This document shows, piece by piece, positions 1 to 47,450 of a stretch of DNA of 47,450 nt. The number at the start of each line of letters is the position of its first letter. Positions within the stretch are counted from its first letter, which is position 1. A model generated the notes under the pieces. The model saw only the letters and a program-made list of their open reading frames with translations, had not been told where the DNA came from and did not search any database. Source of the stretch: Candidatus Coprocola pullicola (GTDB taxonomy: Bacteria; Bacillota; Clostridia; Lachnospirales; Anaerotignaceae); the NCBI GenBank assembly GCA_018715395.1, contig DVLQ01000143.1, forward strand, positions 1 to 47,450, written 5' to 3'. The position numbers and the translations under genes were made by a program.

Positions 1-248
1 ATTTGTTGTGCCAAAAAATCCATAATTATTCACATATTTTCAAAGTACATACTTTTACTAACTAAAATTCAATGTTTTTAAAAAACTACTTGATTTTTAT
101 ATAGTTAGCTTCATTCTAAAATTATAATTAGGAAGTTTTATATACTAAAGTATTTTATTTATCCCTAATAGAACTAGAGGTTTTGTTAAGCCAAACCACC
201 CAAAAAAACATACCAAGAAACAAAATTCCCCAGTATATTTTAATATAT

Positions 249-1691
249 TTATGATAAAACAGAATCATCTTCTTGTTCAAAAAGAGAGGTATTTATCGTT
301 TCTCCTTCTACAACCGTTTTCTGCATACTTTCATCTGGCAAAACAGTAATATTTTCTTCCAAAGAATCCTCTTCTTCTTTCTTTTGCTCTTTTTGACTTT
401 GTGACGCCACAATTTCTTCTAACTTTTTATTTTCTCTTTCCAAAGAAGCAACTTTTTCTTTTAATACTATATTTTCTGTTTCCAATGCAGAAACTTGCGC
501 CGCCAAATTTTGTTTTTCTATTTCTACTCTATTTTGTCTTTCTCTCCAACGCATATTTAAATTTGCCAATTCCTCTCCTCGACGTACAAGAAGCTTTGTC
601 AATTCTTCTATTTGTCGATTTTTAGATTGTTGCGTTGTAGTAAAACTTCCCAGATAATCATGAGGTTCTTTGGAAGCTGCCATAATATCATTTTCCAAAA
701 GAATCACTGACGCCGCTGGTGTAAAAACTGCTAACTGAAATCCATTTTGACCATCTCCAAAAGCTTCTGAAGCATTTAAAATAGCTTTATCTTCTGTCAA
801 AAACTCTCCTTTGACACAATGATAAGGAAACAAAGCAGTATATCGTTCTATAGGGCTAAAACTATTTCCATTATCAACAGATTGGCAACAATAAGGCTGC
901 CCTGTAGCAGTCCACATAGCTTCCAGTTTATGATTTTTTTTAAAAATCAGACATTGTTCACAGCTTCCGCCTTCCCACAGCACACGAGGCGCGCTAATGG
1001 ATGTGGATTGTTTATATTGATATATCACTTGACTGCGAAAAAAACTTCTTACGATATACAACATATGTATTCTTTCTTCATCCTGTATAATAGATAAATC
1101 TGTACAAGGATAAGGCGTCTGTATAACAGGATACATACTTCCTATGGTGGAAGGAGAAAGAAGCATTTCTCTTACTGTGACTATATTTCTGGCAGTCCGA
1201 TAATAAAGCATGATGTGCCTTGGATTTCTTTTTCCTGTTAAAAAGGGTGTTTGTCCAAAGGGTAAAAATCTGTCAATCTGACAAGGCTTTTCCCATTTTC
1301 CATTGCGAAATACAGTATAAATCAGAGCATGGACGCCTGCTGTTTCTGTAGGCAAATGATAAAAAAGATGCAATGCCGATTGATCTATTGTCATAAAAAA
1401 TTTTGTTTGACTCAAGTCTTTTTTTTCAATAGAAATTTGTTTTCTATCCCATTGAATAAAATCTGCTGTCTTTACAATATAAAGTTCTCCCAATCTTGTA
1501 CTGTAAAGAAGAAAAACTTCCCCATTATAATAGCTTAATGCAAAAGAAGGATTCACCTCATCTGCTATCATCTGAGAATGAGACCAACCGGAGTTTGTGC
1601 CAACTTTAAAAAATAATGCATTTCTTTCAAAATAAACAATCAAAGTATCTTGATTTTTTGTTTTTAGATATTTGACATATGGTATTTGCAT
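249..1691 (-). CDS. Hypothetical protein: probable beta-propeller/sialidase-like N-terminal part plus C-terminal coiled coil
   Basis: 480-aa ORF; repeated W/Y-rich strand-like motifs, then a long heptad-like E/K/Q segment (LTKLLVRRGEELANLNMRWRERQNRVEIEKQNLAAQVSALETENIVLKEKVASLERENKKLEE). Confidence 0.6.
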   Translation of the reverse strand: MQIPYVKYLKTKNQDTLIVYFERNALFFKVGTNSGWSHSQMIADEVNPSFALSYYNGEVFLLYSTRLGELYIVKTADFIQWDRKQISIEKKDLSQTKFFMTIDQSALHLFYHLPTETAGVHALIYTVFRNGKWEKPCQIDRFLPFGQTPFLTGKRNPRHIMLYYRTARNIVTVREMLLSPSTIGSMYPVIQTPYPCTDLSIIQDEERIHMLYIVRSFFRSQVIYQYKQSTSISAPRVLWEGGSCEQCLIFKKNHKLEAMWTATGQPYCCQSVDNGNSFSPIERYTALFPYHCVKGEFLTEDKAILNASEAFGDGQNGFQLAVFTPAASVILLENDIMAASKEPHDYLGSFTTTQQSKNRQIEELTKLLVRRGEELANLNMRWRERQNRVEIEKQNLAAQVSALETENIVLKEKVASLERENKKLEEIVASQSQKEQKKEEEDSLEENITVLPDESMQKTVVEGETINTSLFEQEDDSVLS

Positions 1692-1875
1692 ATGCTATCC
1701 TCCTAGGTTTTTAGCTAGTTTATGCAACTTCATGTAAAAAAAGAACAAAAACACATTTTTTCACATTTTATAGGAAAGAATTTTCAGGAAATATTAGGTT
1801 TTTTCAAACAATACTTGACGGAATTTTTTCTAAAGCATATACTAAAAGAAAACACAAACATTGGAGGTGACCAAT

Positions 1876-1998
1876 ATGGACGGCAGTGGCAGTAGTCACA
1901 AAAGTGCAAATAATGACGGAATTGACTCGAAACAACAAAATAAAGCTATGACACAAAACAAATTATGCTGGGTATTTGGTCACTTTTTTACTTTTTGA
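1876..1998 (+). CDS. Small ORF of unknown function (40 aa, MDGSGSSHKSANNDGIDSKQQNKAMTQNKLCWVFGHFFTF)
   Basis: ATG preceded by a strong SD (ggaggtgacc); short ORF upstream of mgtE. Confidence 0.35.
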   Translation: MDGSGSSHKSANNDGIDSKQQNKAMTQNKLCWVFGHFFTF

Positions 1999-2085
1999 TA
2001 ATTATCGCCAAAGCCTTGTATGCCTGTGGAAGTTGTACCAGAGGCTTGTTTTTGTGCAAAAAAATTTTTGGTGAGGTGATATACT

Positions 2086-3438
2086 ATGAACGAATTAGAA
2101 CAAATCTACAACAAATTGATTCCTTTGATGGAAAAAGGGGATTATGTTACATTAAAACAAGAATTAAATGAAGAAAACCCTGCCAATATTGCAGAATTAT
2201 TTGAAGAACTGCCCGGAGAAAAACAACTGTTTCTTTTCCGTCTTTTAACAAAAGACGCAGCAGCAGAGGCTTTTTCTTATATGGATTCTGATACACAGGA
2301 GCATATTGTGCGTTCTATTACAGATAATGAAGTAAGAAATATAGTGGATGAATTGTTTTTGGACGATACGGTAGACTTTCTTTCAGAAGCGCCTGCAAAC
2401 CTTGTCAACAAAGTATTGCGCAACACAGATACGGCTACCAGAAAGCTCATCAACCAGTTTTTGAACTACCCGGACAATTCTGCAGGTAGTATTATGACAA
2501 TAGAATTTGTACAGCTTCGAGAAACTATGACAGTGGAAAGAGCCATGCGCTACTTAAGAAAAACAGGGCTTGATAAAGAAACTATATACACCTGCTATGT
2601 TTTAGATGAAAGGAAAATACTTTTAGGCGTTGTTCCACTGAGAACATTAATATTGGCAGAAGATGATGTTATTATAAAAGATTTGATGGAAGACGATGTT
2701 GTATCTGTTCATACATTAGATGATCAAGAGGACATCGCAAATATATTTAAAAAATATAACTGGATTTCACTTCCTGTTGTAGACAGAGAAAATCGTATGG
2801 TTGGTATCATCACCGTAGATGATATTGTGGACGTTATTGACCAGGAAACTACAGAAGACTTTGAAAAAATGGCTGCTTTGCTCCCTTCTGATGAAGAATA
2901 TTTAAAAACAAGCGTATTTGCATTGGCAAAAAACAGAATTGTATGGCTTTGTGTACTGATGCTTTCAGGAACTATTTCTGCTGTTATCATCAGTGGCTAT
3001 GAATCCCTTCTTAACGCCGCCGTAGTACTTTCCAGCTTTATTCCAACACTGACAGGTACGGGAGGAAACGCCGGTTCACAGGCTTCTACCATAATTATTC
3101 GCGGTATGGCCTTGGGAGAAATTCAGACAAAAGATATATTAAAAGTCATATGGAAAGAACTTCGTGTTGGTTTATTATGCGGTATATTGCTTGGCAGTAT
3201 CAATATGCTGCGTTTGACATTGTTTAGCACAAACACAAGCTTTTGGGTAGATTTGACTGTTTCTATCAGTATGTGTCTTGTGGTTGTGGTAGCAAAAAGT
3301 GTTGGCTGTCTTTTGCCCATTTTTGCAAAAATCATGAAATTTGACCCTGCTATTATGGCCGGTCCTTTGATTTCTACAGTGGTAGACGCCATTGCATTAG
3401 TTGTATTTTTTAACATTGCTCAAATATTTGTATTATAA
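2086..3438 (+). CDS. mgtE: Magnesium transporter MgtE
   Basis: 450 aa; MgtE N domain, CBS pair and five-TM C-terminal domain with FIPTLTGTGGNAGSQASTIIIRGMALGEI. Confidence 0.95.
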   Translation: MNELEQIYNKLIPLMEKGDYVTLKQELNEENPANIAELFEELPGEKQLFLFRLLTKDAAAEAFSYMDSDTQEHIVRSITDNEVRNIVDELFLDDTVDFLSEAPANLVNKVLRNTDTATRKLINQFLNYPDNSAGSIMTIEFVQLRETMTVERAMRYLRKTGLDKETIYTCYVLDERKILLGVVPLRTLILAEDDVIIKDLMEDDVVSVHTLDDQEDIANIFKKYNWISLPVVDRENRMVGIITVDDIVDVIDQETTEDFEKMAALLPSDEEYLKTSVFALAKNRIVWLCVLMLSGTISAVIISGYESLLNAAVVLSSFIPTLTGTGGNAGSQASTIIIRGMALGEIQTKDILKVIWKELRVGLLCGILLGSINMLRLTLFSTNTSFWVDLTVSISMCLVVVVAKSVGCLLPIFAKIMKFDPAIMAGPLISTVVDAIALVVFFNIAQIFVL

Positions 3439-3439
3439 T

Positions 3440-4235
3440 CAGAACCATCGGCTTAGCCGGTGGTTTGCTTTGCCCCTAGAGGGGGCTGTTGCCAGCACGC
3501 TTTGAAACACTTTACTTCCCCAATTGCCGCCTTTGGCGGCTATTTTTATTATTACTTTCGTGCCGAAGGCTGCAGAGCAGCCTTTCACAACCGCCCGCTC
3601 TGCATGCGAGATGAAAGCTTAAGCAAAAAACATCGACCTTGTTGTAAAATAAGCCTAAAATTTTTACAGAAGAAAGGACGAGGCTTTTATGGCAAACAAT
3701 TTAGCACACAGGGTATGCAAGTATCATATCGTATTTACACCAAAGTATAGAAGAAAAATAATTTATTATGAGTTGAGAGCGAATATTCAAAAAATAATTA
3801 AGGATTTATGCAAATGGAAAAGTGTAGAAATGATTGAAGGTCATATGACGCCAGATGATATCCATATTCTGGTAGAGATTGCACCGAAAATGAGTGTAGC
3901 ACAATGGGATACTGAAAAGGAAAAAGTGCCATGATGATATGCAATGGTCATACAAATCTGAAGTATAAATTCGGAAATAGGAATTTCTGGACAACAGGAT
4001 ATTATGTAAATACGGTCGGGTGAAATACAGCAACAATTCAAAAATATATCAGAGAACAGCAAAAACAATATCAAATTGAAGACAAGCTGAATACAAAAGA
4101 GTATGAAGGTAGCAGAGAATTATACCACCAAGGCTTGAACAAAATGAAAGCCAGCGTCATTTAGGCACTGGCTCTTAATAAACCCTTATAGGGCTGGTGC
4201 AAACCACGTCTTTTAGGCGTGGTTCTGATTTACTT
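3440..4235 (+). mobile_element. IS200/IS605-type locus with decayed tnpA and end hairpins
   Basis: tnpA N-terminus MANNLAHRVCKYHIVFTPKYRRKIIYYELRANIQKIIKDLCKWKSVEMIEGHMTPDDIHILVEIAPKMSVAQ, then frame disruption; C-terminus NFWTTGYYVNTVG*NTATIQKYIREQQKQYQIEDKLNTKEYEGSRELYHQGL. End palindromes gaaccatcggcttagccggtggtt (about 3442) and aaccacgtcttttaggcgtggtt (about 4202). Confidence 0.75.
3689..4164 (+). pseudogene. tnpA: IS200/IS605 family transposase TnpA (frameshifted, in-frame stop)
   Basis: YHIVFTPKYRRK and HILVEIAPK motifs; reading frame lost after codon ~75 and resumes in another frame. Confidence 0.75.
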
Positions 4236-4240
4236 TTTCA

Positions 4241-4720
4241 CTCGTAAACGGGTCAATCCACTCACTGAAACTGATTTGCCATACAGTTTTCATTTAACTA
4301 ATTATTCACGTATTTTTTTTGTTTTTTCCTACTATATCAATGTCATATCCTCCACACCAAAACATTCTATTTCCATATTTGTATTTTAAATTTGCATATC
4401 TATCAAAAATATTAGAGAACTTTTCCCTTTCAAATATCTAGCGATTGGGCGGTATACCAATCAGCATAGGTATATAATCCAGACAACATTTTGCCGCTAT
4501 CATTTCTATTGCTTTTCTTTCACATCATTGTCTAAATATTTTCCCTATTTCAGCTTTTATTTTGCCATATAGTATCTGTCTTCTATACTTTGGTGAGAAT
4601 ACAATATGATATTTCCATTCCCAACTTGTATGTGCTAAACGATTCCTATAAAAACCTCCTACGCTTTCTTATTTCTTAGCAGACTTAAGAAAGCATAGGA
4701 GGTTTTTAAAGCTCACTGAT
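4241..4720 (-). pseudogene. tnpA: Second, different IS200-type TnpA relic
   Basis: Reverse-strand reading: LAHTSWEWKYHIVFSPKYRRQILYGKIKAEIGKIFRQ*CERKAIEMIAAKCC..., ending YIDPFTGEKV-like; several stops. Confidence 0.7.
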
Positions 4721-4793
4721 TCCCCTGACATAGCTGGGTAATTTTTATTGGTTTACCAAAAAAGCATATTGAAAATCCCATGGGCTTTTTTAT

Positions 4794-5339
4794 TTAGGCT
4801 GAAATTTGCGCTTGTTTTACACTTCTTTTTATAATAGGAGCAAGAAGTATTACAATTACTATTTTGCAAATATCTCCAGGTAAAAAAGGTATTACCGCAG
4901 AAACTGCCGCTTGTAAAAACGTTGTATTTGTAACCATGGCAAGCCATATTGTGCCAAAACAATACAAAAAAGTTGTTCCTATAATGATGCCCAATAACTG
5001 AATTCCTCTTGCATTTGGAAATGTTTCCGCAAAAAATCCTGTAAAAAATGCAAGAAAAAAATATCCTATTAAATATCCGCCCGTTGGTCCTGCTAATTTT
5101 GAAAAGCCGGCTGAAAATCCTGAAAAAACAGGAACTCCCACAATGCCTATCAAAAAATATAACAAGCAACAAATCATCCCTTTTTTCCAGCCTAATAAAT
5201 AAGCAGAAAAACAAACCACCAGTGAGGCAAGAGAAAGCGGTACAGGGCTAATGGGTATAGGAATGCTCATGGGTGCTACAATGCAGAGCAATGCCGTAAA
5301 TAACCCAATTAATGTCATTGTTTTTGTTGTAAAATACAT
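4794..5339 (-). CDS. bioY: Biotin transporter BioY
   Basis: MYFTTKTMTLIGLFTALLCIVAPMSIPIPISPVPLSLASLVVCFSAYLLGWKKG...GVPVFSGFSAGFSKLAGPTGGYLIGYFFLAFFTG; SD aggagg upstream of ATG at 5339. Confidence 0.9.
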   Translation of the reverse strand: MYFTTKTMTLIGLFTALLCIVAPMSIPIPISPVPLSLASLVVCFSAYLLGWKKGMICCLLYFLIGIVGVPVFSGFSAGFSKLAGPTGGYLIGYFFLAFFTGFFAETFPNARGIQLLGIIIGTTFLYCFGTIWLAMVTNTTFLQAAVSAVIPFLPGDICKIVIVILLAPIIKRSVKQAQISA

Positions 5340-5614
5340 AAATAACCTCCTAAGTTTTTCTTTTATTGTGTGACTTTCATATGAAATACAAAACGGCGCA
5401 AACATCGGCTTTTGTTCTTTTCTTACCCATTTAAACATATAAAACCATACTACATTTCTGATGTTGCTACATTATAGTACCACTTATAAGCATAGTCTGC
5501 TTTGTGAGAAAAATATAGATAAGGATACCAGTCTTTTTATATTTCATACATACAAATTTTTCATATTCAGTTTATTAATTCTTTTTTATCACATTATAAA
5601 AGAAGCAGATTGAA

Positions 5615-5646
5615 TTGTCAACTTATATTTTTTATTTAGTTTACAA
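5615..5646. promoter_or_regulatory. Candidate BirA biotin operator TTGTCAAC-N16-GTTTACAA
   Basis: Inverted half-sites of the TTGTWAAC type separated by 16 nt, upstream of bioY. Confidence 0.6.
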
Positions 5647-5668
5647 TCTATTTTTTATCATCAAGTTA

Positions 5669-5719
5669 TTGACAAATTGTATATATAGCATTATAGTGTA
5701 TATATACAATATATACACT
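5669..5719 (+). promoter_or_regulatory. Promoter (TTGACA-N17-TATAGT) overlapping the palindrome AGTGTATATAtacaATATATACACT, candidate GntR autoregulatory operator
   Basis: -35 at 5669-5674, -10 at 5692-5697; 25-bp palindrome at 5695-5719 immediately upstream of the GntR gene. Confidence 0.7.
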
Positions 5720-5736
5720 AAGAAAGGTGGACGTCG

Positions 5737-6123
5737 GTGGATATTATTTTAAGCACTACATCATCTACACCAATTTATGAACAGATTGTAACTCAAATCA
5801 AAAAACATATTATCAATGGACAATTAAAAGAAGGAGAGGCTCTGCCTTCTATGAGGACACTGGCAAAAGAATTACGCATCAGTGTCATCACCACAAAACG
5901 AGCCTATGAAGAATTAGAAAACGCCGGATTTATTGTGACAATCATGGGCAAAGGCAGTTTTGTAGCAACAAAAAATTTGCAGCTTATTCGAGAAGAACAG
6001 TTAAAAGAAATCGAATACCATATTCAGCAAGCTGTAGCATTGGCACAATCAAACGGTATTTCATTTGATGAATTATCAGAACTTTTAAAAATGATGTATG
6101 GAGAGGATATTTATGAAAAATAG
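5737..6123 (+). CDS. GntR family transcriptional regulator (YtrA subfamily)
   Basis: 128 aa, GTG start; winged-helix PIYEQIVTQIKKHIINGQLKEGEALPSMRTLAKELRISVITTKRAYEELENAGFI with short C-terminus. Confidence 0.92.
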   Translation: MDIILSTTSSTPIYEQIVTQIKKHIINGQLKEGEALPSMRTLAKELRISVITTKRAYEELENAGFIVTIMGKGSFVATKNLQLIREEQLKEIEYHIQQAVALAQSNGISFDELSELLKMMYGEDIYEK

Positions 6124-6988
6124 TTTATTATGGCATAAAGCAGAAAAAAAATTTGATTCTTTTTATTTGCATCCCACTACCATAGCAGTAGAACAAGGCA
6201 GTATTATGGGACTAATCGGACAAAACGGCTCTGGAAAAACAACGCTGATTAAACTGCTTTTTAATTTAATTCGTTTAGACGGCGGAGAAATCAAAGTATT
6301 TGATTTAGACAGCAGAAAACAAGAATTGCAAATTAAGCAAAGAATCGGTTTTGTCCCTGACAATAATCTATTCTATGAAAAATTTACACCCAAAGACATT
6401 CACAAAATATTATCAAAATTATATGAAAATTGGCAGGAAAATTTATTTTTTCAATATTTAGAAAAATTTGAAATCCCAAAAACAAAAAATATAGAACACT
6501 TTTCAATGGGTATGAAAAAAAAATTATTAATTGCCGCAGCCCTCAGTCACAAAGCAGAATTATTGATATTAGATGAGCCTATGAATGGTCTTGACCCTGT
6601 GGCAAGAGGAGAAATCAGAGATATCTTACAGGAATTTATAGAAACAGAAAATCATTCTGTATTATTATCTTCTCACATCACAGAAGATTTAGAAAAAATA
6701 GCAGACTATGTTACATTGATAGAAAAGGGACAAATTATTTTTAGTCAAAACAAAGAGATACTTTTAGAAAATTATGGTATCGCTCACATTGGAAAAAATG
6801 AATTTTCTGAAATCGAAAAACAATATTATGTGAGCTTTCGCAAAAATGCTTTTGGATATGATATGTTATTAAAAAATAAAAAAGCATTTTTAGAAAAATA
6901 TAGCGGCGCTGTCGTAGACAATGCGCACTTAGAAGACATTATGCTTTTTTATCATGAAAGAAAAAAAGGAGTGATAGCATCATGCTAG
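6113..6988 (+). CDS. ABC transporter ATP-binding protein
   Basis: Walker A GQNGSGKTT, signature FSMGMKKK, Walker B LLILDEPMNGLD; overlaps the GntR gene. Confidence 0.93.
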   Translation: MKNSLLWHKAEKKFDSFYLHPTTIAVEQGSIMGLIGQNGSGKTTLIKLLFNLIRLDGGEIKVFDLDSRKQELQIKQRIGFVPDNNLFYEKFTPKDIHKILSKLYENWQENLFFQYLEKFEIPKTKNIEHFSMGMKKKLLIAAALSHKAELLILDEPMNGLDPVARGEIRDILQEFIETENHSVLLSSHITEDLEKIADYVTLIEKGQIIFSQNKEILLENYGIAHIGKNEFSEIEKQYYVSFRKNAFGYDMLLKNKKAFLEKYSGAVVDNAHLEDIMLFYHERKKGVIASC

Positions 6989-7620
6989 GAATGCTTTTAA
7001 AAGATATCATCTACATCAAAAAACTTAAAAAAACGTTGCTCTATATCATTTTATTATTATTTTTTTTGAGTATATCAGGTTTATTTGAAACAAATTATCT
7101 TTCCAGTCTTTCTTATTTTGTCATGTTTTTTTGTGTAAATCTTTCTACACTGCCCTTTAGCTATGATAGTTACAGCCATTTTAGCGAATATCAATATGCC
7201 TTGCCTGTCAGCAGAAAAACAGCAGTATACAGCAGATATTTATTGGGATTAGTACTTTTTGGAATTTGTATTTTGTTTCAATCCTTTACAATATTGCTTG
7301 ACCTATTTTTGCAAAAAGAGATTGGTAATCCAGAAGAATTTATTATGATACAATTTAGCGCTGTATTATTTGTTCCTTTATTACAGTCTATCTTATTTCC
7401 TTTGTTATATAAATTTGGAGCAGAAAAGGGAAGATTATATATGGTTGGTATCATTATTTTTGTCTGTTGTATAGTAGGATTTTTTGTGACAGAATCAAAA
7501 CCAATCAATATTTCTATTCATCTCTTACCTTTTTTGATAGGCATACTGCTTTTCGTCACACTGTTTTATATTCTTTCTATGCTGCTTTGCATTAAAATCG
7601 AACAAAAAAATCAAAAATAA
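6982..7620 (+). CDS. ABC-2 type permease, membrane subunit
   Basis: Multiple TM segments; overlaps the ATPase gene. Confidence 0.8.
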   Translation: MLGMLLKDIIYIKKLKKTLLYIILLLFFLSISGLFETNYLSSLSYFVMFFCVNLSTLPFSYDSYSHFSEYQYALPVSRKTAVYSRYLLGLVLFGICILFQSFTILLDLFLQKEIGNPEEFIMIQFSAVLFVPLLQSILFPLLYKFGAEKGRLYMVGIIIFVCCIVGFFVTESKPINISIHLLPFLIGILLFVTLFYILSMLLCIKIEQKNQK

Positions 7621-7645
7621 AAAAGGCGTCAAACGCCTTTTTTAT
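7620..7645. terminator. Bidirectional intrinsic terminator
   Basis: aaaaaggcgtcaaacgccttttttatt hairpin between convergent genes. Confidence 0.8.
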
Positions 7646-8187
7646 TTTGCCACTTCTTCTGCCACAATGATACCATTCATTTTATTGGCAAAAACCTGCA
7701 TTTTGTATTCTTCTATTGTAGAAAAATTTGTTTTTCCATCTAATTGTATCAACTGCCCTTTTTTATAAGCTTGATTTTTGGTAGCTATTTTTAATAATTT
7801 TTTTTCGATTGCCGTCATTTTATCATACTGAAAAAAACCACCTATTGAGGCAATGCAAGCGGCATGATTTACCAAATCTTTTGAAAAACTATTTAAAGCA
7901 TATCCTTTAATTTGATTATAAATTTCTGTCATACAGCAAAAACAAATACCAAAATGTCTTTCCAATAATTGCTGCTGATATTTTTTTGCAAACTTTTTTA
8001 CATATTTAGGCACATCGCCTGCATAGACAGCACTAAATATCACTACTTTTTTATATTTTGAAAAATCTATTTCTTTTGTTTCTTTTAAATCTACAATATC
8101 TACCTCTCCGTCCAGCATTTCTGCCAGTAACGTTGTATTTTCTCTTGTTGCACCATACTTAGATGCATAAGCCAACAATGTGTGCAA
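7642..8187 (-). CDS. Flavodoxin domain protein
   Basis: MHTLLAYASKYGATRENTTLLAEML...VVIFSAVYAGDVPKYVKKF. Confidence 0.8.
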   Translation of the reverse strand: MHTLLAYASKYGATRENTTLLAEMLDGEVDIVDLKETKEIDFSKYKKVVIFSAVYAGDVPKYVKKFAKKYQQQLLERHFGICFCCMTEIYNQIKGYALNSFSKDLVNHAACIASIGGFFQYDKMTAIEKKLLKIATKNQAYKKGQLIQLDGKTNFSTIEEYKMQVFANKMNGIIVAEEVAK

Positions 8188-8253
8188 AAATTTTTTCCTC
8201 CTTTTTAAATAGAAACAGAGAAATCAAGCAAAGCCTGATTTCTCAAAAATTTT

Positions 8254-8616
8254 TTATTTCATTTGTGTAATCAGACGCTCTGTCAATTCTGCTACATATG
8301 CTAAAATTTCACTACAATCTTGTCTACAACAAGATAACTTACAGCAATTTAAAGAGCCAAATCTCTCATGAAAAGATAAAAACAACTGCATACGCAATGT
8401 TTTTGCCCTTTCTTCTTCAAAAAGTATTCCAAAGAGTTCTATTGCCGCTACCAATGCGCAGCAAATGCTTCCAACGCCAAAACCATTGCTAACAGCGCTA
8501 CAGCTGTTTTCCAATTCCTCTGAAATAACAATGCCAAAGTGTTCTGCTCCCGCTTTTAAAATTGCCAAAGAGCAATTATAGCCTTGTGCATAATAAAATA
8601 ATGCTCTCTCTTTCAT
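8254..8616 (-). CDS. C-GCAxxG-C-C family redox-type protein
   Basis: YAQGYNCSLAILKAGAEHFGI; SNGFGVGSICCALVAA; C-terminal Cys-rich CCKLSCCRQDC. Confidence 0.75.
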   Translation of the reverse strand: MKERALFYYAQGYNCSLAILKAGAEHFGIVISEELENSCSAVSNGFGVGSICCALVAAIELFGILFEEERAKTLRMQLFLSFHERFGSLNCCKLSCCRQDCSEILAYVAELTERLITQMK

Positions 8617-8677
8617 CCTTCTTCCCTCCTTTGTCCCTTTTTTCTATCATATGGACAAAAACAGAAGGAAGTTCCAT

Positions 8678-9115
8678 TTAATCTTCTTTTGTTGTTATTT
8701 TTGCAGCCACAGGACGTATTTGTTTTTTGTCCCAAATAGCTTCTTTACTATGTATCCAAAAATAAACCAGCAATGTCATCAATATGCCCACTCCAAAGCT
8801 GAGTATTTCTCTGTTTATCATAGGCAAATACTGGTATAACACATAGTATCCCAGTAAAATACCTACCAAAAGCCCTATCATAGGAATGCCATATAATATC
8901 AATACTGCTTTTATGAAGCTATTGTTACGAAGCTCCATAATCACCCAATCTCCAACTTTAGCATCGCACTCATTTTCCGCTTCAATAATCATTTCTTCTT
9001 TTTTCATACCTGCCAGACAAGAGCGAGCGCGGCATTCTGCACAGGCTTCTTTTCTTGTCATTTGTATCACAGCCAAATGGTCTTTTACATTGATAACTAA
9101 ACCCTTTTCACCCAT
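8678..9115 (-). CDS. RseC/MucC family (SoxR-reducing system) protein
   Basis: GLVINVKDHLAVIQMTRKEACAECRARSCLAG, AKVGDWVIMELRNNSFIKAVLILYGIPMIGLLVG. Confidence 0.85.
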   Translation of the reverse strand: MGEKGLVINVKDHLAVIQMTRKEACAECRARSCLAGMKKEEMIIEAENECDAKVGDWVIMELRNNSFIKAVLILYGIPMIGLLVGILLGYYVLYQYLPMINREILSFGVGILMTLLVYFWIHSKEAIWDKKQIRPVAAKITTKED

Positions 9116-9211
9116 ATACTTCCGCCTTTCTATCTCTATTAAAAAACTGTATCATTTTTTTATTTGTTTTGCCTCAGTATAGCATAAAGAACTCAGAAAA
9201 AAAAGTAGTTT

Positions 9212-9751
9212 TCATTTAAAAAACAATAAAACGCAAAATGCAAATATTGCCAAACTTTCTATCCATATCTTTTTTATTGTTTTTTGCCTTTTTTTCATAG
9301 CATAAGAGGTATGCCATACCAATGCTAAACAAAACAATAGTAATATACAAGGATTTCCTCTGCCATAAAATAATTCCATCACAAAACCAAACAAGCCAAA
9401 AGCAATGGCAAAGCATCCAGGGGTGACATAGCTTTCCCAACCGGTTTTGTAAAAACGGTACAACAAAAAACAGCCCCCTGCTACAAAAAGTGTCGCAGCA
9501 AACGACGCTTTACTCATAAAAGGGATTCCTCTATCGATTCCCCAAAATAAAAACAGAAAAAACGAACACCAAAAAGCCCACCATTTTTGTTTTTTCCAAA
9601 AAAGCAACAAAAGCGCTCCTTCTAATATTGCTAAAACAAATACATCTTCTTTTGCATAACCATTTTTTCTCATTACCAAAAAGCATATAAAAAACAGCAG
9701 TATAATCAATGCTAAAAGATATTTATTTCTTTTTTCCACCATAAATTGCAT
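9212..9751 (-). CDS. Hypothetical membrane protein
   Basis: ORF with multiple hydrophobic segments. Confidence 0.55.
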   Translation of the reverse strand: MQFMVEKRNKYLLALIILLFFICFLVMRKNGYAKEDVFVLAILEGALLLLFWKKQKWWAFWCSFFLFLFWGIDRGIPFMSKASFAATLFVAGGCFLLYRFYKTGWESYVTPGCFAIAFGLFGFVMELFYGRGNPCILLLFCLALVWHTSYAMKKRQKTIKKIWIESLAIFAFCVLLFFK

Positions 9752-9761
9752 TTCTCCCCTG

Positions 9762-10937
9762 CTAGTTTTCTGTTGTAGATTCTTCTTTTTGCCGCTCTGC
9801 TTTTTTCCATTGATACAGCCGTATTGCAAATATTTTTAACAATGCTCCGCAAGGCACCGCCACCACCATACCAAGTATACCAAACAACCCTCCAAATACA
9901 GCCAATGAAATAATGACAAGCGCCGGATGCAGTTCTACGCTTTTGCCCACAACCTTTGGCACAATGAGTATGCTGTCTATTTGCTGCAATACCAAAACAA
10001 TAATAATAGCATACAATGCTCTGATAGGCTCTCCACTCAAAAGTCCCATTGCTACAGAAAGCAAAAATGCCATCACTGCCCCCACATAAGGTATCAAATT
10101 GGAAAAGCCCGATATAATGCCTATCATAACAGCATAAGGTATTTTTACTATTGTAAAGCTGATACTAATTAGTATTGCCATAATAATGGCGTCTGTCATC
10201 TGACCTGTGATATAACCAGAAAAAGTGGTATTTGCTAAATAACATACTTCTTTAATACGCTCTGCCGTTTTTTTTCTAAAAAAGACGTCAACACTTTTTT
10301 TGCAATAATATAATATTTTTTCTTTTTCTACTAAAAGATAAAATCCAATTGTCAGTCCTAATAAAATATTGACTGCCCAGCCGCCTGCCTTTGAAATAGA
10401 GTTTGTAACACTCATAACCCCTGCTTGTAATAATTCTGAAATGCTTGTTGTCCAACTGGAAAGAAGGCTTTCTATGTTTTGAAATATGCCATATTCTGCC
10501 AGTTTCACACTAATCAGTACAAAAAAGTCGCTAAAATCACTAATATAAGCATTGATTTTATTGGCTATAGCAGTAACATCCGTTGCGCCAATTTTTAATA
10601 CCGCATATTGTATGATACAATAAATGACTAATAATACCAATATATAAACAGTTGCCGTTCCTCTTTTTCTGGTAGAAAACTGTCTATAAGCTCTTGTAGG
10701 CATATATTTTTCCCATTTTTTTTGAAAAAAATCCACTGCCGGATTCATCAAAAATGCAATCACCAATGCCACCAGTAAAGGTGCAAATACAGAAATGAGT
10801 TTTCCCAGTACTGCTAATAGAGTATCTTTAAAATTTGTTAAATTTCCGGCAACACCGGCTAATATATAAATAATCAATACTGTAAATACCACATGAAACG
10901 ATATTTTTAAATATTGTTTATCCCAAGGTAATTTCAT
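9762..10937 (-). CDS. AI-2E family transporter (YdbI/PerM-like permease)
   Basis: ISVFAPLLVALVIAFLMNPAVDFF...GFSNLIPYVGAVMAFLLSVAMGLL...IDSILIVPKVVGKSVELHPALVI. Confidence 0.92.
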   Translation of the reverse strand: MKLPWDKQYLKISFHVVFTVLIIYILAGVAGNLTNFKDTLLAVLGKLISVFAPLLVALVIAFLMNPAVDFFQKKWEKYMPTRAYRQFSTRKRGTATVYILVLLVIYCIIQYAVLKIGATDVTAIANKINAYISDFSDFFVLISVKLAEYGIFQNIESLLSSWTTSISELLQAGVMSVTNSISKAGGWAVNILLGLTIGFYLLVEKEKILYYCKKSVDVFFRKKTAERIKEVCYLANTTFSGYITGQMTDAIIMAILISISFTIVKIPYAVMIGIISGFSNLIPYVGAVMAFLLSVAMGLLSGEPIRALYAIIIVLVLQQIDSILIVPKVVGKSVELHPALVIISLAVFGGLFGILGMVVAVPCGALLKIFAIRLYQWKKAERQKEESTTEN

Positions 10938-10948
10938 TGGTTTCTCCT

Positions 10949-12403
10949 TTATTTCATTCTACGAAGTACTTCCTGCAAAAATTTCCATACTCTTTCTACA
11001 GAGGCAATATCTGCTGTTTCTTCAGGAGAATGTGCCCCTCTGATTTCAGGACCAATGGAAATCATATCCAGTCCTTGTATTTTTTTACCAAAAATACCGC
11101 ACTCCAGTCCTGCATGAATGGCAGTTACAATAGGCTGTTTTTGATAAAGCTCTTTGTATGTTTGTTGGCATAATGCTACAATAGCAGAATTTTTAGAAAA
11201 TGTCCATTCAGGATATTCTCCCTTTTCCATGATTTGTGCCTCTGTCAGCTTTGCAATCAAGCCGATTTTTTCTGCAATCAGTTGTTTTCTGCTTTCTATG
11301 GAGCTTCTAATGGCATTGTGAAATTCTATGTTTTTTTCTGTTGTTTGAACCACGCCTATATTACTGGAGCTTTCTACCAAATTTTGTAATTTCATATCCA
11401 TTGTTTCTACACCATAAGGCAGTAATAATAATATAGAAATTATTTTTTCTGTTGTTTCTTTTGAAAAATATTTTCCTACTTTTTCTTTCATAGGCAGCAA
11501 TGAAATGGTAATGTTTTCTTCTACACATTCATATTCCATAGAATATATTTTATTAAGACGTTCCAGTAGTGCTTGTATTGCTTGTACTTGCTCTTGTTTC
11601 AATAAAAGTACTGCTTCCGCCTCTCTTGGTATGGCATTATCCTGCAATCCTCCGTCAATACGGCACATTCTGCTATCATATACGGAAAAAATATCAAAAA
11701 GTATTCTTCCAATCAATTTATTTGCGCTAGCTCTTTGCAAATGAATATCAGAACCGGAATGACCCCCTGTTAATCCGGTTATTTTCAACAAATAAGGATT
11801 TCCTTCAAATGCCGCTTCCTCCCATACAATAGGCAGTGAAACAACTGTTCTGTTTCCTCCGCAGCAACTGACAACAAATTCTCCTTCTTCTTCCGTATCC
11901 AAATTAATCAATGTTTTTGCCTTTAAATCACTGGCGTCAAACGCTTTTGCACCTTGCATTCCCACTTCTTCGTCTGTTGTAAAAACAGCCTCCAAAGGTG
12001 GGTGAGGAATTTCCTTTGCATCTAACAATGCTAACATATATGCCACACCAATACCGTTATCTGCTCCTAATGTAGTGCCCTTTGCTTTGATTTTGCCATC
12101 TTCTACTATTAATTTCAATCCTTCTGTATCAAAATCATGGTCTGTATTTCCGTTTTTTTCACATACCATGTCGATATGAGATTGTAAAATCACCGCAGGT
12201 GCAGCTTCATATCCCTTTGTGCCTTCTTTTTTTATCAATACATTATTTGCATTGTCTTGTCTGCAAAAAAGTCCTCTTTGCTGTGCAAAATGAACAATAT
12301 AGTCACTCAATTTTTTTTCTTTTCCACTGCCATGGGGAATATTGCAAATTTCTTCAAAAAAATAAAATACTTCTTTCGGCTGTATGTTTTCTAATATCTT
12401 CAT
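10949..12403 (-). CDS. pepD: Aminoacyl-histidine dipeptidase (M20, PepD-like)
   Basis: VILQSHIDMVCEKN...TTLGADNGIGVAYMLALLD...ETADIASVERVWKFL. Confidence 0.92.
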   Translation of the reverse strand: MKILENIQPKEVFYFFEEICNIPHGSGKEKKLSDYIVHFAQQRGLFCRQDNANNVLIKKEGTKGYEAAPAVILQSHIDMVCEKNGNTDHDFDTEGLKLIVEDGKIKAKGTTLGADNGIGVAYMLALLDAKEIPHPPLEAVFTTDEEVGMQGAKAFDASDLKAKTLINLDTEEEGEFVVSCCGGNRTVVSLPIVWEEAAFEGNPYLLKITGLTGGHSGSDIHLQRASANKLIGRILFDIFSVYDSRMCRIDGGLQDNAIPREAEAVLLLKQEQVQAIQALLERLNKIYSMEYECVEENITISLLPMKEKVGKYFSKETTEKIISILLLLPYGVETMDMKLQNLVESSSNIGVVQTTEKNIEFHNAIRSSIESRKQLIAEKIGLIAKLTEAQIMEKGEYPEWTFSKNSAIVALCQQTYKELYQKQPIVTAIHAGLECGIFGKKIQGLDMISIGPEIRGAHSPEETADIASVERVWKFLQEVLRRMK

Positions 12404-12502
12404 TTTTTCACCTTCCTGTGTTTTAGTATAACCCTTTCCATTTTATCACATACAACAGCACCACGTCATTTTATTTTTACATTCTTTTTTTGACATAAAA
12501 TA

Positions 12503-12537
12503 TAAAAAGACTGGCTTTTCATCACCAGCCTAAAAAA
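12503..12537 (-). terminator. hisS terminator
   Basis: ggctggtgatgaaaagccagtcttttt on the minus strand, just after the hisS stop. Confidence 0.7.
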
Positions 12538-13797
12538 TTAAGGATTTTCTGCTTTTTGTTTTATAATTGCAGGAAGTTGTGAAAGAGAAATGGTTTCTGA
12601 GGTACCTTCCGTCATATTTTTTAATTCCAATTTATTTTCTTGTAATTCCGTATCTCCAATAATAACAGAATACAATGCGCCAATTTTATTGGCATATTTC
12701 ATCTGCGCCTTTACACTTCTTTCAACTGTGTCACATTCTGCATGTATCCCTTCTTTTCTCAACTGCAATGTCAATGCCTGTGCTTTAAAAAGTCCCTTTT
12801 CTCCCATAGAACCAATATAAAGTAATACATCACTTTTTTGTTCCATGCAACCATACTGTTTTTCTAATATCATCATAAGACGCTCTATGCCCATGCCAAA
12901 TCCCACAGCCCCTGTTGGCTTTCCTCCACACTGCTCTACCAAATTATCATAGCGTCCTCCGCCGCATACTGTCAAACCGTCAGATACAAATTCAAATACT
13001 GTTCTGGTGTAATAATCCAGTCCTCTTACAATTTTAGGGTCTACTGTAAAAGCAATGCCCATTTCATTTAATATAGACTGTACTTTTTGAAAATGTGCGC
13101 TACATTGTTCATCTAAGCACTCCAAAACAGAAGGAGCGTCTGCAATGATTTTTTGACAGCCTTCTTCTTTACAATCCAATACACGAAGGGGATTTTTTTG
13201 ATATCTTTCTTTGCAAGTAGGACATAGTTTTTCTAAATGAGAACCAATAAATTCTCTTAACATTTTATTATATTGCTTTCTGCATTGTGGACAGCCTAAA
13301 CTATTAATACGAAGCTCTACATTTTTGACGCCTAATTTTTCCAACAATGTTGTAGCTACAGAAATCACTTCTGCATCTTGTGCAGCACTATAAGAACCAA
13401 ACACTTCTATACCAAACTGGTGAAACTGTCTTTGTCTGCCCGCCTGCGTATTTTCACACCGAAATGTAGGAGAAATATAATATAGTTTTGTAGGCTGAGG
13501 CTGATTGTGCATACCATGTTCAATATAGGCTCTTACTGTGCCTGCTGTGCCTTCAGGACGAAGTGTCAGACTTCTGTTGCCATCGTCTGTAAAAGTATAC
13601 ATTTCCTTTTGCACAATATCTGTAGTTTCTCCAACGCCCCTTGCAAACAGTTCTGTAAACTCAAACATAGGCGTTCTGATTTCTCCTATACCAAATGCAG
13701 CACAAATACTGCGTATATCATTTTCCAGTTTTTGCCATTGTATCACTTCACTGCCATATAAATCTTTTGTTCCCTTTACCAACTGAATTGCCATCAA
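12538..13797 (-). CDS. hisS: Histidyl-tRNA synthetase
   Basis: LRPEGTAGTVRAYIEHG, RQRQFHQFGIEVFGS, VRGLDYYTRTVFEF, GGRYDNLVEQCGG, AVGFGMGIERL. Confidence 0.97.
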   Translation of the reverse strand: MMAIQLVKGTKDLYGSEVIQWQKLENDIRSICAAFGIGEIRTPMFEFTELFARGVGETTDIVQKEMYTFTDDGNRSLTLRPEGTAGTVRAYIEHGMHNQPQPTKLYYISPTFRCENTQAGRQRQFHQFGIEVFGSYSAAQDAEVISVATTLLEKLGVKNVELRINSLGCPQCRKQYNKMLREFIGSHLEKLCPTCKERYQKNPLRVLDCKEEGCQKIIADAPSVLECLDEQCSAHFQKVQSILNEMGIAFTVDPKIVRGLDYYTRTVFEFVSDGLTVCGGGRYDNLVEQCGGKPTGAVGFGMGIERLMMILEKQYGCMEQKSDVLLYIGSMGEKGLFKAQALTLQLRKEGIHAECDTVERSVKAQMKYANKIGALYSVIIGDTELQENKLELKNMTEGTSETISLSQLPAIIKQKAENP

Positions 13798-13832
13798 ATC
13801 CCTCCTAAATTCTTCTTTTGCACAATACTGTT

Positions 13833-15278
13833 TTAATGAAACAATCCTTGTCGTTTTCTTTCTATCATCTCATCAATGCGACTAATATACTGCTCTACAC
13901 TTTTTACATTAAAAATACGTTCAATTCTATTTTGTGAAAAATCAATGGTTTTTGTACTTGCTCCAGCTCCGGCTGCCAATATGGTTTGTTTTTCCTCCAT
14001 AATCTGCACATTATAAATCCCTTCTTTATGAGGCATACAATATCCTACATTTTCAAAATTTCCAACCATATTTTTTTGACGATACATATAATAAGGCTTC
14101 ATACCCATTGCTTTTGCGCTCTCAGAAGCAATCAAAAGCATTTTTTCCAATTCTTCTGCCTTTGTAAGTGTATAAAAATCAAAATTTTCCTTCAAGCGAG
14201 AAGCTCTTTTGACAGCCAATGTATGTATGGTCAGATTATCGGGCTTCAGCTTTTCCATTTCAGACATGGTATAGCCCACATCTTTTGGCGTTTCTTGCGG
14301 CAATCCTAATATCAAATCCATATTGATGTTGTCATGCCCTAATTCCCTTGCCTGCCAAAATACCTTTTTCACATCTTCCACTGTATGCTTTCTTCCAATA
14401 AGTTGCAATGTCTTTTGATTCATGGTTTGAGGATTGATAGAAATACGATTGACGCCATATTCTTTCATTACAGATAATTTTTGTTTTGTAATGGTATCCG
14501 GTCTGCCTGCTTCTACTGTAAACTCCAATCCCTGTTTTTGTAAATCAAAATAATCCCCCATTTTTTCAAAAAGCCATTTCATTTGCTCTTGTGTCAAAGA
14601 AGTAGGGGTACCTCCCCCTACATAAATTGTTTTTAGCTGAAATGCTTTTGCATACTCTCCCAAAAAAGCCAATTCTTTTGCCAACGCTTGCAAATATTGT
14701 TCTACATGATTTTGGTATTGTGTTAAGGGATAGGCTGTAAAGGAACAGTACAGACATCTTGTAGGACAAAAAGGGATTCCTACATAAAGGCTGATATCTT
14801 CAGGACGATTTTTGCTCAAAATCTCTCTTTCCGCCTTTGCTACCTCCAAAGAAAGCTTAGCTTTTTGTTCTGTCACATCATAACCGTCTATCAAATAACA
14901 AAGACATTGCTGCTCTGTATATCCTTTATCCAAAAGCTCATTGATAGCTTTAGCAGGGCGTACGCCTGTTACAAAACCCCATTGGGGACGAATTTGTGTT
15001 TTTTGTTTTAATAATTTATAGATTGCGCCTTTTATCACTCTTTTTTTTTCTTTTTCCGTCCACTGTTGTTTTTTGCCAAGCATTTGCGCTTGTTGTTTTT
15101 TCACACCATTTTCATAAAATACGGCAACGGCTTTTTCTCCTTCCAGTATGCTTTCTATTGTAATGCCTTCTGGAGCAGGCTCTTGTGTGACATAATAATG
15201 CATGTTTGGATAAAACACTTGTATTATGGTTTGAACATCATGCTCCAATGTATGCCCCTTTGTCATAAAATATATCAT
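13833..15278 (-). CDS. hemZ: Coproporphyrinogen dehydrogenase HemZ (radical SAM)
   Basis: SLYVGIPFCPTRCLYCSFTAYPL, TIYVGGGTPTSLTQEQM. Confidence 0.92.
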   Translation of the reverse strand: MIYFMTKGHTLEHDVQTIIQVFYPNMHYYVTQEPAPEGITIESILEGEKAVAVFYENGVKKQQAQMLGKKQQWTEKEKKRVIKGAIYKLLKQKTQIRPQWGFVTGVRPAKAINELLDKGYTEQQCLCYLIDGYDVTEQKAKLSLEVAKAEREILSKNRPEDISLYVGIPFCPTRCLYCSFTAYPLTQYQNHVEQYLQALAKELAFLGEYAKAFQLKTIYVGGGTPTSLTQEQMKWLFEKMGDYFDLQKQGLEFTVEAGRPDTITKQKLSVMKEYGVNRISINPQTMNQKTLQLIGRKHTVEDVKKVFWQARELGHDNINMDLILGLPQETPKDVGYTMSEMEKLKPDNLTIHTLAVKRASRLKENFDFYTLTKAEELEKMLLIASESAKAMGMKPYYMYRQKNMVGNFENVGYCMPHKEGIYNVQIMEEKQTILAAGAGASTKTIDFSQNRIERIFNVKSVEQYISRIDEMIERKRQGLFH

Positions 15279-15293
15279 TGCTTTTCCCTCAAA

Positions 15294-15746
15294 TCAGAAA
15301 TTCTTTTCGCTATCCAAAAGAATGGTCACAGGTCCATCGTTTATGATTTCTACTTTCATATCCGCTTGAAACTCTCCTGTAGCAACCTTTTGAATTGGCA
15401 GTGTTTTAGCATATTCTACCAACTGTTCAAATATATCTCTGGCTTTTTGTGGAGATGCTCCACTGGAATATCCGGGACGTCTGCCCTTTCTGGCGTCGCC
15501 ATATAATGTAAAGTTTGGTACGATTAAAAGCTCTCCTTTGATATCCAGCAGTGATAAATTCATTTTGCCTGCTTCATCTTCAAATATTCTCATATTGATT
15601 ACTTTGTCCAGCATATATTCTATCACTTTTTTATCATCACTTTCCATCATACCAAAAAGTACCATAATCCCTCTTCCAATTTCTCCAATGATTTTTCCTT
15701 CTACAGTTACACTGCCCTTTTGCACTCTTTGCAACACTGCTCTCAT
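15294..15746 (-). CDS. dtd: D-aminoacyl-tRNA deacylase
   Basis: [32 protein letters not shown]...[33 protein letters not shown]...INDGPVTI. Confidence 0.96.
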
Positions 15747-15892
15747 TGTATTCCTCCTTGTTTATCAATACAGTTTATTATAAAAAAACAACATATGGCT
15801 TTTCTTTTTACAACTATTTATTGTGAAATCACATCAAATATAGTATTGGGCTTTCCATATCACTGTTTTTTCTGTTATTTGCTTAAGAGATT

Positions 15893-18115
15893 TTAAGAAT
15901 TTGCAACACGTTCAATTTCTATAATATCTTTTAATTTCATAAGTCTTTTGATAATTTTTTCCAGCTGCTCTTTACTTTTTATTTCTATTGTAATATCAAA
16001 TACAGCTGTAGATTTTGCTGTTTTAATGGTTAGAGCTTTTACAGAAATATCTTCATCATTAAATACCTTTGATACTTCCATCATCAATCCAACTCTATCC
16101 GAGCCTACAACACGGATACCTGCCAAATAAGACACATTTGCCAATGTCTTATCTCCCAAGTCCCACTCAGCTTCAATCAATCTATGTCTGTCTTCTTCTG
16201 TTAAATTCATAATGTTAATGCAGTCTGTTCTGTGTATGGTAACACCTCGCCCTCTTGTAACAAATCCTACAATTTCATCACCGGGCACAGGATTACAGCA
16301 TTTTGAAAAACGAACTGCCGCATCTCCTATTCCTTTTATCACAACGCCACTTTTGCTTTTATAGCGTTGTTTGTGAGGATTTTCTTCCTCCACAGGGTTT
16401 AATAAAGCAGTTTCGGCTTCTTTCTTTTTCTTTTCCTTCAAAAGTTCTTCTATGAGTCTATTGGCAACTTGTCCTTCTTTTACGCCTCCGTGTCCCACGG
16501 CAGCGCAAAGAGCATCCCAGTCTTTAAATCCGAATTTGTTTAATACAATATTCATCCACTCTGTACGAAACAATTCAGAAGGGGTATGTCCTTTTTTCTT
16601 AATATCTTTATCAATCAATTCTTTTCCTTTTAAAATATTTTCTTCTTTAAACTCCTTTTTAAACCATTGATTGATTTTTGTTCTTGCCTGAGAACTTTTT
16701 ACTAAATTAAGCCAATCTCTGCTGGGTCCTTTAGAATTTTGAGAGGTTAATATTTCAATTCTGTCACCATTTTGCACTTTATAATCAATGGGAACCATTT
16801 TATTGTTTACTCTTGCTCCCACCATTTTGTTGCCTATAGCGCTGTGTATCATATAGGCAAAATCAATGGGAGTAGAGCCTTTTGGCAAGCTGACAACCTT
16901 TCCCTGAGGAGTAAAGGCATACACTTGGTCTGTAAATACATTCAAATCCAATTTAATGGTATCAAGATACTCCTTGTTATCGGACATATCTTGCTGCCAT
17001 TCTAATATTTGACGAAGCCATGTCAATTTTTCTTCTTGTGTATTGCCTTTTTTGGCAGCATTTCCGCCTTTTCCTTCCTTGTATTTCCAATGAGCGGCAA
17101 TACCGTATTCACTGGTACGATGCATTTCCCATGTTCTGATTTGTATTTCAAAAGGCTCTCCTTCCGGACCAATGAGCGTATTGTGCAGAGATTGATACAT
17201 ATTCGGCTTTGGCATAGCAATATAATCTTTAAATCGTCCAGGCATAGGCGTATACATCGTATGAACTACACCCAAAACGCCATAGCAGTCCCTTACTGTA
17301 TCTACAATGGCTCTTACAGCAAACAAATCGTAAATTTGATCCAATGTCTTATTTTGATTGACCATTTTTTTATAAATACTGAAAAAATGTTTGCTCCTGC
17401 CCTCTACTTTTCCTTTGATACCAGATTGCTCCATTTTTTGTTTTACATCATTTACAATAGAATTGACAAAGGCTTCTCTTTCTACCTTTTTTCTTTCTAT
17501 TTTTTCTTTTAAATCATAATAAGCGTCAGGATTGAGATATTTAAAACAGAGGTCTTCCATTTCTGTTCTAATTTTGGAAATACCGAGTCTATGAGCCAAA
17601 GGCGCATAAATATCAAGCGTTTCTTGTGCTTTTTCTCTTTGCTTTGCCTCTGTCATATAGTTTAATGTTCTCATATTATGCAAACGGTCAGCCAGCTTTA
17701 TCAATATCACACGAATGTCCTTTGCCATAGCCATAAACATTTTGCGATAGTTTTCTGCCTGCATTTCTTCTTTTGTAGAATAGGAAAGCTTTCCCAACTT
17801 TGTCACACCATCTACTAAATTGGCTACTTCCTCACTAAACAGCCTTGTAATGTCATCATAAGTATATGGCGTATCTTCAATGGTATCATGCAAAATACCT
17901 GCTGTAATCGTTTCTCTATCCAATTCCAATTCGGCTAAAATATAGGCAACCTTCAGGGGATGGATAATATACGGTTCTCCGGACTTTCTTTTTTGGTCTT
18001 TATGCGCTTCCACTGCCAACCGATATGCTTTTTCAATCATATCAAATTCTTTGGTTGGGTGGTAGGTATTCATTTTATCAATCAGTTGTTGGTATAATTG
18101 TTCTTCTATCCTCAT
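15893..18115 (-). CDS. relA: Bifunctional (p)ppGpp synthetase/hydrolase RelA/SpoT
   Basis: HD domain (HDTIEDTPYTYDDI), synthetase domain, TGS, ACT; 740 aa. Confidence 0.96.
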   Translation of the reverse strand: MRIEEQLYQQLIDKMNTYHPTKEFDMIEKAYRLAVEAHKDQKRKSGEPYIIHPLKVAYILAELELDRETITAGILHDTIEDTPYTYDDITRLFSEEVANLVDGVTKLGKLSYSTKEEMQAENYRKMFMAMAKDIRVILIKLADRLHNMRTLNYMTEAKQREKAQETLDIYAPLAHRLGISKIRTEMEDLCFKYLNPDAYYDLKEKIERKKVEREAFVNSIVNDVKQKMEQSGIKGKVEGRSKHFFSIYKKMVNQNKTLDQIYDLFAVRAIVDTVRDCYGVLGVVHTMYTPMPGRFKDYIAMPKPNMYQSLHNTLIGPEGEPFEIQIRTWEMHRTSEYGIAAHWKYKEGKGGNAAKKGNTQEEKLTWLRQILEWQQDMSDNKEYLDTIKLDLNVFTDQVYAFTPQGKVVSLPKGSTPIDFAYMIHSAIGNKMVGARVNNKMVPIDYKVQNGDRIEILTSQNSKGPSRDWLNLVKSSQARTKINQWFKKEFKEENILKGKELIDKDIKKKGHTPSELFRTEWMNIVLNKFGFKDWDALCAAVGHGGVKEGQVANRLIEELLKEKKKKEAETALLNPVEEENPHKQRYKSKSGVVIKGIGDAAVRFSKCCNPVPGDEIVGFVTRGRGVTIHRTDCINIMNLTEEDRHRLIEAEWDLGDKTLANVSYLAGIRVVGSDRVGLMMEVSKVFNDEDISVKALTIKTAKSTAVFDITIEIKSKEQLEKIIKRLMKLKDIIEIERVANS

Positions 18116-18219
18116 AAAATCACCCCTTTTATACGATACCGCCTGCCAAAAACAAACTAAATATTATTATAGTAATTCCCATTTCTTTTTTCAAGTCTTT
18201 ACAAACATCAAACACAACT

Positions 18220-19437
18220 TTACAACTCTTTTTGAAAATATCCTTTGTCATATTTTAATGATAATATTCTCTTTACCTTTTCATTTAATGTATCTTCTGA
18301 CAATGTTCCTTGTTTTAGAGCAGTCAAAATATCTGTATGAGCCTTTTCTATATCCACAGGCATCAACGCCATGTCTGCTCCTGCTTGTATTGCCATTAGC
18401 GGAGCATTTTCATATTTTGTTACAGCTGCCATATCTAAAGCATCTGTAATAATAATACCCTCAAATCCCAAATGATTTCTTAACTGCTCTGTAAGCATTT
18501 GATAGGACAAAGACGCCGGCAATCCATCTGTGGTAGCATTGGGCGTGTTGATATGCCCTGCCATAATAAAATCTATGTCATTTTCAATGACCTTTTGAAA
18601 AGGAATCCATTGTTTTTGTTCCATTTCTTCTAGCGTATCCTTTGAAACAGCCATACCTTCATGGCTATCTTCTATGGTATTACCATGTCCCGGAAAATGC
18701 TTTGCAGCGGCGCTGATGCCTTCTTGTTGTAAGCCCTGGCTAAAAGCCACTGCCATATCGGCTGCCTTTTGTGGGTCGTTGGAAAAAGCCCTATTGCCTA
18801 TAACGGTATTTTCAGCATTTTCTCTAATATCTGCAACAGGAGCAAAATCCACATCAAACCCCAATTCTTTTAGCTCTTGCGCTATTGTTTTTCCGGCTTG
18901 ATACGCTACTGTAGTATCATTTGTATTGCCAATCTCCTCTGCCGAGGGAATGTCTGCCACATCTAATTTTCCACTAAAATGCAAACGGCTCACACTTCCG
19001 CCTTCTTCATCAATACCTATAAAAATGGGTATTTCTGAGCTGTTTCTAATCTCCTCAATCAACTGTTTTGTCTGCTCTTTTGTATCAATATTTTCTCCAA
19101 ACAATACCACTCCTCCTATATGATATTGCTGTAATGTTGCTTTTAATGCTTCATTGTATGTTGTAATGGGAACATTATTTTCATCTCTGCGAAAAGCACA
19201 AAAAAGAACTTGTCCTGCTTTTTGTTCCAATGTCATATTAGAAATTTTTTCATTTAAAAAAGCCTCCTTTTTTTCTTCCGGCGTCATCTCTTGTACTTCT
19301 TTGACAACAATATTAGAAAATTCTGTTTCTGAGAGTACTGCTTCTTTTTGACAACCTAACAATCCTATGCAAATAAAAAATATCAAAGTAATATACCTCA
19401 TTCTCTTTTGCATAAAAATCCCCCTTTTTTTTAACAT
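18220..19437 (-). CDS. Glycoside hydrolase family 3 lipoprotein (beta-N-acetylhexosaminidase-like)
   Basis: Lipobox FICIGLLGCQ; IFIGIDEEGGSVSRL; AAKHFPGHGNTIEDSHEG; IITDALDM. Confidence 0.9.
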   Translation of the reverse strand: MLKKRGIFMQKRMRYITLIFFICIGLLGCQKEAVLSETEFSNIVVKEVQEMTPEEKKEAFLNEKISNMTLEQKAGQVLFCAFRRDENNVPITTYNEALKATLQQYHIGGVVLFGENIDTKEQTKQLIEEIRNSSEIPIFIGIDEEGGSVSRLHFSGKLDVADIPSAEEIGNTNDTTVAYQAGKTIAQELKELGFDVDFAPVADIRENAENTVIGNRAFSNDPQKAADMAVAFSQGLQQEGISAAAKHFPGHGNTIEDSHEGMAVSKDTLEEMEQKQWIPFQKVIENDIDFIMAGHINTPNATTDGLPASLSYQMLTEQLRNHLGFEGIIITDALDMAAVTKYENAPLMAIQAGADMALMPVDIEKAHTDILTALKQGTLSEDTLNEKVKRILSLKYDKGYFQKEL

Positions 19438-19568
19438 TTGTTTCTATTATATCTTTTCTATAGAAAAAAGGATAGTAATACTTTTTATTTCTTCTATTTT
19501 TTAGTATAATAAAAAGCAGCATATTCATAGAAGAAATCATTTTCTATGGTTATCATCAGGAGGTTATT

Positions 19569-20291
19569 ATGAAATTACAAAAATTACTTAGTTATGTACG
19601 CCGTGCTGTAGAAGACTATCATATGATTGAACAAGGAGATAAAATTGCCGTTGGAGTTTCCGGAGGAAAAGACAGCGTTTGTCTTCTTTTGGCACTAAAA
19701 CATCTTCAAAGATTTTATCCAAAAAAATTTGAATTGGAAGCAATCACTGTTTCTTTAGGACTTCCGGGAGCCGTTTACGATGATATAGAAGCATTTTGCA
19801 ATCAAATAGGCGTTGGCTATACTGTAGTGCATACAGATATTGGTCAAATTATATTTCATGAGCGAAAAGAAAAAAATCCCTGCTCTCTTTGTGCAAAAAT
19901 GCGAAAAGGCGCTTTAAACGATATGGCAGAAAAATTAGGCTGTAATAAAGTGGCTTTAGGACATAATAAAGATGATATAGTAGAGACTTTTTTTATGTCT
20001 CTTTTTTATGAAGGACGCATCAACTGTTTTGCACCGGTCAGCTTTTTGGATCGAAAACAAATTTATTCCATTCGTCCTCTTATGTATGTACCGGAGCCGG
20101 AAATAAAGGGATTTATACAAAAAAGCGGTTTGGCTATTGTCAAAAATCCTTGTTTGGTAGATGGCAGTACAAAAAGACAAGAAACAAAAGAGCTTCTGGC
20201 AGAATTATCCAAAAACTATAATCATCTGCAAGAAAAGGTATTTGGCGCAATACAACGTTCTGACTTAAAAGGATGGCAAAAACAAATATAA
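19569..20291 (+). CDS. PP-loop tRNA 2-thiocytidine biosynthesis TtcA-like protein
   Basis: GVSGGKDSVCLL; CSLCAKMRKGAL; GHNKDDIVETFFMSL. Confidence 0.9.
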   Translation: MKLQKLLSYVRRAVEDYHMIEQGDKIAVGVSGGKDSVCLLLALKHLQRFYPKKFELEAITVSLGLPGAVYDDIEAFCNQIGVGYTVVHTDIGQIIFHERKEKNPCSLCAKMRKGALNDMAEKLGCNKVALGHNKDDIVETFFMSLFYEGRINCFAPVSFLDRKQIYSIRPLMYVPEPEIKGFIQKSGLAIVKNPCLVDGSTKRQETKELLAELSKNYNHLQEKVFGAIQRSDLKGWQKQI

Positions 20292-20306
20292 AAAAGGAGA
20301 AATACT

Positions 20307-21377
20307 ATGAGCACTTATCATGAAGAACAAAAAGCAAAGGATACTATACGTTTAAGAGCTCTTTTAGAAGAACTTCCTTATTTTTTAGGAGAATTTTTTA
20401 GAGGCATTGCTAATACCACTTCTGTTAAAACACGCATTAACTATGCAAATGATTTAAAAATATTTTTTACATACATCACAAAACAGCATAAAAAGCTGAA
20501 AAATATACCTTTTGAAGATATGGACGTTACTTGTCTAAATGATATTACAGCAGAAGATATCGACTGTTTTTTAGAATATATCACATATTACACCAAACCA
20601 GACCCTGTCAATAAAGAAAAAACCCTTTCTTTTCAAAATGATGAAAAGGGAAAAGCACGCAAATTGGCTTCCATTCGCTCTATGTATCACTTTTTTTTCA
20701 AAAAACAAAAAGTTTCTTCCAATCCTGCGGCTATTGTAGATACTCCAAAAATACACGATAAACAAATCATACGCTTGGAGGCAAATGAAGTGGCAGACCT
20801 TTTGGATTTAGTAGAAAATTGTGATACAGACGCTATGTCCAAAAGACAAAAGGCGCATCTTTCCCACACCCAAAAAAGGGATTTAGCCCTTTTTACATTG
20901 CTTTTAGGCACAGGTATGCGAGTATCAGAGTGTGTGGGCATCAATATAAGCGACATAGACTTTCATAACAATAGTGTAAAAATACTTCGAAAAGGAGGAA
21001 ATGAAACCACGCTTTATTTTGGAGAAGAAGTGCAACAAGCCCTTTTGGAATATATTACTCAAAGAGCACAACAAAAAAACAAATCAGAAAAAGAAGAGGC
21101 TCTTTTTCTTTCCAATAGAGGTACCAGAATCACCGTGCGTGCTGTGCAAAATATTGTAAAAAAATATGCTCGCATTGTTTCTCCTGCCAAAAAAATATCT
21201 CCTCATAAGCTTCGCAGTACCTATGGCACTGCACTTTATCAAGAAACAGGAGATATTTATTTAGTGGCCGATGTGTTAGGTCATGCAGACGTCAATACTA
21301 CCAGAAAACATTATGCAGAAATAGAAGAAAGTCGTCGCAGAAATGCTGCAAAATATATCAAATTACGTAAAAGCTGA
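20307..21377 (+). CDS. Tyrosine recombinase XerC/XerA-like
   Basis: GTGMRVSECVGINISDID, HKLRSTYGTALYQ, VLGHADVNTTRKHYA. Confidence 0.92.
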   Translation: MSTYHEEQKAKDTIRLRALLEELPYFLGEFFRGIANTTSVKTRINYANDLKIFFTYITKQHKKLKNIPFEDMDVTCLNDITAEDIDCFLEYITYYTKPDPVNKEKTLSFQNDEKGKARKLASIRSMYHFFFKKQKVSSNPAAIVDTPKIHDKQIIRLEANEVADLLDLVENCDTDAMSKRQKAHLSHTQKRDLALFTLLLGTGMRVSECVGINISDIDFHNNSVKILRKGGNETTLYFGEEVQQALLEYITQRAQQKNKSEKEEALFLSNRGTRITVRAVQNIVKKYARIVSPAKKISPHKLRSTYGTALYQETGDIYLVADVLGHADVNTTRKHYAEIEESRRRNAAKYIKLRKS

Positions 21378-21397
21378 CAACAGAAAGGAGTATTTTT

Positions 21398-22042
21398 ATG
21401 AAACAACCAATTCCATCTGTGCAAACCATTAAAACCATATTAGAAAACAGAATACCTCAACCTATTATGCAGCACATTCCTTCCTCTGTTATGTTACTGC
21501 TTTTTTCTATAGAAAATGAGTTGCATTTGCTTTTTACAAAAAGAGCAGAACATTTGGCACATCAGCCGGGAGATATCAGCTTTCCTGGAGGAAGAAAAGA
21601 AAAGAATGAAACTCCGCTGGAAACTGCTTTAAGAGAAACACAGGAGGAACTTGGGATTTTGCCGGAACAAATTACCCTACTGGGAAAAACCGACTTTATG
21701 CTTACAACATCCGGCGCTTTGATTACCCCTTTTGTAGGATATGTTTCCAACATTACAATAGAGGAAATCTCATTTAATAAAGATGAGGTGGCAGAAATTT
21801 TTACCGTTCCGCTTTCTTTTTTTCGCCAGACACAGCCAGAGGTACACTTTTTATACCTTTCTCCTTTTACAGAAGATACTTTTCCCTATGACCGCATTAC
21901 AGGCGGTAAAAACTATCCTTTTGTCCGTCCCAAAATACCTGAATTATTCTATCAATACAAACAATATACCATATGGGGTATTACAGCACAAATTGCCCAC
22001 CATGCTGTTTGTCTATTTTTTCAAGAGGAGGACAAAAAATGA
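21398..22042 (+). CDS. NUDIX hydrolase (CoA pyrophosphatase-like)
   Basis: HLAHQPGDISFPGGRKEKNETPLETALRETQEELGI. Confidence 0.92.
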   Translation: MKQPIPSVQTIKTILENRIPQPIMQHIPSSVMLLLFSIENELHLLFTKRAEHLAHQPGDISFPGGRKEKNETPLETALRETQEELGILPEQITLLGKTDFMLTTSGALITPFVGYVSNITIEEISFNKDEVAEIFTVPLSFFRQTQPEVHFLYLSPFTEDTFPYDRITGGKNYPFVRPKIPELFYQYKQYTIWGITAQIAHHAVCLFFQEEDKK

Positions 22043-22575
22043 TATTGCAATCAAAAAGACTTTTTCTGCGCGCTTTAGAAATCACAGATAAAAAAGAGTT
22101 ATCTGATATTTTACAGGATCCTTCTGTTATGTATGCCTATGAACATGCTTTTTCTGATGAAGAAGTCCATCAATGGCTTCATACACAGCTTTCCAACTAT
22201 AAAACATATGGATTTGGTCTTTGGGCGGTGATAGAAAAGCAAACCGGCACATTTATTGGGCAATGCGGTATTACAATGCAAAAATGTCATAACACTCTTG
22301 TACCGGAAATCGGTTATCTTTTCAAAAAAAAATATTGGCACAAAGGTTATGCTACAGAAGCCGCTATCGCTTGCAAAAAATATGCTTTTGAACAACTAGG
22401 CTTTTCAAAAGTTTATTCTATTATAAGGGATAATAATCTGCCTTCTCAAGCAGTAGCCAAAAGAAATGGCATGACTTCAGAAGGTATGCTCATCAAAGAA
22501 TATTACGGTCTCAAAATGCCTCATATCATATATGCTATAGAAAAAAACGCACCTGAAAGATGTAGTTTATACTAG
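22039..22575 (+). CDS. GNAT family N-acetyltransferase (RimJ/RimL type)
   Basis: ATGA overlap with the NUDIX gene; LQSKRLFLRALEITDKKELSDIL...EIGYLFKKKYWHKGYATEAAIACKKYAF. Confidence 0.9.
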   Translation: MILQSKRLFLRALEITDKKELSDILQDPSVMYAYEHAFSDEEVHQWLHTQLSNYKTYGFGLWAVIEKQTGTFIGQCGITMQKCHNTLVPEIGYLFKKKYWHKGYATEAAIACKKYAFEQLGFSKVYSIIRDNNLPSQAVAKRNGMTSEGMLIKEYYGLKMPHIIYAIEKNAPERCSLY

Positions 22576-22749
22576 TCCTATCAGGGCATATAAAATTGCT
22601 AACAAAAGTCAAGTGTTTCTTTACAAATTTTAAAATGCTTGTATATTTTATTTAGGACATTTAAACAATGTTGGCTTATATTGGTTTGCCTATATACCTT
22701 TATTGAAATATCTTTTTTACTGATAGACTGCATTTACTCTTGTATAATA

Positions 22750-23230
22750 AATTGCCAGCTCCGAAATGACGCCGGCTTTGTTCAAGCCTTGGTGGTGTGG
22801 GATTATCTGCTCTCCTTCTTCATATTGCCTTGTATTCTATTTGTTACTGCTTTTCTTGTTCTTTTATATATTTCTGTAGGTTGCTGTATTCAGACCAACT
22901 GTACTCACATAGCAGTCGCCCAGAAATTTCTATTTTAAATTTGTGTGTTGGTCGATTCGTATTATGGTGCTCTTTCCTTTTAAATACCCCATAAATGATG
23001 ATACGCTCATTTTTGAGGGTATCTCTATACATATACATGATTCGGCATGCTATGCCCTTTTATGATTTTGCTTTCCATTTACACAAATCTTTTGTTATTT
23101 TTTGGATATTTTCATGTAATTGATAATCAATGATTTTCCTTTTGTATTTTGGAGTAAAAACCATATGCTTATATACCCATTTTGTATGTTCTAAACTTTC
23201 CTCTCACTGGCAGAGTAAACAGTTATTAAA
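22750..23230 (-). pseudogene. tnpA: Third IS200/IS605 TnpA relic (related to the 3689-4164 copy)
   Basis: Reverse strand: VYKHMVFTPKYKRKIIDYQLHENIQKITKDLCKWKA... and HKFKIEISGRLLCEY...NLQKYIKEQEKQ, then caccaaggcttgaacaaagccggcgtcatt, matching caccaaggcttgaacaaaatgaaagccagcgtcatt at about 4124. Confidence 0.7.
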
Positions 23231-23269
23231 AATTTCTTTGTAGTCTTTAATACGAAAGTCATAATCTAT

Positions 23270-23308
23270 AAAAACCCAAAATATACATTACTATTTTGGG
23301 TTTTTTCA
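23270..23308 (+). terminator. Intrinsic terminator-like hairpin
   Basis: aacccaaaatatacattactattttgggttttttc. Confidence 0.65.
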
Positions 23309-23415
23309 CTATCAATTATTTCAAAATTGTATTATTTTTTAAACCAATACAAAATCCACTTCAAATTAGATATTATTTTTTCAAATTTTAGATATCCGTT
23401 TCCTTAAAAAAAGTT

Positions 23416-24027
23416 CTATTTTACTGTTGGCTTTTGCATTTCTTTTACTTTTCTATAAAATGTGGATGTACTAATACCAAACTCTGTACTTGCTTCACAA
23501 GCAGAAATCTCTTTTCTTTCCCATCTTTGAACAAATTCTTCAAATGTTTTTGGCATCTTTTTTTTTGGTCTTCCAAATTTCATCCCCTTTGCTTTTGCCG
23601 CCGCAATTCCCTCTGCTTGTCTTTTGTGTATATTTTCTCTCTCATTTTCTGCCACAAAAGAAAGTAACTGCAATACCAAATCAGAAATCAATGTTCCCAA
23701 TAAATCTTTGCTTTTGCTTGTATCCAGCAATGGCATATCCAAAACACGAACATCGACTTTTTTTTCTTTTGTTAAAAATTTCCATTGTGCGATAATTTCT
23801 TCATAATTTCTTCCCAATCTGTCAATGCTTTTTACAACAAGCAAATCTCCCTCTTTCAGTTTTCGAATCATTTTTTTATAAGCCGGTCTTTCAAAATCTT
23901 TTCCTGACTGCCAGTCTACAAATGTATTTTTCTGTTCTATCCCTTGTTCCTGCAATGCCGTTATTTGTCTTGTTTCATTTTGTTCTTTTGTAGAAACACG
24001 GATATATCCAAATATTTTCTGCGGCAT
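23416..24027 (-). CDS. Serine recombinase (resolvase/DNA invertase, Pin-like)
   Basis: IFGYIRVSTKEQNETRQITAL...LLVVKSIDRLGRNYEEI...QLLSFVAENERENIHKRQAEGIAAAKAKGMKFGRP + C-terminal HTH; SD before MPQ start. Confidence 0.93.
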   Translation of the reverse strand: MPQKIFGYIRVSTKEQNETRQITALQEQGIEQKNTFVDWQSGKDFERPAYKKMIRKLKEGDLLVVKSIDRLGRNYEEIIAQWKFLTKEKKVDVRVLDMPLLDTSKSKDLLGTLISDLVLQLLSFVAENERENIHKRQAEGIAAAKAKGMKFGRPKKKMPKTFEEFVQRWERKEISACEASTEFGISTSTFYRKVKEMQKPTVK

Positions 24028-24152
24028 TTTTTTCACCTCCAAAAATAGTGTAGCAAAACTCTTTTCATTGCTGTATTTTAAAAAAATGCATCATTCTTTT
24101 TTATTCAAAAAACTTCTGCTTTCTATATTTTTCCCCTTTTTTCGATTTCTTT

Positions 24153-24186
24153 GCAAAAAAAAAGTAACTGGTATCTGCCAGTTACT
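24153..24186 (-). terminator. Terminator of the tail operon
   Basis: agtaactgg-tatctg-ccagttact hairpin followed by a T tract on the minus strand. Confidence 0.75.
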
Positions 24187-24203
24187 GTATTAAAAAAGCT
24201 TTT

Positions 24204-24767
24204 TTATATTTTATTCCAATATCGCACATCTTCTTGTCTTAAATCTATATAACGAAAATTCTTTTTTTTCATAAAACCATGGGTATAAGGCTTTAATTCT
24301 CCATACAAATTATATCTTAATGTCACTTCCAGTAAAATATTTGCAGGTATCATTTTTCGTACTGTTTTTTCGATTTCCTCTTGCAAATGTTTTTTTATAA
24401 GACGTAGTTCAATATGTAAACAATATAAAGAATACTGCATTTGCACCGTCACATTTTCTTTTTCACAAAGTCCTTCCAACCAATCTAACAAATGAAAATA
24501 AGTATAGGGTTTATGATGATTCCATAAAAACAGTATTCTTTGTCTAAAGTCTTCTAAATTTTCTGTTTCTTCTCTTACAATGTTTAACAAATTTCCTCGT
24601 CTTTTCAATCCTCTTTCTGTTGCTGTTGCTATCCATTGGTCGTTTTCTAAGTTTTGTTTTGCCTCTCTTTCTTCCTGCAATATTTCACTTTCTACTTTTG
24701 CCAAAATCTGAAACTCTCTTGTTTCTTTCACAAAGGGCGGCAAATATTTTGAATATATTTCGCTCAT
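24204..24767 (-). CDS. XkdU-like tail protein
   Basis: 187 aa; follows the baseplate J gene with overlap; position and motifs (ATERGLKRRGNLLNI...DFRQRILFLWNHHKPYTYFHLLDWLEGL). Confidence 0.8.
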   Translation of the reverse strand: MSEIYSKYLPPFVKETREFQILAKVESEILQEEREAKQNLENDQWIATATERGLKRRGNLLNIVREETENLEDFRQRILFLWNHHKPYTYFHLLDWLEGLCEKENVTVQMQYSLYCLHIELRLIKKHLQEEIEKTVRKMIPANILLEVTLRYNLYGELKPYTHGFMKKKNFRYIDLRQEDVRYWNKI

Positions 24768-25834
24768 TTTGTCACCACACTTTCCAAAATTGGTATTTCA
24801 TTATATTCCAAAATATAATTTTGTGTATTACCATTAATTTTTGTATCTTGCACATCAATCACACCTTCTGCATCTAATGCCCTAGATTCCAAATAACTAA
24901 TGCGTACTGTTAAATATTGCATATCTGCCCATTGCTTTTTTAAATTAGAAAAATATTCTTCTATGGACGTCTTAATATCTTCTATCACTTTATGTTCATT
25001 TACATCTTCTTTTAATGTCAGATTCATTTCGATATTAAATTTTATTTCTTTGGCTCCTTCTACTGTCACTTGGTGTCCTATTGGCGCAATGCCATATCCC
25101 AGCCCTCTTTTTTCAGGATCTATCATTTGTTGTATTTTTTCAATTTCGCCTTCTATTGGAGTATTGTAATTACCATCTATAATGGTCAGCTTTACTGTGC
25201 CTCCTCCATTCCAAACAGGCGTGACTTTCACACCTCCTACTCCCTTTAATGCCATAACCTTTATTTTATAATCTTCTATATTTCCTCCAAAAGCATCTGT
25301 ATTAAAACTGTTATAATATCGCTTTCTAAGGCTGTCGTCATCTTCCTCGTCTTCTCCTTCTGTCAATAATTCTATCAGTTCTCCTTCTGCCAATCCTTCT
25401 AAATATGTAATCGGAATCAAACTTCCTAAATATTGATTCCCTGCTTCTCCGGCAGTTTCACACTCCAGTATATACTCTCCCTTTGTTTGTGTATTTTCTA
25501 CCACAATATAATTTAATTCCTCTAAATTAAAACGCATACCAATAGGCACATCAAATCCTTGTTTTTTATGATCCAAAAACCTTCCCAAAAATGTTGCTTT
25601 TGTGGCTTCTTTTCTAAAAACGCCTCTTTCCATACATCTTCTTGTCAAATCTTCTTCTGTAGCAGTATCTCCATAAGTGCGATTTTCCAACATTTCCAAA
25701 TCTGTATAAAATAATGCTGTTTCTGCCGCATTGGGCGCCATTGCGTCAAATATGATACTGCCTTGCCTTCTATCTCTTTTTTGGCTAACCTGTTCCAATT
25801 TTCTTTCCATTAATTTTTCATAGCTTTCATACAT
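24764..25834 (-). CDS. Baseplate J-like protein (XkdT)
   Basis: RKEATKATFLGRF...LRKRYYNSFNTDAFGGNIEDYKIKVMALKGVGGVKVTPVWNGGGTVKLTIIDG. Confidence 0.92.
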   Translation of the reverse strand: MYESYEKLMERKLEQVSQKRDRRQGSIIFDAMAPNAAETALFYTDLEMLENRTYGDTATEEDLTRRCMERGVFRKEATKATFLGRFLDHKKQGFDVPIGMRFNLEELNYIVVENTQTKGEYILECETAGEAGNQYLGSLIPITYLEGLAEGELIELLTEGEDEEDDDSLRKRYYNSFNTDAFGGNIEDYKIKVMALKGVGGVKVTPVWNGGGTVKLTIIDGNYNTPIEGEIEKIQQMIDPEKRGLGYGIAPIGHQVTVEGAKEIKFNIEMNLTLKEDVNEHKVIEDIKTSIEEYFSNLKKQWADMQYLTVRISYLESRALDAEGVIDVQDTKINGNTQNYILEYNEIPILESVVTK

Positions 25835-26134
25835 ACCCTATCCTCCCCATATTTTTATCATTCTGCTCAGTTAATATCATGTTGATAATTCTTTCTGAAA
25901 TATGGCAAAACTACTATTTACTGTTTTTTTCTGAAAACAAAAAATACAAACATACTTTTACAGCTTTTTTTCATGGCTTTTACAAATTTATTCGTCCATA
26001 AAAAATACAAAAAGTAATACATTCTTTGCATAACCCTTTATAAAAGACTTTTTATTTTCTATTATATTTTCAAATGTTGCAATTTGGTGTTTTTATTAAT
26101 GCAATACTTCTTTTTCTTTCAAAACATACTATTT

Positions 26135-26542
26135 TTAAATATCCACTTGTCTTTGTATATCCAATACCCCAAAAATTGTATGCACCCGAAACTTCACTTC
26201 CAAACTTTCCTTTTCTCCTCCAAACTCAAAATCCGTCACAGCCTTAATTCTATCATCTGCCAGTAATGCCTCTTCAATTCTTTTTTTAATTTCAGGTATC
26301 ACATAACTTTTTGCTCTGCCAAATAAATCAGATAACTCTATGCCATATTCCCAGTTATAAATTTCATACCGATATCTTTCTGTAAACAATATTTTAAACA
26401 CTGCTTGTTTCATTGCTTCCAATTCTTCCACAGTTCCGGAAACAATTTCTTTTTCCTGCTGCACCCGATAAGTCAAAGAAGGAATCCTCTGTATTATCAC
26501 ATTTTCTGCTAATATATTTTCTGTATCAGGAACCAGTTTCAT
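26135..26542 (-). CDS. DUF2634/XkdS gp25-like baseplate wedge protein
   Basis: MKQAVFKILFTERYRYEIYNWEYGIELSDLFG; order in Xkd cassette. Confidence 0.85.
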   Translation of the reverse strand: MKLVPDTENILAENVIIQRIPSLTYRVQQEKEIVSGTVEELEAMKQAVFKILFTERYRYEIYNWEYGIELSDLFGRAKSYVIPEIKKRIEEALLADDRIKAVTDFEFGGEKESLEVKFRVHTIFGVLDIQRQVDI

Positions 26543-26879
26543 TTTCTTCCTCCATTTCTTCTCCTACTCTGTCTAACACAACATACCGTTGTCCGCCTGT
26601 CATTTTCATCAATATCACCCTTTCTCCTTTTTGTAGTTCTTGCTGTGCTATGATTTCATAAGCTTGCCAAGGGTCATTACTTCCTTTTTCTCTCATCAAA
26701 AAACTCTCATAATGTCGTGTTACATTTCTGGATAATATCAAAAAATTTTCTGTCAATTCCAATTTTTGTTCCAGCATAATTTTTAAAGGCTCTGTTTTTG
26801 TCACAGTACCATAACAAATATCAGCCAAATTTTCTTGTTGTAATACATCATAAGCCAACAATTTTAATGCTTCCAACAT
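26526..26879 (-). CDS. DUF2577-like baseplate protein (XkdR)
   Basis: ICYGTVTKTEPLKIMLEQKLELTENFLILSRNVT...LQKGERVILMKMTGGQRYVVLDRV. Confidence 0.85.
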   Translation of the reverse strand: MLEALKLLAYDVLQQENLADICYGTVTKTEPLKIMLEQKLELTENFLILSRNVTRHYESFLMREKGSNDPWQAYEIIAQQELQKGERVILMKMTGGQRYVVLDRVGEEMEEENETGS

Positions 26880-26895
26880 ATTTTCTCACATCCTT

Positions 26896-27840
26896 TTATA
26901 TTTTTCCTTTGTGCATTTTTCTACTTCTTTGTCTTTGCTCCAATAATATTTGTGTCATATCATACAGCAACGTATCCATATCTATTTTTGTTTCTCCCAA
27001 AAAAACTGCATTTTTTTGAGTCATATCCTCTTTTGTATGATATGGTTCTTGTATCATATTTTTTTCTGCTTTTTGCAATTTATTTTGTTGTATCAGTTTT
27101 TTTTGTTTTTCTTGTTGCCAAATATTTTCAGTAACATCATATGTTTTCCACTGCTTTTGATTTTGCAAAAATATGTTTTTTTCTATATTTTCATTTTTAC
27201 TGTATTTTTGTCCTTGATATATTGTATAAAAAAAATCATATTTTTCTGTTTGCAATCTTTTTTGTATTTCCTTTTGCTTCAAAAAATCTCTTTTTTCTTG
27301 CTTTAATATATTTTCATTCCATTTCCAAAAAATTGAATCTCCTTTTTTTTCCAGATTTTCTTTTAAAATTATTTTTTGTCTCTCTCTTGTTATATTTTCC
27401 AACGCTTGCTTTTCTTTTGTAGTGTCATCTTTTAGATATTGTTTTTCATATAAATTACTGTTTTGTATTTCTTGTTTTGGTTTTATTTCATCTATAAAAA
27501 TCTCTTTTGTTTTTTTAATAAAATTTTCATTTTTTTCCGTCCATATTTTCTTGCTTTCTTTCTGCTTTTTATCTTTTTCTGTTGCAACAATCGTTTCTTG
27601 TTCTTTTTTATTCCTTTTTTCTAATAGAGAAAAATAACTTTCATCATAAAAATGTTGTATTGTTTTTGCTTTTGTTGTGTTTTCTTGCGGAATCAGTATC
27701 TTTTCTTTATCTTTTGGAATCCATGAAATTCCACTTTCTTGTTGTTGTGTTTCAAAAAATTTTTTCCAAAATAAATTCATTTTTTGTTTTGGAAAAAATG
27801 CTTTTTTATAAAAGAAAAGCAATGCTTTTTCTTTTTTCAC
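26896..27840 (-). CDS. K/E/Q-rich, predicted helical protein of unknown function in the tape-measure position
   Basis: 314-aa ORF, GTG start at 27840; extreme K/E/Q/N composition, no hydrophobic stretch, C-terminal DMDTLLYDMTQILLEQRQRSRKMHKG; immediately downstream of the chaperone frameshift module. Confidence 0.7.
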   Translation of the reverse strand: MKKEKALLFFYKKAFFPKQKMNLFWKKFFETQQQESGISWIPKDKEKILIPQENTTKAKTIQHFYDESYFSLLEKRNKKEQETIVATEKDKKQKESKKIWTEKNENFIKKTKEIFIDEIKPKQEIQNSNLYEKQYLKDDTTKEKQALENITRERQKIILKENLEKKGDSIFWKWNENILKQEKRDFLKQKEIQKRLQTEKYDFFYTIYQGQKYSKNENIEKNIFLQNQKQWKTYDVTENIWQQEKQKKLIQQNKLQKAEKNMIQEPYHTKEDMTQKNAVFLGETKIDMDTLLYDMTQILLEQRQRSRKMHKGKI

Positions 27841-27846
27841 AAAACA

Positions 27847-28002
27847 TCACCTTCTTTCTTGCAATTCCATTTCAATAACGCCTTCTATAAACATTCTTTC
27901 TGCTAAAGGTAAATTAACAAACACATTTGGTAATATATGAAAATGACGGAGAGCATATCCGGCATAATCTGCCTCTGCTTTGCCCTCCCTTATGGCTTTT
28001 TT
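27847..28002 (-). CDS. -1 frame extension (T-like) of the tail-assembly chaperone, reached by programmed frameshift
   Basis: Open -1 frame from A AAA AAG (28002-27996): AIREGKAEADYAGYALRHFHILPNVFVNLPLAERMFIEGVIEMELQERR*, with an HFHILPxxFxxLPLxERxFIxxxI motif resembling T-type extensions. Confidence 0.75.
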   Translation of the reverse strand, partial: KKAIREGKAEADYAGYALRHFHILPNVFVNLPLAERMFIEGVIEMELQERR

Positions 28003-28376
28003 ACTTCTTCTTTCAACTCCTCTTTTCTTTGTTGAAATTGATTTTGTTCCTGTACAGCCTGTAGCAATGTCATATATTCTCCCATAGTCAGCATTTCTTT
28101 TAAAAGTTCTTCACCATCATGACATTGATAGCTTTCTAAAAGTTTCTCATCTTCTAAATTTGGCGTTACAACAGAAGCTGCACATAGCCTTCCCCAATAT
28201 TTTTCTATTTCTTCATTTTGTATCTGTTTTATTTTTTGATGTTCTTTTTCTTTCAGAGCCTTTATTTTCCATAATAAAGGTTTGCCATCTTCTCCCAAAA
28301 ATCTTTTTGATACAACAATTTCTTTTTCTTTAGGTAATTTCTCTTCTCCACATAAAAATGCTTTCAATTCTTGCAT
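27990..28376 (-). CDS. Phage tail assembly chaperone, XkdN-like paralogue 2 (G-like)
   Basis: VVSKRFLGEDGKPLLWKIKALKEKEHQKI...AASVVTPNLEDEKLLESYQCHDGEELLKEMLTMGEYMTLLQAVQE aligns with the 30060-30416 product. Confidence 0.85.
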   Translation of the reverse strand: MQELKAFLCGEEKLPKEKEIVVSKRFLGEDGKPLLWKIKALKEKEHQKIKQIQNEEIEKYWGRLCAASVVTPNLEDEKLLESYQCHDGEELLKEMLTMGEYMTLLQAVQEQNQFQQRKEELKEEVKKP

Positions 28377-28407
28377 ACTTCTTCCTCATTTCTATTTACT
28401 TTTTCTG

Positions 28408-29382
28408 TCATTGTTCCATTCTTATCCATAAATCCACCCTATGACTTCCATTTTCAAATCGATGCATACACCTTTCAATCACAAACATTCCTTTTAGGCT
28501 AATTTCAGCTAATTCAGGGATTTCTACCATAATAGAATTACCTGCTCTCAAAATGGTGTCTCCTGCCATTTGTTTTAACACAAGTATTTTTTTTACACGA
28601 CACTTTTCTGCCAATAAAGTATCTGCTATGGCTTTCAAATCATGTTGTGCCAATCTATGGTCAACCCTTTGATAATATAAAAGCCTTCCCCATTTTTTCA
28701 CATCCTCTGCTTTTTCTGCGCCATAGGACAATCGCTCTGTTTCCAATCTTCCTGCTTGAAAAAGCTGAACGCCGTTGTAAGTATCTTCTGAAATATCCGT
28801 TGTATACAAAAAATCTTCTATGCTTCCATTGCATTGTAATATCACATCTGTTACCATATCTTTTTTTTCTTTTAATGTCAGTTTTCCACCTTCATCATAA
28901 AAAAAATATTCCTTTCCAATTTCTTTTTTGGTCAAATCCAATGCAGTCAATATCATGTCCAAAAGAGTTTGTCCTTCTTCAATTCTTTGTGGAATCTGCC
29001 ATATGCTGTCACAAATCTCCCCCGTTTCCAGTCCATAATCCCCTGCAATCATTTGTATCAATTCAGAGGCCTTTTTGTTGTAATACACATAAGTATCTTT
29101 GTTTTGTATCATATAAAAAAACTGGTCGTATGCTGTTACAGTAATGATTTGTTCTGATGTTCTGCTTTTTTTCATAATCCAGCCGGAAAACAATAGTTTC
29201 TCTCCTGCAAAAAATTGTATTTTGTTCCCTTCCACAAACTGTACCATATCATCTCTTATAATACGACAAACCAATTTTCCTGCACTGCTGTCAATGCTGT
29301 TTTCAATGTTAACTTCCCCCTCCAGCAAACTTGTCGCATCGTACACATTGTCTTTATTTTCTATCAAAAGCTTTATATGCAT
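28408..29382 (-). CDS. XkdQ/gpD-like baseplate hub protein
   Basis: GNKIQFFAGEKLLFSGWIMKKSRTSEQIITVTAYDQFFYMIQNKDTYVYYNKKASELIQMIAGDYGLETG. Confidence 0.9.
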   Translation of the reverse strand: MHIKLLIENKDNVYDATSLLEGEVNIENSIDSSAGKLVCRIIRDDMVQFVEGNKIQFFAGEKLLFSGWIMKKSRTSEQIITVTAYDQFFYMIQNKDTYVYYNKKASELIQMIAGDYGLETGEICDSIWQIPQRIEEGQTLLDMILTALDLTKKEIGKEYFFYDEGGKLTLKEKKDMVTDVILQCNGSIEDFLYTTDISEDTYNGVQLFQAGRLETERLSYGAEKAEDVKKWGRLLYYQRVDHRLAQHDLKAIADTLLAEKCRVKKILVLKQMAGDTILRAGNSIMVEIPELAEISLKGMFVIERCMHRFENGSHRVDLWIRMEQ

Positions 29383-29383
29383 A

Positions 29384-30049
29384 TCATTCCCCCAAATACA
29401 ATATTTGTCCTACCTGTATTTTATTTGGATTTGTAATACCATTTTTTTGTGCAATCTCTTTATATCTACTTCCGTCTTGAAGCATTGTTTTTGCAATTTT
29501 CCAAAGAGAATCTCCCTTTTTGACAGTATATGTATTGGGAATTTGTCTTCCTTCTCTTTTCACTCCAGTTTCTTCCAAAGTCATCTGATTTTGCTGTTGT
29601 TTTAGACAGTATGTAGTGGCAGTTATTTTTCTGTATTCTTTTAATTGTATTTCTACCCAAAAATCTCCTTGTTCTCCGCCTTTTTCCACCACAGTATATT
29701 CTTCAAATGAAACCTCCATGTTTCCGCTAAATAACTCTGTACCATCTGCCAATTTACGAAATACAATCAGACTGACAGGTTTTTTACTCATTTTATATTG
29801 CCGAAACTGATTTAAAAAAAAGATAGGTTTTTGAAACGCTCCTTCTGTTTGTACAAAGCTGTATTGCACTGCCGGCAAAAGTATTTTAAAAGAAATCCTT
29901 CTCAAGCCAATCTCTTTTAATATACTGCCTTCTCCAACATCAACCAGTTCTACTTTTTTACTTTCTCCCTTTACCTGTGTGATCAGTTCTGCCGGAGCTA
30001 CCGGAAGTAATATCTGTTCTTCATTTTGTTTCAAATAAAATCGATACAT
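29384..30049 (-). CDS. LysM-domain tail protein (XkdP)
   Basis: C-terminal LysM NTYTVKKGDSLWKIAKTMLQDGSRYKEIAQKNGITNPNKIQVGQILYL. Confidence 0.93.
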   Translation of the reverse strand: MYRFYLKQNEEQILLPVAPAELITQVKGESKKVELVDVGEGSILKEIGLRRISFKILLPAVQYSFVQTEGAFQKPIFFLNQFRQYKMSKKPVSLIVFRKLADGTELFSGNMEVSFEEYTVVEKGGEQGDFWVEIQLKEYRKITATTYCLKQQQNQMTLEETGVKREGRQIPNTYTVKKGDSLWKIAKTMLQDGSRYKEIAQKNGITNPNKIQVGQILYLGE

Positions 30050-30059
30050 ATCCTTCCTC

Positions 30060-30416
30060 CTAAATCATATTTACTTCTTCTACCGCTTCTTTTAACGCTT
30101 CATATTCCCCTGCAGTTAATAATTCTAATAATAATGCTTCTTTTCCCACCACTTTGTAGCTATTTTGTAATTCTATATTGTTTAAGTCAGGAAAAATAAC
30201 GCTTTCTGCCAATACCATTGTTTCATAATATTGTTCTGTATCTTTTCCTGCACTTCTCATTCTTCTGCATTTTTTTAATATTTCCTCATTTTCTTTTTGA
30301 CTCAAAGCTTTCATTTCCCAACAAATTTCATTTCCTTGTTCATTCAAAAATCTTTTAGAAATCACAATTTTTTTATTTTCTGCTTCTTTTCGATTTTCTT
30401 TATAAAATCCTTTCAT
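30060..30416 (-). CDS. Phage tail assembly chaperone, XkdN-like paralogue 1
   Basis: IVISKRFLNEQGNEICWEMKALSQKENEEILKK...VIFPDLNNIELQNSYKVVGKEALLLELLTAGEYEALKEAVEE; ATG at 30416 with SD ggaggt. Confidence 0.85.
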   Translation of the reverse strand: MKGFYKENRKEAENKKIVISKRFLNEQGNEICWEMKALSQKENEEILKKCRRMRSAGKDTEQYYETMVLAESVIFPDLNNIELQNSYKVVGKEALLLELLTAGEYEALKEAVEEVNMI

Positions 30417-30440
30417 AAAAATACCTCCAAATATTTTTCC

Positions 30441-31908
30441 GAATTCTGTTACACTAAAGCTCCTTATTGAAAGTACCATAAAATGACTAAAAATACTGCT
30501 TCTCCCAGAAAGGAGCTGTTACTATGCATAAATATAAAAATTACTTTTAAAAATTTTTCTATTTCTTGTTTTCATTGTTTTTGTTATTCCCTTTATGGTT
30601 ATAAGAAAGATAATTATGGGTATCAAAAATATATTGTCACCATCAGTTTACTTGAATGCCTAATAAAATAAAAACTTCTAGGTCATCCGAAATACCCTGT
30701 TTGGGATAAAAATACTTTTGCCTAACACAAATACGACCCTTCTATTCATTTTAAGTGTCATTCTAAAAAGTCCCATCATTCTATTAAAGTATCTATTATC
30801 AATATTCACTTTTGCAAAAAGAAATTTCCTGCGTTTACTAAAGCTTCTTTCAAAAGATTGTTTTGCACCAACTATTATTTTAGTTGTTCTTTCCCTTTAT
30901 TTTGAAACTTCCTTCTGTCTCAAACAGATACAAAGAGAATTGAATAACCATCTGTTTGTGTTTCTCACGTTTCCATTTATGGTTGCATTGTTCATTTTGC
31001 TCTTTTTTACAGAACTGTTTCTCATTTCCTTCCTCAAAAATCCGACCTGCTCTTTGATAATGACATGCTGACCAAACATATATTAAAATAAAAGGACAGC
31101 AGCATTATCTTTGGATATTGTTAGATTCTCAAACAAGAGTTGTAATTGTTTTTCGCTTCTCTATTGTAATACTGCCCTTACACTCTTTAAAAAGTCACAC
31201 AATATCACAAATTCACATATAGTCTTGATGCTTATCATATACCGCTTAGAAAGGCAATCTAGAATCAAAACATCATATTTATGATTCCTTTCGTAATAAT
31301 ATCAGTAATCATGTGATAGAATGTTTCCATAAAACTTTTAAAACTTGGCACAAAACAAAAAAGGATTTTATTATTTTGAATCTGCTTTGGATATGATTTC
31401 TAGAGCGTATCTGAAAAGTGAAAAGTGCACAAAAGTCTATTATATGTTATAGTAATACCAGATAGGAGATGATAGGCATGGCAAAAGGATAGGAACTCAG
31501 TGATTCAGAATGGGAACGTATCTCTGATTTTTTTCCAGTATCCAAAACAGGATATCCCAAGTCGCTATCCTCCTCACCAGCTACTAGATATGATAAGTTA
31601 GCCTCTTTCTTTTTTGCTTTTATTCCTATTGTTGCAATTGCCATTTTGTTAAAATGATGAATTCATAGGACTTTTCAGATACATCCTAATTTTCTGCCCT
31701 ATTTTCATTTTATCTATATCCTTTCTTTTTTGTCTCAACAAGCACCTGCTTCTGTTGCAGGTATTACATACTCTCAACAACAAGCAAAACACTGGTTTTT
31801 ATTTAAAAAAATTTTCAAGTATTAGCTTCTATTTGTATGCTCTTTTTTGAAATTACATTTTCAAAATTTTTTTCTGCATTTTTATTTTCATGTTAAATTA
31901 TCAGAATC
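30441..31908 (+). mobile_element. Decayed DDE-type IS, copy 1 (IS6/IS240-like ends and transposase remnants)
   Basis: Ends gaattctgttacactaaa.../...ttaaattatcagaatc (inverted TTCTGTTnAcTT type). Internal ISCFHCFCYSLYGYKKDNYGYQKYI zinc-ribbon-like and VIECFHKTFKTWHKTKKGF remnants; similar to 35062-36565 and 43070-43608. Confidence 0.7.
31403..31686 (+). mobile_element. IS5-family-derived MITE nested in IS copy 1
   Basis: Terminal inverted repeats GAGCGTATCTGAAAAGT / ACTTTTCAGATACATCC, flanked by TA; internal MAKG*ELSDSEWERISDFFPVSKTGYP resembles an IS5 transposase N-terminus; absent from the homologous site in copy 2. Confidence 0.8.
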
Positions 31909-32221
31909 TTTTTTGGGATTCTGTTACTCTCATATAAGACATAAACTCTCTCAAATATTGATTAACTTTCTTTTTAACTATATATCCTCAAAAAAGAATT
32001 TTAAAAAGGAAGTATTGCTTCTCATCACTTAAAATAATTAACCTTTTTTAACCAATGAGCAGTTTTCTATTTTTGTTTATTCTGCACTATATCATATCCC
32101 ACAGCCACATACTGCTTTATGTAACCAAGTATAAACTCAAAAAAACAGTAGCAAAATCCTTTTTCTATTTTTATATTAATGTACAAAAAAATTTATCATT
32201 TTCTCAATACATTTTTTGATT

Positions 32222-32913
32222 GAAAAGCCCTCTCCCTTTTAGGACAAGGGCTTTTATCATTTTATACCGCATAAAAAACATCCAGTAAATCTGCATCATT
32301 AAATGTAAACGTCATAGTTTCATCTAATGCATCCTTTTCTATATCTAACTTTGTAATTGCCATACTATTGATATTCACACCCTTTAAAAGCACTGTCTGC
32401 TTTCCCGTTGCACTGGTAGGGTCTTCATTTGTAATCAAAAGTTCAAAATAAGTATCCACTCCGTTTTTCATATATTCCAACATAATCTGACGAAATAAAC
32501 TGCAAATATAATATACCTCCATTATCCCAGTACCATTTCAGCCATCTTTTTTATACTGTTTTCATATCAAAGCCCTCTCCCTTTTAGTACAAGGGCTTTT
32601 ATCATTTTTATACCGCATCAAAAACATCCAGTAAATCTGCATCATTAAATGTAAACGTCATAGTTTCATCTAATGCATCCTTTTCTATATCCAGCTTTGT
32701 AATTGCCATACTATTGATATTCACACCCTTTAAAAGCACTGTCTGCTTTCCTGTTGCACTGGTAGGGTCTTCATTTGTAATCAAAAGTTCAAAATAAGTA
32801 TCCACTCCGTTTTTCATATATTCCAGCATAATCTGACGAAATAAACTAGAAATATAATATACCTCCATTGTTCCAGTGCCATTCCATCCGCCTGCTTTAT
32901 GTTGTTTTGAAGT
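32222..32913 (-). repeat. Tandem partial duplication (unit ~346 bp) of the 3' part of the tail-tube gene plus downstream hairpin
   Basis: gccctctcccttttag.acaagggcttttatcatt...taccgcat.aaaaacatccagtaaatctgcatcatt occurs twice, offset ~346 bp. Confidence 0.9.
32262..32522 (-). pseudogene. Truncated duplicate of the tail tube protein (C-terminal 86 aa)
   Basis: MEVYYICSLFRQIMLEYMKNGVDTYFELLITNEDPTSATGKQTVLLKGVNINSMAITKLDIEKDALDETMTFTFNDADLLDVFYAV, almost identical to the C-terminus of the 32608-33063 product. Confidence 0.85.
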
Positions 32914-33063
32914 CAAACCCAGTATAGGAATTTCTGATTTTGTTTTTTCTACTTTCGCCTCCACATTTTTTGCCTGCATAATTTCATATCGATTGCCATC
33001 AATAATTGCAAAACAAGTTCCCAATGCGCCATTAATGGTATCCTTTGCTCTCAAATATGCCAT
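32608..33063 (-). CDS. Phage tail tube protein (XkdM-like)
   Basis: 151 aa; EIMQAKNVEAKVEKTKSEIPILGLTSKQHKAGGWNGTGTMEVYYISSLFRQIM. Confidence 0.92.
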   Translation of the reverse strand: MAYLRAKDTINGALGTCFAIIDGNRYEIMQAKNVEAKVEKTKSEIPILGLTSKQHKAGGWNGTGTMEVYYISSLFRQIMLEYMKNGVDTYFELLITNEDPTSATGKQTVLLKGVNINSMAITKLDIEKDALDETMTFTFNDADLLDVFDAV

Positions 33064-33078
33064 TTTTATCTCTCCTTA

Positions 33079-34386
33079 TCAAATTACTTCTACTTTCATA
33101 TAAAGCTTCTCCATTGCATCTGTTGGTCGTACTTTTTCATATACCACAACGTCTTGTTTTTCTACCCCTTGTAAGATAGTAATATCCTCTGGTATAAATC
33201 CTTCAATCGCTTCCATTGCTTGCAACTGTTCGTGGTATTGTATCAGTTCTGCTTTTAACAAATTTCTTCCATTTGCATTATTACTTTGTTTTCCCAAATA
33301 ATATTGGCTAAATATTCTTGCCACATCATTTGCTATGGCGTCTAGTACACGAACCACTCTATTGCTTGAAAAATCGCTGTTTTTACTGCTTTCAAAAGAT
33401 GTAAATGTGTTAATATCCCTTAGTACACGAATATCTTCTCCATCTTCGTAGTATAAAAATTCTCCCTTTTGTATTCCTTCAATAAATCTAGATTTTTTAT
33501 ATTTTGCCTTTATAGTATATTCTCCGTCATATTTTTTGTTTGTAACACTTTCATTGACTTCTGCTCCTGCTTCTATTCCTGCTGTCCAATAAACTAACGC
33601 TGTCTTTTCTTCTTCTGTTTCATTTGTAACAGAGATAATTCCTTCAAAATCTGCTTTTGTATAATCAAAAAGTACTGTAACAAACTTAATGCCTTCTTCA
33701 TCTCTCAGCCTTTTTGTAAATGCTGTAAATAATCCCTTTGTGGTATTATCTTCTCCCGCATATGCCAATACATTAAAATTTTCTTTTTCCGCTTCTTCTA
33801 AAAAGTCAGAATAATCACTGCCTGTTACTTCCTTATTGGTTCCTCCTGTCAAGTTCACTCCTGCATTTGCTTCCAAAGACCCAGTTCCTTGAAATGTTAC
33901 ATATGTGTTTTCTGTTAAATCTTCTATTTTTTTGACAGTCTGCGTATCTTCTAATTTCAAATCTAAATATGTTTTGACATCAAAAGCTGTTTCATCATCA
34001 ATATTTTTAGAAATAATAATTCTAATATCATTTCCTCTTGTGCCTCCATATTTTGCTTCTATGCTGCATCCTCCTGCTGTTGCGGTTGCTTTTTGTCCGC
34101 TATTGCATCGATAGAGCAATGCTTTTTTGGCATATAAAAATAAATCTCTCAAAGGCTTCATTTTTTCATGAGTATATTCATACCCAAAAATACTTTTTGC
34201 CTCTGTCTGAAATGCTCCTGCTTCTACACATATCATACCCGAGCTTCCCCAGTCCAGTTCTACTGCCATACATACAGTACCTCTTTCACCCAATGTTCCC
34301 ATTGCTCTTGGCTGAGATACAAAATTGATATATGCACCAGGCAATATTTTGTTTTGTGCCACATACGTTCCTCCACCCAATGCCAT
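33079..34386 (-). CDS. Phage tail sheath protein (XkdK-like)
   Basis: 435 aa; LPGAYINFVSQPRAMGTLGERGTVCMAVELDWG...VRVLDAIANDVARIFSQYYLGKQSNNANGRNLLKAELIQYHEQLQ. Confidence 0.95.
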   Translation of the reverse strand: MALGGGTYVAQNKILPGAYINFVSQPRAMGTLGERGTVCMAVELDWGSSGMICVEAGAFQTEAKSIFGYEYTHEKMKPLRDLFLYAKKALLYRCNSGQKATATAGGCSIEAKYGGTRGNDIRIIISKNIDDETAFDVKTYLDLKLEDTQTVKKIEDLTENTYVTFQGTGSLEANAGVNLTGGTNKEVTGSDYSDFLEEAEKENFNVLAYAGEDNTTKGLFTAFTKRLRDEEGIKFVTVLFDYTKADFEGIISVTNETEEEKTALVYWTAGIEAGAEVNESVTNKKYDGEYTIKAKYKKSRFIEGIQKGEFLYYEDGEDIRVLRDINTFTSFESSKNSDFSSNRVVRVLDAIANDVARIFSQYYLGKQSNNANGRNLLKAELIQYHEQLQAMEAIEGFIPEDITILQGVEKQDVVVYEKVRPTDAMEKLYMKVEVI

Positions 34387-34387
34387 A

Positions 34388-34567
34388 TTACTTCACCTCT
34401 CCTTTTCTTTTTCCTTCCAGATAATTTTTTATTTTTTTTTCTGCTTCCAACTTTTGATAGCTTTTTTCATCCTCTAACACTGCCTCAATCACATCTTTGC
34501 TCCATTTCATTGTATTGCTTTTTAAAAACTGTTCCTTTGTAAATACATCTTCCTTTGTTATTTTCAT
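34388..34567 (-). CDS. Small phage protein between XkdJ-like and sheath
   Basis: MKITKEDVFTKEQFLKSNTMKWSKDVIEAVLEDEKSYQKLEAEKKIKNYLEGKRKGEVK; abuts the sheath start. Confidence 0.6.
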   Translation of the reverse strand: MKITKEDVFTKEQFLKSNTMKWSKDVIEAVLEDEKSYQKLEAEKKIKNYLEGKRKGEVK

Positions 34568-34597
34568 ATTCCAATACTCTCCTTTTGCTGTCTTTTT

Positions 34598-35035
34598 TCA
34601 ATACCCCACAGTTTTCATGCCATTATATTCCAATCTTTCCATTTTTCTTTCTTCCATTACAGGCAGTAATTGTATATAATAAACTGCTTCAAAACAAAAT
34701 CCCTTTTCTGTCATAGTATGATTCATTTCTCTGCATAAAAACAAATTTCCCTTTTCTCCAATCAAAGAAAGTATTTCATAAAGCTTGTCTGCTTTTTCTG
34801 TACTGTCTGCTTTTTTTCTTTCTCCCACTTCTGTATTGTACTGAATTTGTATTGTAATCCATTGTTCTCTTCGTCCATTCAAAAGTGGTTTTTGTTTCAC
34901 CTTTTTTACCGTTACGCCAAAGCAAGCATGGCTTCCCTTTTGTGGTACTTCTTCTGCATAAATCTTTTGTGAAAAATTTTTTGAAATAGCAGTTATCACA
35001 GCCTCTTTTATGGTTTGTATCATACCTTTTTCCAT
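34598..35035 (-). CDS. XkdJ-like tail terminator/connector protein
   Basis: SD ggagg before MEKGMIQTIKEAVITAISKNF...HACFGVTVKKVKQKPLLNGRREQWITIQIQY; position. Confidence 0.75.
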   Translation of the reverse strand: MEKGMIQTIKEAVITAISKNFSQKIYAEEVPQKGSHACFGVTVKKVKQKPLLNGRREQWITIQIQYNTEVGERKKADSTEKADKLYEILSLIGEKGNLFLCREMNHTMTEKGFCFEAVYYIQLLPVMEERKMERLEYNGMKTVGY

Positions 35036-35061
35036 ATTGCCTGCCTCCTTACACAATTTTA

Positions 35062-36565
35062 GATTCTGTTACGTTAAAATGATATAGACCACAGCCTCAA
35101 TAAAATGAACGAAAACATTATTTCTCCTAGAAAGGAGCTGTTTTATGTATAAACATAAAAATTACTTTTAAAGATTTTACTATTTCCTGTCCTCATTGTT
35201 TTTCTCATTTCCTTTATGGTGATAAAAAAGATAAATACGAACATCAACGTAAATGGTACTATTCGTTTACTTTAAAATCGAATAAAATTTTTTCATAAAG
35301 CCTATCCTAATGCCCCGTTTCCAACAGAAATACTTTCTCTTGCCACAAATACCACTCTTGTACTCCTTTCAAGCGTCATTCTAATTTGTTATAATCACCA
35401 TGCATTTATTTTACAACCCAATCGAATATAACCTTCTCTTAAAAGCTATCCAAAATGCCCCGTTTCCGGCAGAAATACTTCTCTTGCCACAAATACCACT
35501 CTTGTATTCCTTTTCAATATCATTCTAAAAAGTTCGGTCACTCTATTAAAGTGCCTATCATCAATATCAACTTTTGTAAAAAGAAGTTTCCTGCTTTTAC
35601 TAAGGCTTCTTTTCAAAGATTTCGTTTTGCATCCAACTATATACTCTTACGTTTTACTTTGAGGCTTACTGCTCTCTCAGACAGATACAAACATTATCGA
35701 ATAAGTATATGTCTGTTTGTATTTCTTACATTTCTATTTATCGTTGGATTCGTCATTTTCCTCCTTTTTTCAGAATCGTTTCCTTCTGCAAAAGGCAGAC
35801 TTGCACTCTAATCAATGACACGTTGGCGAAACTGATATGAAAATCAAATGACAGCAGTATTATCTTGGATATTACTGTATACTGAAACAAAGGTTGTGAT
35901 TGCTTTTCACTTGTCTAATGTAGGAAACAGCAACACCGCCCTTACACTCTTTAAAAAGTTATACAACATCACAAATGCAGTTGCTATTACCATTGTTACA
36001 GATTGATATTGTCAATATTAGTTGACATATTTTTCTCAAACATACCACTGACTATCCGCCAATTACAAAGTTTTATAATATTGTTTCCGTTTTATCATAG
36101 TCGGAAGCCCTCCATTGGCGGAACGGAATCTCGGTTATTCCAGTAACGGATGAAGTATTGGTCTTGATACTTATCGTATGCCGCTTATGCTTGTCTATCC
36201 CAAATCAAAACGTCATGTTTATGATTTCCTTTGGTGATGATGTCAGTAATAATACTATAAAATCTTTTCATAAAACTTTTAAAGCTTGGTACAAAACCAA
36301 AAAAGGATTTCATTGTTTTGAATCTGCTTTGGATATGATTTCTAATTTTTTGTTTTATTATCATTTTATCCATAGCCATTCTTATTTGTTCAGACAAGTG
36401 CCTGCTTCTGTTGCAGGTGTTACATATTCTCAACAACAAACAAAACACAAGTTTTATTTTAAAAAAATTTTTCAGCTGTTCGCTTTTATTTGTATGCTTT
36501 TATTATGATTGTATTTTTAAAAGTCTTTTCTGCATTTTTATTTTCATATCAAGTGAACAGAACCC
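35062..36565 (+). mobile_element. Decayed DDE-type IS, copy 2
   Basis: Ends gattctgttacgttaaaatgata... / ...catatcaagtgaacagaaccc; NNTIKSFHKTFKAWYKTKKGFHCFESALDMISNFLFYYHFIHSHSYLFRQVPASVAGVTYSQQQTKH transposase C-terminus. Confidence 0.8.
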
Positions 36566-36713
36566 CATTTTATTCAGTCAAAGTGATGATAAAACTTTTT
36601 ATCATTTCCCTCTCATCAAAACAACCATCTATACTTCTTTTAAAAATATAATTGTGCTTTCTTATTATCATTTTTTCAAAGTTATCTGCCTGTTAAACAA
36701 ATTTTGTTTCTCT

Positions 36714-37110
36714 TTATGTGATTGTCTTTCTTTTTAATGCAATTTCATTGTGGGTACTATAACAAACCATTTCTCCAACACTTTCAAACAAAAGAGGAAC
36801 TTTGCCAAATTTTTGTTGTACCTCTATCACACTTCCAGGCACAATGCTATCCTCTTTTGAAAACAATAATATGGCGTCATATATGATTTCTGCTGGCAAA
36901 ACACCTTTTTCCAGTGCTGTTTTAGGACTGATACACAGCCTGCATTGCAATTGTTCTTTTTCCTGCTCTTTGGTGATTATGGTTTCTCCCCAAGGCTGTA
37001 TTTGTTCTTCCCATTTCCATACACAACACTTATCCTTAAAAAATGTTTCTATATCCTTTCTAATTTTTTCTATAATAGCATCCCTTCTTTTTCCTACCCT
37101 CCCACCCCTA
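36714..37110 (-). CDS. Head-tail joining (XkdH-like position) protein; start codon unclear
   Basis: Frame open upstream of the listed ORF: RRDAIIEKIRKDIETFFKDKCCVWKWEEQIQPWGETIITKEQEKEQLQCRLCISPKTALEKGVLPAEIIYDAILLFSKEDSIVPGSVIEVQQKFG. Confidence 0.55.
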
Positions 37111-37220
37111 CATACAACACTATTGCAAACTTTTTCTTTTTACCATTTCATAATCCGAAACTGGTTCAATTCTTCTGAAAATCCTTCCAAAATTTTCTTT
37201 TTGTCTTTTTCAAATCTTTC

Positions 37221-37535
37221 CTACACCTGCTCATATGTTACAGTAACATTTCCTTGACGCATACTTTTCAAAGAGCCCTGTTGTTGTGTTTGTGGATAAT
37301 TTTCTGTATCATATAGCAAAAACCCAATACTAACGCAAACCCCTTTTAATACTTCAGGCACATTTTCTATTGCGCAATATGCCTTGACCATATCAACGCT
37401 TCTCTCTGCTGCAAAATATAAAATCATATCCTTTTGATTTTCTTCTTGCTGTGTTTGCTCCGTCGGTACTGTTTGTTGTTGTGTTTTTCTCAACTCTTGC
37501 ATAACGTCGTATACTTCTTGCGCTGTTACAAACAA
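37221..37535 (-). CDS. Head-tail connector protein
   Basis: 104 aa; MFVTAQEVYDVMQELRK...VLKGVCVSIGFLLYDTENYP; between capsid and joining protein. Confidence 0.7.
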   Translation of the reverse strand: MFVTAQEVYDVMQELRKTQQQTVPTEQTQQEENQKDMILYFAAERSVDMVKAYCAIENVPEVLKGVCVSIGFLLYDTENYPQTQQQGSLKSMRQGNVTVTYEQV

Positions 37536-37550
37536 ACTTCTGCACCTGCC

Positions 37551-38471
37551 TTATGTATTATCTATGCTAACCCAAATTCCTTCCATAGCATTGTCAGGTA
37601 TCCAAATATCGTGATGCTTTCTATAATCAATTTTCCATGCATTTGCTGTTTGATTTGTCATAGGGTCAAATATTCTTGTCACATCTGTTTTAGATACTGC
37701 AATTGGTCCATGGCGTACTGCAATAATCCAGTTAATATTTTTTGCATCTTCTGTTGGCTTGTAACCGCCTTCTGTCTTTTCCTCTGTTACACCATCTAAA
37801 AATTCATATTTTGTTTTCAATCTTGCAGAAGGCACTCGTATAATAGGGCTGCCGTCAATTTTTTTCACTTGCAGAGTCACATCTCCTTGGGAAAAACAGC
37901 CGCTTTCCAATACATATTGACTTCCTTTTGCCATATCTAATAGGTTTGCTGTTTTTGCAGACATGGTGATTACAATTTCATTGTCATCTCCCACCACATC
38001 TCTAATGGTTGTCACTTCCTCCATCAGCTTTTCAAATATCGTTTCCTTTGCCGGTTGATAAAAAGATGTATGGCTTGCTGTTTGCGCCAGTTTTGCTATA
38101 GTACTGTATCGATAGGCGTCAATTTCAGGAATCACCTTTGTTCTTTGAAACTCTCCCATTACATTTCCTGCAACCATTGCAAAATTTGTTTCATCCACAT
38201 CTACAGCATCCAGATGAAATGTTCTTCCTCTATCTTGGGTCATCTGTTTTGTTTCATAGCTTACTGTCACATCTCCTTGTACAAATCCCGTATCTCTGTT
38301 ATAATTGCCTAATCCGCTTAATTTCATTTTGGGTATCTTTACTTCATTTCCGCCATTGTATTGCACTTGTCCGCTGTTTGCCTCCATCCAGCCGCTTGTG
38401 GCTCCTGCCACCAACTGACAATCCAATGCATCCATAAATATTTTTGCATATTCTATTGTGTTAATACTCAT
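37551..38471 (-). CDS. Major capsid protein
   Basis: 306 aa; GGNEVKIPKMKLSGLGNYNRDTGFVQGDVTVSYETKQMTQDRGRTFHLDAVDVDETNFAMVAGNVMGEFQRTKVIPEIDAYR. Confidence 0.9.
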   Translation of the reverse strand: MSINTIEYAKIFMDALDCQLVAGATSGWMEANSGQVQYNGGNEVKIPKMKLSGLGNYNRDTGFVQGDVTVSYETKQMTQDRGRTFHLDAVDVDETNFAMVAGNVMGEFQRTKVIPEIDAYRYSTIAKLAQTASHTSFYQPAKETIFEKLMEEVTTIRDVVGDDNEIVITMSAKTANLLDMAKGSQYVLESGCFSQGDVTLQVKKIDGSPIIRVPSARLKTKYEFLDGVTEEKTEGGYKPTEDAKNINWIIAVRHGPIAVSKTDVTRIFDPMTNQTANAWKIDYRKHHDIWIPDNAMEGIWVSIDNT

Positions 38472-38484
38472 CTCTTTTCCTCCC

Positions 38485-38907
38485 TTATCTTCTCATTAAC
38501 GCCTTTTTAAACTGTCTTTCTGTTTCGTTTCTTTTTTCTGTTCTTCTGTTGTAGGTATTGTGACCCGTTCCTTGTATCTTTTTGTTTTCTCCTTCAAAGA
38601 GATAAGGCACTTCTTTTTTTAATGCTTTGATATCCAATCCTGTCACAGTTGCATCGTCTTCTATGGTAATATCTTCCAGCTCTATCAGTGCTAATAGCGC
38701 TTTTGTATTTTTTCCTCCCGCTTCCTTCAAAGCTTGTTTTACAGCATACTCTTTTAATTTTTCTTTATACATTCTTTCCATTTGTTGTTTTTCTTCTTCC
38801 AGTTGTGTTATTTTTTGATTTTCCGGTTCTTCTTTGTAAATTTCTTCTAAAATCATATTGGCTTGTTCTTCTGTTATTCCCATTTCCAATAACATATTTT
38901 TGGTCAT
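38485..38907 (-). CDS. Scaffold protein (minor structural GP20-like)
   Basis: MTKNMLLEMGITEEQANMILEEIYKE... coiled coil; KNTKALLALIELEDITIEDD. Confidence 0.8.
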   Translation of the reverse strand: MTKNMLLEMGITEEQANMILEEIYKEEPENQKITQLEEEKQQMERMYKEKLKEYAVKQALKEAGGKNTKALLALIELEDITIEDDATVTGLDIKALKKEVPYLFEGENKKIQGTGHNTYNRRTEKRNETERQFKKALMRR

Positions 38908-40369
38908 ATTCCTTTTTTCCCTTCCTTTCTTCCTTCACTGCTTGTAATTCACTGTTTATATCTTGTACAAAAGGATGATGCGCCAACAACGTTTTTTCGC
39001 TTACAATGCCTTTTGACGCCGTAATCATATCCATAATCTCCATATCGTCTGTAATGCTTGTTACATTCAATTGAAAATCAACTTTTCTGTAATCGTATTC
39101 CGTTCCCTTTTTTCTGTTGTAATCCTCTATCAAAAACCAAAAGAAATTTTTCAACGCTCTTTTTATTTCAGGTATCATACTGTTTACTTTCAAATGAAAC
39201 ATAGCATATTGAAATTTTAATGACACACCACTAGGAGCATTCCCCAATTTTTCACTGTCCGTATCCACTCCCATACCAAAGTGAAAAATATCTTTTCTCA
39301 AAAATTTTAGCCACTGCAATCTACCCTCTATAGGCAAATTCACTTGTTTTGCCTCTACTTTTCCGGAAGAATCTGAAATATGTACCGCTCGGTTAATTTG
39401 CAGTTTTTTGGCAATGCTGTTTGCAGTTTCCCCTCCATATCCTGCTATCACCCAATAAAGTTCTACCAAATCCAATAAATTATTTGTACCTTCACTGCAT
39501 AATAAGTCATACGCATCTATCAAACCCTTTATTAGTTTCAAATCAGACAGTTCTTTATTATTGTTTCTTAGCGGAATAAAAGGCACTCTTCCCCAGCCGT
39601 GTTCTTCTTTTTCCATGTCTTCTTCCGTTGTGATTCTCCAATGACCGACTCTTTCTTGGTTTTCCCTTTCATAAGTGCCATCGCTTTTTTCTGTATAATA
39701 TGTCACATCTTCTTTTGTCCACCATTCCACTTTTCTAAGTATCTGTTCTTTTCCATCTTTTATGACTGTAAAATCATAGTATCGTATCACCTGTTCTATT
39801 TCTTTTTCATACACAGAGTCATAAAATACAATTATCTGTTCTGCCGGTACAATACAATACTGCAATTCCCCCTCTTTGTCATAATAAACATGAAGATATT
39901 CCACACCTTTATTCGATGCTCCCACAATCCATTCATACAATGTTCTGTTAAACACTTCATCTGCTAAATTCATCATATATTTTTCGTATTCTGTTATATC
40001 TTCTTCTGATTCTTTTCGAATCAATATACTAGGCTCTTTTCCTACCAAATAAGTAACCTTTTGTTCTACCAATATATGGTGAAAAGGACTGATCGTATGA
40101 TGATTGCTTCTGTTAGGATTTGAAAGTAATTTCACCCATTCTTCCTCTGTACCGTCTTCTTTTTGATGAGTTTCAGAAAAAGGTCTTACAGAAAAGTTTC
40201 TCTGCAATACATCGTGTTCACAACAATAATATCTTTCCCCTTCTAACATTTCTTTTTTTCTTTGGCTGTTAGCGTCTTCTGTTATTATTTCTTTTAATAT
40301 CTCGCTATCGTTTCGTTTTCTTTCTGCCTCCAGCTTTGCTTGTATTAGTTCCATTTCTGTAATATACAT
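38765..40369 (-). CDS. Portal protein (SPP1 gp6 family)
   Basis: 534 aa; SNPNRSNHHTISPFHHILVEQKVTYLVGKEPSI...KLGNAPSGVSLKFQYAMFHLKVNSMIPEIKRAL; 143-bp overlap with the scaffold ORF. Confidence 0.92.
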   Translation of the reverse strand: MYITEMELIQAKLEAERKRNDSEILKEIITEDANSQRKKEMLEGERYYCCEHDVLQRNFSVRPFSETHQKEDGTEEEWVKLLSNPNRSNHHTISPFHHILVEQKVTYLVGKEPSILIRKESEEDITEYEKYMMNLADEVFNRTLYEWIVGASNKGVEYLHVYYDKEGELQYCIVPAEQIIVFYDSVYEKEIEQVIRYYDFTVIKDGKEQILRKVEWWTKEDVTYYTEKSDGTYERENQERVGHWRITTEEDMEKEEHGWGRVPFIPLRNNNKELSDLKLIKGLIDAYDLLCSEGTNNLLDLVELYWVIAGYGGETANSIAKKLQINRAVHISDSSGKVEAKQVNLPIEGRLQWLKFLRKDIFHFGMGVDTDSEKLGNAPSGVSLKFQYAMFHLKVNSMIPEIKRALKNFFWFLIEDYNRKKGTEYDYRKVDFQLNVTSITDDMEIMDMITASKGIVSEKTLLAHHPFVQDINSELQAVKEERKGKKEYDQKYVIGNGNNRRTSQYDFRRNLQRRTGKSKNNTTGRRKTTNGKNV

Positions 40370-40399
40370 TTTTATCCACCCCCTTATCGTATTATATAG

Positions 40400-40795
40400 T
40401 AGTAATGTTTATAGCCTCTCTCCAAATTCTGTATACTATACTGTTTGAAGATACTGTGGATTGGTACCTCCCTTCTATCACTTGATGATTACAGAAAGGC
40501 TTCAGCCACAGTCTTTTTGTATAGTTGTGAATCAGTTAGATACCCCCTGACGGTTGATTTGCAACGAGGCTGCAAGCCCAAAGAGTCTTGTGTTTTCAAA
40601 CAGTATCTAAGGAGTTTTCTTGTGATTTACGTTGGAATTGATGTCGCTAAAAATAATCCTGTCTGCTTTATTACAAACTCATAAAGGCAAGTCCTTTTTC
40701 AGACCTTCACAATCCAGAACAACTATCATGGCTTTGAGTATCTTTTTTCTAATATGCAATCCCTTTTTGTTATAAATATTACTTTCTCTTTACTT
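40400..40795 (+). mobile_element. IS110-family relic: 5' non-coding leader plus ~35 codons of transposase
   Basis: MIYVGIDVAKNNPVCFITNS*RQVLFQTFTIQNNYHGFEYLF (DEDD N-terminus GIDVAK) preceded by ~200 nt of structured non-coding DNA; outer boundaries approximate. Confidence 0.7.
40438..40608 (+). ncRNA. Candidate IS110 bridge-RNA-like leader (sequence-level candidate only)
   Basis: 12-bp perfect complementarity ATACTGTTTGAA (40438-40449) with TTCAAACAGTAT (40595-40606); alternative AGATACTGT with ACAGTATCT; inner ACTGTGG/CCACAGT. Confidence 0.4.
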
Positions 40796-40812
40796 CATTA
40801 ATACTTCTCTTT

Positions 40813-42057
40813 TTATACCACCCTTACAATTCTCATATCTTGTTCTCTGGCATATCTGACTGCATCAATAGAATGATTTTGCTTATCAGGAAACTTTGCT
40901 TTCCAACTTCCATCATTTTCTTTTTCCAATTCATATTCTATAAATTCTTTTGCTGTTTTGGGACATCTTTCAGGGTCAATAATAATCTCCTCCAAACTTT
41001 GCAGCCATTTTATGCCATATGACACACTGTCAGGACCTTTTTTTGCCGGTATCATACGCAGTCCATATTCCTGCATTTCCGCAATGGATTTTGGTTCGGC
41101 ACTGTCTGCTACAATGACTCCATTTTTATTGTTTTCTTGTTTTATCATTTCATAAGCCTTTCTGTTGCTTAATCCTCTTTGTTGTATTTCAAAATAAATA
41201 TAAAGGCGTTTTCTTGTTTTGTCATAATGATTCACAGTATAATGAAGTGGATCAATGGCATATCCCCAGTCCAGTCCTCTTGCCACACAATCAAATGTTT
41301 GTATCTCCTCTTGTGTAATTTTTCTGAGTGTAATATTTTGAAATACAACTCCTTCCGTACCGGTCACCTCTCCCAAATACTCATGCCGATACACTTCCGG
41401 CTGTGTCTTTTGAATATGCTCTGCCTCCAAAAAAAACGGTTCCCCCAGCCATTGCTTTGGCACATCTAAATATGTGCTATGGTGAATATATTTATCTTCT
41501 CTTTGTTGTATACATTCTTTGTTGACCCAGTTATTTTGGTTTTTAGGAGGATTATATGTATAAAACACACAAAACCTTTTTCCGCCCCTCATCAAAGACT
41601 GATTTATACTTCTAATCTCTTTCATTCCCAAAAATTCATCTATTTCTTCATACCATATGTATTTTACATATCCCTTTTTACACTTAATAGATTTCATTTT
41701 TTTAGGATTATCTGCCCCTCGAAACAATATCTTTTGTTTTGTTGTTTTATATGTTATTTCCAAAGGAGCTATTTTTCTTTCCCATTTTTCTTCCACTCCC
41801 AACATACAGATAGCCCACCATATTTGTTCAAATACACTATCTCTTAAATACATTCCTACTTTTCTAAGGACAACAGCATTTGCAGTTTCATCCGCCATCA
41901 TACCCAAAACAATTTCCAATGACACAAATGAGGATTTTGTACTGCCTCTTCCCCCTTTTAGCCAGTAATGTGTATGTTTTCCATAACAAATATCATTGTG
42001 TATCTCATAAAACTTGTTTCCTATCAATTGAGAAAGAGGAACATATTCTTCACCCAT
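40813..42057 (-). CDS. Terminase large subunit (PBSX family)
   Basis: HYWLKGGRGSTKSSFVSLEIVLGMM; YIWYEEIDEF; VARGLDWGYAIDP; ADSAEPKSIAEM. Confidence 0.96.
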   Translation of the reverse strand: MGEEYVPLSQLIGNKFYEIHNDICYGKHTHYWLKGGRGSTKSSFVSLEIVLGMMADETANAVVLRKVGMYLRDSVFEQIWWAICMLGVEEKWERKIAPLEITYKTTKQKILFRGADNPKKMKSIKCKKGYVKYIWYEEIDEFLGMKEIRSINQSLMRGGKRFCVFYTYNPPKNQNNWVNKECIQQREDKYIHHSTYLDVPKQWLGEPFFLEAEHIQKTQPEVYRHEYLGEVTGTEGVVFQNITLRKITQEEIQTFDCVARGLDWGYAIDPLHYTVNHYDKTRKRLYIYFEIQQRGLSNRKAYEMIKQENNKNGVIVADSAEPKSIAEMQEYGLRMIPAKKGPDSVSYGIKWLQSLEEIIIDPERCPKTAKEFIEYELEKENDGSWKAKFPDKQNHSIDAVRYAREQDMRIVRVV

Positions 42058-42060
42058 TTT

Positions 42061-42441
42061 CTACCCCTGCTTTCCCAAAATATCATCTACAATAATCACA
42101 ACATCATTTTCTTTTTCTGTTTGTTCCATCATCTGCTTTCTTTTTACCAACAATTCTGCCGCCTTCATTCTGTCTTTCATAATAGAATCGTTTTTTTCTT
42201 CATAAGCCTTTCCTTTCATAACACTCATCAAAAATTCTAATATTTCATCCTCTTGAGGCATTTGTTTTTGTGTTTGCAGCTGCTTTATTTTTTTTTGTAT
42301 TCTCTCCTCTCTTTGCAGTTGTGTACAATATTTTTTTGTATACCCTGTTTCTTCAGCTACTTGTTCATCTGTCTTTGCCAAAGCCTTTAATGCGCAAACT
42401 GCAATCTCTCCTTTATTCAACAGTAGCCTTTGTTTTTTCAT
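42061..42441 (-). CDS. Terminase small subunit
   Basis: Directly upstream of TerL; EQVAEETGYTKKYCTQLQREERIQKKIKQL; KAYEEKNDSIMKDRMKAAELLVKRK. Confidence 0.8.
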   Translation of the reverse strand: MKKQRLLLNKGEIAVCALKALAKTDEQVAEETGYTKKYCTQLQREERIQKKIKQLQTQKQMPQEDEILEFLMSVMKGKAYEEKNDSIMKDRMKAAELLVKRKQMMEQTEKENDVVIIVDDILGKQG

Positions 42442-42565
42442 GTTCTTTCCTCCTTTCTCCCATATCATATCTTTTTGAAAATCTCAAAAAATCTCAACAT
42501 ACCATTTTTATCAAACTATTTTTTGAAATATCATTTTCTATCGTCTTTCTATCACTTTTCTACCA

Positions 42566-43045
42566 TCATTGTTCCTCTATCACAGAAAATCTTTCCTCCC
42601 AAAACATTATTAATTTGTCTAATATTACATCATGGTCACGAAAGCATTTTGCTCTGCTTTTATGGGTTTGCAATGCAATATATTCATATTGATATCCTTT
42701 TTCATAACGTAATTTTACAAACTTTTGTTCTTCATATTCCAGTTGTTCAATGCAGCTATTTAATTTTGCATATTCTTCCAATTCGCTTTTGATGCCTTCT
42801 GTCATTCTTTCAATTTCTTTTTCATAAAATATTTCCGCCTCTTTTAGCATAACATTACTTTTTCCCAAAAAAGGGCTTCCTTCTCCCATTTGTAAAAACT
42901 GTTGAGCCATTTTTTGTAATTTGCCAATTTCGTCTTGTTTTCTTTTACAAAAATCAAGTGTGCCTCCCCATCTAAGCAATTTCTTTTTCATTTTTCCCCT
43001 TTGTGTTTTTGCAATTTCTTTTAAATAAATATCCTTCTCTTTCAT
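42566..43045 (-). CDS. Phage late-gene regulator-like protein (sigma-region-4/DUF1492-like)
   Basis: 159 aa; ERMTEGIKSELEEYAKLNSCIEQLEYEEQKFVKLRYEKGYQYEYIALQTHKSRAKCFRDHDVILDKL; upstream of terS. Confidence 0.65.
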   Translation of the reverse strand: MKEKDIYLKEIAKTQRGKMKKKLLRWGGTLDFCKRKQDEIGKLQKMAQQFLQMGEGSPFLGKSNVMLKEAEIFYEKEIERMTEGIKSELEEYAKLNSCIEQLEYEEQKFVKLRYEKGYQYEYIALQTHKSRAKCFRDHDVILDKLIMFWEERFSVIEEQ

Positions 43046-43069
43046 CTTTTACCTCCTTTTTCAAAAATA

Positions 43070-43608
43070 GATTCTGTTACATTAAAATGATATAGACAGC
43101 AGCTACTTATTGAAAAATAAACTAAAACACTGTTTCTTTCAAAAAAGTGCTGTTACTATGCATAAATATAATCATTACTTTTAAACATTTTGCTATTTCC
43201 TGTTCTCATTGCCCTTATCGTTATGGAAAAGATATATACAGACGTGAAAAATATATTTGTCACAAACGCTATCATCCGTTTACTTGAAAACCTAATAAAA
43301 TAAAAAACTTCTGACAAATGCTATCCGAAATGCCCTATTGGTGGCAGAAATACTTTTGCTTGCCACAAATAAGATTCTTCTATTCCTTTTAAGTATCATT
43401 CCAAAAAGTTCGGACATTTCATGAAAGTTCCTATTATTCATTTGAACTTTTGTAAAAAGAAGTTTCCTATTTTTATCAAAGCTTCTTTTTAAAGATTTCA
43501 TTTTCTACCAACCCAGATGTTAGCTTTTATTTGTATACTCTTTTTTTATGATTGTATTTTTAAAAGTCTTTTCTGTACTTTTCTTTTCATATTAAGTCAA
43601 CAGAACCC
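43070..43608 (+). mobile_element. Decayed DDE-type IS, copy 3 (internally deleted)
   Basis: gattctgttacattaaaatgatatagac ... ttttcatattaagtcaacagaaccc; FAISCSHCPYRYGKDIYRREKYICHKRYHPFT. Confidence 0.75.
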
Positions 43609-43911
43609 AAAAACACCTGGCATTTTGTTAATTTTTTTCACATATGTAGTAGAAAAATAGTTGTACTGATAACAACCCCTTTCATATACTGTGAAACGTC
43701 TGTTCTTTTATAATATCAGTACATTTGTTCCTTGTCAATATAAATATAGAACATACGATTGCATTATATTTTCTATATTTGCCTTTTTCTTTTTCTCATG
43801 CTACAATTTTCTATAACACTCTATAAAAAGCTATTCAGACAAACTTCCCATTTGTCATCATAAAGCTTTTTTATATTATCCTTTTTTTAGCCCATAGAGA
43901 GGAGTCTTCCC

Positions 43912-44547
43912 ATGTTTGACAAAAATCTTTTTAAACAACAACTTATAAAACTCATGAATGGTCGTACTACAACAGAATTTGCACAGCAAACAGGCTTCAA
44001 TCGCACATATCTTTCAAAATATCTCAATTTAAAGCTGGATAGACCGCCTTCTGCCCGTCTTTTACAAAATATTGCCAGTTCTATTGTACCTTATGAAACA
44101 TTGCTTGTTTCTTGTGGTTATCTTACAAATACTATTTCTTCCAATACTGCCACAGTAACATTGCCCATTGTCAATTTTATTGATATTTGTAATACCACTT
44201 TTTCCGAACAACAAATTGAAGGATATGAAACCATCAATGCCTCCCAATTAAATCCGGATTATGATTACATTTATACTTATATCAAAGACAATAGTATGTT
44301 GCATGCTCGCATACATTCTGGCGATTTAGTACTCATTCGCAAACAATCCCATATCAATAGCGGTGAAATTGCAGTCGTTTCAATCGACAATAAAACAGCA
44401 GTATTAAAACGCATATTAAAAAAACAAAACATACTAGTACTTCAATCAGAAAATCCTTTATTTTCCTCTTACATTTTTTCACAAGAAGAACAAAACCGTG
44501 TTCGTATTATAGGAAAAGTTATCCATGTAAAATTCATTCCCATATAA
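43912..44547 (+). CDS. Phage-type repressor: HTH + S24 LexA-like peptidase domain
   Basis: TEFAQQTGFNRTYLSKYLNLK HTH; YTYIKDNSMLHARIHSGDLVLIRKQ...INSGEIAVVSIDNKTAVLKRI; divergent from the structural operon. Confidence 0.88.
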   Translation: MFDKNLFKQQLIKLMNGRTTTEFAQQTGFNRTYLSKYLNLKLDRPPSARLLQNIASSIVPYETLLVSCGYLTNTISSNTATVTLPIVNFIDICNTTFSEQQIEGYETINASQLNPDYDYIYTYIKDNSMLHARIHSGDLVLIRKQSHINSGEIAVVSIDNKTAVLKRILKKQNILVLQSENPLFSSYIFSQEEQNRVRIIGKVIHVKFIPI

Positions 44548-45225
44548 TCAGGACGATTGGTTAATCCAGTGGTTTGCTCTACCTTTAAAAGGAGCTGTTA
44601 CCGACAATGCTTGTAATTGCTTTGAAAGTCCGCCAAGCGCTCTACTTCCCCAACTGCCGCCTTTGGCGGTTATTTTTATTTATTTACTTTTATTTTTTCA
44701 CCCATAAGCGAGTCACTTAAACTGATTTGATCTGCCATCCAGTCTTCCTTTCACTGATTATTCACCTATTTTTTGTGTTTTTTACAACTGCATCAACGTC
44801 ATATCCTCTACACCAAAACCTTCTATTTCCATATTTGTATTTTAAATTTGCATCTCTATCAAAAATAATGAGACAACTTTTCCCTTTCAAATATCCAACT
44901 ATTTCTGACACACTGCGGTATACCAATCAGCATATGTATATGATCCAGATAACATTCTTCCCCTATCATTTCTATTGCTTTTCTTTCACATAATTATCTA
45001 AGTATTTTCCCTATTTCAGCTTTCATTTTTCCATATATTATCTGTCTTCTATACTTTGGCACCAATATAATAGGATATTTACATTTCCAACTTGTATGTG
45101 TTAAATGATTCATATAAAAACCTCCTATGCTTTCTTATGTCTTGCCGCATTATACATAGGATGTTTTGTTTGAAGCTAAAGCTGTCTGATTATCCTAGCA
45201 TAGTTAGGAGTTTTTATTGGTTTAC
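44548..45225 (-). mobile_element. Fourth IS200-type relic (same type as 4241-4720, with its right end)
   Basis: atcaggacgattggttaatccagtggtttgctc...gccgcctttggcgg matches 3440-3540; tatcctctacaccaaaaccttctatttccatatttgtattttaaatttgcat matches 4348 onward; aaaacctcctatgctttcttatgtctt matches 4650 onward. Confidence 0.75.
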
Positions 45226-45229
45226 TAAT

Positions 45230-45266
45230 CAAAAAAGCATACTTTTCTAGTATGCTTTTTTGATTA
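45230..45266. terminator. Bidirectional terminator hairpin
   Basis: aaaaaagcatacttttctagtatgctttttt, perfect inverted repeat with A/T tracts. Confidence 0.75.
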
Positions 45267-45504
45267 GTATCAAATTTTCTTCTTTTATTATTGTTTTATA
45301 ACTTAAATTACTAAAAATCACTTTATTTTATTAAATATTAAAAATTTGTTTTACTTCTGCTTTGCTTAATCTTTCTCAAAAAAATATATTCCTTTTCTAT
45401 CTATCCTTTTTTAATTTATTTATATATTTCTATTGATATCTTTTTATGTACATTTTTTCTCACATTTATTATTTAATATCTTTTTTTCCTAAGAATTTAA
45501 GATA

Positions 45505-47014
45505 TGTATTACAAAATTCAAGAATATTCCTTTTCCAACATTGACAAATTTTCAACATCAAGTATCATTACAAGATTAACAACAGATGTTACGATGTTAC
45601 CAATGTTCAAAATGCTTATATAATAATTATTCGTGTAGATGTACGTGCTCCAATAATGCTTATATTTTCTTTAATTGCCTCATTTATGATAAACAAAAGT
45701 CTTTCATGATTTTTCTTTTGGCAATTCCCGTTTTAGGAATCGGACTTTATTTCATTGTCAATCGTTCACACCCTTACTTTGAAAAGGTATTCAACATTTA
45801 TGATCAATTAAATACCATTATACAAGAAAATCTGACAGGAATACGAGTAGTAAAATCATTTATCAGAGAAGAATTTGAAATTAGCAAATTTTGAACGTAT
45901 ATCAAAAAAAATTTATCACATCTTTAGTACTGCTTGAAGGAATGGTTGCTTACAATATGCCATTAATGCACTAGGAAACCTTCAATATGTATTAATTGCT
46001 CTAATAGGAAGATATATGACAATTACTAGTTTTGGCGCTGTTACAGTAGGAATGACAGTTGCTTTTTTAAATCTGTCTAAAACCTTCTGTATGCCTGTAT
46101 CTCAAATTGCACAGCAAATCAGTATGACCTGACGCTTGCAGGAGCAGAGTGTATTTTTGAATTCATTGATGAAAAGCCGGAAAAGGATAATGGCTATGTT
46201 ACTTTAGTTCGTGTAGAATACCAAAATAACAATACCAAACAAACAAAAGAGAAAACAGGTATCTGGGCTTGGAAACATCCTCATTATGATGGAACCATTA
46301 CATATCCCCCATTAAAAAATGAAATTGAATTTTGTAATGTAGATTTTGGATATACACAAAACAAACTGATTTTATATAATATTACATTAAACGCTACTTC
46401 AGGACAGAAAATTGCGTTTGTAGGAGCAACAGGCGCCGGTAAGACCACTATTACAAATTTAATTAATCGTTTTTATAATTTGGCGGATGGAAAAATTGGC
46501 TATGATGGTATCCATATCAATAAAATTAAAAAATCGGATTTCAGACGTCTCTTGAAGTTGTATTACAGGCGGTCAATTTGTTCACAGGTACAATTATGGA
46601 CAATATCCCCTATGGAAATTTGGAGCTAACTGACTAAGAATGTATACAAGCTTCTAAATTATCCAATGCAAATGCATTTATTCGTCATTTACCTGATGGC
46701 TATAATATCATGCTTACACAAAACGGCGCAGGTCTCAAAGACAATTGCTTTCCATTGCTTGTGCAGCAGTAGCCAATCCTCCTGTTATGATTTTAGATAA
46801 AGCCACTTCCCCTATTGATACTCATGCAGAAACTCTTGTTCAACAAGGAATGGATAATCTAATGAAAGGAAGAACTGTATTTGTGATTGCTCATAGATTG
46901 TCAACTGTCAGAAATTCTGATGCCCTCATAGTGTTAAATTTAGGGCGCATGATTGAATGTGGAACACATGATGAAAAAAGGGGGATACTACAGTCTTTAT
47001 ACAAGCGCATTTGA
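45505..47014 (+). pseudogene. ABC multidrug-type exporter, decayed (multiple frameshifts, N-terminus missing)
   Basis: SNIDKFSTSSIITRLTTDVTMLPMF; FLLAIPVLGIGLYFIVNRSHPYFEKVFNIYDQLNTIIQENLTGIRVVKSFIREEFE; GATGAGKTTITNLINRFYN; MILDKATSPIDTHAETLVQQGMDNLMKGRTVFVIAHRLSTVRNSDALIVLNLGRMIECGTHDE. Confidence 0.88.
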
Positions 47015-47450
47015 ATTGGAATAACAATATTGTAATTGTACTACAAGCATTATATATTAGAATAAACTGTTGTTTTGTAATATTTGTAGAATTTTATTTT
47101 AAAGTTTATGTATATAAAATAAACAGTATATTTATATATCCATACTCTACTTTGTATCTACAAATAATAAAAAAGTGGAAAAATTTTACTATATATTATC
47201 TTCTTTTGCTCTCTACCCAAAAAACAGCATATCAAAACAGTCCAGTACTATTCAATGTAAAAAATTAACCGAAATAACGTTTCTTATAATACATTCATCA
47301 AAAAAGAAAATATAGTCAAAGTAAATGACATAACCCAAAAGTATACTCTAATAAAAAACTCAATATACACAAAAGCATTTCTTTTATTACAAAATTTGAT
47401 ATAAAAAATATTGATATTATAATAAAAATCAAGGGAGATTACACAAAACG

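Follow-up and report, generated by a model that had tools for sequence, protein, structure and literature searches.

A predicted -1 frameshift with a downstream stem-loop in an XkdN-like tail assembly chaperone gene from Candidatus Coprocola pullicola

Introduction

A conserved frameshift in phage tail genes is known from lambda gpG/gpGT (Xu, Hendrix and Duda 2004, as cited in PMC5009743). There, a small chaperone gene lies upstream of the tape measure gene, and ribosomes that shift by -1 close to the end of the G-like frame add a T-like C-terminal extension, so that one gene gives two products. The contractile-tailed relatives PBSX, skin and the EJ-1/phiC2-type phages encode chaperones of another family, XkdN/YqbN (PF08890, PHROG 389), of which one structure has been solved (YqbN, 3KLU). 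A frameshift on A AAA AAG followed by a stem-loop is further known from E. coli dnaX, where it serves the making of polymerase subunits. On the side of domesticated elements, gene transfer clusters such as RcGTA (PMC7296036), FpGTA of Faecalibacterium (PMC12946183) and GTA-like PBSX are chromosomal sets of head and tail genes that appear to be vertically inherited; RcGTA is siphovirus-like and has a short tape measure (PMC7296036), and FpGTA was judged podovirus-like by its authors (PMC12946183).

Here, we analysed a contig of Candidatus Coprocola pullicola (DVLQ01000143.1; 47,450 nt, hereafter the window), which carries a cluster of phage-like head and contractile tail genes on its minus strand. 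The second of two XkdN-like chaperone genes in this cluster, TAC2, shares the above traits with lambda gpG/gpGT, the two products and the tape measure being predicted in our case. Compared with the lambda system, membership in the Pfam TAC_5 family and a heptamer of the form A AAA AAG or A AAA AAC are particular to TAC2, and a clear downstream stem-loop and two chaperone genes, only one of which would shift, are particular to the window element. Unlike the window, XkdN-type phages have one XkdN gene upstream of a tape measure (TMP) of normal size, and in EJ-1 the extension is fused in frame. In the open literature, our search of which did not take in the 2004 survey of Xu et al., we found no report of a frameshift in XkdN, and we claim no priority.

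Results

The zero frame of TAC2 (27990..28376, minus strand) encodes a 128-aa XkdN-like protein that matches Phage_TAC_5 (PF08890; E=1.7e-26) and PHROG 389. Read from 28376 to 27990, this ORF ends with GAA GAA GTA AAA AAG CCA TAA, and the heptamer AAAAAAG at 28002-27996 stands in the X_XXY_YYZ register relative to the zero frame, one codon 5' of the TAA. From there the -1 frame (27847..27996, minus strand) stays open for 49 codons (27996-27850) until a TGA at 27849-27847 and encodes AIREGKAEADYAGYALRHFHILPNVFVNLPLAERMFIEGVIEMELQERR; taken alone, this T-like extension matches PHROG 33439 (E = 6e-11). Joined to the zero frame, it makes a predicted fusion of 176 aa. The first-pass annotation of this DNA had pointed to an A AAA AAG heptamer in the zero frame at this place, followed by a 49-codon -1 frame, and both came out again when re-derived from the sequence. 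In the 21 minus-strand CDSs of the window, 6,800 codon positions hold 10 in-frame A6G or A6C heptamers; behind nine of them the -1 frame is shut within 16 codons, each time before the zero-frame stop, and only the TAC2 heptamer has a -1 frame that passes it. As the other nine close early, the pairing of heptamer and open frame in TAC2 is more than one would expect by chance. Besides, TAC2 is a gene of a known TAC family, sits in the tail module and lies directly upstream of the proposed TMP gene.

The initial set of relatives comprised eight homologous loci from viral contigs and genomes, among them the complete genome of Clostridium sp. ASF356, to which a search of the genus added one more (L062). 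A AAA AAG followed by the extension was kept in all nine of these loci, and the heptamer in 10 of the 10 genus loci examined. More widely, an XkdN homologue was present in 45 of the 58 genomes of the host family that were searched. Chaperone and extension were detected together in 39 cases from the host family and from phages (37 non-duplicates and two duplicates). In 39 of 39, the extension was read in the -1 frame and an A6G or A6C heptamer in the proper register preceded it, which answers the call of the first-pass annotation for a check on conservation in homologous prophages. A AAA AAC is the common form of the heptamer in the family, and A AAA AAG is that of the window's genus and of one other genome (L060). 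The heptamer and the -1 frame recur across many genera, in isolates and MAGs as well as in viral contigs and named phages: phiC2, Osiris, MismyG, Lj771, phi jlb1 and phiOH2 all have A AAA AAC with an open -1 frame, and in EJ-1, phiC2, Osiris, MismyG and phiOH2 a TMP gene lies downstream of the same chaperone.

In five loci (L004-L008), the -1 frame is blocked by a TGA located three codons before the shift site, and no ATG, GTG or TTG stood in frame among the first 20 extension codons of the six genus members checked; thus, ordinary initiation cannot make the extension. A Ka/Ks comparison of the -1 frame, likewise suggested beforehand, gave a median omega (dN/dS) of 0.34 between pairs, with third codon positions varying most, a pattern in these alignments that marks the extension as under purifying selection. 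In phage EJ-1 (L012, 3309-3905), the chaperone and the T-like extension are encoded in a single frame. This naturally occurring constitutive fusion offers a possible control, and, judging from this gene, a fixed in-frame fusion can also work.

Downstream of the heptamer, the window can form a stem-loop (minimum free energy -19.2 kcal/mol, z = -2.8), whose 5' arm GGAGGGCA (27981..27988, minus strand) begins 7 nt 3' of the heptamer and whose 3' arm TGCTCTCC (27948..27955, minus strand) follows after a 25-nt loop that contains a small hairpin of its own. The best-helix score, averaged over 52 sites, was 21.6, as against 11.7 (sd 0.47, maximum 13.1) in 300 synonymous randomisations, in which codons were re-drawn from local usage. 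Given 31 sequences aligned without gaps, RNAalifold predicted 10 pairs, six of them with compensatory changes, at -15.25 kcal/mol. These sequences come from short-tape elements as classed by gene order, with one exception, L078, which was included though it lacks a short ORF in the gap between XkdQ and DUF2577. Run on all 43 sequences, normal phages included, the same program returned no common structure. A named helix of 12 pairs, scored over these 43 sequences, had 75% of its cells paired, compared with 44-57% in slid controls, and its covariation score exceeded that of all 500 shuffles, which leave the relatedness of the sequences in place. At codon level, the choice among synonyms is extremely constrained: out of 37 loci, 36 encode the Glu of the 5' arm with GAG (background 265/793) and 36 encode the Leu of the 3' arm with CTC (background 15/433), counts taken over related sequences that are not independent, so that P values derived from them are overstated. 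The stem is missing or weak in several normal phages of the family (L016, L065-L069, L071, L072, L079, L081 and L087). An Rfam search of positions 23000-44600 of the window gave no match. Taken from these alignments, the stem-loop is a strong yet not universal part of the signal.

The first-pass annotation had named an upstream purine-rich motif as a Shine-Dalgarno-type stimulator. GAGGAG is indeed present 14 nt upstream in the window; no other member of the genus has it, and we have dropped it as the stimulator for want of conservation in relatives. Because of this absence, the downstream hairpin is the likelier candidate, and probably the stimulator. The accompanying label "dnaX-type" held in so far as A AAA AAG is followed by a stem-loop, and failed in that the TAC2 site has no conserved upstream Shine-Dalgarno sequence and a genus relative has tRNA-Lys(CUU). 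This relative, ASF356, carries both tRNA-Lys(UUU) and tRNA-Lys(CUU), the latter being a tRNA for AAG that is missing from E. coli. In E. coli, the strong slipperiness of A AAA AAG has been attributed to the single tRNA-Lys of this species (PMC5009743). To judge from the tRNA genes, the heptamer by itself may therefore slip less in ASF356, and the hairpin may matter more here.

TAC2 is one of two XkdN genes in the window element, and the frameshift signal is confined to it: TAC1 (30060..30479; TAC_5, E=2e-26, supported by relatives) has neither slippery site nor extension. All on the minus strand, the other genes of the cluster include large terminase, portal, scaffold and major capsid (37551..42057; by Terminase_3 and Phage_scaffold matches, with capsid and portal named from their position and from homologues at the same place in relatives), tail sheath and tail tube (DUF2001) (32608..34386), then TAC1, an XkdP-like LysM tail protein (29384..30049), an XkdQ-like (YQBQ) tail protein (28408..29382; E=2.2e-88), TAC2, a K/Q/E-rich protein of 314 aa directly 3' of it (26896..27840), XkdR-like DUF2577 (26526..26879) and the baseplate genes XkdS, XkdT (Baseplate_J) and XkdU (24204..26542). 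In L062, the closest relative, the stretch between XkdQ and TAC2 (about 2850-3900 in element orientation) holds coding-like tandem repeats of ~290 nt (VDKNGAMTKAFAWW...).

Phages, and some of the family's prophages, have the canonical order, in which sheath and tube are followed by XkdN with its extension, a TMP of 575-760 aa, LysM, XkdQ and DUF2577. The window and its relatives have what we call type A, which runs sheath, tube, TAC1, LysM, XkdQ, frameshifted TAC2, a short ORF of 195-430 aa and DUF2577. Type B is the same without TAC1, and type C has a single frameshifted chaperone at the canonical place plus a short ORF between XkdQ and DUF2577. Among 196 sampled genomes of the order, chaperone pairs ~2 kb apart were confined to the family of the host. 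The short ORF in the XkdQ-DUF2577 gap encodes 195-445 aa, and it and the normal TMP are mutually exclusive in the loci examined; the window element has no TMP gene of normal length and no TMP candidate besides the short ORF. In profile comparisons with the C-termini of normal TMPs, the C-termini of type C short ORFs matched with 96% probability (P 1.7e-9) and those of type A more weakly (72%); the profile of the window's genus reached 12%, and the C-terminus of the window protein itself scored no better than E = 0.26 with the TMP profile. In Pfam and PHROG, no family of known function came up for the short ORFs, and the 314-aa protein had no match there. Position, mutual exclusion and the relatives' C-termini together make it quite probable that the short K/Q-rich ORF downstream of TAC2 is a tape measure that has shrunk and changed its place. 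With 0.15 nm per residue, such ORFs would predict tails of about 32-67 nm.

In a midpoint-rooted tree of seven tail proteins, considered apart from the host tree, types A, B and C group by host genus, and the prophages of a further class, type D, from the same genera branch elsewhere. In five genera the element lies near the RNase R gene (rnr), on the same strand. In the window's genus it adjoins nagZ, ttcA, a tyrosine recombinase gene (xerC) and a Nudix gene; other genera showed no such ttcA neighbourhood and have the element at a different site. Grouped by host genus and near rnr in five genera, the elements look vertically inherited. For types A and B, genus clustering in this tail-protein tree and the rnr location point to inheritance at a fixed chromosomal place, as is typical of GTAs. 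The window element has head and packaging genes, and no lysis or replication genes were recognised between terminase and resolvase. Its ends are marked by a resolvase and an S24 repressor; the serine resolvase gene (23416-24042) follows directly after the tail genes, as it does in L004, L009 and L010.

Several features bear on the state of this copy. The segments 30478-31906 and 35100-36562 are direct copies (about 80% identical) of a decayed 1.45-kb element with an integrase-core remnant, and these two insertions adjoin TAC1 and the tail terminator gene. The stretch 32260-32559 is a 94% partial duplicate of the 3' part of the tail tube gene and the sequence downstream of it. At 37221-37223, an in-frame stop interrupts a gp36-like head-completion gene, whose counterparts in ASF356 and others are longer. 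Given this stop and the decayed IS insertions, the window's own copy of the element may be defective. Another head-completion ORF at about 36717-37090 (minus strand) is conserved in four genus members and has no ATG, GTG or TTG near its 5' end; from its sequence, it is likely to start with ATT or ATA.

Discussion

The first-pass annotation took TAC2 for a G-like chaperone that is extended by -1 frameshifting into a GT-like fusion, and this proposal is borne out by the conservation of heptamer, register and -1 frame, by purifying selection and by the stem-loop downstream. We consider it very probable, from these sequence features, that programmed -1 frameshifting on the A AAA AAG of TAC2 is real. 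Heptamer, register, conserved stem and the conserved, selected -1 frame can be read directly from the sequences; that ribosomes slip here, how often they do so and what the two proteins do is what we infer from them. Most ribosomes would stop at the TAA of TAC2 and release the 128-aa G-like chaperone. A minority, paused by the stem-loop 7 nt downstream, would slip by -1 on A AAA AAG and add 49 residues, yielding a GT-like chaperone of 176 aa. If lambda gpG/gpGT is a guide, the G part common to both should bind the tape measure and the T-like part should recruit the tail-tube protein, the ratio of the two forms thereby setting up tail assembly. The frameshift would then likely serve tail assembly, unlike that of dnaX.

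The extension could, in principle, be a small gene in its own right, with ribosomes re-initiating past the TAA or starting independently with GGAGGG as ribosome binding site. This sequence is a good Shine-Dalgarno match immediately 3' of the TAA, and the Osiris annotation lists part of the extension as the hypothetical protein gp024. However, the six genus members offer no in-frame start codon within the first 20 codons, for which we rejected an own start, and the next ATG past GGAGGG in the window is out of frame. Moreover, GGAGGG is conserved jointly with the complementary 3' arm, as expected for a stem, and EJ-1 carries both parts in one chain, so that a separate gene seems highly improbable. 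We give marginally less credit still to transcriptional slippage on the A run as what joins the frames. A-rich sites can slip at either level, both of which are treated in PMC5009743, yet the run counts six As in all compared loci but L070, which has seven. Six As are short for slippage by RNA polymerase. Slippage of this kind would also need no hairpin, and the conserved one at a spacing of 7 nt is typical of ribosomal -1 sites. That the two frames are merely an unprogrammed indel in a decayed or mis-sequenced single gene has next to no credence: the window element is decayed elsewhere, as seen from its IS remnants and the premature stop at 37221, but the recurrence of this register across many genera, from isolates and MAGs to viral contigs and named phages, already refutes this view.

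Another doubt concerns not the frameshift but what it accompanies, as the 314-aa protein might be no tape measure, with tail length set otherwise or no tail made at all. On its own, the window protein is a low-complexity sequence without significant similarity to TMPs. Against this stand the lack of any other TMP candidate in the element; the pattern that loci with a normal TMP (575-760 aa) lack the short ORF and vice versa; the match of type C C-termini to that of TMPs (P = 1.7e-9); and the place of TAC2-GT directly upstream of the short ORF, where canonical phages have the chaperone next to their TMP. We therefore regard the non-tape reading as unlikely, though clearly less so than any of the alternatives to frameshifting, and retain the short ORF as the probable tape measure.

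How do these elements relate to known domesticated clusters? With the GTAs, the window element shares an apparently vertical chromosomal cluster of head and tail genes and, with RcGTA, the short tape measure. It differs from them by its contractile tail genes and by the S24 repressor and resolvase at its ends; podovirus-like FpGTA is a different system. On gene content and location, we lean slightly towards viewing the element as GTA- or tailocin-like, related to PBSX, passed on vertically and endowed with a very short contractile tail.

The frameshift in TAC2 is of a known kind, familiar from phages; what is new is the arrangement, in which this trick is found inside an apparently inherited, domesticated cluster. 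The two XkdN genes, the absence of a conventional tape measure and the hairpin did not figure in the first-pass annotation. Besides the hairpin, our analysis adds that the frameshift signal extends across the XkdN family and is tied to an element with two chaperones and a short tape. The broader view, that the host family largely carries a domesticated vertical element with a miniature contractile tail, a shrunken and relocated tape of 195-445 residues, chaperones split into G and G+GT and a hairpin-stimulated frameshift, and that this constitutes an unrecognised GTA/tailocin family of which ASF356 is a cultured member, we hold to be evenly balanced. Two-chaperone, short-tape elements may represent an overlooked GTA- or tailocin-like system in gut Clostridia, ASF356 included. 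ASF356 belongs to the Altered Schaedler Flora and has been cultured, which makes the control of tail length and any DNA transfer by such elements testable.
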